Translations under genes and position numbers: made by a program
Shown here: piece after piece, positions 1-51,943 of the stretch
Layout of the letters: each line of letters begins with the position of its first letter
Numbering within the stretch: position 1 is the first letter of the stretch
Notes under the pieces: generated by a model
Seen by the model: the letters and a program-made list of their open reading frames with translations, nothing else
What the model was told of the DNA's origin: nothing
Databases searched by the model: none
Source of the DNA: Bacteroidales bacterium
GTDB lineage: Bacteria > Bacteroidota > Bacteroidia > Bacteroidales > UBA932
Length of the DNA stretch: 51,943 nt
Reading direction: 5' to 3'
Assembly (NCBI GenBank): GCA_017479265.1
Contig: JAFVCK010000034.1
Coordinates: 1 to 51,943, forward strand

Positions 1-373
1 AAGAATAGCCGGTGTTGATTTACCGAACAACAAACGCGGAGAAATAGGTCTGACCTATATCTTCGGAATCGGCCGCTCCTCCGCAAGGAAGATCCTCGAC
101 GACTGCGGTATCGATTATGACACCAAGGTGAACGAGTGGGACGACGACCAGATCGCCAAGATCCGCGCCGAGAGCAACGAAAACTACAAGATCGAAGGTG
201 AGCTCCGTTCTACCGTCCAGATGAACATCAAGCGCCTCATGGATATCGGTTGCTACCGTGGTATCCGTCACCGTATCGGTCTCCCTGTGCGCGGTCAGAG
301 CACCAAGAACAACGCCCGTACACGTAAGGGTAAGAAGAAGACTGTTGCCAACAAGAAGAAAGCAACCAAATAA
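1..373 (+). CDS. rpsM: 30S ribosomal protein S13 (5' end cut by the window)
   Basis: Reading from base 2, the frame encodes [20 protein letters not shown] onward, the standard N-terminus of S13; only the first one or two codons (Met, perhaps Ala) are missing. S13 sits in the head of the 30S subunit and contacts the P-site tRNA and the 50S bridge. Visible hallmarks are the helix-two-turn-helix region ([12 protein letters not shown]), the conserved [14 protein letters not shown] segment and a lysine-rich basic C-tail. rpsK follows after 13 bases, the usual order of the alpha operon. The TAA stop is at 371-373. Identification is very secure. Confidence 0.97.
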
Positions 374-386
374 CATTTGATGAATT

Positions 387-776
387 ATGGCAAAGAAAAC
401 AACAACAACCAAGAAGAGAGTCGTCAAGGTTGAAGCGATTGGTGAAGCTCATATTTCATCAACGTTCAACAACGTCATCGTCACGCTCACCAATGCGACG
501 GGTCAGGTCATCAGCTGGTCCTCAGCCGGAAAGTGCGGCTTCAGGGGCAGCAAGAAGAACACTCCCTATGCAGCTCAGATGGCAGCAGAGGATGCTTCCA
601 GGACCGCTTTCGACGCAGGTCTGCGCAAGGTGAAGGTATATGTGAAGGGTCCTGGAGCAGGTCGTGAGTCCGCAATCCGCACCATCAACAATGCAGGTAT
701 CGAGGTCACTGAAATCGTCGATGTCACCCCTATGCCTCACAACGGGTGCAGACCTAAAGGCCAGCGTAAAGTTTAA
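387..776 (+). CDS. rpsK: 30S ribosomal protein S11
   Basis: A 129-residue protein, normal length for S11, which binds 16S rRNA on the platform near the mRNA exit (E-site) side. The first 12 or so residues are a lysine/threonine-rich basic extension ([14 protein letters not shown]). The core shows the family signatures [35 protein letters not shown] and the C-terminal [18 protein letters not shown]. It is placed between rpsM and rpsD as in most bacteria, with 20 bases before rpsD. The start was chosen as the only ATG that gives the canonical N-terminus. Confidence 0.98.
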
Positions 777-796
777 CTGATTAAAATTCATTTGCT

Positions 797-1402
797 ATGG
801 CAAGATATACAGGTCCCAGTACCAAGATAGCACGTAAATTCGGCGAGCCCATTTTCGGCGCGGATAAGTATTTCGAGAAGAGAAATTATCCTCCGGGACA
901 GCACGGTGCAGCCCGCAAGCGCGCCCGCAAGTCCACCGAGTATGGCACCCAGCTCAAGGAGAAACAGAAGGTCAAATACATGTACGGAGTTCTGGAGCGC
1001 CAGTTCCGCAACACCTACAACAAGGCTTCCCGCATGCAGGGCCAGAAGGGTGAGAACCTTATCATCCTGCTCGAGTCCCGTCTTGACAACGTGGTGTACC
1101 GCATGGGCATAGCTCCCAGCCGCGCCGCTGCACGCCAGCTCGTCCTTCACAAGCACATTACCCTCTGCGGTACCGTTTGCAACGTACCTTCAGCTCAGGT
1201 AAAGCAGGGTGACGTAGTTGCAGTCCGCGAGCGTTCCAAGAGCCTCGAGGTCATCCAGAACAGCGTTGCTTCCGCAAGCAAGTATTCCTGGATTGAGTTC
1301 GATGCCGCAACTCTCACCGGCAAGTTCCTCAACACCCCTGTAAGGGCAGAGGTTCCCGAGACTATCAACGAGCAGCTCATCGTCGATCTCTACTCCAAGT
1401 AA
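797..1402 (+). CDS. rpsD: 30S ribosomal protein S4
   Basis: 201 residues, the usual size. S4 is a primary 16S rRNA-binding protein and in many bacteria the translational repressor of its own (alpha) operon. The N-terminus [18 protein letters not shown] is typical for the phylum and lacks the four-cysteine zinc site seen in some homologues. The S4 RNA-binding domain is visible at about residues 95-155 ([20 protein letters not shown], then [17 protein letters not shown]). It lies directly between rpsK and rpoA. No leader-binding pseudoknot can be judged here because the operon start is outside the window. Confidence 0.98.
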
Positions 1403-1427
1403 TGATTAACACCTAAAAAGAAACAAT

Positions 1428-2435
1428 ATGGCAATCTTAGCATTTCAGAAACCGGACAAGGTTATAATGCTCGAAGGCACTGATACCGTCGGTCGTTTCG
1501 AGTTCAGGCCCCTGGAGCCTGGCTATGGACAGACCATAGGCAATGCACTTCGCCGCATTCTGCTGTCCTCTCTGGAAGGTTTTGCTATCAGCTCGATTCG
1601 CATCAGCGGTGTCAACGAAGAGTTCGATACCATCCCCGGTGTCATCGAGGGTATGCAGGACATCATCCTTAACCTCAAGCAGGTCAGGCTCAAGCAGATG
1701 GTAGAGTCTGTGGATACCGAAACCGCCAACATCACCGTCAGCGGCAAGCAGGAGTTTACAGCAGAGGATATCTCCAAGGGATTGTCTTCTTTCAAGGTGC
1801 TGAACCCCGACCTCCATATTTGCTCTCTGGAGCCTTCCGTCAAGATAGAGCTTACACTCGTCATCACCAAGGGCCGCGGCTTCGTCCCTGCCGAGGAGAT
1901 GCGCGATGAGAACACCCCCATCGGTACGATTCCCATCGATGCAATCTACACTCCTATCCGCAAGGTCAACTGGACCGTGGACAACTGGCGTGTCGAGCAG
2001 AAGACAGACTACGAGAAGCTGAACCTCGAAATCGTTACCGACGGTTCCATTTCTCCTAATCTGGCTCTCCAGGAGGCTGCAAGCATCCTCATCTATCACT
2101 TCAAGCTTTTCACGGACGACAAGAAGATTACTCTTGAAAGCACCGTGGAGAACGATTCCAAGGAACTCGACGAAGAGTCGCTCCGCATGAGGCATCTGCT
2201 TCTTACCAAGCTTTCAGACATGGGTCTGTCCGTCAGGGCATACAACTGCCTGAAGGCTGCGGAAATCGATACCTTCGCAGACCTGGTTTCCTACTCTCGC
2301 AACGAACTGATGAAGTTCCGCAACTTCGGTAGGAAGTCGCTCAACGAAATCGACCTGCTTGTAGAAAAGATGAAGCTCCAGTTCGGAATGGATGTCAAGA
2401 AGTATAATATCGAAGTTAAGAAAAAGGAACAGTAA
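1428..2435 (+). CDS. rpoA: DNA-directed RNA polymerase subunit alpha
   Basis: 335 residues. The N-terminal domain (about 1-230), which dimerises and nucleates beta/beta' assembly, shows [20 protein letters not shown] and [17 protein letters not shown]. The C-terminal domain (about 255-325) shows [20 protein letters not shown] and [12 protein letters not shown], the helix-hairpin-helix that contacts UP elements and activators. The protein ends in a short lysine-rich tail. The gene is separated from rplQ by only 2 bases, so the two are presumably translated from the same message. All conserved features are intact. Confidence 0.98.
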
Positions 2436-2437
2436 CT

Positions 2438-2914
2438 ATGAGACACAATAAGGCAATCAATCACCTCGGACGTCAGAGCGGTCACCGCAAGGCCCTCCTT
2501 GCCAACATGTCTTGCTCGCTGATTCAGTACAAGAGAATCAACACCACCGTTGCAAAGGCAAAGGCACTCAAGACATACCTGGAGCCCATCATCACCAAGT
2601 CCAAGGATGACTCTACACACTCCCGCCGTGTCGTATTCAGCTACCTCAAGAGCAAAGAGGCTGTCACCGAACTCTTCCGCAACATCGCTCCGAAGATTGC
2701 GGACCGTCCCGGTGGATATCTCCGCGTTCTGCACACCGGTTTCCGCAAGGGTGACGGCAGCGAAATGGCCCTCATAGAATTCGTTGATTTCAACGAGGCC
2801 GCACTCGCATCCGCTCCCAAGAAGGAGGCTCGCAAGAGCACCCGCCGCAGCCGCGCAAAGAAGGCTGAGGCCGCTGCAGAGGCACCCCAGGCTGAGGCTC
2901 CTCAGGCTGAATAA
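2438..2914 (+). CDS. rplQ: 50S ribosomal protein L17
   Basis: 158 residues: a standard L17 core ([20 protein letters not shown] to about residue 120, with [17 protein letters not shown]) plus a C-terminal extension of about 35 residues. The extension is first basic ([14 protein letters not shown]) and then a small Ala/Glu/Pro/Gln repeat ([11 protein letters not shown]). The core is as long as a typical 120-130-residue L17; extended tails are common in this phylum. L17 lies by the peptide exit tunnel. It is the last gene of the alpha operon and is followed 20 bases later by a clear hairpin terminator. Confidence 0.97.
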
Positions 2915-2933
2915 GACCTTGCAAGACGTAAAA

Positions 2934-2967
2934 GGGACTGGAAGTTTTTTCCGGTCTCTTTTTCTTT
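2934..2967 (+). terminator. Rho-independent terminator of the ribosomal alpha operon
   Basis: An 8-bp stem, GGGACTGG (2934-2941) with CCGGTCTC (2951-2958), containing two G-T pairs and a 9-base loop, is followed by TTTTTCTTT. It lies 20 bases after the rplQ stop and before hppA, so it separates the ribosomal operon from the pyrophosphatase gene. Confidence 0.8.
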
Positions 2968-2997
2968 ACCCCTATATATCACACTAACCACAGATTT

Positions 2998-5181
2998 ATG
3001 AATATCATTTTTTGCATAGTGCCCGCCGCAGCTGTCCTGGCCCTGGTTTTCGCCTGGATGTTCTTCCGCGGCATGATGAAAGAGAGCGAAGGCACTGCCA
3101 CCATGAAGGAGATAGCCCAGTATGTCCGCGAGGGTGCCATGGCCTACCTCAAGCAGCAATACAAGGTGGTCACCATAGTCTTTGTCGTGCTGGCGGTATT
3201 TTTCGCTGTCCTGGCATACGGATTCGGAATCCAGAATCCCTGGGTGCCCTTCGCCTTCCTGACCGGCGGTTTCTTCTCCGGGCTTGCAGGCTTCGTGGGC
3301 ATGAAAACGGCCACATACGCGTCCGCACGTACCGCCAACGCCACTTCCCGCAGCCTGAATGCAGGCCTCAAGGTGGCATTCCGCAGCGGTGCCGTCATGG
3401 GACTCACCGTGGTGGGTCTCGGCCTTCTGGACATCTCCATCTGGTGGTGGATTCTCCAGGCCGTATATGACCCCTCCGACACCCAGAACCTCGTGGTCAT
3501 AACCACTACCATGCTTACCTTCGGAATGGGTGCCTCCACCCAGGCCCTGTTCGCCCGTGTAGGCGGCGGCATATACACCAAGGCCGCCGACGTGGGAGCC
3601 GACATAGTCGGCAAGGTCGAGCAGGATATCCCTGAGGATGACCCCCGCAATCCCGCCACCATCGCCGACAACGTCGGTGACAACGTTGGTGACGTGGCCG
3701 GAATGGGTGCCGACCTGTACGAGTCCTATTGCGGTTCCATACTCGCGACCATGGCCCTCGGAGCGTCCGCGTTCTTCGGCGACACGGCCATGCAGATAAA
3801 GGCTATACTGGCCCCCATGTCCATAGCTGCCATAGGCGTAGTGCTCTCTATCATAGGTATTTACGCCGTGCGCACCAAAGAGGGCGCATCCCTTCAGCAG
3901 CTGCTCGGCTCACTGAGCAAGGGTACCAACCTGAGTTCCATACTCATTGCAGCCGCCACTTTCGGGATATTCTACCTGCTGGGCTTCGGCAACTGGTGGC
4001 AGCTGTCCCTCAGCGTGCTGACAGGCCTTCTCGCCGGCGTTATAATCGGCAAGGTGACGGAGTATTACACCTCCCATTCCTATAAGCCTACCCGCAAGCT
4101 TGCCGAGAGCGCCCAGACAGGTTCGGCTACGGTGATAATCAGCGGAGTAGGTCTCGGAATGATTTCTACGGCCATACCCGTCGTCACCATAGCGGTCGCC
4201 ATTCTCCTTGCATACGGCTTTGCGACCGGCTTCGTCTTCGACCCCGCCACCCTCAGCCACGGCCTCTATGGAGTGAGCATTGCCGCTGTCGGCATGCTCT
4301 CCACCCTCGGCATCACCCTTGCAACCGACGCATACGGCCCCATAGCCGACAATGCCGGCGGCAATGCCCAGATGAGCGAGCTGGACCCTTCGGTGCGTGA
4401 AAAGACCGATGTCCTGGATGCCCTCGGCAACACTACCGCAGCCACCGGAAAGGGCTTTGCCATAGGTTCTGCGGCGCTCACCGCCCTGGCCCTTCTGGCT
4501 TCCTACATAGAGGAAATCAAGATTGGCTTCGGACATATAGGGACCGCCGTGCTGAATATTGGCGACAGGGTAGTGGACGTGACCAGCGCCACCATTCCAG
4601 ATATTGTTGCATATTACGATATTACGCTGATGAACCCCGTCGTTCTGGCCGGCATTTTCATCGGTGCCATGATGGCCTTCCTCTTCTGCGGACTTACCAT
4701 GAACGCAGTGGGCCGCGCCGCCCAGAAGATGGTGGTGGAGGTGCGCCGTCAGTTCCGCGAAATTGCAGGCATTCTGGAAGGCCGTCAGCGTCCGGACTAC
4801 ACTTCCTGCGTGAAGATTTCCACCCGTGCAGCCCAGCATGAGATGGTGTTCCCGTCCATTCTGGCCATAGTGGTGCCTGTCCTGGTGGGCCTTGTGCTTG
4901 GTCCTGCCGGCGTGATAGGACTTCTGTCCGGAGGCCTTGGCGCCGGCTTTGTGCTGGCCATATTCCTTGCCAATTCCGGCGGTGCCTGGGACAATGCCAA
5001 GAAGTATGTAGAAGAGGGTAATTTCGGCGGCAAGAACTCCGAGAGCCACAAGGCTACCATCGTGGGTGACACCGTGGGCGACCCCTTCAAGGATACCAGC
5101 GGCCCTTCGCTCAACATACTCATAAAGCTCATGAGCATGGTCTCCATCGTAATGGCCGGCCTCACGGTGCTTCTGCACTGA
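2998..5181 (+). CDS. hppA: Membrane-bound K+-dependent, ion-pumping pyrophosphatase
   Basis: 727 residues with about 16 hydrophobic segments. It hydrolyses pyrophosphate in the cytoplasm and pumps Na+ and/or H+ out across the inner membrane. The substrate loop shows DVGADIVGKVEQD at residues 198-210 and the Asp-rich DNVGDNVGDVAGMGADLYES after it; a second set near the C-terminus reads GDTVGDPFKDTSGPSLNIL. Residues 477-486 read GNTTAATGKG: Ala at 481 and Gly at 484 mark the K+-dependent subfamily, where K+-independent enzymes have Lys and Thr. In this phylum K+-dependent members pump Na+ or both Na+ and H+ (reported for Bacteroides vulgatus), so Na+ transport is likely but not proven. It stands alone between a terminator and a palindromic repeat. 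Confidence 0.96.
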   Translation: MNIIFCIVPAAAVLALVFAWMFFRGMMKESEGTATMKEIAQYVREGAMAYLKQQYKVVTIVFVVLAVFFAVLAYGFGIQNPWVPFAFLTGGFFSGLAGFVGMKTATYASARTANATSRSLNAGLKVAFRSGAVMGLTVVGLGLLDISIWWWILQAVYDPSDTQNLVVITTTMLTFGMGASTQALFARVGGGIYTKAADVGADIVGKVEQDIPEDDPRNPATIADNVGDNVGDVAGMGADLYESYCGSILATMALGASAFFGDTAMQIKAILAPMSIAAIGVVLSIIGIYAVRTKEGASLQQLLGSLSKGTNLSSILIAAATFGIFYLLGFGNWWQLSLSVLTGLLAGVIIGKVTEYYTSHSYKPTRKLAESAQTGSATVIISGVGLGMISTAIPVVTIAVAILLAYGFATGFVFDPATLSHGLYGVSIAAVGMLSTLGITLATDAYGPIADNAGGNAQMSELDPSVREKTDVLDALGNTTAATGKGFAIGSAALTALALLASYIEEIKIGFGHIGTAVLNIGDRVVDVTSATIPDIVAYYDITLMNPVVLAGIFIGAMMAFLFCGLTMNAVGRAAQKMVVEVRRQFREIAGILEGRQRPDYTSCVKISTRAAQHEMVFPSILAIVVPVLVGLVLGPAGVIGLLSGGLGAGFVLAIFLANSGGAWDNAKKYVEEGNFGGKNSESHKATIVGDTVGDPFKDTSGPSLNILIKLMSMVSIVMAGLTVLLH

Positions 5182-5189
5182 GGAACATT

Positions 5190-5314
5190 AAAAAATAACC
5201 TGCATCACCATGAACCGCCTCACTCCGTTCGGCCCCTCCCATTGCGAGCAATGGGCCCCTCCCTCTTACGCGGCCGAGGGTGGCCACGGGTTCAGATGAT
5301 GCAGGTTATTTTTT
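5190..5314. repeat. 125-bp palindromic intergenic repeat, copy A
   Basis: The ends are a perfect 18-bp inverted repeat: AAAAAATAACCTGCATCA (5190-5207) and its complement TGATGCAGGTTATTTTTT (5297-5314). Pairing continues inward (TGAACC 5211-5216 with GGTTCA 5289-5294), and a central hairpin CCCATTGC-GA-GCAATGGG lies at 5238-5255. It matches copy B (37467-37589) at about nine bases in ten when that copy is reverse-complemented. The sequence ACATT flanks both ends (5185-5189 and 5315-5319), possibly a target duplication. The outer stem followed by a T run could also act as the hppA terminator. It looks like a non-autonomous MITE/REP-type element. Confidence 0.85.
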
Positions 5315-5348
5315 ACATTTACTAAGCGGCTGATTTCAAAATAAATGT

Positions 5349-5356
5349 TATCTTTG
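5349..5356 (+). promoter_or_regulatory. Predicted -7 box upstream of the outer-membrane barrel gene
   Basis: TATCTTTG matches the Bacteroidales -7 consensus TAnnTTTG exactly. No good TTTG is visible 19-21 bases upstream, where the end of the palindromic repeat region lies. The box ends only 5 bases before the first ATG (5362), so the transcript would be nearly leaderless, or translation starts at the internal ATG at 5392. Confidence 0.4.
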
Positions 5357-5361
5357 TACTG

Positions 5362-8181
5362 ATGGTAAGAAACTGCAAGCATATTGCGTGGATGGCGGTG
5401 CTTTCGGCACTGCTGCTTTTTATTGCAGTTCCCCTCGGCGCGCAGGAGCGCAAGGGCATAATACGGGGCCGGGTGTTCGAGAATTTCCTCACGCGGGACT
5501 CCTCCAAGTATGAAGTCCCGCTGCAGAAAGTTAGGATTGTAGTCACGCAGGGCGGCGACAGCACTGTAACGAGGACTGACGGAATGGGCGTATTTTATCT
5601 AAGCAAGCTCGCAATCGGGGAAGCCCATCTGAAATTCTCTTCAAAAGGCTATTACGACCAGCACATAGTCCTTGATGTCCAGGAAGACGAGAGCCTTCTG
5701 TATGTCGAAATGTTCCGCAAGCCCGAATCGCTTTCCGGAGCCCGTGTCGTAGCCGTGGTCCCGCCGATGACCCATCGCAAGGATACGATAATCTACAATG
5801 CGGCGGCAGTCTCCCTGAATGAAGGAGAAAATGCCATTGAAATACTTCGTCAGATGCCCGGAGTGGAAATCCGGGATGGCAAAATATACGTAGGCGGCCA
5901 GCAGGTCAAGCGCACCTATGTCAACGGCAGGCTGATATACGGCGACAATGCCTCCAAGCCCCTGACGGCCATAGTAGCAGAAGATGTCACCAACATAAAG
6001 ACATACGAGGAACTCTCAGTCGAGGACAGGCTAAAAGGCAATAAGAACGGCAAGAAGGACAGGGTGCTGGACGTAACTACCAAAGATCCTGTCTTCAGCG
6101 CCTTCGACGGCCATATCCTCGCCAGCGGCGGAGCCGATGCTTCACGTAGTTCGGAAGGCCGCATCCAGCCCCGCTATCAGGGAGCTTTCTCTGGAAGCCT
6201 CTTCTCCGAACAGCTGCTTGCATCGCTGAAATTCAACGCCAACAACATAGGCCGCTCGGACAACGCCCTGCAGAGCCTGAACCAGCCGTACGGGGCTCTG
6301 CACAGCAATAACGACAAGCTGCTGGCGGAGCTGTCATTCAGCAAGTTCTGGGGAGACCGCCTTCTGGGGAGCTCCGTAAACGCCGGATACAGCTTCACAA
6401 GAAACCATAGCCGCACGTTCAGCAATTCACTGCAAGATTATTTCGCCACAGGGTCGAGCCCGGCCCGCCAGTACGCCGACACGTCCAGAGCAGTCACCAA
6501 GGACGGCACCCACAATATCTATGCGGCCCTGAATCTCAATACTTCCAAAGCCGGAAGGTTTCTCATTTCCACCAAACTCGGCATCAGGCGTTCCCTCTCG
6601 GATTCCTACTCTGGGACAAGGTCTGTGCAGGGAGAGGATATTGCGCGGACCGCCCAGCGTAGCGACGGCTCCATGCGGGGCATTGCCTGGGACGGCTCCT
6701 TCTATTGGTCCAAAAACCATACGGAAAGCGGCTGGGCTCCATACGTGAGAGTGGCTGCAAATGTAGGCGGCTCCTCCGAAGGCCGGGCCGTAGTCGATAC
6801 CCTCGCGAGTTCATTCCATCGCAGGAAACTTTCCATAGAGGGCGGCGGACGCAACTGGTCCGTGACAGCGGATGCCGGAGTCAGTAAACAGCTGGTAAAC
6901 AATGACTCCGTCACTTTCGTAATCATGCCGGGGCTTGCCGCGGAAGTCTCTTCCTCACGCAGTAAATCCCTGTCCATGGACCTTATTGACCCGGACAATC
7001 CCGTTACCGATGCCGTAAATACATACGACTATTCCAACGACCTGGCCGGCATCAACTTAGGGCTGCCGATAGAATACACTTCCAAAGCCGGGTCGCTGTT
7101 TCTTTCCCTCTCCCCGGGATTCCGCCGCTCCGCCAACCTCGAAAGGCTGCCCGGCGAAGACGGATTTGCCAAGCTGTTCTTCACTCCGGACGCACAGATA
7201 AGTTTTCACAACAGGGAAATATATGCCGGATATCATTTGAATACCCGGATTCCTGCCCTGGAACAGCTGCGTGAGCGCATAGATGACAGGAACCCTATGT
7301 TCATCCAAGCCGGCAATTCCGCCCTCAAGGCTTCCCATACACACACCGTTTCAGTATCCTGGCACCACTCCATAGACAACAAGTACCTTCCTTCCAACGT
7401 GAATGTCAAACTGAATTCCTCCCTGGCAGACAATCCCGTGGTTTCCAACAGCATATATTACTCCACTCCTACCCACATCACCGGGTGGGGAGGATACGAC
7501 ATACAGCCCGGAACAACCTTTACTACATACGAGAATGCTTCCGGTCCCTCCTTCAACATGCAGTTGTCCATGTCGTATGTCATCCGTCTCCAGAAAATCA
7601 AGTCCAATGTGCATCTTGATGCCGGACTCGATTGGGCCTCGTCGCCGATGTATGTATCCGGAACGATGATGCGCAGCCGCGACCTGGTACCGGATGCCGG
7701 TGTTTCATACAATTACCGGGGCAAGGTCTTCAACGCCAGGCTTTCATACGGCGTATCATATCTTCGGGGGACCAACAATGCAGGCCAGGTGATTACCACG
7801 GCCTTGAAGAACAGTTATTCAGCTTCTTTGGGCCTCAATATCGCAAAGAAGTTCTTTGTCAATACCGAGACCTCAGGCACCCTCAACCACTATCTTTCCG
7901 GGGGACTCAAGGATGTCAACATATTCACCGTCAACGCCTGCGCCGGAGTAAGGCTTCTCAAAGGCCGCCTCATCATTTCGGCCTCCGCCAGCGATTTGCT
8001 CTCCAGAAGCAACTCATATTCGGTCAACAATTCCGCCGACCATCGCCTGCAGACATGGACACCATCCTTCGGAAGGTACTACATGCTCAACGTTGCCTTC
8101 CGTCTGAACAAGACTTCCGCCAAGTCTTCACCTTTGGATATGTTTGGAAGGTCCGACTATTTCAACAGTGCCGGAAGGTAG
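5362..8181 (+). CDS. Outer-membrane beta-barrel protein with carboxypeptidase-like domain (TonB-receptor-like)
   Basis: 939 residues. A signal peptide (LLLFIAVPLGAQ, about residues 16-27) is followed by a carboxypeptidase-regulatory-like beta-sandwich (about 30-120: IIRGRVF...VRIVVTQGGDSTVTRTDGMG). Next comes a plug-like segment (about 135-235) with DTIIYNAAAVSLNEGENAIE, ILRQMPGVEIRDGKIYVGGQ and RTYVNGR. The remainder is beta-rich barrel ending in an aromatic-rich stretch (FGRYYMLNVAFRLN). This arrangement is known from the family of TonB-dependent-receptor-like proteins that have no SusD partner. Its substrate cannot be told from the sequence. It stands alone: the palindromic repeat lies upstream and a separate promoter region lies downstream before SusC. 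The internal Met at residue 11 (5392) is an alternative start that still keeps the hydrophobic core of the signal. Confidence 0.85.
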   Translation: MVRNCKHIAWMAVLSALLLFIAVPLGAQERKGIIRGRVFENFLTRDSSKYEVPLQKVRIVVTQGGDSTVTRTDGMGVFYLSKLAIGEAHLKFSSKGYYDQHIVLDVQEDESLLYVEMFRKPESLSGARVVAVVPPMTHRKDTIIYNAAAVSLNEGENAIEILRQMPGVEIRDGKIYVGGQQVKRTYVNGRLIYGDNASKPLTAIVAEDVTNIKTYEELSVEDRLKGNKNGKKDRVLDVTTKDPVFSAFDGHILASGGADASRSSEGRIQPRYQGAFSGSLFSEQLLASLKFNANNIGRSDNALQSLNQPYGALHSNNDKLLAELSFSKFWGDRLLGSSVNAGYSFTRNHSRTFSNSLQDYFATGSSPARQYADTSRAVTKDGTHNIYAALNLNTSKAGRFLISTKLGIRRSLSDSYSGTRSVQGEDIARTAQRSDGSMRGIAWDGSFYWSKNHTESGWAPYVRVAANVGGSSEGRAVVDTLASSFHRRKLSIEGGGRNWSVTADAGVSKQLVNNDSVTFVIMPGLAAEVSSSRSKSLSMDLIDPDNPVTDAVNTYDYSNDLAGINLGLPIEYTSKAGSLFLSLSPGFRRSANLERLPGEDGFAKLFFTPDAQISFHNREIYAGYHLNTRIPALEQLRERIDDRNPMFIQAGNSALKASHTHTVSVSWHHSIDNKYLPSNVNVKLNSSLADNPVVSNSIYYSTPTHITGWGGYDIQPGTTFTTYENASGPSFNMQLSMSYVIRLQKIKSNVHLDAGLDWASSPMYVSGTMMRSRDLVPDAGVSYNYRGKVFNARLSYGVSYLRGTNNAGQVITTALKNSYSASLGLNIAKKFFVNTETSGTLNHYLSGGLKDVNIFTVNACAGVRLLKGRLIISASASDLLSRSNSYSVNNSADHRLQTWTPSFGRYYMLNVAFRLNKTSAKSSPLDMFGRSDYFNSAGR

Positions 8182-8206
8182 GTCTGTAAATTTGTAAGCC
8201 CTTTAT

Positions 8207-8238
8207 ATTGCTTGTTTCAAGGAATTTTGCTAAATTTG
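8207..8238 (+). promoter_or_regulatory. Predicted promoter of the SusCD / protease locus
   Basis: ATTG (8207-8210; consensus TTTG) is separated by 20 bases from a perfect TAAATTTG (8231-8238). Transcription would begin near 8245 and leave an AT-rich leader of about 85 bases before the SusC start at 8333. The 148-base gap 8182-8332 holds nothing else that I recognise. Confidence 0.5.
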
Positions 8239-8332
8239 ACGGACTAATGCTTTGTGTTTAACTTGCAATTTTTAAGCAGGTTGGCGTTTAAAATGGCAGA
8301 TTGTTGCAATTTGATGGCGAAATTTTGAATTG

Positions 8333-11300
8333 ATGAAACATTTGGGTGATAAATTGTTAAGATGGCTGAGCGTCCTGCTTATAATAGGGGGGGGTGGAGT
8401 CGCCATATCCCTGCAGGCGCAGGATAAGAAGACCAAGACGGTTCAAGGAACGGTAATGGATGAGGGAGGAGAGCCTCTTCCCGGCGCATCGGTGTATTCC
8501 AAGAAAGACAAAGTGGGCGTGTCCGCCGACAAGGACGGGCATTTCGTCATAATTGCTCCTTCCGGCGCTACCCTTACCGTGGAATTCATGGGCTATGAGT
8601 CCCAGGTCATAGAAGTATCTTCCTACAAGGAAGGACGCGGCCTCCGGATATTCCTCAAGGAAGACAAGACCAACACCCTGGACGAAGTGGTTGTGACCGG
8701 TATCTTCACCCGCAACAAGGAGTCCTTTACCGGAGCGGTGCAGGCCATAACCGGAGAACAGCTCAAGAGGGTGGCCAACAGCAATGTGGTCGAGTCCCTC
8801 AAGAACATGGACCCTTCGCTTCTCATCCTAGACAACCTGGAGGCCGGCTCCAACCCCAATGCAATGGCTTCCATGCAGATACGAGGCGCATCTACCATAG
8901 GTCTCGAGACTACTACCCTCAAGAGCGGCTTCCTCAACAAGTCCAACCAGCCCCTTTTCATACTGGACGGCTTCGAGACCTCCCTTGAGCGCATCACCGA
9001 CATGGATATGAACCGTATCCAGAGCATCACGATTCTCAAGGATGCCTCGGCCAAGGCCATCTATGGAGCCAAGGGCTCCAACGGAGTCATAGTCATAGAG
9101 ACCAAGGCCCTGTCCGCCGAGAAGTCCGCCGTCACATACAACGGAAACGTCACCATAGAGGCTCCGGACCTTAGCAGTTACAACCTCTGCAATGCCCTTG
9201 AAAAGCTCGAGATTGAGCGCCGTGAAGGCTATTACTCCTCGAATGACAGTTATTCTACAGCCGCGCTTCAGCAGCTCTACTGGCAGAGGCTCAAGAGGGC
9301 CAGGGAAGGAGAGAGCACATACTGGCTGTCCAAGCCCCTTCGCCTTGGCATAGGCCATAAACATTCCCTTGCCGTGGAGCTTGGCACCAGAGACCTCAAG
9401 GCCATAGCGACCTTCTCCTACAACGATGTGCAGGGTGCCATGAAAGGCTCTTACCGCGATGTCATTTCCGGCGATGTCAACCTCGCCTACAGGAGGTCCA
9501 AATGGACATTCCGCAACATCCTGAGCGTTTCCTACAAGAAGAGCGAGGATTCCCCGTGGGGCGATTTCAGCGAATATGCCTCCCTCAATCCTTACTATAC
9601 GCCTTACGACGAGGAGGGCAACCTCAAGAAAATCCTTGATTCCGGTTCCGTGGGCGAAGGCATGTTCAAGGCTGTTACCCCGAGGGTAAGCAACCCTATG
9701 TGGAATGCCAACATAGGCACCAAATATTCCAGCGAATACCTGGCCGTTTCGGACAATTTCTATGTTGAGTACCAGCTGCTCAAGGCCCTCAAGCTGGTGG
9801 CTCGTTTCGGACTGGACACCCAGCGCTCGCAAAGCGATGATTTCCGCCCTGCTGACCATACGGAGTTCATACTGACTTCGGCCGACACCGACCTTATGCT
9901 GCGAAGAGGAGACTATACCCAGTCCAACGGACGTTACACCACCTTCTCCGGGGACGTTTACGCCCAGTTCAACCATAAGTTCGCAGACAAGCACGATGTC
10001 TTCGCCACGGCCCAGTACAATCTCTCGCACACTTCCTATTCCGAGGTTGTGAACTATGCCGAGGGCTTCCCGAACAGCAATATGAAGAATATAGTGTTCG
10101 CCCGCCAGTATGCCATGGATTCCACTCCTACCGGAGCGGAGGGATTGAACCGCAACCTGGGAGCCCTGCTCACTGCGGGATATTCCTACGACAACCGCTA
10201 TATGATGGATGCCACCATAAAGGGCAGTGCCACCTCCGTCTTCGGCACCAAGAACCACTGGGGCATATTCTGGAGCGCCGGCGTGGCCTGGAACATCCAC
10301 AACGAGCACGCCGTCAAGGATGCCCTTCCGTGGCTGACCGAGCTCAAGCTGCGCGCCAGCCTCGGTTCTTCGGGCAACCAGAACTTCTCCACCAACGTGG
10401 CCCTCCCGGTATATACCTACTACAACTCCAACTACTACAACGGATTCACCGGAGCCAGCCTTTCCAACATGGAGAATCCAAACCTGGGCTGGGAGGACAA
10501 GATGGAATACAACATAGGCCTTGATTTCCGTACCAAGCGCATCAACGCCGTCATCGACGCATATATAGCAGACACCCGCAACCTGGTGTTCTCAAGGAGC
10601 ATACTTCCTTCGACCGGCTTCGCCTCCGTCAACGACAACATGGGAAAGGTCCGCAACAAGGGCATAGAGGCTTCCCTGAGCTACACCGTGTGGCAGAGGA
10701 AGAGTTCATACCTGAGCCTGTTTGCCAAGATAGCGGTCAATGACAACAGGGTGCTGGAAATCTCCGATGCCCTGAGGGCCTACAATGAGCAGCAGGCCGC
10801 CATGGCGCTGGAGAACCATTCCACCGCTCCCGTGGTCCAGTACTACGACGGCATGCCCCTGCACTCTATCTGGGCCGTCCGTTCCCTTGGCATCAACGCC
10901 TCCGACGGAAAGGAGATTTATCTGGACCGGAACGGCGACATTACCGATACATGGTCGGCCTCCGACCTTTTCAACTGCGGCTCTTCGGACCCTGTCTATA
11001 ATGGCAACTTCGGCATCAACGGAGAGCTCTGGGGCGTGGGTCTGAGCCTCGTATTCACCTACTATGGAGGAGGTTACCTCTACAATACCACCTTGAGGGA
11101 CAAGGTGGAGACAGCCTCTCTGGAGAACAACGTCGACAGGCGTATCCTCGCGGGACGCTGGTCCAGGGACCTCGAAGGCCGTACCGCCTTGTACCGCATG
11201 CCTGACTCTTCATCCTCTTCCATGGCTACCAGCCGTTTCGTGCAGAAGAACAACGTGATGAACATATCTTCCGCATCCCTGTACTATGAGTTCCCCACCA

Positions 11301-11446
11301 GGCTGGTGCGCAAGATTCATCTGGACAGGTTGAGGCTCTCCTTCTTCACGAACGACCTCTATACCTTCTCTTCAATTACCGTGGAGCGCGGAACTTCCTA
11401 TCCCTATGCAAGGAGTTTCTCCTTTTCACTCAATCTGACATTCTAA
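8333..11446 (+). CDS. SusC/RagA-family TonB-dependent outer-membrane transporter
   Basis: 1037 residues from ATG 8333; a TTG three bases upstream only adds one Met. The order is: signal peptide ending near SLQAQ; carboxypeptidase-like domain (TVQGTVMDEGGEPLPGASVY ... VEFMGYESQ, about 35-105); TonB-box/plug start LDEVVVTG at 116-123; plug with MQIRGASTIGLETTTL, PLFILDG and SAKAIYGAKGSNGVIVIETK; then a 22-strand-type barrel. It imports a bulky nutrient across the outer membrane, powered by TonB, with the SusD lipoprotein encoded 4 bases downstream acting as lid. Neighbouring protease genes argue for peptides rather than glycans. Codons 19-21 of the signal peptide contain a run of eight G (8387-8394); losing or gaining one G brings an in-frame stop within about 25 codons, so expression may be phase-variable. 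Confidence 0.95.
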   Translation: MKHLGDKLLRWLSVLLIIGGGGVAISLQAQDKKTKTVQGTVMDEGGEPLPGASVYSKKDKVGVSADKDGHFVIIAPSGATLTVEFMGYESQVIEVSSYKEGRGLRIFLKEDKTNTLDEVVVTGIFTRNKESFTGAVQAITGEQLKRVANSNVVESLKNMDPSLLILDNLEAGSNPNAMASMQIRGASTIGLETTTLKSGFLNKSNQPLFILDGFETSLERITDMDMNRIQSITILKDASAKAIYGAKGSNGVIVIETKALSAEKSAVTYNGNVTIEAPDLSSYNLCNALEKLEIERREGYYSSNDSYSTAALQQLYWQRLKRAREGESTYWLSKPLRLGIGHKHSLAVELGTRDLKAIATFSYNDVQGAMKGSYRDVISGDVNLAYRRSKWTFRNILSVSYKKSEDSPWGDFSEYASLNPYYTPYDEEGNLKKILDSGSVGEGMFKAVTPRVSNPMWNANIGTKYSSEYLAVSDNFYVEYQLLKALKLVARFGLDTQRSQSDDFRPADHTEFILTSADTDLMLRRGDYTQSNGRYTTFSGDVYAQFNHKFADKHDVFATAQYNLSHTSYSEVVNYAEGFPNSNMKNIVFARQYAMDSTPTGAEGLNRNLGALLTAGYSYDNRYMMDATIKGSATSVFGTKNHWGIFWSAGVAWNIHNEHAVKDALPWLTELKLRASLGSSGNQNFSTNVALPVYTYYNSNYYNGFTGASLSNMENPNLGWEDKMEYNIGLDFRTKRINAVIDAYIADTRNLVFSRSILPSTGFASVNDNMGKVRNKGIEASLSYTVWQRKSSYLSLFAKIAVNDNRVLEISDALRAYNEQQAAMALENHSTAPVVQYYDGMPLHSIWAVRSLGINASDGKEIYLDRNGDITDTWSASDLFNCGSSDPVYNGNFGINGELWGVGLSLVFTYYGGGYLYNTTLRDKVETASLENNVDRRILAGRWSRDLEGRTALYRMPDSSSSSMATSRFVQKNNVMNISSASLYYEFPTRLVRKIHLDRLRLSFFTNDLYTFSSITVERGTSYPYARSFSFSLNLTF
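8387..8394 (+). repeat. Homopolymeric G8 tract in the SusC signal-peptide codons
   Basis: Eight consecutive G encode part of the Gly-Gly-Gly-Gly run after LLII in the signal peptide. With seven G the frame reaches TAA about 21 codons later; with nine G it reaches TAA about 13 codons later. Such tracts are classic sites of slipped-strand phase variation. No other G or C run of this length was noticed in the window. Confidence 0.85.
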
Positions 11447-11450
11447 GGCT

Positions 11451-13001
11451 ATGAGAACAAAAAGCATAATATGTATTCTTGCCGCCTCGCTCACCCTGGC
11501 CTCCTGCAACGACTGGCTGAATGTCACCTCTTCCAACCAGGTGTCCGATGCCCGCCTGTTCTCTACCAGGACCGGTTTCCTTGAGGCCCTTTCAGGCATT
11601 TATATCGACATGGCTTCGACGGACAATTACGGAATGAACGACACATGGTATGCAATGGACCTGTGCTGCATGCCGTATGCTTCGACCTCCAACAACTATT
11701 ATACTGACCTTCAGGAACATCGCTATACCAATTCCCGTATCTATCCTATAATCCACAGCATCTGGCAGGGCGGATACAATGTCATAGCGAATGTCAACAA
11801 GACCCTTGCGGAGCTCGAGGCCCATCCCGAGATTGTCACGGACGAGTTGGAGCGCAACCTTATCCACGGCGAGCTCCTCGGCATCAGGGCATATATGCAC
11901 TTTGACCTCATGAAGATGTTCGGAGCCTCTTCGTGGACAGGCGAGAAGGCCTCGCTGCTTACTATACCCTATGTCCGCACATACAGCAAGGACCCCGAGG
12001 TCCAGCGCTCATATACCGCCACCCTGGAGCTGCTTCACGAAGATATTGCCGCCGCTCTCGTACTGCTTGAAAAGGACCCTGTCCGCGGGGAAGTCAGCAG
12101 CGATTTCCAGGAAGGCCCCAATGTGGACGGATATTGGAACAACAGGAACAAGCATCTGAACTATATAGCGCTCAAGGCCCTCCTGGCAAGGGTTCTTGTG
12201 TGGGAAGACAAATGGGACGAGGCCGCCGTGGCGGCGCAGGAAGTGATTGACGAGGCTTTTGCCTGCTCCCTGGTGTCGTGGTTCGATGCCGAGGAAATGG
12301 TTAAGAAGACCTCCAGCGACCTTGTGGACTGGACCATGTCCACGGAGCATATTTTCTGCCTTGAGTCCACCGACATGTACAATACCGTCACCATCAACTT
12401 TGCCGCAGGCAGCACTTCTACCGATGCTTCCATCAAGTTTGATACTTCCGATGTTGACGGATGGCTCTTTCCCAAGGCGCTCATAATTTTAGGCGACCTT
12501 TCTCCTGTCGAGGATGTGCGCGGCCCCGCCCTTATGCTCAGTTACACCAACACGGGCTATGCCATAAACAAGTATTACACATCCACTTCCTATCCTACAG
12601 AGTATCGTAACAAGATTCCGATGATACGCCTTCCCGAAATGTATTACATAATCGCGGAAAAGGCCCTCAGGGATGATGATGCAAAGGCTTTCTATGATGC
12701 CCTTAATGCCGTGCGCTCCCACAGGGGAATTTCCGCCCCCTTGGAGGAATCTGCATATTCGGATGATTCTGTCCTGTCCCCTTCGGAAATGCGCTGGCAG
12801 GGTGGTTCGTATCAATTATATGCTGAATATTTAAAAGAATTTGTGGGAGAAGGGCAGGCCTTCTACTTTATCAAGCGCTTCATGCCTTATTCTATGGAGG
12901 TCAAGCACACTAGCGTAAGTTACATCTACACTGATTGGCGGACCCTTACATTCCCTTATCCTGTTGAGGAAACGACCTACGGGAGGGTCCAGGAATTATG
13001 A
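11451..13001 (+). CDS. SusD/RagB-family surface lipoprotein
   Basis: 516 residues with a type II signal and lipobox (LTLASC, Cys at about residue 19) followed by NDWLNVTSSNQVSDARLFST, the standard start of SusD proteins. The N-terminal TPR-like region and the SusD signatures near the end (RLPEMYYIIAEKAL, ALNAVRSHRGI) are present. It caps the SusC channel and captures the ligand at the cell surface. It follows SusC by 4 bases and its stop overlaps the next start (ATGA), so the genes are translationally coupled. Confidence 0.95.
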   Translation: MRTKSIICILAASLTLASCNDWLNVTSSNQVSDARLFSTRTGFLEALSGIYIDMASTDNYGMNDTWYAMDLCCMPYASTSNNYYTDLQEHRYTNSRIYPIIHSIWQGGYNVIANVNKTLAELEAHPEIVTDELERNLIHGELLGIRAYMHFDLMKMFGASSWTGEKASLLTIPYVRTYSKDPEVQRSYTATLELLHEDIAAALVLLEKDPVRGEVSSDFQEGPNVDGYWNNRNKHLNYIALKALLARVLVWEDKWDEAAVAAQEVIDEAFACSLVSWFDAEEMVKKTSSDLVDWTMSTEHIFCLESTDMYNTVTINFAAGSTSTDASIKFDTSDVDGWLFPKALIILGDLSPVEDVRGPALMLSYTNTGYAINKYYTSTSYPTEYRNKIPMIRLPEMYYIIAEKALRDDDAKAFYDALNAVRSHRGISAPLEESAYSDDSVLSPSEMRWQGGSYQLYAEYLKEFVGEGQAFYFIKRFMPYSMEVKHTSVSYIYTDWRTLTFPYPVEETTYGRVQEL

Positions 13002-13804
13002 TTATGAGAAAGTTAACCGTCATATTGCGTATAGTCTGCGTCTGTTTTGCTCTGACGGCGGGTCTCTCCTGCAAAAAGAGCGAGATACAGGGCTATGACA
13101 TCAAACAGTCCGCAGTGAACTTCTGGACTGTGACCAACGAGTATTCCCTCAGGGGACTGTCGGAGCCTGTCCATGAACTGAAAGTAGAGGTGAAGCTCAT
13201 AGGTGTCCCGGCATCCTACGACAGGCCCTTCGGCCTTGTGGTCAAGGATTCTACTGCCGTTCAGGGCAGGGATTTCCGCATCGTCGAGGCCATGATTCCC
13301 GCAGGGGAACTCTCAGGCTATGTCAAGCTGGAGGTCAATGCCTTGCAGGAAGGCGTGGAGAGACTCTCCACCGTGCTTACCATAGACCCGGGCGAGCATT
13401 TCCGCACCGGTTTCCCTTCACTTCAGAGGGCTGTGGTCACATGGACCGATTCTTATGCCCGTCCACCTGTCCAGGTCTGGCAGTACTGGTACAATTTCTT
13501 CTGCCACGGATACAGCAGGGATTATCACAAGCTGCTCCTTGAACTGTTCGGCGACGACATTGAACTGACGACAAACAAAAAATTGTATGCCGAGGACGGC
13601 TTTATTTACAAGGATCCTACATGGTGGTACACGGCCAACCGCCGTATCCGCGAGGAAGTCTCCGCATACGACATGGCCCATCCGGGCGAACCCATGCGTC
13701 ACAGCGCGGATTATGAATCATATAGGGGTTATACCGTGGCATACGGCGAGGGCACCAAGCCTGCCACTCCGCCCACCATTTCAGAAACTCTTGTAAACCT
13801 GTAG
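12998..13804 (+). CDS. DUF4843-like lipoprotein of the SusCD locus
   Basis: 268 residues; the ATG overlaps the SusD stop, with a second in-frame ATG two codons on (13004, MRKLTVILRI) as an equally good start. A lipobox (AGLSC) is followed by KKSEIQGYD. The rest is beta-rich with family-like segments (VKLIGVPASYDRPFGLVVKD, VQGRDFRIVEAMIPAGE, DPGEHFRTGF). The size, the lipobox and the place directly after SusD fit the DUF4843 lipoproteins that accompany peptide-type SusCD systems. The family assignment is from memory of sequence pattern and context. In the well-studied Bacteroides thetaiotaomicron peptide importer, two extra lipoproteins are part of the SusCD complex; this may be the equivalent of one. 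Confidence 0.75.
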   Translation: MIMRKLTVILRIVCVCFALTAGLSCKKSEIQGYDIKQSAVNFWTVTNEYSLRGLSEPVHELKVEVKLIGVPASYDRPFGLVVKDSTAVQGRDFRIVEAMIPAGELSGYVKLEVNALQEGVERLSTVLTIDPGEHFRTGFPSLQRAVVTWTDSYARPPVQVWQYWYNFFCHGYSRDYHKLLLELFGDDIELTTNKKLYAEDGFIYKDPTWWYTANRRIREEVSAYDMAHPGEPMRHSADYESYRGYTVAYGEGTKPATPPTISETLVNL

Positions 13805-13806
13805 AT

Positions 13807-15351
13807 ATGAGCAAATTATCATATAAACTGTCCTCCATTGCTGTGCTGGCCCTCATGCTGAGTGGTTGTTATTCCGACCTCAGCACCGACGCCGGTATCG
13901 AGCTGCCTGACATAGTGGTGGAAGGAGTGGAGCCGGAGATAAAGATTCTGTTCGGAGAGACACTCTCCCTGCAGGCCGATGCATACGTGGAAGGGACTCA
14001 GGATAAGCCGCTTACGTATCTATGGGAGATGGATCTCACGCCAGGCAAGGAGAGTGACAGGATTGTACTCGGTGAGGAAGCCTCCGTATCATACCGCATC
14101 GCATGTTCCCCTTCGGACCAGCCATACGCCCTGACCCTTACCGTCACCGACCCCGAATCGGGGCTTGGCAAGGTGGTCTCTTCACTTGTATATGTCTCCT
14201 CCACCCTTGGAGAAGGCCTTCTCGTAGCTCACACCAGGGACGGCGGGGCCCATTCGGAGCTTGACCTTGTTTCCAGCAAGAGCATAACCTACGGCAGCGA
14301 AGCGGAAGAGCCGGTATATACCCGCGACATTTATCCCCTGGCCAATGACGGTCCGCTTGAGGGCAGGGTCAATGCCATGACAAGCGCACTTATAACCAAT
14401 GGAGCCGTCTATAACGAGCCTCTGATACTCATCGGCACAGACGAGCATTTCATGGCCCTGGAGACTACCACCTTCAAGAAGTACAGGGAGGACATGAACC
14501 TCTTCGGAGACTTCCGCGGCGATACTTTCAAGACTACTTCGGTGTTTACCTACAGCGGCATCATGTGCGGTGCGGTAGTCAATGACGTGCTATATCTCAA
14601 CATAGGCCACACCAACAATGTGTTCAACAAGGCCGCATATACCAAGGTGCCTGCCAATGTGTTCAATTCCAGGAACATAGGCTACAACAAGCCCGGCGGA
14701 GACATAGTCTTCTTCAACGAGGAGGAGGGCAATTTCTACTTCATGCACGGAATGTTCTCCGGATATGCAGCCTTCGCCGTGGTGTCCGAGAATTTCGGGG
14801 TGAACCTCGCCGGCTCCCAGGCCATTGCCGCCGGTTGCGGAAAGACGGCCACCTCGGCATTCTTCCTCAAGGCTCCGGACGGAGACTACTACCTTTTCTA
14901 CATGCACCCCAACGAGCCCCTGTATTCCCACTACAAGGTTGAAGGCGCAGGACTGGACGAAGCCGTGTCCTATGCTTTCTGCGACAATGCCGACATATTC
15001 TATTATGCCACCCCGGACAAGATTTATTCAGTGCTGATGACAGGCGGTACGGCCACTGTGACGGCCCTCAGCTGGACTCCGGACTCTCCCGGCGAGAAGA
15101 TAACCTACATCAAGCAGTACATGCAGGCGTGGTACGGCACCCACCAGTACACCCTGTCCTCCGACAGTTATCCTTTTGTCCTGGATACCAACCGTTTGCA
15201 GATAATGATTACGACATACAACGAGACTACCGGCGAGGGCAAGATTTACCTGCGTCCCTTCAATGTGTCCACCGGACGCTTCACCTTCAAGGATAACGGC
15301 ACTTTCGGAGGTTTCGGACAGATAACCGCCATAGGCACGACATTCAGATAA
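13807..15351 (+). CDS. PKD-like family surface lipoprotein
   Basis: 514 residues, 2 bases after the previous stop. The lipobox LMLSGC (Cys at about residue 21) is followed by YSDLSTDAGIELPDIVVEG. Residues of about 40-125 form a PKD/Ig-like beta-sandwich (ILFGETLSLQADAY, LTYLWEMDLTPGK, YALTLTVTDPESGLG). The rest (about 130-510) is beta-rich with repeating short strands (LLVAHTRDGG, LILIGTDEHF, LYLNIGHTNN, FYFMHGMFSG, YYLFYMHPNE), suggesting a propeller-like ligand-binding fold. No enzyme motif is visible. It is probably an accessory surface-binding lipoprotein of the SusCD complex. Confidence 0.75.
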   Translation: MSKLSYKLSSIAVLALMLSGCYSDLSTDAGIELPDIVVEGVEPEIKILFGETLSLQADAYVEGTQDKPLTYLWEMDLTPGKESDRIVLGEEASVSYRIACSPSDQPYALTLTVTDPESGLGKVVSSLVYVSSTLGEGLLVAHTRDGGAHSELDLVSSKSITYGSEAEEPVYTRDIYPLANDGPLEGRVNAMTSALITNGAVYNEPLILIGTDEHFMALETTTFKKYREDMNLFGDFRGDTFKTTSVFTYSGIMCGAVVNDVLYLNIGHTNNVFNKAAYTKVPANVFNSRNIGYNKPGGDIVFFNEEEGNFYFMHGMFSGYAAFAVVSENFGVNLAGSQAIAAGCGKTATSAFFLKAPDGDYYLFYMHPNEPLYSHYKVEGAGLDEAVSYAFCDNADIFYYATPDKIYSVLMTGGTATVTALSWTPDSPGEKITYIKQYMQAWYGTHQYTLSSDSYPFVLDTNRLQIMITTYNETTGEGKIYLRPFNVSTGRFTFKDNGTFGGFGQITAIGTTFR

Positions 15352-15357
15352 CAGATT

Positions 15358-17895
15358 ATGAAGAAAAAACTTATATACATCCTGCTTTCATTGACGACCC
15401 TCCTGTGGGCCGCCGATGCCAATGCATGGGAGCCGCTTGTGCGCCGCAAGGCTAAAGCCAAGGCGGAGGCTGCTAAGAATGACAGCCTGAAGGCCAGGAC
15501 ACCTTACCAAAAGCTGTTCGACAAGGAGCAGAAGTCCTCAAAGGGCCTCTTCGACGTTCATCTGAAAAAGGGCAAGGTCTATCTGGAAATTCCCGATTCC
15601 CTGCTCGGAAGAGCCTTTGCCTCAGGTACTTCCGTCAAGTCCATAAGCAACAATTCCATCTCGGTGGTGGGCCAGAAGAATCTCTCGGACCTGTCCTTCT
15701 TCACAATAGAAAAGGTTGACAGCGTCCTGCTGCTGCGCAGCCTGTCCTTCGACTTCACCTCCGACGAGAAGAACATACTGGAGGCCCTGTCCGGCAGCCG
15801 GACGGGAGCCATAGTGGCTCGTTTCCCCTCCAAGGCCAAGTCTCCTTCGGGGAATCTGGTGGTGGATGTGACAGACTTCCTGCTTTCCGACCGCGACGAG
15901 TTCAACCCCTTCAAGATGGGCTACGGCGGCAGGTACAAGTCCAATTTCAAGAAGGACATGTCCTATATCGTGGATGCCAAGTCCTTCGAGGACAACGTGT
16001 CCATAACAGTCAGCCGTTCCTATTCCTACTCCGTGGAAGGCTCTTCGAGAGTGAAGAACAGGCCTTTCACCGCGCAGACCACCACTTCCATACTGATGCT
16101 TCCCGACTCTATCTACCATCCCAGGATGGCTGACCCGAGAATAGGATATTTCTTCACCCCGAGGACTCAGATGGGGGATATGGCTTCGACTACCAGGACC
16201 ATATACTTCGCCAACCGCTGGAGGCTGGAGCCTTCCGATACGGCGGCATACAGAAGGGGAGAGAAGGTGCGCCCCGTAAAGCCCATCACCTTCTATATCG
16301 ACAACGATTTCCCCGAGTGGTGGAAGTCATATATCTTCGATGCGGTGATGCAGTGGAACGAGCCTTTTGAGGAGATTGGCTTCAAGGACGCGGTGCAGGC
16401 CCTGCCTTTCCCCGATGACGACCCTGCTTTCGACCCGGACAACATCCGCTACAGTTGCATTAGGTACGCTCCCGTGGGTATACAGAACGCCATGGGCCCT
16501 TCCTGGACCGACCCACGCAGCGGCGAGATTATAAACGCTTCAGTGTATGTGTATCACGATGTTATCAAGCTTCTGACAGTGTGGATGTTCGTCCAGACTG
16601 CCCAGGCTGACGAGGCGGTAAGGGCTGTGGACCCTCCCAAGGAACTGCTCGGCGATGCCCTCATGTATGTAATCAAGCATGAGGTGGGCCATACCCTTGG
16701 CCTTATGCACAATATGAGCGCCTCTACGGTCATTCCGGTGGAGAGCCTCAGGGACCCCGGTTTCACCCGCGAGTACGGTACCACCACTTCCATAATGGAC
16801 TACGCCCGTTTCAACTATGTGGCCCAGCCGGGCGACAAGGAAAGGGGAGTGAGCCTGACCCCGCCCCGCTTCGGAAAATATGACAGATATGCCATCAGGT
16901 GGGGCTACACCCCTGTTTTCGATGCTGAGGATTTCGCTGCAGAAAGCGAGATTACAACGCGCTGGATAACCGATTCCTTAGCCGCCAGGCCTTATTGCCG
17001 CTACGGAAAGCAGCAACTCTCTCCCATAATGATGGACCCTTCCTGCCAGACCGAGGACCTTGGCGACGACGTGTTCGCGGCTACTACATACGGAATATCC
17101 AACCTCAAGTATATAATGTCCCGTTTCATGGACTGGATAAGCGACGCCGACGACCCCGAGTACAAGTTCAGGACCGATATATACATGGGCCTCGTGAACC
17201 AGTACCTGAGGTATTCCGGACACATGCTGGCCAATGTCGAGGGCCTCTACAAGAGGGAGGTCATCGCAGGTGACGGCTTCAAGCGCTTCGCCAATATCCC
17301 GAGGGACCGTCAGGAAAAGGCTCTGGAATTTGCCTTCAACATGATACAGGATACCGACTGGATGGAAGACAAGGCCGTCCTGGGCCGTCTGCCCATTGCC
17401 GGCTCCCCCGTGTATCAGGTGCGCAAGGCCATAACCGAGAGCCTGATGCTGTCTCCCTTCAAGGCCCTCATGGCCGACGGAGTGGATACCTTCGAGTTCT
17501 CTCCCGACGAGGTCCTTTCCGCTCTGGAAGAAAAGATATGGAAGCCGGTGCGCTCCCGCAAGGCCCTTACTTCCTGGGACAGGGAGATGCAGAGGATATA
17601 TGTGGAATCCATAATGGCCAACGTAGGCTTTGTCAATCCCAATGCCAAGGCTGCTCTCACTGAGGAACTGCCTGATACTGAAGGCTATATGGGCAAGATT
17701 ACATACGACGAGGTCAGCGGATTCGAGTGGGAGCCTCGTGCCATGCTCAACGGCGGCACCTATACCCAGGGCACTGCATACGCCGCCCTTTCAAAGGTGT
17801 ACAAGCTCATGGAGCAGGCCTATCCTTCGGCAAACGACCTTGACAAGGGACATTACAAACTCCTTATGGGAATAATAGATTACGGAAGGAAATGA
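15358..17895 (+). CDS. Zinc-dependent metalloprotease (metzincin motif; DUF5117/DUF4953-type), active-looking
   Basis: 845 residues. A cleavable signal peptide (LLWAADANA) without lipobox cysteine is followed by a Lys/Ala-rich linker. The N-terminal domain (about 50-270: GLFDVHLKKGKVYLEIPDSL, LLLRSLSFDF) is the DUF5117/5118 type. The catalytic domain contains HEVGHTLGLMHN, with zinc ligands H441, H445 and H451 and base E442 (HExxHxxGxxH), and a Met-turn SIMDYA with M480: a complete metzincin active site. A helical C-terminal domain follows (about 600-845). It is exported to the periplasm or, with this neighbourhood, perhaps the cell surface; the likely job is to cut proteins into peptides for the adjacent SusCD importer. 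The stop overlaps the next start (ATGA). Cellular substrates are unknown. Confidence 0.88.
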   Translation: MKKKLIYILLSLTTLLWAADANAWEPLVRRKAKAKAEAAKNDSLKARTPYQKLFDKEQKSSKGLFDVHLKKGKVYLEIPDSLLGRAFASGTSVKSISNNSISVVGQKNLSDLSFFTIEKVDSVLLLRSLSFDFTSDEKNILEALSGSRTGAIVARFPSKAKSPSGNLVVDVTDFLLSDRDEFNPFKMGYGGRYKSNFKKDMSYIVDAKSFEDNVSITVSRSYSYSVEGSSRVKNRPFTAQTTTSILMLPDSIYHPRMADPRIGYFFTPRTQMGDMASTTRTIYFANRWRLEPSDTAAYRRGEKVRPVKPITFYIDNDFPEWWKSYIFDAVMQWNEPFEEIGFKDAVQALPFPDDDPAFDPDNIRYSCIRYAPVGIQNAMGPSWTDPRSGEIINASVYVYHDVIKLLTVWMFVQTAQADEAVRAVDPPKELLGDALMYVIKHEVGHTLGLMHNMSASTVIPVESLRDPGFTREYGTTTSIMDYARFNYVAQPGDKERGVSLTPPRFGKYDRYAIRWGYTPVFDAEDFAAESEITTRWITDSLAARPYCRYGKQQLSPIMMDPSCQTEDLGDDVFAATTYGISNLKYIMSRFMDWISDADDPEYKFRTDIYMGLVNQYLRYSGHMLANVEGLYKREVIAGDGFKRFANIPRDRQEKALEFAFNMIQDTDWMEDKAVLGRLPIAGSPVYQVRKAITESLMLSPFKALMADGVDTFEFSPDEVLSALEEKIWKPVRSRKALTSWDREMQRIYVESIMANVGFVNPNAKAALTEELPDTEGYMGKITYDEVSGFEWEPRAMLNGGTYTQGTAYAALSKVYKLMEQAYPSANDLDKGHYKLLMGIIDYGRK

Positions 17896-20348
17896 GACGA
17901 CTTGCATTGATATTTACCTGTATCCTTCTGGCAGTGCAGTCAGTCCAGGCTCCGCTGTATTCCGCTCCGAGGAAAAAGAAGGCACAGCCCGTGAAAGAAG
18001 CCCCGAAGAAGACCCCTTACGAGAAGTTCGTCTCCAAGAAGAGCGTCAAGTCGGCAGGCAACGTGATGCGGCTCTACCGCGACGGCAAGTCTTTCTTCCT
18101 TGAACTGCCCGATTCCCTTGACGGCAAGACGCTTGTGATGAGCACGAAGCTTCGCAGCAGCAGTTCAGCGTGGATTTCTCCAGGCACGGAGGTTTCTTCC
18201 AACAAGGCCTTCAAGATAGCCCGCACCGATTCCCTCTTGCTGCTATTGTCTCCTTCACTGGTCCCTGCAACCGGTGATTCCTTGATAGGCAAGGCCATCG
18301 ACCGTTCTTTCGGACTGCCTACGGAATATTCTTTCCCCATAAAGTACAGGGGCAAGGACTCTTCATCGGTCGTCGTTAATGTCAGCAAGCTCTTCGACCC
18401 TTCCAACAAGGATGTAATTAACCTAAAGGGCGTGCAGCTGGATGCCCATGCGTCCTTCTATCGCGGCACTGTCCAGAGCGAGTTCACCACCGACAAGGAG
18501 CTCGTGGCCTTCGGCAGCAGCATCGGAGCCGTCCGCAGCCTGACTTTCAGCGTGGCCCCCGCGTATGGCACGGCCTATCTCGACGAAGAGTCCATGCGCT
18601 TGACAGGCGAATTTATCACTACGCTCAACCTGCTGGATGACAAGGGTTTCAGCCCCAGAATCGCCGACGGCCGCATAGGCACGGGCACGGTGACGCGTTC
18701 CGTGTTCACCACCTCCGGCGGAGTCAAGAACGAGAAGATTGCTACCCGTTGGAAAGTGGATGAGGGCGAGAAGATAACGGTCTATGTGGACACCCTTTTC
18801 CCCGCCGCCTGGCAGCAGGCCATACGCAAGGGGCTCCTCGCCTGGAACACCGCCTTCGAGCAGATAGGCCTCGGCAAGGTCATAGACGTTCGCCCTTACG
18901 CTTCATATATAGGCTTCACCCCTGAAAATCCTTTCATCAGCACTGTCCGCGCCGATTTGCACGGACAGGGCGAGTCCATAGGCGCTTCCCTTCTGAGCAA
19001 TCCCTGCACCGGCGAGATTGTCTCCACCACCATTACCGTCCCCGGCGGAATAATCAATTCCATAAGGGAGGCGGGCATATTCTGCAACAGCGACGTGGAC
19101 AGCCGCTTTGCCTCCTATGATATCTCGGAAGATGCTGTGGCAGAGGTGCTTAAGGCCAAGATTATGGGTATTTTCGGCCGTGTGCTCGGGCTCTCTCCCA
19201 ACATGGCCGGTTCGTATGCCTATTCTCCCGCCCAGCTGCGCAGTTCTTCCTTTACCAAGGTACACGGCATAACCTCTTCTGTGACCGACGACGTGACTTT
19301 CAACCTGCTGGCCCGTCCGGGGGACAAAGAAAAGGGAGTCGTCACGATAGTTGACAAGATAGGGGACTATGACAAGTTCGCCATATCGTGGCTGTACAAG
19401 GTGTTCCCCGAAGGCTCAGACGAGAAGGCTCTTCTGAGGGCCATGCTCGACGAGTCTGCCGGCCGCCAGGAATATCTCTATTGTCCTGTGCGTCAGGGGA
19501 ATCCCGACCCCCGGGGAATTGCCGGAGACCTTGGCAACGACCCCTTCGAGCTGTACTCCACCATCCGCACCAGGCTTGCTTTCGTGGCCGCCAACGCTAC
19601 GGGCTGGTTCAATGTCCCTTCGCTGGAGAATACTTCCTTCAGGGAACTCTTCGTGGAACGCCTCTGGATGTACTTCCTGTCCTCTTCAAGGGCCCTTTCG
19701 AGCCAGATTGGAGGCATCTGTTTCCAGGATATGTCCAAGGGTGTGAAGGCTACGGCCCTTCCCGTGGATGTCCAGAAGCGCACAATGAAAGTGCTGTATT
19801 CCTCGCTTAACGACATGTCATGGCTGGATTCCAACCAGGACCTCCTTCAGTGGTCGGGAGCCAACAGGGCCTATTCCCTTATGACCAGGATCAACTGCTA
19901 TCTTCAGTCGGGCCTTGTCAGCAGGATAGACTGGGTGGCCGCCTCCGTTGCGCTGGCAGGCAACGAGTATTCCCTTTCGGAGTATCTTGACGACCTTACG
20001 GCTCTTGCCGGGGATAATATACGCTCGGGCAAAATGCCTGTAGGTGACGACCTTATGTTCGGAAGCTACATATCCATAGGCCTTCTGCGTCGCGCCCCGC
20101 TCGCCGCGCGGCGTTATGCCGAAAGTGCCCACAAGGCCGGGCTTCAGGAAGAGGAAGCCCTCACCATGCCCTTTACCGGGATACCTGCCGCCGCCCTTTC
20201 GGACATGCAGGCCGAGTGCTTCTCCCAGCTGCTGAAAATACAGAAGATTCTCTCCTCCGGCCATGCCGCCGCTTCCGGGGATGACAGATACAGGATAGAA
20301 TACCTGCAGGGCATAGTTGATGAGGCCCTGGACGAAAAGAAACGATAA
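17892..20348 (+). CDS. Paralogue of the preceding metalloprotease with active site lost (pseudoprotease)
   Basis: 818 residues, clearly homologous along its length to the previous gene: the same signal peptide plus Lys-rich linker, FFLELPDSLDGKTL, RIADGRIGTGTVTRSVFTT, a WNTAFEQIG segment and LLARPGDKEKGVV. Where the active copy has HEVGHTLGLMHN this protein has GIFGRVLGLSPN (residues 426-437): H441, E442, H445 and H451 are replaced by G426, I427, R430 and P436, while the structural LGL and final Asn remain. The Met-turn Met is Thr (T465 in SVTDD). It therefore cannot bind the catalytic zinc. The reading frame is full length without frameshift, so it seems to be selected as a binding, inhibitory or scaffold partner of the active enzyme. 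It is translationally coupled to it by a 4-base overlap. Confidence 0.88.
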   Translation: MRRLALIFTCILLAVQSVQAPLYSAPRKKKAQPVKEAPKKTPYEKFVSKKSVKSAGNVMRLYRDGKSFFLELPDSLDGKTLVMSTKLRSSSSAWISPGTEVSSNKAFKIARTDSLLLLLSPSLVPATGDSLIGKAIDRSFGLPTEYSFPIKYRGKDSSSVVVNVSKLFDPSNKDVINLKGVQLDAHASFYRGTVQSEFTTDKELVAFGSSIGAVRSLTFSVAPAYGTAYLDEESMRLTGEFITTLNLLDDKGFSPRIADGRIGTGTVTRSVFTTSGGVKNEKIATRWKVDEGEKITVYVDTLFPAAWQQAIRKGLLAWNTAFEQIGLGKVIDVRPYASYIGFTPENPFISTVRADLHGQGESIGASLLSNPCTGEIVSTTITVPGGIINSIREAGIFCNSDVDSRFASYDISEDAVAEVLKAKIMGIFGRVLGLSPNMAGSYAYSPAQLRSSSFTKVHGITSSVTDDVTFNLLARPGDKEKGVVTIVDKIGDYDKFAISWLYKVFPEGSDEKALLRAMLDESAGRQEYLYCPVRQGNPDPRGIAGDLGNDPFELYSTIRTRLAFVAANATGWFNVPSLENTSFRELFVERLWMYFLSSSRALSSQIGGICFQDMSKGVKATALPVDVQKRTMKVLYSSLNDMSWLDSNQDLLQWSGANRAYSLMTRINCYLQSGLVSRIDWVAASVALAGNEYSLSEYLDDLTALAGDNIRSGKMPVGDDLMFGSYISIGLLRRAPLAARRYAESAHKAGLQEEEALTMPFTGIPAAALSDMQAECFSQLLKIQKILSSGHAAASGDDRYRIEYLQGIVDEALDEKKR

Positions 20349-20363
20349 TTTTTATTAAATATC

Positions 20364-22490
20364 ATGCTTATGAAAAAGATTCAATTGATTGTTGCCTCAG
20401 GGCTGACCCTGATGGCTCTTGCCGGTTGCCAAAGCACCGTCAAGGAAATTGAAAAAGAGGTCGAGAAGCCTGTGGGACTGAGCATCGACGCTACAGTCAT
20501 AGGCGTAGGCGCCGCCGGTGGCGAGAAGGTAATTTCCTTCACCGCCAACGAGGCATGGACCCTTTCGACCGCAGACAACTGGATTACTCCCGACAAGACT
20601 TCGGGAGAGGCCGGTAAGGCTGAGGTCAAACTCACCGTCGCTCCTTTGGAGGGCGATGCCCGCACCGGAAAGGTCACTATCAAGGCCGGTTCCACTACTA
20701 CCGAGTTCACCGTTGAGCAGAGCCCCGTTGCAGAATTCACAAACGGGAACGGGATTAACATTTCCGCCGCTGCCCAGGACATCATGATTCCTTTCTCCAC
20801 CAATGTGGCTGATTACACTGTCACCATTACCGAGAACACCCCTTGGCTTACCGTGAGCTCGACCAAGGCTGCCATCGACGGTATAATCACTATTCATGCT
20901 GCCGCCAACAACACCCTGAGCCCCAGGATAGGCGGATTTACCATTGCGGCCGCCGGATATACTTCAGCCTACGTCGTAGTCCAGGATTCCGAGTTCATTC
21001 CTGCATCTGAGGCTTCAGCCGTATGGCTGGGCTCCGCACAGGATCCTTACAACGAGGAGGCAGGGGCGTACAACAACTTCTACCAGTTCGCCATCACTCT
21101 CGGCATCGCTGACGGAGATACCGTTGTCCTTGCCATCAACACCGAAGAGCCCGAAGATACCCAGGTTGTCCCCGAAGGCGAATACGAGGTCGATGCCGCC
21201 GCTATTTACAAGCCCGGCACCTTCTCCGTCAAGTCCACAGGCGGCAACGAGAAGTACTACACCACTCTCTTTGTCGGCGATAAGGAAATTGCCATTATCG
21301 ACGGTGAAATCACCATCGAAAAGACAGATGGCGGGTATGCAATCTCAGCCCTCCTTATGGATGCTCTCGAGGAAATCCACAGCTACAGTTATGAGGGCGA
21401 ACTCATTGTCACTGACGAGTCTCTCAGCGCCGAGAATACCGACTTGCAGTATATAGGCGACTATAGCACCCACTTCGCCAACATGGTCAACGATGAATGG
21501 AAGTTCACCTTCTACGCTTCCCAGGGTGTTGCTGCTGGTGATTCATATCCTGTGCGCGGTTTCAATGTCACTGTCTTTACCGAGAAGGGCGTGACAGTTC
21601 CCGAAGGCGAGTTCAAGTACGAAGCCCCGGCAGATGATCCCACCTCTACGTATGCACATGGTAACATGCTTGTCAACCCAGGCACCTTCTACAATCTTTC
21701 CTTCTATGCCGCGTATGAGCATGTGCCCGGAGTCTATGTCAGCAATGAGCTTAAAGAAGGCACCACGCCTAAATTCTCCATCGAGCCCCAGGATGACGGC
21801 CGCTATACCGTCAAGGTCTCTGCTACCATAGTACAGACCGTCGAGGTGGACGAAGTTGACGAAGATGGAAATACGGTGTATGACGATGACTGGAATGCTG
21901 TCGTGATTTCACTTGACACCTACGAGATTCCCTTCGAGCAGACATATATCAACGTGACCCTCGCCGAGCCTGTCCCGAACAGCTATTACACTGTGTTTGA
22001 AGATGGCGACTACACCGTCAAGGGCGAAATCATGAATTCCTACCTGATGCCTCGTTGGGGTGGCAAGGCCTTCAATGATGACTGCCATCTCTTCGTGTTC
22101 GGATTCCTGGCAATAGACGGAAACTGGAACGTATATCTGGCCGTCAATATCGAGCAGGAATACGAATTTGAGAATAATTTCCCTCCTACAGCTGCCAACC
22201 CCCGTTACTGCGGTACTCCTTTCCAGTACGGTCATTACGAGTTCTCAGCTACCGCTGCCAAGAACGCTCTGCTGCCTGTCAAGGGATGGCACAGGATTAT
22301 CAACGCATACTCCGGCACCACCTTCCAGGTTGTCGGCGGCTCCATCGATATAGATAACACCAGCATCACCTACGACCTCGTGGGCAAGAATGCCGCCGGG
22401 AAGACCATTACCTTCAAGGGTACCCACGCTTCCACGTTCTATTACATGATGAATACATCTACCACGACTTACACTCTCGACGAGATTTAG
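20364..22490 (+). CDS. BACON-domain surface lipoprotein
   Basis: 708 residues. The lipobox is LMALAGC (Cys at about residue 22), then a charged stalk (STVKEIEKEVEKP). Two BACON-type beta domains follow: about 35-125 (FTANEAWTLSTADNWITPDK ... VTIKAGSTTTEFTVEQSP) and about 135-215 (TITENTPWLTVSSTKA). The remaining ~480 residues hold beta-rich modules with a recurring pattern of short sequence such as VPEGEYEVDA / VPEGEFKYEA, IAIIDGEITIEKTDGGYAIS and an acidic patch (VDEVDEDGNTVYDDDW). No catalytic motif is visible. BACON domains are thought to bind carbohydrate or protein ligands. A second ATG (20370, MKKIQL) is an alternative start. It is the last gene of the SusCD/protease locus, 15 AT-rich bases after the pseudoprotease. 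Confidence 0.85.
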   Translation: MLMKKIQLIVASGLTLMALAGCQSTVKEIEKEVEKPVGLSIDATVIGVGAAGGEKVISFTANEAWTLSTADNWITPDKTSGEAGKAEVKLTVAPLEGDARTGKVTIKAGSTTTEFTVEQSPVAEFTNGNGINISAAAQDIMIPFSTNVADYTVTITENTPWLTVSSTKAAIDGIITIHAAANNTLSPRIGGFTIAAAGYTSAYVVVQDSEFIPASEASAVWLGSAQDPYNEEAGAYNNFYQFAITLGIADGDTVVLAINTEEPEDTQVVPEGEYEVDAAAIYKPGTFSVKSTGGNEKYYTTLFVGDKEIAIIDGEITIEKTDGGYAISALLMDALEEIHSYSYEGELIVTDESLSAENTDLQYIGDYSTHFANMVNDEWKFTFYASQGVAAGDSYPVRGFNVTVFTEKGVTVPEGEFKYEAPADDPTSTYAHGNMLVNPGTFYNLSFYAAYEHVPGVYVSNELKEGTTPKFSIEPQDDGRYTVKVSATIVQTVEVDEVDEDGNTVYDDDWNAVVISLDTYEIPFEQTYINVTLAEPVPNSYYTVFEDGDYTVKGEIMNSYLMPRWGGKAFNDDCHLFVFGFLAIDGNWNVYLAVNIEQEYEFENNFPPTAANPRYCGTPFQYGHYEFSATAAKNALLPVKGWHRIINAYSGTTFQVVGGSIDIDNTSITYDLVGKNAAGKTITFKGTHASTFYYMMNTSTTTYTLDEI

Positions 22491-22509
22491 TCAGTCGCAG
22501 CTCCATTCT

Positions 22510-22537
22510 GCAAGCCGGCCCGCCAGGACCGGCTTGC
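22510..22537 (+). terminator. Hairpin after the SusCD/protease locus (probable terminator)
   Basis: A perfect 9-bp stem, GCAAGCCGG (22510-22518) with CCGGCTTGC (22529-22537) and a 10-base loop, lies 20 bases after the BACON gene stop. It is followed only by TTGCATTTCC, a weak T tract, so termination may be partial. The rest of the gap to 22731 is AT-rich with no recognisable gene and no exact promoter match. Confidence 0.55.
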
Positions 22538-22731
22538 TTGCATTTCCTGCCCGCACAGGTGACAAAAAGGCTTTTCGGGGTGATAATGCGACAATTCGGC
22601 AATAATTTTCTAAAATTGCGCCTGAGTTGTTAAAAAATTTGCTTTTGAATAGAAATGTTGGTAAATTGCGGTTTGAATGGGGTAGAAGGGTGTTTTTGCC
22701 CCCGAATGTTTAATTTATGGAGGTTGATGGT

Positions 22732-23757
22732 ATGAAAAGGATTACAATTCGTGATGTGGCACGCGAGGCGGGAGTTTCCGTCACGCTGGTGTCTTTTGTT
22801 ATGAACGCAAAGAGGGACAAGGACGGTAAACTGGATTGCCCCGTGAACGAGCAGACAGCGAAGCGTGTCCTTGAGGTTGCCGAAAGGCTGGGCTACAAGC
22901 GCAATTTTGCTGCGGCCTCCCTGCGCAGCGGCCGTTCCAATACCATCGCCGTCATCCCCAACGACATTTCCAACAAGTTCTTCGCCGGCATATCCCGCTG
23001 CATAGAGGATATGGCCCACAAAAGGGGATATACCGTATTCTTCGCCAGTTCGGAAGAGAGCGCAGACCGCCTTTCCTCAGCCATTGACGCGGTGATAGCC
23101 CACAATGTGGACGGCATCATAGTGGCTCCCGTGACAGGGGGCGAGGATTCTATCACCAGGGCCCGTGACGCGAAGGTGCCTGTGGTTCTTCTGGACCGCG
23201 ACATTGAAGGCATACAGGGCGTGGGCAAGGTCCTTCTGGACGACGAGGCCGCAGGGCAGATGGCCACAGGCCTGCTGCTGGACAAGGGCCTCACGAAGGT
23301 GGAGATGATTTCCTACACCCTCGGCATCTCCAGCCTCTCCGAGCGCGAGGCGGGATACCGCAAAGCCATGATGGACAGGGATTTGTACAATAACGCGAGG
23401 GTTCACTACACTACCTACGGCAAGGCCGAGGCCGATGTGGAGAATGTCATCCGCGATGCCATGGACAGGGGAGTACAGGCCTTCTTCCTGCCTACATATT
23501 CCCTCTCCGCCACCGTGCTCTCAGTGCTCCGTAAGCTGGGCCTCCGTACTCCCGAGGACCTTGCCATAGTGGGCTTCGACGAGAGCGACATATACAGTCT
23601 CTACAGCACCACCGTCACCCACATTGTCCAGCCCCTCAAGGAACTGGGCGAGAAGTCGGTGGAGGTGCTTATCAACATGATAGAAGGGAAGCCTGCCGAG
23701 AGCATAATCCTCAAGCCGGGGCTGATACCCGGCGGCTCCACCGAAATAAAGAAGTAA
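22732..23757 (+). CDS. LacI-family transcriptional regulator
   Basis: 341 residues from ATG 22732, chosen because the sequence begins MKRITIRDVAREAGVSVTLV, the canonical LacI start, and because GGAGG (22719-22723) lies 8 bases upstream. An ATG five codons earlier (22717) is in frame but overlaps that ribosome-binding site. The HTH domain covers residues 1-65 with a slightly longer loop (AKRDKDGKLDCPV) than usual and a hinge at LRSGRSNTIAVIPNDIS. A periplasmic-binding-protein-like sensor domain follows (VDGIIVAPVTGG, VPVVLLDRDIEG, EDLAIVGFDESDIYSLYSTT). It could regulate the downstream amino-sugar and transketolase genes or the upstream outer-membrane locus; neither is shown. A zinc peptidase gene follows after 4 bases. 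Confidence 0.93.
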   Translation: MKRITIRDVAREAGVSVTLVSFVMNAKRDKDGKLDCPVNEQTAKRVLEVAERLGYKRNFAAASLRSGRSNTIAVIPNDISNKFFAGISRCIEDMAHKRGYTVFFASSEESADRLSSAIDAVIAHNVDGIIVAPVTGGEDSITRARDAKVPVVLLDRDIEGIQGVGKVLLDDEAAGQMATGLLLDKGLTKVEMISYTLGISSLSEREAGYRKAMMDRDLYNNARVHYTTYGKAEADVENVIRDAMDRGVQAFFLPTYSLSATVLSVLRKLGLRTPEDLAIVGFDESDIYSLYSTTVTHIVQPLKELGEKSVEVLINMIEGKPAESIILKPGLIPGGSTEIKK

Positions 23758-23761
23758 CACC

Positions 23762-24616
23762 ATGAAACTAGACGGAAGACGCGAAAGTACCAATGTCCAG
23801 GACCGCCGGGGAATGAGCGGCGGGGCCAAGATGGGCCTTGGAGGCATAGTCATTGTCGGACTTATCACCCTGCTTATGGGCGGAGACCTCGGCGATGTAT
23901 TCAATGTAATAAGTTCCCAGGGAGGGATTACCGGGCAGACCAGCACAGAATTTACCGCGGAGGAACAGGCCCTTGCATCCTTCTCCAAGAAAATCCTGGC
24001 CGGTACCGAGGATGTCTGGACCAGATATTTCCAGAAGAACGGCCTCGGCGAGTATCAGTCCCCTACCATGGTCCTCTATACGGGCCAAACCCAGAGCGGC
24101 TGCGGCACAGGTTCGGCTTCCATGGGCCCCTTCTACTGCTCAGCTGACCAGTGCCTGTACATAGACCTCAGCTTCTTCTCATCGATGAAGAGCCAGCTCG
24201 GGGCCGACGGCGACTTTGCCTATGCATACGTTATAGCCCATGAGGTCGGGCACCATGTCCAGCACCTGCTCGGTACCCTTGGACAGGCCCACCAGCAGAT
24301 GGCCCGCATGAGCAAGGCCGATGCCAACAAGCTTAGCGTCCGCATCGAGCTGCAGGCCGATTTCTATGCCGGAGTATGGGCCCATCACGACAATGAGATG
24401 TTCGGCTCCATAGAGCCCGGAGACATAGACGAGGCCATACGCTGCGCCTCGGTAATCGGTGACGACTACCTCCAGAAGAAAGCCCAGGGCTATGCCGTCG
24501 AGGAGTCTTTCACCCATGGTACAGCCGCCCAGCGCAAGAAGTGGCTGAGCCTCGGCATACAGACAGGAGACATTCGTCAGGGTGATACTTTCTCCCTGTC
24601 CGAGAGCCAGTTATAA
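23762..24616 (+). CDS. Neutral zinc metallopeptidase, YpfJ/KPN_02809 family
   Basis: 284 residues. A charged N-terminus and a single membrane segment (about 22-40, AKMGLGGIVIVGLITLLMGG) anchor the protein; family members have the same layout. The peptidase domain shows the cysteine-bearing QSGCGTGSASMGPFYCSADQ and the zinc motif HEVGHHVQ with H160, E161 and H164; a probable third ligand lies in RIELQADFYAGVW. The C-terminal FTHGTAAQRKKWLSLGIQTG is also family-typical. The physiological substrate of this family is unknown. It is encoded 4 bases after the LacI regulator and so is likely co-transcribed. Confidence 0.92.
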   Translation: MKLDGRRESTNVQDRRGMSGGAKMGLGGIVIVGLITLLMGGDLGDVFNVISSQGGITGQTSTEFTAEEQALASFSKKILAGTEDVWTRYFQKNGLGEYQSPTMVLYTGQTQSGCGTGSASMGPFYCSADQCLYIDLSFFSSMKSQLGADGDFAYAYVIAHEVGHHVQHLLGTLGQAHQQMARMSKADANKLSVRIELQADFYAGVWAHHDNEMFGSIEPGDIDEAIRCASVIGDDYLQKKAQGYAVEESFTHGTAAQRKKWLSLGIQTGDIRQGDTFSLSESQL

Positions 24617-24675
24617 GATAGCTTTTCGGCCTTTGTGCCGCACGAAACCATAAACAAAACGAAAACAAAAGCATC

Positions 24676-26610
24676 ATGAAGCATTTTACCTTACCCAAAG
24701 ACGGAGGACTCATAGAGGACAAGATTCCCCGCGGAGTCCTTCACAGTTTCGAAAAGATTTCCACCGAAATCTTCGATGATTCCACCGATGCCAGCGACGA
24801 GATAGCGGGCATCATAATCAAGAGCATACGCGACCACGAGGCCGCCAACACCGGACGCAATTTCCGCCTCGGACTCACAACAGGCGCTTCTCCCGTGTCC
24901 CTGTACAAGTGGCTGGTCCGCTACTACGAGGAGGGCAAGGTCTCCTTCGCCAACGTGGATATATGCTCCATTGACGAGTACTATCCCGTTTCCAGCGACC
25001 ATCGCCAGAGCCGCAACTACCGCCTGCACAAGGAGTTCCTCGACCTGGTAGATGTCAAAGAAGAGAATATACATATTCCTGACGCGACCGTTCCCGAGGA
25101 GCAGGTTTCCGACTATTGTGCTGAATATGAGAAGATTGCACGCGGACTGGACCTTCTGGTCATAGGAGTCGGCGAGCACGGGCAGGTCGGATTCAACGAG
25201 GCCGGCGCCTCTCCCAAGAGCCGTACCCGCGTTGTCCAGCTTTCATACACCTCCCGCAAGCGCCAGGCGAAGAACTACAACGGCAAGATAGAATTCACCC
25301 CCAAGACCACCATTACTGTCGGTATAGACACCATACTTTCCGCCAAGAGGATTATCCTCATGGCATGGGGAGAGAAGAAGGCCAACGTGGTCAAGGCCAT
25401 AGCCGAAGGCTCCATAGACCCTTCATATCCCGCATCCTATCTCCAGATGCACGACAACATTTCCCTGTACGCCGACGAGAACTCCGCCGCCCTTATGACA
25501 AGGGTAGTGGCCCCCTGGATGGTGGGTCCCTGCCGCTGGAGCCGCAAGTACATCCGCAAGGCCGTCGTGTGGCTCTGCCAGAAGGTACACAAGCCTATCC
25601 TCAAGCTCACCCAGAACGACTATCTGGAGAATTTCCTGGGCGAACTGCTTGAGATATACGGCGCTTACGACAAAATCAACATAGACGTTTTCAACGACCT
25701 CCAGCATACCATCACCGGATGGCCCGGCGGCAAGCCCAATGCCGACGACAGCACCCGTCCCGTCAAGTCCAATCCCTTCCCCAAGACCGTTCTCATATTC
25801 TCACCCCACCCGGATGACGATGTGATTTCCATGGGAGGCACCTTCATCCGCCTCGTGGAGCAGGGACACAATGTGCATGTGGCTTACGAGACCTCCGGTG
25901 ACCTTGCAGTGCATGACGACGTGGTGCTCCAGCACATGGATGCAGCCTATCAGCTGGGATTTGCCGACAAGTTCGAAGAGGTCAAGGCCATTATAGATTC
26001 CAAGAAGCCCGGCGAGCCCGAGCCCAAGGCCCTTCTGGCCATAAAAGGTGCAATTCGCCGCAGCGAGGCCCGTGGAGCCGTCCGTTCCTTCGGCCTGAAC
26101 GCGGCCACCAACGCCCACTTCCTGAACCTTCCTTTCTATGAGTCCGGCGGCGTTACCAAACTGCCCCGCACCCAGAAAGACCTCGACATAATCAAGGCCC
26201 TGATAAAGGAGATAAAGCCCGACCAGATTTACATGGCAGGCGACCTGGCCGACCCTCACGGCACCCACCGCGTATGTACCGAGGCAGCCCTGGAGTCTAT
26301 CCAGCAGCTCAAGGCCGAGGGTGAGACCTGGCTGGAGAACACTACCATCTGGCTCTATCGAGGAGCATGGATGGAGTGGGAACTCGGCAGGGTGGACATG
26401 GCCGTTCCCCTCAGCCCGGACGAGCTGGTCAAGAAGCGTCATGCCATTTTCCGCCACCTCTCCCAGAAGGACATCGTTCCCTTCCCCGGCGACGACCCGC
26501 GCGAGTTCTGGCAGAGGGCCGAAGAGCGCACCCAGAATACGGCCGCTCTTTACAACGACCTCGGAATGGCTGAGTATCAGGCAATTGAAGTATTTCTTAA
26601 ACTCTGTTAA
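24676..26610 (+). CDS. NagB-like / PIG-L (LmbE-like) deacetylase fusion
   Basis: 644 residues, two enzyme-like domains. Residues of about 35-290 resemble glucosamine-6-phosphate deaminase (LTTGASPVSLYKWLVRYYEE, DICSIDEYYP), but the active-site segment reads GEHGQVGFNE (166-175): the equivalents of E. coli Asp141 and His143 are H168 and Q170, with only Glu148 (E175) kept. Residues of about 365-640 form a PIG-L/LmbE zinc deacetylase domain with SPHPDDD (376-382) and DPHGTH (526-531) as metal-binding motifs. The fusion could deacetylate an N-acetyl-amino-sugar compound while the NagB part senses or binds a sugar phosphate; that split is inference. It lies 3 bases upstream of a normal nagB. Long NagB-like proteins of this type are known in the phylum, usually annotated as deaminases. 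Confidence 0.85.
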   Translation: MKHFTLPKDGGLIEDKIPRGVLHSFEKISTEIFDDSTDASDEIAGIIIKSIRDHEAANTGRNFRLGLTTGASPVSLYKWLVRYYEEGKVSFANVDICSIDEYYPVSSDHRQSRNYRLHKEFLDLVDVKEENIHIPDATVPEEQVSDYCAEYEKIARGLDLLVIGVGEHGQVGFNEAGASPKSRTRVVQLSYTSRKRQAKNYNGKIEFTPKTTITVGIDTILSAKRIILMAWGEKKANVVKAIAEGSIDPSYPASYLQMHDNISLYADENSAALMTRVVAPWMVGPCRWSRKYIRKAVVWLCQKVHKPILKLTQNDYLENFLGELLEIYGAYDKINIDVFNDLQHTITGWPGGKPNADDSTRPVKSNPFPKTVLIFSPHPDDDVISMGGTFIRLVEQGHNVHVAYETSGDLAVHDDVVLQHMDAAYQLGFADKFEEVKAIIDSKKPGEPEPKALLAIKGAIRRSEARGAVRSFGLNAATNAHFLNLPFYESGGVTKLPRTQKDLDIIKALIKEIKPDQIYMAGDLADPHGTHRVCTEAALESIQQLKAEGETWLENTTIWLYRGAWMEWELGRVDMAVPLSPDELVKKRHAIFRHLSQKDIVPFPGDDPREFWQRAEERTQNTAALYNDLGMAEYQAIEVFLKLC

Positions 26611-26613
26611 CCA

Positions 26614-27408
26614 ATGAAAGTAATCATTCGCAACAATTCTGCGGAAGGTTCCCTCTGGGCGGCGCACCACATCGCCGACCGCATCAGGGAAAAGGCGGCC
26701 AGGACATCCGAACCCTTCGTCCTCGGCCTTTGCACGGGTTCCACTCCCATCGAGACTTATGCCGAACTCATCCGTATGGTGAAGGCCGGCGAACTCTCGT
26801 TCAAGAACGTGATATCATTCAATATGGACGAATATGCGGGACTGCCCGAGAGCCATCCCGAGAGCTACCACAGTTTCATGCACCGCTATCTTTTCGACCA
26901 TATCGACGAGCCGGCCGAGAATATACATATACTCAACGGCAACGCCCCCGACCCTGCAGCCGAGTGTGCCGCATACGAGGAGGCGATAGTCAAGGCCGGC
27001 GGTTTCGACCTTTTCCTCGGAGGAGTCGGCGAGGACGGACATATAGCTTTCAATGAGCCCTTCTCCTCCCTTTCTTCCCGCACCCGCGTCGTGACCCTTA
27101 CCCGCGATACCCGCGAGGTCAATTCCAGATTCTTCGGAGGCGACTTCAACCAGGTGCCCAAGCAGGCCCTCACCGTCGGCGTAGCCACGGTCCTGGGGAG
27201 CCGCGAAGTGGTTATCCTGGCTTTCGGCAGCAAGAAGGCACGCGCCCTTAAGGATGCCATCGAAGGCCCCATGTCCCACTACTGCACCCTTTCCGGGCTG
27301 CAGTCCCATCCCGACGGAGTCATTGTTTGTGACGAGCTGTCCGTAGGCGAACTCAAAGTCAATTCTTACCGTTATTTCAAAGCAGTCGAAGAGGCTGAAA
27401 ACCTGTAG
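26614..27408 (+). CDS. nagB: Glucosamine-6-phosphate deaminase
   Basis: 264 residues, the standard length. It converts glucosamine 6-phosphate to fructose 6-phosphate plus ammonia. All catalytic residues are in E. coli numbering: the SFNMDEYAGL motif carries Asp72, and GEDGHIAFNE supplies D141, H143 and E148. It has the family's SRFFGGD and TVGVATVLGSREVVILA segments. It follows the fusion protein by 3 bases and precedes transketolase by 3 bases, so one message probably links amino-sugar breakdown with the pentose phosphate pathway. Confidence 0.96.
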   Translation: MKVIIRNNSAEGSLWAAHHIADRIREKAARTSEPFVLGLCTGSTPIETYAELIRMVKAGELSFKNVISFNMDEYAGLPESHPESYHSFMHRYLFDHIDEPAENIHILNGNAPDPAAECAAYEEAIVKAGGFDLFLGGVGEDGHIAFNEPFSSLSSRTRVVTLTRDTREVNSRFFGGDFNQVPKQALTVGVATVLGSREVVILAFGSKKARALKDAIEGPMSHYCTLSGLQSHPDGVIVCDELSVGELKVNSYRYFKAVEEAENL

Positions 27409-27411
27409 ATT

Positions 27412-28251
27412 ATGGCAAATGTCGATACACTTCGGGCCACCGCGACCCAGGTCCGCAGGGATATCGTGAGGATGGTGTTCCAGGCCCAGTCCGGCCACCC
27501 CGGAGGCTCCATGAGCAGCGCCGATTTCCTTACAGCCCTGTTTTTCTCCGTAATGGATGCGGACCCCGCCCGCTGGACCCGTGACGGCAAGGAACAGGAC
27601 GTATTCATCCTTTCCGCCGGTCACCTTACTCCGGTTTATTATTCCCTGCTTGCCCGCAAGGGATATTTCCCCCTTGAGGAACTTTCCTCCTTCCGCCGCT
27701 TCGGCTCCCGACTTCAGGGCCATCCTTCAGTGCGCAAGGGCCTTCCCGGCATTACCCAGGCTTCCGGCTCCCTCGGTCAGGGCCTGTCCTGCGCCGCCGG
27801 AATAGCCCTCGGCAAGAAATTGGACGGCGAGAACAAGAAGGTCTATGTCATGTGCGGAGACGGCGAGAGCGAGGAAGGCCAGATCTGGGAAGCCGGCATG
27901 TTTGCCGCCCACCACGGCCTTGACAACCTCGTAGCCATGACGGACTGGAACGGCCAGCAGATTGACGGACAGGTTGCCGATGTAGCCGGAGTAGGCGACC
28001 TCGAGGCCAAGTGGAAGGCTTTCGGATGGAACGTGATAGTGGCCGACGGTCACGACATGAAGGCCATCCTGGATGCTTTCGACAAGGCTTCCAAGGCCAA
28101 GGGCCGTCCCACTATGATACTTTTCCGTACCGACATGGGACATGGAGTCGATTTTATGGCAGGAACACACAAATGGCACGGAAAGGCCCCTTCGGAGCAG
28201 CAGTGCACGGATGCCCTTGCCCAGCTTGAGCAAACTTTGGGAGATTTCTGA
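27412..28251 (+). CDS. Transketolase, N-terminal (TPP-binding) subunit
   Basis: 279 residues corresponding to the first half of a classical transketolase. It includes QSGHPGGSMSSADF, the ILSAGHLTPVYYSLLAR segment, GSLGQGLSCAAGIALGKKLD and the thiamine-diphosphate/Mg motif GDGESEEGQIWEAGMF starting at G149, ending with the DWN of that motif. With the next gene it forms the split enzyme that transfers two-carbon units between sugar phosphates. Split transketolases are common in anaerobes of this phylum. One base separates its stop from the next start. Confidence 0.95.
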   Translation: MANVDTLRATATQVRRDIVRMVFQAQSGHPGGSMSSADFLTALFFSVMDADPARWTRDGKEQDVFILSAGHLTPVYYSLLARKGYFPLEELSSFRRFGSRLQGHPSVRKGLPGITQASGSLGQGLSCAAGIALGKKLDGENKKVYVMCGDGESEEGQIWEAGMFAAHHGLDNLVAMTDWNGQQIDGQVADVAGVGDLEAKWKAFGWNVIVADGHDMKAILDAFDKASKAKGRPTMILFRTDMGHGVDFMAGTHKWHGKAPSEQQCTDALAQLEQTLGDF

Positions 28252-28252
28252 T

Positions 28253-29206
28253 ATGACTACATACACAGATACAGGAAAGAAAGATACCCGCAGCGGATTC
28301 GGCGCGGGACTTCTGGAGGCCGGCAAGCGTGATTCCCGCGTAGTGGCCCTCACCGCCGACCTGAAAGGCTCCCTTAAGATGGATGCCTTCGCCGATGCGT
28401 TCCCCGAGCGTTTTGTACAGTGCGGCATAGCCGAGGCCAACATGGTCGGAGTCGCCGCAGGAATGGCCATAACGGGCAAGGTGCCTTTCGCCGGCTCCTT
28501 CGCAGAGTTCATCACTGGCCGTGTCTATGACCAGATACGCCAGGAAGTGGCTTATGGAAAGACCAATGTCAAGCTGGCCTCCTCCCATGCCGGAATCACC
28601 CTCGGAGAGGACGGAGCCACCCACCAGACCATGGAGGACATAGCCCTTATGCGCGCCCTTCCCGGAATGGTGGTAATCAATCCCTGCGACTACAACCAGA
28701 CCAAGGCCGCCACTGTGGCCGCTGCGGCCTGGGATGGTCCGGTGTATCTTCGCTTCGGCCGCCCGTCCGTGCCCAATTTCACCCCTGAGGACCAGGAGTT
28801 CGAGATTGGCAAGGTATATACCATGAACGAGGGCCGCGACATCACTATTTTCGCAACCGGCCACATGGTCTGGGAAGCCCTTTCCGCCGCTCAGGCCCTT
28901 GAGGAAGCAGGCATTTATGCCGAGGTTCTGGACATAGCCACCATAAAGCCCCTTGACGAAGAGGCGGTCGTGGCTTCAGTCCTCAAGACCCGCTGCGCCG
29001 TGGTAGCCGAGGAGCACAACGTCTGCGGAGGCCTCGGAGAGCTGCTCTCCGGAGTTTTCGCCCGCCGCATTCCCGTTCCCGTGGAGTTCGTCAACGGTGG
29101 CGACCTCTTCGGCCAGTCCGGCACCCCTGCCAAGCTGATGGATGCCTACGGCCTTGACGCGGCTCATATAGCCGAGGCTGTGCGCCGTTGCCTTATGAGA
29201 AAATGA
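28253..29206 (+). CDS. Transketolase, C-terminal subunit
   Basis: 317 residues from ATG 28253. The frame is open upstream to 28142 but that part overlaps the N-subunit gene; 28253 gives the usual N-terminus and sits one base after its stop. It has the pyrimidine-binding domain (VVALTADLKGS, RFVQCGIAEANMVGVAAGMA, FITGRVYDQIRQEVAY, SHAGITLGEDGATHQ) and the C-terminal transketolase domain (about 190-317). It acts with the preceding subunit. The stop overlaps the left end of a terminal-inverted-repeat element. Confidence 0.95.
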   Translation: MTTYTDTGKKDTRSGFGAGLLEAGKRDSRVVALTADLKGSLKMDAFADAFPERFVQCGIAEANMVGVAAGMAITGKVPFAGSFAEFITGRVYDQIRQEVAYGKTNVKLASSHAGITLGEDGATHQTMEDIALMRALPGMVVINPCDYNQTKAATVAAAAWDGPVYLRFGRPSVPNFTPEDQEFEIGKVYTMNEGRDITIFATGHMVWEALSAAQALEEAGIYAEVLDIATIKPLDEEAVVASVLKTRCAVVAEEHNVCGGLGELLSGVFARRIPVPVEFVNGGDLFGQSGTPAKLMDAYGLDAAHIAEAVRRCLMRK

Positions 29207-29368
29207 GAAGCTGTTTTGAAATGGTTACCGAAATTTTATATGAGCCATTTTCGAGTCAGCTTCAAATCCGAAGAGGGCGCGAAGCAGTAGCTTCGTAACC
29301 GATGAGGATGCAGAAGATGGCCGGAAAGGGCCATAGAAAATGAGAGCAATTATTTCAAAACAGCTTCT
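29206..29368. repeat. 163-bp element with 17-bp terminal inverted repeats
   Basis: AGAAGCTGTTTTGAAAT (29206-29222) and ATTTCAAAACAGCTTCT (29352-29368) are perfect reverse complements. A third, single copy of the same 17-mer lies at 30573-30589. The interior has GGTTAC/GTAACC and CGAAG/CTTCG pairs and a 25-codon reading frame starting at ATG 29221 that ends at the TAA of 29296-29298. The left end overlaps the transketolase stop codon and the right end reaches into the first codons of the sigma factor gene. It looks like a small non-autonomous mobile or REP-like element, different in sequence from the palindromes at 5190 and 37467. Confidence 0.75.
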
Positions 29369-29897
29369 GAGTCCTGAGGAGGAAATACGCCTCCAATGTG
29401 AAAACGGGCAGTTTGAGAAGGCATTCAGCGGAATTGTCGGTCTGTACAGCGAGCGCATCTACTGGCATGTCCGTCCCATGACGGAGTCCCATGAGGATGC
29501 AGACGACCTCGTGCAGGAAATATTTATCAAGATTTGGGCTGCGCTTCCTTCCTTCAGGTGGGAATCGCAGCTCTTCACATGGATATACCGCATCGCCACC
29601 AACGAGGCTCTCAACGCCCTTCGCCGCCGCAAGGTGAGGGCGGCCCTGCAATTCCGTTCCCTCTCGGATGTCCACGACGTGTCCGACGACCCTTTCTTCA
29701 ACGGCGACGAGGCGCAGAACAAGCTTCTGCGGGCCATAAGCGGTCTGCCTTCGCGCCAGCGCAGCGTGTTCTGCATGCGTTATTTCGAGGATATGAAATA
29801 CGAGGACATCTCCGAGATTCTCGGCACTTCACCAGGTTCCCTCAAGGCCTCCTATCATATTGCTGCAGAGAAGCTTAAGGCCCTGCTGCTGTCATAG
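29340..29897 (+). CDS. ECF-type RNA polymerase sigma factor
   Basis: 185 residues. Region 2 is at about 30-95 (IVGLYSERIYWHV, HEDADDLVQEIFIKIW, FTWIYRIATNEALNALRRRK) and region 4 at about 137-181 (LPSRQRSVFCMRYFEDMKYE, DISEILGTSPGSLKASYHIA). It belongs to the stand-alone sigma factors common in Bacteroidales. No anti-sigma (FecR-like) gene lies next to it; the next gene is convergent, 6 bases away. Its first residues (ISKQLLS) are encoded by the right end of the 163-bp repeat, which also supplies the only ATG before residue 47. The start codon may therefore have been provided by the element, or a non-ATG codon nearby is used. Confidence 0.9.
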   Translation: MRAIISKQLLSPEEEIRLQCENGQFEKAFSGIVGLYSERIYWHVRPMTESHEDADDLVQEIFIKIWAALPSFRWESQLFTWIYRIATNEALNALRRRKVRAALQFRSLSDVHDVSDDPFFNGDEAQNKLLRAISGLPSRQRSVFCMRYFEDMKYEDISEILGTSPGSLKASYHIAAEKLKALLLS

Positions 29898-29903
29898 GCC
29901 CCG

Positions 29904-30572
29904 CTATACGAAATCTTCGTCGGGATTGCCCCAGGGCTGAAGGAAGGGATTGTGCGTGCGCTCGGTAGAGATATCCGTATTGTTGCCATGGCCGGGAATC
30001 ACCTCCGTGTCGCCCGGCAGTCCCATGAGCTTGTCCATTACGCTGACTATCAGATGGTCATAGTCTCCGCCGGGAAGGTCGGAGCGGCCTATACTGCCCC
30101 GGAAAAGGGTGTCTCCGCTGAGCAGCAGTTTCTCACTCTCGCTGTAATAGCAGACTCCGCCGGGGGTATGGCCGGGGGTCCCTATGACCTTGAACGGCAC
30201 CTTTCCGACGCATACCTCGTCCCCGTCGGCAATGTCCTCGGTAGGGAAGTCCGAGAGCGGCTCCATGAGGCCGAATCGGCTTGCCAGAGCGCCGGATAGT
30301 TCCAGCGTAGGCTTGTCTATAGGGCTCATATACACCGGAATGCCGTAGAGCTCAGAAAGGGTCTTCACCCCGAAAATATGGTCGTGGTGCGCATGGGTCA
30401 GCCAGATGGCCGAAGGATGGAGCTTCTTTGCGGAAATGAAGTCCGTCAGGCGGGCGGTTTCGGCCTTGTCATAGCAGCCGGGGTCCACTATCACCGCTTC
30501 TGAAGCCTCGTCCCACAGGACCGAACACCTTTCCTCGAAAGGATTAAAGATAAATGTTTTTACACTGACCAT
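29904..30572 (-). CDS. Metallo-beta-lactamase-fold hydrolase (glyoxalase II-like)
   Basis: 222 residues. It has the complete binuclear metal site: HAHHDH at residues 60-65, H135 in GTPGHTPGG, D154 in LSGDTLFRGS and H195 in IPGHGNNT. The GRSDLPGGDYDHL segment is typical of the glyoxalase II-like / persulfide-dioxygenase-like branch, but the short length (no C-terminal substrate domain) fits the general YcbL-type hydrolases better. It is probably a cytoplasmic thioester or lactone hydrolase; substrate unknown. It converges with the sigma factor gene and diverges from uvrA. The 17-mer repeat forms the region just before its ATG. Confidence 0.88.
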   Translation of the reverse strand: MVSVKTFIFNPFEERCSVLWDEASEAVIVDPGCYDKAETARLTDFISAKKLHPSAIWLTHAHHDHIFGVKTLSELYGIPVYMSPIDKPTLELSGALASRFGLMEPLSDFPTEDIADGDEVCVGKVPFKVIGTPGHTPGGVCYYSESEKLLLSGDTLFRGSIGRSDLPGGDYDHLIVSVMDKLMGLPGDTEVIPGHGNNTDISTERTHNPFLQPWGNPDEDFV

Positions 30573-30589
30573 ATTTCAAAACAGCTTCT
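30573..30589. repeat. Single end (17-mer) of the 163-bp repeat family
   Basis: ATTTCAAAACAGCTTCT is identical to 29352-29368. It directly abuts the start codon of the leftward hydrolase gene, so on the minus strand it makes up the last 17 bases of the mRNA leader. No partner end is visible within 200 bases. Confidence 0.7.
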
Positions 30590-30604
30590 TGTTCGTTATT
30601 TCTG

Positions 30605-30612
30605 CAAAATTA
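30605..30612 (-). promoter_or_regulatory. Predicted -7 box for the leftward metallo-hydrolase gene
   Basis: On the minus strand the sequence is TAATTTTG, an exact TAnnTTTG match, ending about 32 bases before the ATG at 30572. No clear TTTG is found upstream at the right spacing. It lies back to back with the uvrA -7 box, 2 bases apart. Confidence 0.4.
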
Positions 30613-30614
30613 GT

Positions 30615-30622
30615 TATTTTTG
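30615..30622 (+). promoter_or_regulatory. Predicted -7 box for uvrA
   Basis: TATTTTTG matches TAnnTTTG exactly. A TTG lies at 30589-30591, slightly too far (23 bases). The box ends 6 bases before ATG 30629 and covers the TTG at 30620, which makes the TTG an unlikely start and predicts a leaderless or nearly leaderless message. Confidence 0.42.
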
Positions 30623-30628
30623 CAGAAT

Positions 30629-33430
30629 ATGGGCGATAAAAAAGAATATATCGAGATACGGGGCGCAGCGGCCCACAATCTGAAGGGGGTAGATGTAGAT
30701 ATCCCGAGGGGTGAATTCGTGGTGGTGACGGGCCTTAGCGGCAGCGGCAAGTCCTCCCTTGCCTTCGATACCCTGTATGCCGAGGGCCAGAGGCGTTACA
30801 TGGACACCCTCAGCACATACGCCAAGCACTTCATGGGCATTCTGGAAAAGCCCGAGGTTGAGGAAATCAAGGGCCTGAGCCCTATCATAGCCATAGAACA
30901 GAAGACTACGGGCAACAACCCCCGTTCCACCGTCGGTACCATAACGGAAATATTCGACTTCCTGAGGCTGCTGTATGCCAGGGCCTCCAGGGCTTATTCC
31001 CCTGTATCCGGCAAGGAAATGGTCAGATATACGGACGAGCAGATAGTGGACCTTATAATGAGCGGCTACAAAGGCCGCAAATGCTACCTGCTCAGCCCTC
31101 TTGTCAGGGGACGCAAAGGCCATTACAAGGAGCTTTTCGACACTCTACGAAAGCGCGGATACACCGAAGTCCGGGTGGACGGGGAGATACGTGACCTTGG
31201 CGAAATCACCCAGCTGGACCGCTACAAGGCCCATTTTATAGAACTTGTCATAGATAAACTCAAGCCCGGCGACGGAGACTTAAGGCGCATCCGGGAGTCC
31301 GTCATGGCCGCCCTTAACAGGGGCAAGGGCTCGGTGGCTGTGCTGGACATGGAAACTGATGTGCTTCAGCACTTTTCCAAGCATCTGGTGGACCCTGACA
31401 GCGGACTGTCCCTGCAGGAGCCGGCCCCCCATTCCTTCTCCTTCAATTCCCCCGAAGGCTATTGCCCCCATTGCAAGGGTCTCGGGATGATAGACGACAT
31501 CAACCCCGATGTCATAATCCCTGACCGCAGCCTGTCCATAGCCGCCGGAGGCATAGTCCCCCTCGGCAAGGTCAGGGAGAACCGCAAGTTCGATGTGGTA
31601 AGGTCCATAGCCCGCAAATACAATTTCTCCATATACGACCCCCTGGCCGACATTCCGGACGATGTGATCAACCTGCTGATTTACGGCTCCGACGAGCTGT
31701 TCAGGATTGGTGAAGGGCCGCAGTCCGAGATGGTCAGTTTCGACGGTCTGGCCGGCGACATAGACGAGAAGATAGTATGTCCCGAATGCGGCGGCACCCG
31801 TCTTCGTCCCGAGACAAAATGCTTCCGCATAGACGGCAAGGACATCTCCCAAGTGGCTGCAATGGAGCTTTCCGAACTCGCCCGCTGGCTGGAGTCCCTG
31901 CCTTCCATGATGGATTCAAGGGAGAACCGCATAGCCCGCGACATCCTCAAGGAACTGCGCGAAAGGGTGCGCTTCATGCTGGATGTAGGTCTTGACTACC
32001 TGTCCCTGGACAGGGCTACGGCCACGCTTTCAGGTGGAGAGAGCCAGCGTATCCGCCTCGCCACCCAGATAGGCTCCAAGCTGGTGAATGTGCTGTATAT
32101 CCTCGACGAGCCCAGCATAGGCCTGCACCAGAGGGACAACCGCAAGCTGATTTCCTCGCTCAAGACCCTCCGTGACGAGGGCAATTCCATAATGGTGGTG
32201 GAGCACGATGCCGAGACCATGACTTCTTCCGACTGGATAGTGGACGTGGGTCCGGGGGCGGGGGAGAACGGGGGAGAGATATGCCTCAGCGCGCCCACGG
32301 GCGTGCTCCTGCGCGGGGAAAAGCCCGACAAGGACACGGCCCCGCATGTCAAGACAGGCCATTCGCAGACCCTGGATTACCTTCTCGGACGCGACAGCAT
32401 ACCGGTCCCTAAGCAGCGTCGCCTGGGCAACGGCCTCACCCTCGGCATACGCGGAGCCCGGGGCAACAACCTCAAGAACGTCGATATGGACATTCCGCTG
32501 GGCTGCTTCATAGGCATAAGCGGAGTGAGCGGCAGCGGCAAGTCCTCGCTTATCAACGAGACCCTGATGCCCGTGCTCAAGAACAAGTTCTACAATGCCA
32601 AGATGAAGCCGCTCGAGCATGACAACATCTTGGGAATCAAGAATATAGACAAGCTTATAGAGATAGACCAGAGCCCCATAGGCCGCACTCCGAGGAGCAA
32701 TCCGGCCACTTTCACGGGAGTCTTCAACGACATACGCAGCCTTTTTGCCGAGACCACCGATGCCAAGGTAAGGGGCTACGGGGCTGGACATTTCTCCTTC
32801 AATGTGCCCGGCGGGCGCTGCGAGCAGTGCAAGGGTGCCGGAATCAAGGTCATAGAGATGAACTTCCTGCCTTCGGTGAACGTGCCTTGCGACGAATGTC
32901 GCGGCAGCCGCTACAAGGACGACACCCTGGCCGTCCACTACAAGGGAATGAATATCAACGACGTGCTGGAAATGTCCATAAGCGCGGCCTACGAGTTCTT
33001 CAAGCCCGTTCCCAAGATAGCCCAGAAGCTCAAGGCCATGGTGGACGTGGGCCTTGGATATGTGCGTCTGGGCCAGTCGGCGGTGACCTTGTCCGGAGGC
33101 GAGAGCCAGAGAATGAAACTGGCCGCCGAATTGTTCCGAAAGGCCACGGGAAACACCCTTTATATACTCGACGAGCCCACAACAGGCCTGCATTTTGAAG
33201 ACATAAAAGTGCTCCTCGGAGTGCTGCACCGCCTTGTGGACCAGGGTAATACCGTGATAATAATAGAGCATAACCTGGATGTCCTCAAGAGCGTGGACTA
33301 TATTTTCGACCTCGGTCCCGACGGCGGGCGAGGCGGCGGAATGATAGTGGCGCAGGGTACTCCCGAGCATTTGGCAAAGAATCCCGCCTCGGTGACGGGA
33401 CCATATCTAAAAGAATTATTGTATGGATGA
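30629..33430 (+). CDS. uvrA: UvrABC excinuclease subunit A
   Basis: 933 residues from ATG 30629 (a TTG three codons earlier overlaps the predicted promoter). UvrA is the damage-recognition ATPase of nucleotide excision repair. Two ABC units are present: Walker A GLSGSGKSS at 35-43 and GVSGSGKSS in the second half, signatures LSGGESQRIRLATQIGSKL and LSGGESQRMKLAAELF, and Walker B LYILDEPSIGLHQ / LYILDEPTTGLH. Cysteine pairs are CPHC (279-282), CPEC (384-387) and CEQC (731-734) with CDEC. The usual first CPxCG pair of zinc module 1 reads DPDSG (255-259), so that site lacks two ligands; related Bacteroidota UvrA proteins also degrade this motif. The gene overlaps the nucleoside kinase gene by 8 bases. 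Confidence 0.96.
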   Translation: MGDKKEYIEIRGAAAHNLKGVDVDIPRGEFVVVTGLSGSGKSSLAFDTLYAEGQRRYMDTLSTYAKHFMGILEKPEVEEIKGLSPIIAIEQKTTGNNPRSTVGTITEIFDFLRLLYARASRAYSPVSGKEMVRYTDEQIVDLIMSGYKGRKCYLLSPLVRGRKGHYKELFDTLRKRGYTEVRVDGEIRDLGEITQLDRYKAHFIELVIDKLKPGDGDLRRIRESVMAALNRGKGSVAVLDMETDVLQHFSKHLVDPDSGLSLQEPAPHSFSFNSPEGYCPHCKGLGMIDDINPDVIIPDRSLSIAAGGIVPLGKVRENRKFDVVRSIARKYNFSIYDPLADIPDDVINLLIYGSDELFRIGEGPQSEMVSFDGLAGDIDEKIVCPECGGTRLRPETKCFRIDGKDISQVAAMELSELARWLESLPSMMDSRENRIARDILKELRERVRFMLDVGLDYLSLDRATATLSGGESQRIRLATQIGSKLVNVLYILDEPSIGLHQRDNRKLISSLKTLRDEGNSIMVVEHDAETMTSSDWIVDVGPGAGENGGEICLSAPTGVLLRGEKPDKDTAPHVKTGHSQTLDYLLGRDSIPVPKQRRLGNGLTLGIRGARGNNLKNVDMDIPLGCFIGISGVSGSGKSSLINETLMPVLKNKFYNAKMKPLEHDNILGIKNIDKLIEIDQSPIGRTPRSNPATFTGVFNDIRSLFAETTDAKVRGYGAGHFSFNVPGGRCEQCKGAGIKVIEMNFLPSVNVPCDECRGSRYKDDTLAVHYKGMNINDVLEMSISAAYEFFKPVPKIAQKLKAMVDVGLGYVRLGQSAVTLSGGESQRMKLAAELFRKATGNTLYILDEPTTGLHFEDIKVLLGVLHRLVDQGNTVIIIEHNLDVLKSVDYIFDLGPDGGRGGGMIVAQGTPEHLAKNPASVTGPYLKELLYG

Positions 33431-35123
33431 TTTCAAGGTATTTTGTACCAACGATTCGCAGACCCATGAGGTAGAACTGGGAACTCCTCTTTCCTCCCTT
33501 GCAACCCGCTATGGCATAAGTCTTCCGGACGGCAGTCCCATACTGGCCGCCCTGGTGGACCATAAGCTCAAGGAACTGCGTTACAGGATAACGGTTTCGC
33601 ACGAGGTGGAATTCATAGGCTACAGCCACCCCGACGGCAGGCGCTGCTACATACGCTCCCTGTGTTTCGTATTGCAAAAGGCTGTGCGTGAGCTGTTTCC
33701 TGACAAGATTCTGGTCATCCACCATTCTCTTCCGAGCGGCCTTTATTGCGAAATCAAGGAGGGCCGGCCCGACGAGGACGGCCACCACAGGGTGTGGTTC
33801 ATAACCGACGAGAACCTCGATGTACTGCGCTCGAGGATGGCCGAAATCATAGAGGCGGACATGCCTTTCGGACGCGAGAAAATGCTTTCCGACGACATAG
33901 AAGAGTATTTCCGCCGTCAGAACCAGTACCACAAGGCCGAACTTATCGACAGCCTCGGCCGCTATATCACCAGCATATACAGCCTGGGCGACACCAAGGA
34001 TACCTTCTACGGCCCTCTGGTACCCTCGACTGGCTGCCTCAAGGTCTTCGGCATAGTCGGTTTCGGCGAGGGATTCTGCCTCCAGGCCCCCACGATAAGC
34101 GACCCTTCCAAGGTGATGCCGCTTCGCCGTCAGTCCAAGATTGCAACGGCCCTGAAGAACCATTCGGACTTTATCAACACCATAGGAATAGGCGGCGTGG
34201 GCTCTCTGAACAAGGCCATTTCCGCAGGTCAGGCCGTGGAGCTTATCAATGTGGCCGAGGCCCGTCACGAGCGCAAATATGCCGAAATAGCCAACCAGAT
34301 TTATGAGCGCAGGGGACAGGCCAGAATCGTGTTCATAGCAGGCCCTTCGTCTTCGGGCAAAACCTCCTCTTCCCTTCGTATCGCATTGCAGTGCAAGGTG
34401 CTGGGTCTCAATCCCAAGGTCATAGAACTGGACAATTATTTCCTGGACCGCGAGAGTACGCCCAAGGATGGGAATGGCGACTATGATTTCGAGTCGCTGT
34501 ATGCCATGGACCTGGATTTCCTGAACATGCAGCTCAATCAACTTCTTGCGGGCGAGGAGATAGAGATTCCGAAGTTCGATTTCAAGCAGGGATGCCGCAC
34601 TTTCGTGGGCAACCGCATGAGGCTGTCTGACAAGGATATACTGATTATGGAAGGCATTCATGCCCTAAATCCGGAGATGACCACGGCGGTGGACAATTCG
34701 CGGATTTTCAGGGTCTATGCTTCTGCGCTGACTTCCCTCGGACTGGACGAGAACAACAACATTTCCACTTCGGACAACCGTCTGTTGCGCCGCATCGTGA
34801 GGGACAACCGCGTGCGCGGCATTACTCCCGAGCAGACCATTATGCGCTGGCACAGCGTTCGCCGTGGAGAGGCCCGCAACATTTTCCCTTTCCAGGAGAA
34901 TGCCGACGCGGTCTTCAATTCGGCCCTGATTTTCGAGCTGCCCATGCTGAAATATTACGCAGAGCCGCTTCTGAGGCGAATTGCGCCCAATTCTCCGGCT
35001 TATACCGAGGCGGTGCGTCTGCTGAAGTTCCTCGATTTCATAGTGGCCCTGCAGCCGTCCGAGATAGCGGCCATACCGCCTACTTCCATAATGAGGGAAT
35101 TCATCGGCGGCCAGACGCTATAA
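33423..35123 (+). CDS. Nucleoside (uridine-type) kinase with N-terminal TGS-like and SAD-like domains
   Basis: 566 residues. The N-terminus (about 1-65) looks like a TGS domain (VELGTPLSSLATRYGISLPD), followed by a threonyl-tRNA-synthetase-like middle region. The C-terminal part is a uridine-kinase-like P-loop kinase: GPSSSGKT at residues 307-314, then VIELDNYFLDRESTPKDGNG DYDFES in that order, and LIMEGIHALNP as Walker-B-like strand. It probably phosphorylates a nucleoside in salvage; the natural substrate is unproven. The start overlaps the uvrA stop, implying coupling. It converges with recO, with a repeat fragment in the gap. Confidence 0.88.
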   Translation: MDDFKVFCTNDSQTHEVELGTPLSSLATRYGISLPDGSPILAALVDHKLKELRYRITVSHEVEFIGYSHPDGRRCYIRSLCFVLQKAVRELFPDKILVIHHSLPSGLYCEIKEGRPDEDGHHRVWFITDENLDVLRSRMAEIIEADMPFGREKMLSDDIEEYFRRQNQYHKAELIDSLGRYITSIYSLGDTKDTFYGPLVPSTGCLKVFGIVGFGEGFCLQAPTISDPSKVMPLRRQSKIATALKNHSDFINTIGIGGVGSLNKAISAGQAVELINVAEARHERKYAEIANQIYERRGQARIVFIAGPSSSGKTSSSLRIALQCKVLGLNPKVIELDNYFLDRESTPKDGNGDYDFESLYAMDLDFLNMQLNQLLAGEEIEIPKFDFKQGCRTFVGNRMRLSDKDILIMEGIHALNPEMTTAVDNSRIFRVYASALTSLGLDENNNISTSDNRLLRRIVRDNRVRGITPEQTIMRWHSVRRGEARNIFPFQENADAVFNSALIFELPMLKYYAEPLLRRIAPNSPAYTEAVRLLKFLDFIVALQPSEIAAIPPTSIMREFIGGQTL

Positions 35124-35124
35124 C

Positions 35125-35142
35125 GGTGATGCAAGGTTATTT
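35125..35142. repeat. Single end of the 125-bp palindromic repeat family (copy C, remnant)
   Basis: GGTGATGCAAGGTTATTT is identical to the right end of copy B (37572-37589). It lies in the 39-base gap between the convergent kinase and recO genes; the rest of the element is absent. Confidence 0.7.
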
Positions 35143-35162
35143 ACAATCCCAGGAATAAACAG

Positions 35163-35813
35163 CTATCCATAGAGTTCGCGAAGTACGGCGAGGGAACGGA
35201 CGTTTATGGCGGACTCTGTGTGATGCTCAAGGTATTTGAGAAGGGATTCCAGAAGGGAATTACGCGCAGGCCCCGACAGAGGGACCAGAAGGCCCTCGGC
35301 CGGCTCCTTCGCCATTATCTCCCGCAACTTGTCGGCATGCTCCCTGACAAAAGGAGCCACGTCAGGGAAGGTCGGACTGAAACCAAGCGCAACCGCCAGC
35401 CCCAGCAGGAAAAGTATATGGAAATTGCTCCAGTCGCTCTCCAAAGCGTCCAGAGTCAGAATCTCCCTCTCGCACCAGTCGAAAAGTCCCTCCTCATTGG
35501 CCCCGTCCTTGATTACCCTGTACAGCACCTCGCTGATAAACAGCGTCATCGAATTCTTGCCGACGTTGGAACGTATGCCGTTCAGTGGATACAAAGTATT
35601 GAACCCGGTGGCCGTCCACAGGGTGGCCTTCGGGTTCTCGCTCACCGTAGCCTCCACTATGTTGAGAGGCAGGAACATGGCCATCCCCGCCTTGCGCCCC
35701 GTACGCACCAGAAAACTCCGCCTGCCATACTCCCGGCTGAGGGTATGCAGCACGACGGAATTCTCGCCGAAACGCGTATGGTTCAATACGATAAGGGACG
35801 CGCTACGCTTCAT
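35163..35813 (-). CDS. recO: DNA repair protein RecO
   Basis: 216 residues. RecO binds single-stranded DNA and helps RecA load in the RecFOR pathway. The OB-fold N-terminus is recognisable (ASLIVLNHTRFGENSVVLHT, LSREYGRRSFLVRTGRK) and the helical C-terminal domain shows ISEVLYRVIKDGANEEGLFD and LALGFSPTFPDVAPF-like sequence without the four-cysteine zinc motif seen in some RecO proteins. It is somewhat shorter than typical (about 240). Its ATG directly abuts the stop of the S41 protease gene, so both are on one leftward message. Confidence 0.9.
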   Translation of the reverse strand: MKRSASLIVLNHTRFGENSVVLHTLSREYGRRSFLVRTGRKAGMAMFLPLNIVEATVSENPKATLWTATGFNTLYPLNGIRSNVGKNSMTLFISEVLYRVIKDGANEEGLFDWCEREILTLDALESDWSNFHILFLLGLAVALGFSPTFPDVAPFVREHADKLREIMAKEPAEGLLVPLSGPARNSLLESLLKYLEHHTESAINVRSLAVLRELYG

Positions 35814-37421
35814 CTAGTATTCGATAAGAGGCTTGGTAAGGGCTTCATGCAAAGGCTCGTCGTAGCGAATCCGGATTTCCACTCCGGCCTCCTGGTACCA
35901 ATAGCGCGTCACGATTTCCTCCTCTATCCAGGGCACGATTTCGTCCTTCTTGAGCCTCAGGAACTTCTCCTTGTCCATTTCTATAGCCTTGTCCAGAGCC
36001 TCCAGCTCCTCCGTCATGGCCCCGGCCACACCGTCCCTCTCCAGCTCGGCCTTCATCTGGTCGAAAAGGGTCTTGGCCGAAGAACGGTAGTCGAACTCCT
36101 TGCCCATGGCGAAAGTCACAAAGTCGTCATAATCAGTGAAATGATAGTCTTTTGCACCGGCTATGCTCTCATGCTCGGAGATGTATTTGAGGGTATATTC
36201 CTTGATGATTCCGTTCACCACGAGCGAATATATCAGGCGGCTGTATGTCGGGAATTCCAGCTCCACGTCGGGGGTGATGCCGCCGCCGTCACGGACCGTC
36301 CTCCCGTGCAGGGTCTTGAACTCGCGGGTCAGCGAATCAGGAATATGCACAACGCTGCCGTCCTCAGCCCTGCGGGCATAGTCTATGGCCTGCACGCAGC
36401 GTCCGCTGGGGGTATAATACTTGGCCGTGGTCACCTTCAGCTGGCCGTTGTAGGGGAGAGGCCTTATGCTCTGGACAAGGCCCTTTCCGTAGGTCCTCTT
36501 GCCCATTACCGTAGCCCTGTCCATGTCCTGGAGGGCTCCGGAGACAATCTCCGACGCGCTGGCCGAACCACCGTCCACGAGCATGATTACGGGAATACGG
36601 GTGTCAATGGGGTCCAGGGTGGTACGCATCTCCACGGGAGCGGTGGAAGCACCCTTGGAAGTCACCACCAGCGAGCCCTTGGGAACGAAAATGGACACTA
36701 TGTTCACGGCCTCCGAAAGAAGTCCGCCGCCGTTGCCGCGAAGGTCGTACACAAGGCGCTTCATGCCCTGGCCCTTGAGCTTGAGGAATGCCGCCCTGAA
36801 GTCTGAGGAAACATTCTCGGTAAATCCTGTCTGGAGTATGTAACCTGTTGTGTCATTAAGCATTCCGGCGTATTCTATATCGGGCAGGTGTATCCTTTCG
36901 CGGGTCACGGTAATGTCCTTTTCCTCCCCGCTGCGCACCTTGATGACCCTGAAAGTAACCTTGGTGCCGGGCTTTCCCTTCATCCTGTCGCTGCACTCCT
37001 TGGTCTCCAGGCCCTTGACCGACACCCAGTCGATATGGGTTATCCTGTCTCCGGCCTGCAGGCCAGCCCTTGCTCCTGGCGACCCGGCGTAAGGCTCGTC
37101 AATGGTGACATATCCGTCCTTTTCGGGCTTGAAAATGATGGCCCCTATGCCTCCGTAGGCCTTGGCTATCATCATCTGCAGGTCCTCGTTCTCCTCCTCA
37201 GGCACATAGATGGTATAAGGGTCCAGCTCGTCCAGCATGGCATCTATGCCCGCGAGCTGCATCCTTTGCAAAGGAAGGGTATCCACGTAAGAACGGCTGA
37301 GTTCCTTGAGTATGGCGTTATGTATTTCGACCCACTCTCCAAGTTTGAAGTCCCTGGACTGCGCCCCGGCGGAAAGCGCCGCCATGGCCGTCACCACGAT
37401 TGCTAGTATTCTCTTTTTCAT
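35814..37421 (-). CDS. S41-family C-terminal processing protease (PDZ-containing)
   Basis: 535 residues. A signal peptide (MKKRILAIVVTAMAALSAGAQ) exports it to the periplasm. A PDZ domain lies at about 80-165 (GGIGAIIFKPEKDGYVTID, SPGARAGLQAGDRITHIDWV). The catalytic domain has the VYDLRGNGGGLLSEAVNI segment and the Ser/Lys dyad: S288 in GGSASASEIVSG and K313 in RTYGKGLVQ, 25 residues apart as in CtpA/Prc. A C-terminal helical region of about 150 residues follows. It probably trims or degrades envelope proteins with non-polar C-termini. It has its own promoter and is co-transcribed with recO. Confidence 0.94.
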   Translation of the reverse strand: MKKRILAIVVTAMAALSAGAQSRDFKLGEWVEIHNAILKELSRSYVDTLPLQRMQLAGIDAMLDELDPYTIYVPEEENEDLQMMIAKAYGGIGAIIFKPEKDGYVTIDEPYAGSPGARAGLQAGDRITHIDWVSVKGLETKECSDRMKGKPGTKVTFRVIKVRSGEEKDITVTRERIHLPDIEYAGMLNDTTGYILQTGFTENVSSDFRAAFLKLKGQGMKRLVYDLRGNGGGLLSEAVNIVSIFVPKGSLVVTSKGASTAPVEMRTTLDPIDTRIPVIMLVDGGSASASEIVSGALQDMDRATVMGKRTYGKGLVQSIRPLPYNGQLKVTTAKYYTPSGRCVQAIDYARRAEDGSVVHIPDSLTREFKTLHGRTVRDGGGITPDVELEFPTYSRLIYSLVVNGIIKEYTLKYISEHESIAGAKDYHFTDYDDFVTFAMGKEFDYRSSAKTLFDQMKAELERDGVAGAMTEELEALDKAIEMDKEKFLRLKKDEIVPWIEEEIVTRYWYQEAGVEIRIRYDEPLHEALTKPLIEY

Positions 37422-37427
37422 AATCTA

Positions 37428-37458
37428 CAAAATTAGCAAAATTTGCCGTCATTTCAAG
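37428..37458 (-). promoter_or_regulatory. Predicted promoter of the S41 protease - recO unit
   Basis: Minus strand: CTTG (37458-37455), 19 bases, TAATTTTG (37435-37428). The -7 box ends 6 bases before the ATG at 37421, predicting a nearly leaderless mRNA. Its upstream side is adjacent to the palindromic repeat copy B. Confidence 0.6.
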
Positions 37459-37466
37459 GATTCGGT

Positions 37467-37589
37467 AAAATAACCTTGCATCTCCCTGAACACGTAGCCA
37501 CCCTCGGCTCGTAAGAGGGAGGGGCCCATTGCCCGCAATGGGAGGGGTCGAACGAAGTGAGACGGTTCAGGGTGATGCAAGGTTATTTT
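37467..37589. repeat. 123-bp palindromic intergenic repeat, copy B (inverted relative to copy A)
   Basis: Perfect 16-bp terminal inverted repeats AAAATAACCTTGCATC (37467-37482) and GATGCAAGGTTATTTT (37574-37589). The inner hairpin CCCATTGC-CC-GCAATGGG is conserved. Reverse-complemented, it aligns over its full length with copy A (5190-5314) with about ten differences. It sits between the divergent S41 protease and gpmI promoters, so here it is not a terminator. Confidence 0.85.
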
Positions 37590-37637
37590 TGACATTCTCT
37601 ATGTTTACCTGCTATTTATATCATAAATCGGGCCCTT

Positions 37638-37669
37638 TTTGGAAATGAGTGAAATAATCCGTATTTTTG
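37638..37669 (+). promoter_or_regulatory. Consensus promoter of the gpmI operon
   Basis: TTTG (37638-37641), 20 bases, TATTTTTG (37662-37669): a full match to the Bacteroidales housekeeping promoter. Transcription would start near 37675, just inside the tandem repeat of 37673-37708. Confidence 0.75.
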
Positions 37670-37672
37670 TAG

Positions 37673-37708
37673 GATATAACATTATGATATGATATAACAT
37701 TATGAATC
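37673..37708 (+). repeat. 18-bp tandem duplication in the gpmI leader
   Basis: GATATAACATTATGATAT (37673-37690) is followed at once by GATATAACATTATGAATC (37691-37708), with the first 15 bases identical. Each copy carries an ATG; the first opens a two-codon frame (ATG ATA TGA), the second is the gpmI start at 37702. Confidence 0.75.
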
Positions 37709-39237
37709 GAAATATGGAGAAAAGAAAAGTACTTCTGATGATCCTCGACGGATGGGGCGAGGGCAGACATGACTACTCAAACGCAATATGGAGCCAGGGC
37801 ACTCCCGTCATCGACGGACTCCGCGCAGCGTGGCCCCACAGTTCCCTTCAGGCATGCGGCGAATACGTAGGCCTTCCCGACGGCCAGATGGGCAACTCAG
37901 AGGTCGGCCACATGAATCTCGGAGCCGGAAGGGTTGTGTATCAGGACCTTGTCAAGATAAACATCGCCGCCCGCGAACACAAGTTCCTCGAAAACGCTCA
38001 AATCAAAGCCGTCTATGACTATGTCAAGCGCAGCGGCAAAAAGCTCCACCTGATGGGCCTCACCTCCCACGGCGGAGTCCACTCCTCACTGACCCATGTA
38101 TATGAATTCCTGAAGGTTGCAGCCGACGAAGGCCTCGACAAAGTCTATGTCCACGCCTTCATGGACGGCCGCGACACCGACCCCCGCAGCGGCAAAGGCT
38201 TCCTCGAAGAGCTTGAGTCCAAAATGGCCGAAACCACAGGCAAAATCGCTTCCGTATGCGGCCGTTTCTACGCCATGGACCGCGACAAGAGATGGAACCG
38301 CGTAAAGGAAGCATATGACCTGATAGTCAATGGTATAGGCGAGAAATTCACCTCTGCCATAGACGGTATCCAGGCCTCGTACGACGCAGATGTCACCGAC
38401 GAATTCGTAAAGCCCATAGTCATCACCGACGCAGCCGGGCAGCCCCTCGCCAAGATAGAAGAAGGCGATGCCGTGATATTCTACAACTTCCGCAACGACC
38501 GCGCCCGCGAACTCACCACCGTACTGACGCAGAAGGACATGCCCGAAGAAGGCATGCACACCATTCCCCTTCACTACTGCTGCCTCACTCCCTACGACGC
38601 TTCCTTCACCGGAGTCCACATCCTCTTCGACAAGGAGACCGTGGTGGACACCCTCGGAGAGACCGTCGCCAAGGCAGGCAAACGCCAGCTCCGCATAGCC
38701 GAGACCGAGAAATACGCCCATGTTACCTTCTTCTTCAACGGCGGCCGCGAGACCCCCTTCGAGAACGAAGACCGCATTCTGGTCAATTCTCCCAAGGTCC
38801 CCACATATGACCTGCTGCCCGAAATGAGCGCTCCCGAGGTGGCCGAAAAACTGATTGAAGCCATCAACAGCGGCAAGGAAGACATGATCATCCTCAACTT
38901 CGCCAACGGCGACATGGTTGGCCACACCGGAGTATATACCTCCGTCGAAAGGGCCGTCGCCTGCATAGACAAGCTTGTCGGCAAGGTGGTCGAGGCTGCG
39001 GTGGACAACGGATATGCAGTACTTCTTACGGCCGACCACGGCAATGCCGACTTCGAGGTCAATCCCGACGGCACTCCCAACACGGCCCACTCCCTGAACA
39101 CGGTTCAGTTCATCGTCATCAACGTCCCCGGTGTCACCCAGGTCAAGGACGGTGCTCTCTGCAATGTCGCTCCTACCATCCTCAAGCTTATGGGCATTCC
39201 TCAGCCCAAGGCCATGACAGCCGAGCCTCTTATATGA
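37702..39237 (+). CDS. gpmI: 2,3-bisphosphoglycerate-independent phosphoglycerate mutase
   Basis: 511 residues from ATG 37702; Met5 (37714, [15 protein letters not shown]) is an equally plausible start. It interconverts 3- and 2-phosphoglycerate in glycolysis with two metal ions. The alkaline-phosphatase-superfamily features are present: [10 protein letters not shown], the phosphoserine segment [69 protein letters not shown] and [10 protein letters not shown]. Length is typical. Its stop overlaps the ATG of the mannosidase gene by 4 bases, linking glycolysis to mannose release in one message. Confidence 0.97.
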
Positions 39238-41438
39238 AAAAATATCTGATACCCATACTTTTCCTCCTGGCTTCGTGTTCCGCACGTCAGGAGGAATTTT
39301 ACTATCCCGACGAGGACCTTCTGGAATATGTAGATGTCAAGACAGGCTCAGGTGGCCACGGACATGTGTTCGTGGGCGCAAGCGTCCCTTTCGGCGCCAT
39401 ACAGCTCGGCCCTACCTCCATCCCACAGGGCTGGGACTGGTGCTCCGGCTACCATGACAGCGATTCCACCATCATAGGCTTCTCGCATACCCACCTGAGC
39501 GGTACGGGCATAGGCGACCTCTTCGATGTCACCGTGATGCCTGTGGTAGGCAAGGTCTCATACGCACGCGGCAGCGAGGACGAGCCTGCCTCAGGACTGT
39601 GGTCCTACGGCGAACGCAGCAAGGAAGAATGTTGGCCGGGCTATTACAGCATCCCGCTGGAACGCTACGGCATACTCGCGGAAATGACTGCTACTAAGAG
39701 AGTTGGCATGCACCGCTACACCTTTCCCGCCACCAAGACGGGAGCCATAGTACTGGACCTTGAGAACGGCGGATGCTGGGACGCTCCCACCTCGACTTCC
39801 ATTACCCAGGTGGTGGGTCCCGACGGCAAGGTGTCGGCTCTGGAAGGCTACCGTTTCTCCACGGGCTGGGCAAAGAACCAGAAAGTCTTCTTCCATGCCG
39901 AATTCTCCGAGCCCATAAAGTCAGTACGCCTGATAGAAAAGGCTTACGACTCCAAGGACCCTTCCTCTCCCGAGGATGTGATGTATGCCAGGGTGGAATT
40001 CGGCGAACTGTTTGAAGGACAGGAGATTATGGTCAAGGTGGCGCTTTCTCCCGTGAGCGTGGAGAATGCCCGTCTCAACATGGAGGAGGAACTGCCCCTG
40101 TGGGATTTCGACGCTACGGCAGCTGCCGCTATGATAGCCTGGGACAGCCAGCTGGAGAAGGTCCGCATAGACTCGGAGCAGGACAAGAGCGTGTTCTACA
40201 CCGCGCTCTACCACACCATGATAGCCCCTTCGCTGTTCTGCGACGTGAACGGGGACTATCGTGGAGCCGACGGAGAGGTATATAACAGCAAATCAAATAT
40301 TTACACCACCTATTCCCTTTGGGATACCTACCGCGCCCAGATGCCGCTTCTGTCCATTCTGCAGCCCGAACTCATGCCTGACATGATAGGGACCATGCTG
40401 GACATCTACGACAAGCAGGGCAAACTGCCGGTCTGGCATCTCATGGGTTGGGAGACCCACACCATGGTGGGCAATCCGGGAGTCATTTCCGTGGGCGATG
40501 CCATAGTGAAGGGCCTGCAAGGATTTGACCGCGAGGCTGCATTCGAGGCCATGAAGGCCTCCGTGATGCTGACAGACAGGGGACAGGGCCTCCGCCAGGA
40601 ACACGGATACATCCCCTCCGACCTTTGCAACTGGGCCGTGGCTCAGGATATGGAATATGCCATCGCGGACGGTGCCGTGGCCAACGCGGCGGCGGTGCTG
40701 GGACGAAAAGATGACGAACAGTTCTTCCGCGAGCGCAGCCATTCCTACCGCAACTATATGGATTCCACCACTTTGTTTGCCAGGGGCCGCCTTTCCGACG
40801 GCAGCTGGAGGACACCTTTCAATCCATTCGAGTCCGATGCCTTCGAGCAGGATTACGTAGAGGGCAACGCCTGGCAGTACACTTGGCTGGCACCCCAGGA
40901 TTTCGACGGACTGGTGCAGTTCTACGGCTCCAGGGAAAGGCTTGTGGAGCGTCTGGACAGCCTTTTTGCGGCTGACACCCGCCTGGACAACGCCCCGCCG
41001 GATATCACCGGCCTTATAGGTCAGTATGTCCATGGCAACGAGCCCAGCCACCATATCATCTATTTCTACACCATGGCCGGCCGTCGCGACAAGGCCGCCG
41101 AAAAGGTCCGCCAGGTCCTTTCCACCCTCTACAGCAAGGGTCCCGACGGTCTTTCCGGCAATGAGGATGTGGGCCAGATGAGCGCGTGGTACATACTTTC
41201 GGCCCTGGGATTCTACCAGGTGGAGCCGGCTTCGCAGCGTTTCTGGTTCGGAAGTCCGCTCTTCGGCAGGACCTCCATAGCCGTTCCGGGAGGACATTTC
41301 GAGATAATAGCCCACGACAATTCCCCGGAACATATCTACATAGATAAAGTCAAGCTGAACGGAAAGATTCTGGAGCGGGACTATATCCTGTATTCTGAAA
41401 TAATGAAAGGCGGAACACTAGAATTCTTCATGAAATGA
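39234..41438 (+). CDS. GH92 family exo-alpha-mannosidase lipoprotein
   Basis: 734 residues. The lipobox LLASC (Cys at about residue 15) is followed by [13 protein letters not shown], an acidic stretch similar to surface-export signals of Bacteroidota lipoproteins. The GH92 N-terminal beta-sandwich starts with [20 protein letters not shown] and includes GWDWCSGYH and [14 protein letters not shown]; the (alpha/alpha)6 catalytic part has [24 protein letters not shown] and [20 protein letters not shown], the conserved acid/base region. These enzymes cut terminal alpha-mannose, Ca2+-dependently, from N-glycans or mannans. It overlaps gpmI upstream and manA downstream by 4 bases each. Confidence 0.95.
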
Positions 41439-42403
41439 CCCCATTGTATCCACTCAAATTTGTCCCCGAACTTCACACAATGGTGTGGGGCGGAGAGAAG
41501 ATTGCGCCTTTCAAAGGCATTGAAACAGAGCAGGAAAAGATAGGCGAGAGCTGGGAACTCTCCGGCGTGGAAGGCCATCTTTCCATAGTTGCCGAGGGTC
41601 CCCTGAAGGGCCGCAGTATCAGCTCCCTGGCTGAGGAATACGGAGCCTCCCTGCTTGGAAGCAAGGTGCAGGGTACCGAATTTCCTCTGCTGATAAAGTT
41701 CATAGATGCCCGCAGCGACCTTTCAATCCAGGTGCATCCTGACGACCGGATGGCAGCCCGTGTCCACGGACCCGGCAAGAAGGGCAAGACCGAAATGTGG
41801 TATGTGGTCAGCGCAGAGCCCGGTGCCTTCCTGCTGTCCGGCCTCAAGGAGCAAATCACTCCCGAAGAATATGTCCGTCTGGTCGAATCCAACAGGATAA
41901 CCGATGTCCTGGCCCGCCACAGCGTCCGTGAGGGGGACGTTTTCTTCCTCCCCGCCGGCCGCATCCACGCCATAGGCGCAGGGTCTTTCATAGCCGAAAT
42001 CCAGCAGACATCCGACTTTACCTACAGAATCTGGGATTACGGCCGCATGGGCCTGGACGGAAAGCCCCGCCAGCTGCACACCGACCTGGCCAAGGAAGCA
42101 ATTGACTACAAGGTATATCCCGAATACAGGACAGCCTACGAGAGGGCTTCCAACAAGGAGGTAGAACTGGTCAGCTGCCCCTATTTCACTACTTCCCTAT
42201 ACGAGGTGGACGGGAGCGTCGGAAGAGACCTTTCCGGCCTGGATTCCTTCCTCGTGGTGATTTGCGTCGAGGGCTCGGGAGAGCTCAATGTCCCCGGATG
42301 CGGGAGAGTGTCAATAAGGCGCGGGGAGACAGTGCTGGTTCCCGCCTGCGCCTCCGAAGTGACCTTTGAAGGTCATTTGAAACTGATTACCAGCCATCTA
42401 TAG
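41435..42403 (+). CDS. manA: Mannose-6-phosphate isomerase, class I
   Basis: 322 residues. It converts mannose 6-phosphate to fructose 6-phosphate. The zinc site is visible: QVHPDD near residue 98, the Glu of KTEMWY, and the His of GRIHAIGAGSFIAEIQQTSD. The remaining cupin fold segments (TYRIWDYGR, GSGELNVPGCGRVSIRRGE) fit. The start overlaps the mannosidase stop (ATGA), which makes good metabolic sense: mannose released by GH92 is phosphorylated and then enters glycolysis here. rnr begins 6 bases after its stop. Confidence 0.95.
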   Translation: MTPLYPLKFVPELHTMVWGGEKIAPFKGIETEQEKIGESWELSGVEGHLSIVAEGPLKGRSISSLAEEYGASLLGSKVQGTEFPLLIKFIDARSDLSIQVHPDDRMAARVHGPGKKGKTEMWYVVSAEPGAFLLSGLKEQITPEEYVRLVESNRITDVLARHSVREGDVFFLPAGRIHAIGAGSFIAEIQQTSDFTYRIWDYGRMGLDGKPRQLHTDLAKEAIDYKVYPEYRTAYERASNKEVELVSCPYFTTSLYEVDGSVGRDLSGLDSFLVVICVEGSGELNVPGCGRVSIRRGETVLVPACASEVTFEGHLKLITSHL

Positions 42404-42409
42404 CATTAT

Positions 42410-44752
42410 ATGAGAAGACAGAGACAGTCACAGGGAAAGAAGAAGAGCCGCCAGGAGTACATAGAGTTCGAGGGTACGGTAATGATGTCCCGCGAGGGTA
42501 CGGTTTATGTGCGCAGCGAGGACATGAAGGAGGACCTGATGGTCCGCCCCAACAAAGCCAAGGGCGCACTTCACGGCGACAAGGTGAAGGTGGCAATGAC
42601 CAAGCCTGCAATGCATGGACGCAAGGCTGAGGGTGTGGTAGTCAAGATAATCGAAAGGACAACCAAGCCTTTCGTCGGAGTGCTCCATATAGTGGGAGTG
42701 CAGGCCTGGGTGCTGATGCAGAGCAGGACCATGCCTTACGATATTTCCGTGAGGGTGATAGATGCCCAGGGAGTGCCCCTGTACCGCCGCAAGCATACCG
42801 AAGCCGTGGGCGTGCGCGATTTTACCGGAGCCCTGAGGCAGGTGGGACACAACGAATATACCATAGCCGGAGTGTATGAGACAGTGGACGGGAAGGCCTG
42901 TGAACTCAAGGCTGAAGCAGGCCTCAAGGTGGCCTGCGTGGTGGATTCCTGGGACAGGGGAGAGGTCAATCCCACGGGCCATATAGTCGATGTCCTTGGA
43001 GAAATAGGCGAGAACGACACGGAGATGCATGCCATACTCACCGAGTACGGCCTTCCTTACCGTTTCGAGCCCGAGGTGGAGAATGCCGCCGACCTGATTT
43101 CCGACAAGATTACCGCAGCTGACCTCAAGGGCCGCCGCGATTTCCGTGATACTCTGACATTTACGATAGACCCCGCCGATGCCAAGGATTTCGACGATGC
43201 CATATCTTTCAAGCCGCTTCCTTCGGGCAATTTCGAGGTGGGCGTGCATATAGCCGATGTGTCCTGGTACGTTAGGCCCGGCAGTCCCGTGGACAAGGAG
43301 GCTCAGGAAAGGGGCACTTCCGTGTATCTTGTGGACAGGACCGTCCCCATGCTGCCCGAGAAACTTTCCAACAAACTGTGTTCCCTGCGTCCCGGCGAGG
43401 ACAAGCTGACATTCTCCGCGGTGTTCGAGATTACCCCCCGAGGCAAGGTCTTCAACCAGTGGTTCGGCCGCACCGTGATGCGCTCCGACTGGCGTTTTGC
43501 CTATGAGACGGCCCAGCAGATAATAGACGGCGGAGAGGAGTCCCTTCACAGGGAACTGCTTGGAGGAACTGACGGACGAGGAGGCAATTCCGACGATTTC
43601 GGAGTGACCACAGGGCTTGCCATTCCCCTGGAGCTCAAGGAGGCCATACTCAAACTCTGGGACCTTGCGGCCATTCTTCGCCGCAAGCGTTTTGCTGACG
43701 GAGCCATAAGCTTCGAAAGGCCTGAGATGAAGGTGCTTGTGGACCCTTCCGGCAAGCCCGTGGAGGTGTTTCAGAAGACTTCCGCCGAGGCCAACTGGCT
43801 GATTGAGGAGTTCATGCTGCTGGCCAACCGTTCCGTGGCCGAGTATGTGGCGACGGACGGCAAGATGAACGGCAGTGAGCGCAAGAATGCCAAGACTTTC
43901 GTCTATCGTATCCACGACGAGCCCAACATGGAGAAACTCCAGGGCCTTCGCGATTTTGCCGGCAATTTCGGCTACAAGACTTCCGTGGGCGAGACTCAAG
44001 GCCGCGCTGCGGCCAAGGAGCTCAACGCCCTGCTGGATTCCGCCAAGGGCAAGCCCGAGTTCATGGCACTCGAAATGATAGCCCTCCGTTCCATGGCCAA
44101 GGCCTGCTACAGGACTGACAACATAGGCCATTACGGTCTGGCTTTCAAGTTCTACACCCACTTCACTTCGCCCATCAGGCGATATCCCGACCTCATGGTG
44201 CACAGGCTGCTGTCCATGTATCTGGACGGCAAGCCTTCGCAGGACAAGAATTACTACGAGGAGCAGGCTGTGCATGCTTCAGACCGCGAGGTACTGGCTT
44301 CCAACGCCGAGCGTGACAGCATCAAGTACAAGCTCGTGGAGTTCATGCAGGACAAGCTCGGCGAGGAATATACGGGTCATATTTCAGGACTTACCGAGTG
44401 GGGAATGTATGTGGAGATAGAGCCTGCGATGATAGAGGGAATGGTGTCCCTGAGGGACATACGCAGCGATTTCTTCGAGTTTGACGAGGAGCATTATGTC
44501 ATAAGGGGCAAGCGTACCGGCAGGATGTACCGTCTGGGCGACGAGGTCCGCATCAAGGTCAAGGCTACCAATCTGGACCAGCGTCTTCTGGACTACGAAC
44601 TGATTGATGAGCAGTTGATTGCGCCCAAGGCTCCTTCGCGAAGGGGTGCGCCTTCAAAGCCCTCCGGCAGGTCCTCCGCCAAGCCCTCCGCTGCCAAGTC
44701 CTCCGGGCGTAAGGCTTCCTCTTCCAAAAAGGCTTCGAAGAAACATAATTGA
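42410..44752 (+). CDS. rnr: Ribonuclease R
   Basis: 780 residues. A basic N-terminus is followed by cold-shock/OB domains (about 20-210: FEGTVMMSREGTVYVRSEDM). The RNB catalytic domain has the Asp cluster DPADAKDFDDA (D254, D257, D260, D262, D263), GVHIADVSWYVRPGSPVDKE, SNKLCSLRPGEDKLTFS and HFTSPIRRYPDLMVHRLL. An S1 domain follows (about 640-725) and a Ser/Lys/Ala-rich basic tail of about 40 residues ends the protein. It is a 3'-5' exoribonuclease that degrades structured RNA. The gene is the last of the gpmI operon; rdgB follows with its own putative promoter. Confidence 0.95.
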   Translation: MRRQRQSQGKKKSRQEYIEFEGTVMMSREGTVYVRSEDMKEDLMVRPNKAKGALHGDKVKVAMTKPAMHGRKAEGVVVKIIERTTKPFVGVLHIVGVQAWVLMQSRTMPYDISVRVIDAQGVPLYRRKHTEAVGVRDFTGALRQVGHNEYTIAGVYETVDGKACELKAEAGLKVACVVDSWDRGEVNPTGHIVDVLGEIGENDTEMHAILTEYGLPYRFEPEVENAADLISDKITAADLKGRRDFRDTLTFTIDPADAKDFDDAISFKPLPSGNFEVGVHIADVSWYVRPGSPVDKEAQERGTSVYLVDRTVPMLPEKLSNKLCSLRPGEDKLTFSAVFEITPRGKVFNQWFGRTVMRSDWRFAYETAQQIIDGGEESLHRELLGGTDGRGGNSDDFGVTTGLAIPLELKEAILKLWDLAAILRRKRFADGAISFERPEMKVLVDPSGKPVEVFQKTSAEANWLIEEFMLLANRSVAEYVATDGKMNGSERKNAKTFVYRIHDEPNMEKLQGLRDFAGNFGYKTSVGETQGRAAAKELNALLDSAKGKPEFMALEMIALRSMAKACYRTDNIGHYGLAFKFYTHFTSPIRRYPDLMVHRLLSMYLDGKPSQDKNYYEEQAVHASDREVLASNAERDSIKYKLVEFMQDKLGEEYTGHISGLTEWGMYVEIEPAMIEGMVSLRDIRSDFFEFDEEHYVIRGKRTGRMYRLGDEVRIKVKATNLDQRLLDYELIDEQLIAPKAPSRRGAPSKPSGRSSAKPSAAKSSGRKASSSKKASKKHN

Positions 44753-44762
44753 AAATATTGTG

Positions 44763-44770
44763 TATCTTTG
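44763..44770 (+). promoter_or_regulatory. Predicted -7 box for rdgB
   Basis: TATCTTTG matches TAnnTTTG exactly and lies 23 bases before the rdgB ATG (44794), partly upstream of any coding sequence and just after the rnr stop. No TTTG at the right distance is seen; the -33 region would be inside rnr. Confidence 0.4.
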
Positions 44771-44793
44771 CGCTTGAATTGATTATTGATGAT

Positions 44794-45486
44794 ATGAAAC
44801 TTATTTTTGCAACGGGCAACGAAGGCAAGTTGCGTGAAGCCGCGCAGATACTTGGCGAGGGGTTTGAGCTCGTTACCCCCGCATCGCTCGGTCATCCGGA
44901 GGATATTCCCGAAACCGGCACTACACTTGCTTCTAATTCGCTTTTGAAAGCGCGATATATTCTGGACAATATAGGAGGAGACTGTTTCGCGGACGATACC
45001 GGCCTTGAGGTTGAGATACTCCGCGGGGCTCCCGGTGTGAATACCGCAAGGTTTGCCGGCGAAAAGAAAGACCCTTCCGCCAATATGGGCAAATTGCTGG
45101 ATGTTATGTCCCGCAAGCAGACAGAGGCTTCCATTGCGCGTGAATACGGCATAGACACCGTGCATGCCACTAGGAAGGCCCGCTTCGTGACCAAGGTCAC
45201 CCTGTTTGTCGGGGGCGAAATGCAGACTTTCGAGGGCGTGATGGAGGGAAGGATAGCGGTTTCGCGCTCCGGTAAGGGCGGTTTCGGGTATGACCCAGTG
45301 TTCATTCCCGACCGCATTCCGGCATGGGAGACGGACCCCCTGAAGGCGGAGCCTGACGGCGACGGCACCGTGCCCAACTGGCGGATGCTCACGCTCGCGC
45401 AGATATCCGACGAGGCCAAGAACGCCATTTCCCACCGGGGCAAGGCCCTCCGCGAAATGGCCGCCTGGCTGAAAGCCAATACTTGA
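44794..45486 (+). CDS. rdgB: RdgB/HAM1 non-canonical purine NTP pyrophosphatase
   Basis: 230 residues from ATG 44794, chosen because MKLIFATGNEGKLREAAQIL is the canonical start; the frame is open 15 codons further, but only from a TTG that overlaps the rnr stop. It hydrolyses dITP/XTP to keep them out of DNA. The motifs TLASNSLLKA, FADDTGLEVEILRGAPGVNT, RFAGE, GKGGFGYDPVFIP and ISHRGKALREM are all present. It is a little longer than E. coli RdgB (197) owing to an insertion around residues 100-130. Confidence 0.95.
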   Translation: MKLIFATGNEGKLREAAQILGEGFELVTPASLGHPEDIPETGTTLASNSLLKARYILDNIGGDCFADDTGLEVEILRGAPGVNTARFAGEKKDPSANMGKLLDVMSRKQTEASIAREYGIDTVHATRKARFVTKVTLFVGGEMQTFEGVMEGRIAVSRSGKGGFGYDPVFIPDRIPAWETDPLKAEPDGDGTVPNWRMLTLAQISDEAKNAISHRGKALREMAAWLKANT

Positions 45487-45495
45487 TTGGATATT

Positions 45496-45527
45496 TTTGG
45501 ATAATCCCGCAATATTATTTACATTTG
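45496..45527 (+). promoter_or_regulatory. Consensus promoter of the arginine-type catabolic operon
   Basis: TTTG (45496-45499), 20 bases, TACATTTG (45520-45527): a full match to the Bacteroidales consensus. The ATG of the first gene is 23 bases downstream. Four genes follow without room for another promoter, up to the terminator at 49350. Confidence 0.78.
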
Positions 45528-45550
45528 TAAGTGATTTGCGGTGATTTGAA

Positions 45551-46459
45551 ATGAACAATAAGTTTTTGGCCTATCTTGCTGCCACAGGTACAGTCATCCT
45601 GTGGTCCATGTCCTATATCTGGGCAGACCGTCTGCTGGAAGCCGGCATCCCCGTCGAATTCTTCGTACCGGTGCGCATCTTGCTCGCCGGCTGCCTGCTG
45701 TTCATCCTCAACCTGGCAGCCCGTCTGGACATGAAAATACGCAGGAAAGACCTCCTCAAGTTCATTCTGCTTGCCCTCTGCATGCCCTTCGTGTATTTCG
45801 TTGCTGAGACCTACGGCCTCAAGTTCACCGAATCGCCGACCCTGACTTCGCTGATCATAGCCACCAACCCCATATTCTCCATGGCCGCCGGAATGCTGAT
45901 TTTCAAGGAAAACTTCAGCAAGGTCAACATTCTGGGCGTATTCATAGCCATAGCCGGGTTGTGGCTTGTGACATATACCCGCACCGCCACGGGCCCTCTT
46001 TTCGCCCTTGGCATAGCCATACTGTTCATCGCCGTCATCTCCGAGGTGAGCCAGATTGCATTCACCAAATCGCTCTCCGACACCTATGCACCCTCGGTGA
46101 TAGTCATGTACCAGTTCCTATTCGGTGCGGTATTCTTCCTGCCCCTGTTCCTGACCAAGGGAATCGCCACCTTCGACGCTTCCCTGTACCTCAGCTGGCA
46201 GGTGCTCTATCCCACCCTCGCCCTTGCCCTTCTGTGCTCGGCGACGGCGTTCTCCATCTGGGCTTACGCCATCAAGAATCTCGGCGTGGCCCGCACCAGC
46301 GTATTCCTGGCCGTGGTGCCTCTTATTACCGCAGTGCTCGCCTTCATCCTCGGAGAGGAGAAGATAGCCGCCCTGCAGTGGGCCGGACTGGCGGTTGCCA
46401 TGGTAGGCATATTCATGACTCAACTTGTAAGCGATAAACACAATGAAACTGAACGTTAA
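45551..46459 (+). CDS. EamA/DMT-family transporter
   Basis: 302 residues, about ten hydrophobic segments forming two EamA repeats (about 7-140 and 150-290), e.g. GTVILWSMSYIWADRLLEAG near the N-terminus and AYAIKNLGVARTSVFLAVVP late in the second repeat. Drug/metabolite-superfamily members mostly export small metabolites or amino acids. Here it is the first gene of an operon with a guanidine hydrolase, carbamate kinase and ornithine carbamoyltransferase, where an arginine/ornithine antiporter (ArcD) is usual. A role in moving arginine, citrulline or ornithine is inference. Its 3' end overlaps the next gene by 17 bases. Confidence 0.9.
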   Translation: MNNKFLAYLAATGTVILWSMSYIWADRLLEAGIPVEFFVPVRILLAGCLLFILNLAARLDMKIRRKDLLKFILLALCMPFVYFVAETYGLKFTESPTLTSLIIATNPIFSMAAGMLIFKENFSKVNILGVFIAIAGLWLVTYTRTATGPLFALGIAILFIAVISEVSQIAFTKSLSDTYAPSVIVMYQFLFGAVFFLPLFLTKGIATFDASLYLSWQVLYPTLALALLCSATAFSIWAYAIKNLGVARTSVFLAVVPLITAVLAFILGEEKIAALQWAGLAVAMVGIFMTQLVSDKHNETER

Positions 46460-47357
46460 AAGCGAGACTTCCCGCCTGAGGGAAGTGGTGCTGGGCCTTC
46501 CGACATTCAACGGACCGACCCCGAAACTCAGCGAAACATTCGATGCAAAGTCCTATGAATCAGTTCTTCGCGGGATTTATCCCACAGAGAAGGACATAAC
46601 CGCCGAGATGAATGCCTTCGAGGCCGTTCTGCTTAAGTACGGGGTCAAGGTATACAGGCCTTCCCTTGTGAAAAACTGCAACCAGGTCTTCTCCCGAGAC
46701 GTGGGCTTTGTCATAGACGACAAGATAATCGTATCCAACATCATTCCCGACCGTCAGGAGGAAATAGATGCATACGATGCCATCTATAGCCAGATTCATT
46801 ACAAGCAGATATATAACCTTCCCGAGGCCGTGCATGTGGAAGGCGGCGACGTGGTGCTGTACAACGGCATCATTTTCCTGGGCCAGTATTCATTCCCGGA
46901 CTATTCCCAGGTGAAGACCGCCAGGACCAACCGCCTTGCCCTGGACTACCTGTCCATGCTGTTCCCCGAGAAGACCATAATTCCCCTGAACCTGCGCAAG
47001 GATGACAAGAATCCCCGCGAAGGCATACTTCACCTTGATTGCACCTTCATGCCGGTGGGGCATGACAAGTGCATAATCTACAAGAAGGGCTTCCTCAATC
47101 CGCGCGATGCCGACCATCTCGTCGAGATGTTCGGAAAGGACAACGTCTTCGAAATCACCGAGGAAGAAATGTACTGGATGAATTCCAACATATTCTCGAT
47201 TTCGGAGGACGTGGTGGTCATCGAAGAGCATTTCGACCGCCTTCACGACCATCTGAAGAATGTCTGGGGAATGACCGTGGAGACCGTTCCCTACAGGGAG
47301 ATTTCCAAGATGGGAGGTCTCCTGCGCTGTTCGACTCTGCCACTTAGACGAGACTAG
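46443..47357 (+). CDS. Pentein-superfamily guanidine hydrolase (arginine deiminase / dimethylarginine hydrolase-like)
   Basis: 304 residues. The superfamily's catalytic pattern is visible: NCNQVFSRDVGFVIDD, HVEGGDVV with D136, HLDC with H197, and the nucleophile C296 in GGLLRCSTLPL, eight residues from the C-terminus. It is too short for classical ArcA (about 410 residues) and is closer in size to the dimethylarginine dimethylaminohydrolase/amidinotransferase branch. Place in the operon (transporter, carbamate kinase, ornithine carbamoyltransferase) argues that it makes citrulline from arginine or a methylarginine. The exact substrate cannot be read from the sequence. Confidence 0.85.
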   Translation: MKLNVKSETSRLREVVLGLPTFNGPTPKLSETFDAKSYESVLRGIYPTEKDITAEMNAFEAVLLKYGVKVYRPSLVKNCNQVFSRDVGFVIDDKIIVSNIIPDRQEEIDAYDAIYSQIHYKQIYNLPEAVHVEGGDVVLYNGIIFLGQYSFPDYSQVKTARTNRLALDYLSMLFPEKTIIPLNLRKDDKNPREGILHLDCTFMPVGHDKCIIYKKGFLNPRDADHLVEMFGKDNVFEITEEEMYWMNSNIFSISEDVVVIEEHFDRLHDHLKNVWGMTVETVPYREISKMGGLLRCSTLPLRRD

Positions 47358-47360
47358 ACT

Positions 47361-48281
47361 ATGAGCAAACTTGCGATGATTGCATTCGGAGGCAACGCCC
47401 TCCTGCGCTCGGGCGACAAAGGAACCTTCGCCGAGCAGCTTTCCAATGTAGAAAACACCTGTTCCTGTCTTGTGCCCCTTATCGAGAGGGGATACAACAT
47501 AGTGATAGGCCACGGCAACGGCCCTCAGGTAGGCAACGCCCTGCTTCGCCATGAGGCCGGCAAGAAACTGTATTCGCTTGAGGCTATGCCCATGGATTTC
47601 TGCGGAGCAGAGACCCAGGGCTCCATCGCCTATCTTATAGAAACGGCCATGGAGAAGGTCCTGAGGCGTTTTGACCGCCGTGTAGTGTCTTTGGTGACCA
47701 GGGTTGAGGTTCCTGCCGACGACCCGGGTTTTGCCAATCCGACCAAGCCCGTCGGTCCATATTACACCCGCGAGGAGGCTGAGGCCCTGTCCGGGGAATT
47801 CCGTGAGGACCCCAGGGGACGCGGCTGGCGCAAGGTCGTTCCTTCCCCCGTTCCCGTGCGGATTTCCAACATAGACCTTGTGGAAAGGCTTGCGCGCGAG
47901 GGATACGTGGTCGTGACCGTAGGCGGTGGCGGCATTCCCGTAGTGCGTGACGGAGAGGGTCTCCGCGGTGTCGAGGCCGTGATTGACAAGGACCTTGCCA
48001 GCGCCCTTGCAGCCATTCAGATGAAGGCTGACGAGTTCTATATTCTCACCGACGTGCCCAAAGTATATATCAATTTCCGTACTCCCGAGGAGAAGGCCAT
48101 AGACACCATGACGGTGGCCCAGGCCAAGGAATATCTCGCCCAGGGAATGTTTGCCGAAGGGTCCATGGCTCCCAAGGTCCGCGCCGGCATCCGCTTTGTC
48201 GAAAACGGAGGCGGTCAGTGCGTGATTACGGAGGCCGGACAGCTCTTCAACCCTCTTGCCGGTACAAGGATAATCAAATAA
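47361..48281 (+). CDS. arcC: Carbamate kinase
   Basis: 306 residues of the amino-acid-kinase fold. It makes ATP from ADP and carbamoyl phosphate. Family segments: IAFGGNALLRSGDKG, VIGHGNGPQVGNALLRHEAG, MPMDFCGAETQGSIAYLIE, KPVGPYYT, VTVGGGGIPVVRDGEG, GVEAVIDKDLASALAAIQM and SMAPKVRAGIRFVENGG. It begins 3 bases after the hydrolase stop and is followed by ornithine carbamoyltransferase after 13 bases. The set is the energy-yielding half of the arginine deiminase pathway. Confidence 0.95.
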   Translation: MSKLAMIAFGGNALLRSGDKGTFAEQLSNVENTCSCLVPLIERGYNIVIGHGNGPQVGNALLRHEAGKKLYSLEAMPMDFCGAETQGSIAYLIETAMEKVLRRFDRRVVSLVTRVEVPADDPGFANPTKPVGPYYTREEAEALSGEFREDPRGRGWRKVVPSPVPVRISNIDLVERLAREGYVVVTVGGGGIPVVRDGEGLRGVEAVIDKDLASALAAIQMKADEFYILTDVPKVYINFRTPEEKAIDTMTVAQAKEYLAQGMFAEGSMAPKVRAGIRFVENGGGQCVITEAGQLFNPLAGTRIIK

Positions 48282-48294
48282 TACACAATAACTT

Positions 48295-49296
48295 ATGCCA
48301 CAGAATCTGAGAAACCGCAGCTTCCTTAAGTTGCTTGACTTTACTCCCCGTGAGATTGAATTCCTGCTTGACCTTGCAGCCGACCTTAAAAAGGCCAAAT
48401 ACACAGGCACGGAGCAGCCCCGCCTGAAGGGCAAGAACATAGCCCTGATATTCGAAAAGACTTCCACCCGCACCCGCTGCGCCTTCGAGGTGGCGGCTCA
48501 CGACCAGGGTGCCCATGTCACCTATCTCGGCCCTACGGGTTCGCAGATTGGCGTAAAGGAATCCATGAAGGATACGGCCCGAGTGCTGGGCAGGATGTAT
48601 GACGGAATAGAGTATCGCGGCTTTGCCCAGAAGACTGTCGAGCAGCTTGCCGAATACGCCGGAGTCCCCGTTTGGAACGGCCTTACCAATGAGTTCCATC
48701 CTACGCAGATACTGGCCGACTTCCTGACCATGCGCGAGCACAGCGAGAAGCCCCTCCGCGAGGTATCATACGCATATCTTGGCGATGCCCGCTTCAATAT
48801 GGGCAATTCCCTGCTCGTCGGCGGTGCCAAGATGGGAATGGACGTGAGGATTGTGGCTCCCAAGGCCCTCCAGCCTTCAGCGGAATTGGTAGAGGAGTGC
48901 CGCAAGGTGGCCGCCCGGACAGGTGCCCGTATCACCATCACCGACAATGTCGATGAGGGCGTAAAGGGTTGCGATTTCATTTATACCGACGTGTGGGTAT
49001 CCATGGGAGAGCCCGCAGAGGTGTGGAAAGAGCGTATAGACATGCTCCGTCCCTACCAGGTCAATGCAGAACTCATGCGCCGCACCGGCAATCCTTCCTG
49101 CAAGTTCATGCACTGCCTTCCAGCATACCACAACTTGGAGACCCAGGTGGGCCGCGACGTTCATGAGAAGTTCGGACTGGACGGCATCGAGGTCACCGAG
49201 GAAGTCTTCGAAAGCCAGAACAGCATAGTGTTCGACGAGGCCGAAAACCGCCTGCACACCATCAAGGCCGTCATGGTCGCCACCCTCGGCGCATAG
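48295..49296 (+). CDS. argF: Ornithine carbamoyltransferase
   Basis: 333 residues. Carbamoyl-phosphate motif S57-T-R-T-R61, the long [20 protein letters not shown] block, [20 protein letters not shown], the ornithine-specific loop DVWVSMGEP and the Cys loop HCLPAYHN (H273, C274) are all as in true ornithine transcarbamylases (E. coli ArgI). This is notable because Bacteroidales arginine biosynthesis typically uses an N-succinylornithine-specific enzyme. Together with the adjacent carbamate kinase this suggests the catabolic direction (citrulline to ornithine plus carbamoyl phosphate), for which arcB would be the better name. It is the last gene before a strong terminator. Confidence 0.96.
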
Positions 49297-49349
49297 CCGC
49301 GCGAACTTTGGTGGCTGTGGAGGTTAAACACTTGTAAATTAACACTTTA

Positions 49350-49396
49350 AGGGGTGGGCCTTTCCTGCTGGGCGGGTAAAGGCCCACCCCTCTTTT
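49350..49396 (+). terminator. Strong terminator of the arginine-type operon
   Basis: A perfect 14-bp stem, AGGGGTGGGCCTTT (49350-49363) with AAAGGCCCACCCCT (49378-49391), a 14-base loop and a following CTTTTC. It lies 54 bases after the ornithine carbamoyltransferase stop. Confidence 0.88.
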
Positions 49397-49399
49397 CGG

Positions 49400-49687
49400 T
49401 CATTATCAACCCCTTCGCCTCCACGGCCTCTTATTTGGAACTTGCAGGTTTTGGAAATACTCTCGGAAAGTGGCAATGTGTATGTTGTTACCATAGTCCA
49501 AGAAAAGATATATAAAGTCCCAGCTATGCTATGTATTATAATCAGCTGATTACTATATTGTTACTATTAATTAATTGATATTCAGCTGTTTAGGTTTGAG
49601 AAATATGTAATATTCTGAATATCAGAGGAAGTAACAAACGTGTTAATTATTCTGGTGAAAATGTTGAAAACTTTTTTTGTTTAATCG
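49400..49687. other. AT-rich intergenic stretch with palindromes upstream of the RHS gene
   Basis: No gene is recognisable. It contains AATCAGCTGATT (49540-49551, perfect 12-bp palindrome) and a 10-bp inverted repeat TGATATTCAG (49576-49585) / CTGAATATCA (49615-49624) separated by 29 bases; the TCAGCTG core recurs at 49582-49588. These could be operator sites or traces of an inversion/insertion. Base composition is far more AT-rich than the rest of the window. Confidence 0.5.
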
Positions 49688-49719
49688 TTTGGAATATCGG
49701 AGGAAAACGCGCATATTTG
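49688..49719 (+). promoter_or_regulatory. Predicted promoter of the RHS-type gene
   Basis: TTTG (49688-49691), 20 bases, CATATTTG (49712-49719; one mismatch to TAnnTTTG). It would give a transcript starting near 49725 and a leader of about 300 bases before ATG 50024. Confidence 0.45.
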
Positions 49720-49724
49720 CAAGC

Positions 49725-50023
49725 GGAAGCCCGAACCGGGGAACCGATGTCGCGAGTCGTGAAGCCAGGAACGGACAAAGCAATTAAAGTCAAACCAAAT
49801 CCCAATATCAGGCCATGACGTAAAAGGACTGTGGCAGAAAAATGGACGGCGCAAGCTGCAACTCACGCCGTACCTTGTTTAGAAACATCTTAAGCCATTT
49901 ACAATCGACCCAAAGGGCCGACAGGGTGTTTCATAACTATGGCAAAGATAATTTGCCCCTGCCAAAAAAGCAATAGTTGCAGCAAAAAAACGACAAAAAT
50001 AATGTTTAATCTAACGTTGTTTT
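49725..50023 (+). other. Long untranslated leader of the RHS-type gene, with two possible short peptides
   Basis: About 300 bases separate the predicted transcription start from the RHS ATG. I recognise no known riboswitch. Two short frames occur: ATG 49747 to TGA 49816-49818 (23 codons, basic, Lys/Pro-rich), preceded by GGGGA, and ATG 49842 to TAG 49974-49976 (44 codons, starting MDGASCNSRRTLFRN). Both are too short to call genes. The last 60 bases are A-rich, typical of a Bacteroidota translation start region. Confidence 0.3.
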
Positions 50024-51943
50024 ATGATGAAAAAAACGTTTATTTGTTTGGCATTCGCCATATTATCAACCATTTGCTTGTGGATGGGCATCCCACAGGA
50101 ATTGTATGCCCAAAACATAATCGACGGTACTTATCTGCCACCGGAACCCCAGTCGACGGGGATGTTACAATATGGAGGTCAGCAACCTGCGCTATACACG
50201 GGAGCCGTTTCAGCAGAGATACCTGTCTATGTCTATACGGACCCGGATTTCACGATACCTATATCCCTAACGTATTCGTATTCCGGTTATATGCCAGGAA
50301 TTCCTGCCAATTATGTTGGATTGGGATGGTCACTGAATGCTGGGGGTTGTATCTCTCGCCGCGTGAGAGGAGTCAAGGATGAATGTGATTTAGGTAATGT
50401 TTTGGGGTACAAAGTAGCATCAGACAGGAGGGACTGGTCAGACCTGTCAAACCTTCAGGACATAATAACGAAAGACGGGATGCCGACAATTCATTCAGGG
50501 CATGATTATTATGAGACTACCAGCGATATCTATATGTATTCTTTCCTGGGTCATTCCGGCAAGTTTGTCATTGACAGGAGAGGTATAGCAACAGTCTATG
50601 ACAGTTCAGACCCGCATGGTATCATTTCAGTAGACTTGAGCCAACTTTGCCATCAGCGTTTTCAGTCAAAGATAAGCATAGAAACAGGAGATGGATATAG
50701 ATATGAATTTGGAGGTCACTTGACTCAGTCGGCTCAGGATGATAATATTGACTGCGCGGTAACTTATACTCCAGCATCTCCGATGGGGACCTATGACAGA
50801 AACAGTGATGAGTGGTACCTCACGAAGATTGTGGCACCTAATGGCCGAGTTGCAACCTTTACATATCGGCTCGGAGAAGGCTGTATGACCAAGAGTGTTA
50901 TGCCGACAGCAAACAATAAAACATTCTTTACCTATACCGGAACAAGCACAGGCTTCCCTTTTCATTTTGATGGCGGGGAAAGCATTTCGAGCGGTATATC
51001 AAATTCCTATGGATACCTCATTACGGAGAAGAGCATCGCCCAACTTGAAACTGTGAGCATTACGGGAGGAGGAGCCATGACGTTTTCTTATGAGTCCAGA
51101 CTGCCGGAAAGAGGGAAACCGAACACTGCTTTGCCAGTCAATCTGGTTCAGCCAGACCGATTGAAGAGCATTGTCGTGAGTGACGCATCATCAAACATAC
51201 TCGCTTCTACGATACTGTCATACAAATATACGTCCCAGGCAAACAGTGCTAATCCTGTATTGCTTCTTTCGGCAATTCAGAATCTTGACGGGGAATATAA
51301 ACTGTCGTATTATAATGAATCTGCTGCCTTCCCCTTGCAAGGCTCACCGGCGATTGACCATTGGGGATATTGGAACGCCAATTCTGACGAGGATATTTCA
51401 TCTGTTCTTCCTGAGGCTTCCCTTGACAATCAATATCGGGAAACAATCACCGGAACAAGCCGTAATCCGAGTTCGGCTAAAGCAATTAGCGGCATGTTAC
51501 GGAAAATTGAATATCCTACCGGAGGATGGACGTTGTTCGAGTACGAGCCAAACCGTTACAGAAAAGAGATAGTCCGCAACAGTACGCCACAATCGCAAGG
51601 TGTTCCTGTGTTGAACAGTCTGTCTTCAATCAAGACAGGTGCAGGTATGAGGCTTAAGGCGTTGGAAGATTATTCTTCTCAGAATCAATCGTATAGGACA
51701 GAATATATTTACGAGGATGCAACTGGTTTATGCTCTGGTATCATGTTGAATATGCCGAGGTATTACAAGGCGTACAAGACTGAAGGTGCTTCGACAAACG
51801 GGCTGACTGTGATTCTTTCTTCAAACAACCAAGGATGTGAGATAGATGGAGTAAATGTTGAATACTCCCATGTGCAAGTTATTCATGCGGATGGCTCGAA
51901 GACAATGAACTCTTTTTCGACATACGAGGACTACCCTGATAGT
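50024..51943 (+). CDS. RHS/YD-repeat-type secreted protein (3' end beyond the window)
   Basis: The frame is open without a stop for 640 codons to the last base. ATG 50024 (or ATG 50027) gives a signal peptide (MKKTFICLAFAILSTICLWM then ELYAQ). Residues of about 50-110 read GAVSAEIPVYVYTDPDFTIP, ISLTYSYSGYMPG, YVGLGWSLNAGGCISRRVRG: the conserved N-terminal domain of Bacteroidota RHS-like proteins. YD-type beta strands follow (KIVAPNGRVATFTYRLGEG, LRKIEYPTGGWTLFEYEPNR, YRTEYIYEDATGLCSGI). Such proteins usually run on for hundreds of residues to an RHS core and often a variable toxic C-terminus; here that part is not visible. GC is clearly lower than upstream (about 45% against 57% in hand-counted sample lines), suggesting recent acquisition. 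Confidence 0.85.
   Translation, partial: MMKKTFICLAFAILSTICLWMGIPQELYAQNIIDGTYLPPEPQSTGMLQYGGQQPALYTGAVSAEIPVYVYTDPDFTIPISLTYSYSGYMPGIPANYVGLGWSLNAGGCISRRVRGVKDECDLGNVLGYKVASDRRDWSDLSNLQDIITKDGMPTIHSGHDYYETTSDIYMYSFLGHSGKFVIDRRGIATVYDSSDPHGIISVDLSQLCHQRFQSKISIETGDGYRYEFGGHLTQSAQDDNIDCAVTYTPASPMGTYDRNSDEWYLTKIVAPNGRVATFTYRLGEGCMTKSVMPTANNKTFFTYTGTSTGFPFHFDGGESISSGISNSYGYLITEKSIAQLETVSITGGGAMTFSYESRLPERGKPNTALPVNLVQPDRLKSIVVSDASSNILASTILSYKYTSQANSANPVLLLSAIQNLDGEYKLSYYNESAAFPLQGSPAIDHWGYWNANSDEDISSVLPEASLDNQYRETITGTSRNPSSAKAISGMLRKIEYPTGGWTLFEYEPNRYRKEIVRNSTPQSQGVPVLNSLSSIKTGAGMRLKALEDYSSQNQSYRTEYIYEDATGLCSGIMLNMPRYYKAYKTEGASTNGLTVILSSNNQGCEIDGVNVEYSHVQVIHADGSKTMNSFSTYEDYPDS

Follow-up and report, generated by a model that had tools for sequence, protein, structure and literature searches.

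A metzincin-type protease beside a zinc-dead twin in Bacteroidales uptake operons: putative subunits of one protease

In bacteria of the gut and rumen, a zinc protease is repeatedly found beside a zinc-dead copy that is maintained by selection, often next to a nutrient-uptake cluster. One such pair, A and B, lies in the window, a stretch of 51,943 nucleotides that covers positions 1 to 51,943 of contig JAFVCK010000034.1 from a Bacteroidales bacterium (assembly GCA_017479265.1). Because the inactive twin is under purifying selection, stands constantly beside the active protease and has evolved there repeatedly, the best explanation is that A and B may be two subunits of one protease, as in the pairs of M16B peptidases, with B as a pseudoenzyme subunit. 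We put the probability of this reading at about 0.6. The wider claim, that Bacteroidales evolved a two-subunit metzincin at least three times, with the zinc-less tandem duplicate as a required, M16B-like subunit in nutrient-uptake operons, has a little better than an even chance of being right.

The two genes and their products

A and B are encoded on the forward strand. A (15358..17895; 845 aa) is an intact metzincin-type protease with the domains DUF5118, DUF5117 and DUF4953. Its HExxHxxGxxH zinc motif spans codons H441-H451 (16678..16710), with H441, E442, H445 and H451 in place, and is joined by the Met-turn methionine M480 (16795..16797); these are the sequence marks of a metzincin. B (17892..20348; 818 aa) has the same three domains, and the stop of A and the start of B share the four bases ATGA (17892..17895). 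The zinc ligands and the catalytic glutamate are absent from B, the aligned places in its degenerate zinc helix (19167..19199) being taken by G426, I427, R430 and P436, and T465 (19284..19286) stands at the Met-turn place. These residues and the overlap are as the earlier note had read them from the DNA, and its claim of full-length paralogy is borne out by BLASTP, which aligns A and B at 24% identity over nearly their full length (E 4e-48). A zinc site elsewhere in B, which the note had named as a possible refutation, finds too few ligands: because B has five histidines in all (186, 357, 458, 747 and 791), it has no HExxH.

Both proteins match DUF5118, DUF5117 (PF17148) and DUF4953 ('Met-zincin', PF16313) above the curated Pfam cut-offs. 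Against a cut-off of 24.2 bits for DUF4953, A scores 295.2 and B 159.9 bits, and against 27 bits for DUF5117, they score 130.1 and 67.8 bits, respectively; neither protein matches an M16 family in Pfam. A profile of A compared with PDB sequences matches EcxA at E 7.1e-5 and everything else at E 0.015 or weaker. The metzincin fold is retained in B as judged from its predicted structure, a good model that contains the metzincin core. By a simple pattern, both proteins have a signal peptide without a lipobox. The window's own genome (~89% complete) has no match to DUF5117 or to DUF4953 other than A and B.

Pairs, lone copies and origins of zinc loss

The family was surveyed by a DUF4953 search in 200 genomes of the genus, 83 of them with a match, and in 295 genomes of the order that are at least 90% complete, 60 of them with a match and 54 above the cut-off. 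All matches above 50 bits were fetched together with one extra locus (L151), and eight weaker partial matches were left out; six weak matches (L147 and L240-L244) have no family member in the fetched loci. Fetched loci carry L-numbers, with the suffix _1 or _2 for the first or second member.

Two adjoining members on the same strand occur at 34 loci, including the window. In L057, the first member ends before its zinc site, which leaves 33 readable pairs. One intact and one degenerate member make up 32 of these, so that the active/dead pair does recur in tandem, as the earlier note had proposed to check; L064 (11273-16398) is the sole readable pair with both members intact. Among the 134 scored lone copies, whose partners may in some cases be hidden by contig ends, 133 keep all four zinc-site residues, whereas B has none. 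The one degenerate lone member, L092 (891-3578), has its third zinc His replaced by Leu, with the other ligands and the Met-turn intact. One degenerate member in 32 of 33 readable pairs, set against one in 134 lone copies, exceeds what chance would give. Four further intact lone copies (L100, L106, L218 and L220) are too short or broken for this count, L218 (527-3085) and L220 (4116-6577) each lying in two frames with an in-frame stop flagged for the L218 gene, and the fragments L105, L238 and L239 stop short of the zinc site. In the 34 degenerate copies scored, which take in L057_2 and L092, none of the residues H, E, H and H is retained in 24, one in seven, two in two and three in one. Degeneration is partial in L052_1, which keeps the His-Glu and the Met.

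The two genes of a pair are tightly spaced. Of 33 pairs, 31 have an intergenic gap between -22 and +18 bases, and the value of -160 in the other two comes from the script's use of the first start codon. All 27 members of a group of paired A sequences are paired (support for the exact group is weak, 0.18). A scan of named genomes gave 32 loci labelled Bacteroidales, Bacteroidia, Cryptobacteroides, Alistipes or Rikenellaceae, with many assemblies from rumen or gut by label. Since a broad alignment of the degenerate copies had too much diversity for this purpose, ten close B sequences served as the query, and the scan picks up chiefly the main B type. In 29 of the 32 loci, a degenerate B directly follows a complete intact A, a count that is not independent because many of the genomes are the same as in the main census. 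At the other three loci, contig ends cut A before its zinc site (L160 and L180) or leave no upstream sequence (L166). Among 75 genomes of the phylum, the window genome included, no two matches lie within 5 kb except the window's own pair.

Zinc loss in the paired copy appears to have at least three origins. In a tree of 88 rows built without the zinc columns, one starred group with support 100 takes in 22 degenerate copies, their active partners form two starred groups (20 and 2 rows), and all 44 rows share one fork with support 82. Far from these, L060, L062 and L065 each cluster with the active partners of their own loci. A third group consists of L052, L059 and L064; here the degenerate gene is the first of the two, and L064 still has both copies intact. 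Because L064_1 groups with the degenerate L052_1 and L059_1, L064 may represent the stage that preceded zinc loss. With L092 counted, the label 'degenerate' takes five changes on this tree, four of which are forced by starred branches.

Placing the 15 degenerate rows under test in a single clade is rejected (AU p 8.6e-10), and so are clades that unite the main group with L052/L059 (p 9.6e-12) or with L060/L062/L065 (p 2.8e-5); these tests used a quick tree of 50 rows picked from 150, the groups were named after the earlier tree had been seen, and the program printed a warning of long branches among the degenerate rows. Because a clade of L052_1 and L059_1 without L064_1 is not rejected (p 0.343), three origins are claimed and not four, and L092, a lone copy with one His lost, is left out of the count. 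In a FastTree of the whole set, the main degenerate group does not come out cleanly, and the smallest clade that encloses it has 85 rows. This is probably due to rows and fragments added at fixed alignment length, and the 88-row tree is the one relied on.

Selection on B and its possible roles

B is under purifying selection. By the Nei-Gojobori method, dN/dS among eight close relatives is 0.076-0.189 for B (median 0.134, n=28 comparisons) and 0.081-0.141 for A (median 0.112, n=21 comparisons), values that are rough because dS often approaches 1. Open frames are seen in the degenerate copies, two of the 34 being cut by a contig end, and two genomes share a short form of 633 aa. The earlier note had argued for selection for a non-catalytic role of B and had named a dN/dS near 1 or frequent truncation as signs of decay. 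These checks do not refute it: dN/dS of B is about 0.13, the frames are open, and histidines are too few for a zinc site elsewhere. As the pair also recurs in tandem and the divergences of its two members mirror each other, selection for such a role is well supported.

These dN/dS values and open frames also lead us to reject the view that B is a decaying duplicate, which we hold to be scarcely credible. B does evolve faster than A (mean distance 0.718 vs 0.532), and with dS nearly saturated, dN/dS is 0.269 in the degenerate copies of L060 and L062 and 0.168 in the active partners, while the degenerate copies of L042 and L055 gave no usable value. However, degenerate copies are spread across several families of the order. 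The divergences of A and B mirror each other, in line with the co-evolution that the note had suggested looking for (Mantel r 0.924 over 22 pairs, a value reached in 0 of 5000 permutations, uncorrected for species distance). Mirrored divergence is also expected from the joint inheritance of an operon. Eight positions are specific to paired A, and because they are few and scattered, they give no clear interface signature.

If A and B are subunits of one protease, A would supply the zinc site, and B would bind A, using its retained metzincin core as a platform, and perhaps also help to hold the substrate. Counting against this reading, lone relatives seem to manage without a partner, neither member of the L064 pair is degenerate, and B diverges faster than A. 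B might instead be an inhibitor or a folding guardian that keeps A silent, or aids its folding, until A is in place. It lies directly 3' of A in most pairs and is constant and selected, and excerpts of one article (PMC11248996) offer a precedent of pseudoproteases restraining an active protease in iRhom2 and ADAM17. However, the degenerate gene precedes the active one in L052 and L059, and B is as big as A, a size that an inhibitor would not require. These two points do not decide the matter, and we consider such a role rather unlikely.

Another possibility is that B works on its own in the uptake machinery, as a binding protein or scaffold that does not touch A and is linked to it by the operon only. 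This would fit the several accessory lipoproteins of the operon and the strong divergence of B in the region before the zinc helix. However, because degenerate copies arose three times, always next to an intact one, and full zinc-site loss is seen in 0 of the 134 scored lone copies, a partner of the active copy is favoured; moreover, 28 of 32 degenerate paired copies have no lipobox by the simple pattern, and we regard a separate scaffold as unlikely. Continued catalysis by B, through another metal site or chemistry, might for example involve D401-x-D403-x-R405. Together with Y409, this motif (19092..19118) directly precedes the former zinc helix; its four residues are invariant across the 10 B sequences compared, and D401, R405 and Y409 are unlike the commonest residue of A. 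In a set of 13 pairs, the former active-site region is also the best conserved part of B, with a mean identity of 0.53 in the old zinc helix and 0.61 in the Met-turn against 0.25-0.48 in other mature parts. However, no known hydrolase motif is recognised in B, histidines are few, and the motif was looked at in the main B type only, so that catalysis by B seems very improbable.

The reading of A and B as one two-subunit protease has a model in the two-gene M16B peptidases SPH2681/SPH2682 and TTHA1264/TTHA1265 and in the mitochondrial processing peptidase, which combine an active zinc subunit with a homologous subunit lacking the zinc motif; in excerpts of the two reviews describing them, wherever a bacterial peptidase is paired with a homologue that lacks zinc, the two belong to M16 (PMC12731061, PMC11266112). 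A and B are alike in having two genes, one for an active zinc protein and one for a homologue without the motif. However, the motif is HxxEH in M16B and HExxHxxGxxH in A, and complex formation is proven for M16B but putative for A and B. ADAM-type metzincin pseudopeptidases have also lost the zinc site, and fertilin is a heterodimer, according to excerpts of PMC11266112, but these are animal membrane proteins and not a bacterial tandem pair with an active twin; excerpts of PMC3650047 deal with substituted HExxH sites in general. In the mostly open-licence literature, no paper was found under DUF5117, DUF4953 or DUF5118, nor under PF16313, PF17148, PF17162 or PF16132, DUF4843 is mentioned once in each of two papers, and a tandem active/zinc-dead pair of this kind is absent from the titles and abstract beginnings among the matches listed.

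The M16B fold is unrelated to the metzincin fold. A two-subunit metzincin would be a second, unrelated fold that repeatedly reached an M16B-like arrangement, would suggest that new proteases can generally arise by the silencing of one tandem member, and would give a function to a family for which the searches by Pfam name and accession returned no paper. The three origins and the one pair with both members intact are natural replicates for how a dead subunit becomes needed.

The uptake operon around the pair

The gene order in the window is barrel, SusC, SusD, DUF4843, PKD_2, A, B, BACON and LacI regulator. On the forward strand, an outer-membrane barrel-like protein with a carboxypeptidase-regulatory-like domain (5362..8181; Pfam matches below curated cut-offs) lies 5' of a SusC/RagA-type TonB-dependent transporter (8330..11446), which is followed by a SusD-like lipoprotein (11451..13001), a DUF4843 protein (12998..13804) and a PKD_2 lipoprotein (13807..15351); beyond B, a BACON-domain lipoprotein (20364..22490) ends the conserved string. 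The lipobox pattern is positive for SusD, PKD_2 and BACON and misses the DUF4843 protein, which has a likely lipobox by eye. The string from SusC to BACON, with A and B in it, is present in the window and in 10 of 40 fetched loci, several others ending at contig ends. In a count over the window and 120 loci, SusC or SusD lies no more than 3.5 kb away in 26 of 34 pair loci vs 29 of 86 single loci, with unequal flank lengths; where both flanks are long enough, the figures are 6 of 7 and 6 of 21.

Because A and B have signal peptides without a lipobox and share an operon with SusCD, their most likely site of action would be the periplasm, with polypeptides as substrates brought in by SusCD, systems whose background is covered in excerpts of PMC7782687 and PMC11992087. 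Peptide uptake by the window's SusCD is only a lead from sequence comparison. Its SusC has a match to RagA (E 8.3e-49) and a weaker one to BT_2264 (E 2.9e-18), but its best match among solved structures is the SusC homologue 8aa4 (E 1.8e-69), and a comparison of its SusD with solved structures did not find RagB at E 0.1.

The A-B pair seems to move as a unit. In L046, L161 and L162, of which the first two are apparently one contig, the pair lies 5' of SusC, behind the barrel gene, and not after PKD_2. Just 3' of the LacI regulator, the window has a putative neutral zinc metallopeptidase (PF04228, 23762-24616). Further on, Glucosamine-6-phosphate isomerase-like and PIG-L deacetylase domains share one frame (24676-26610), followed by a second isomerase-like gene, and a transketolase is spread over two genes (27412-29206), one for the thiamine-binding part and the other for the pyrimidine and C-terminal part.
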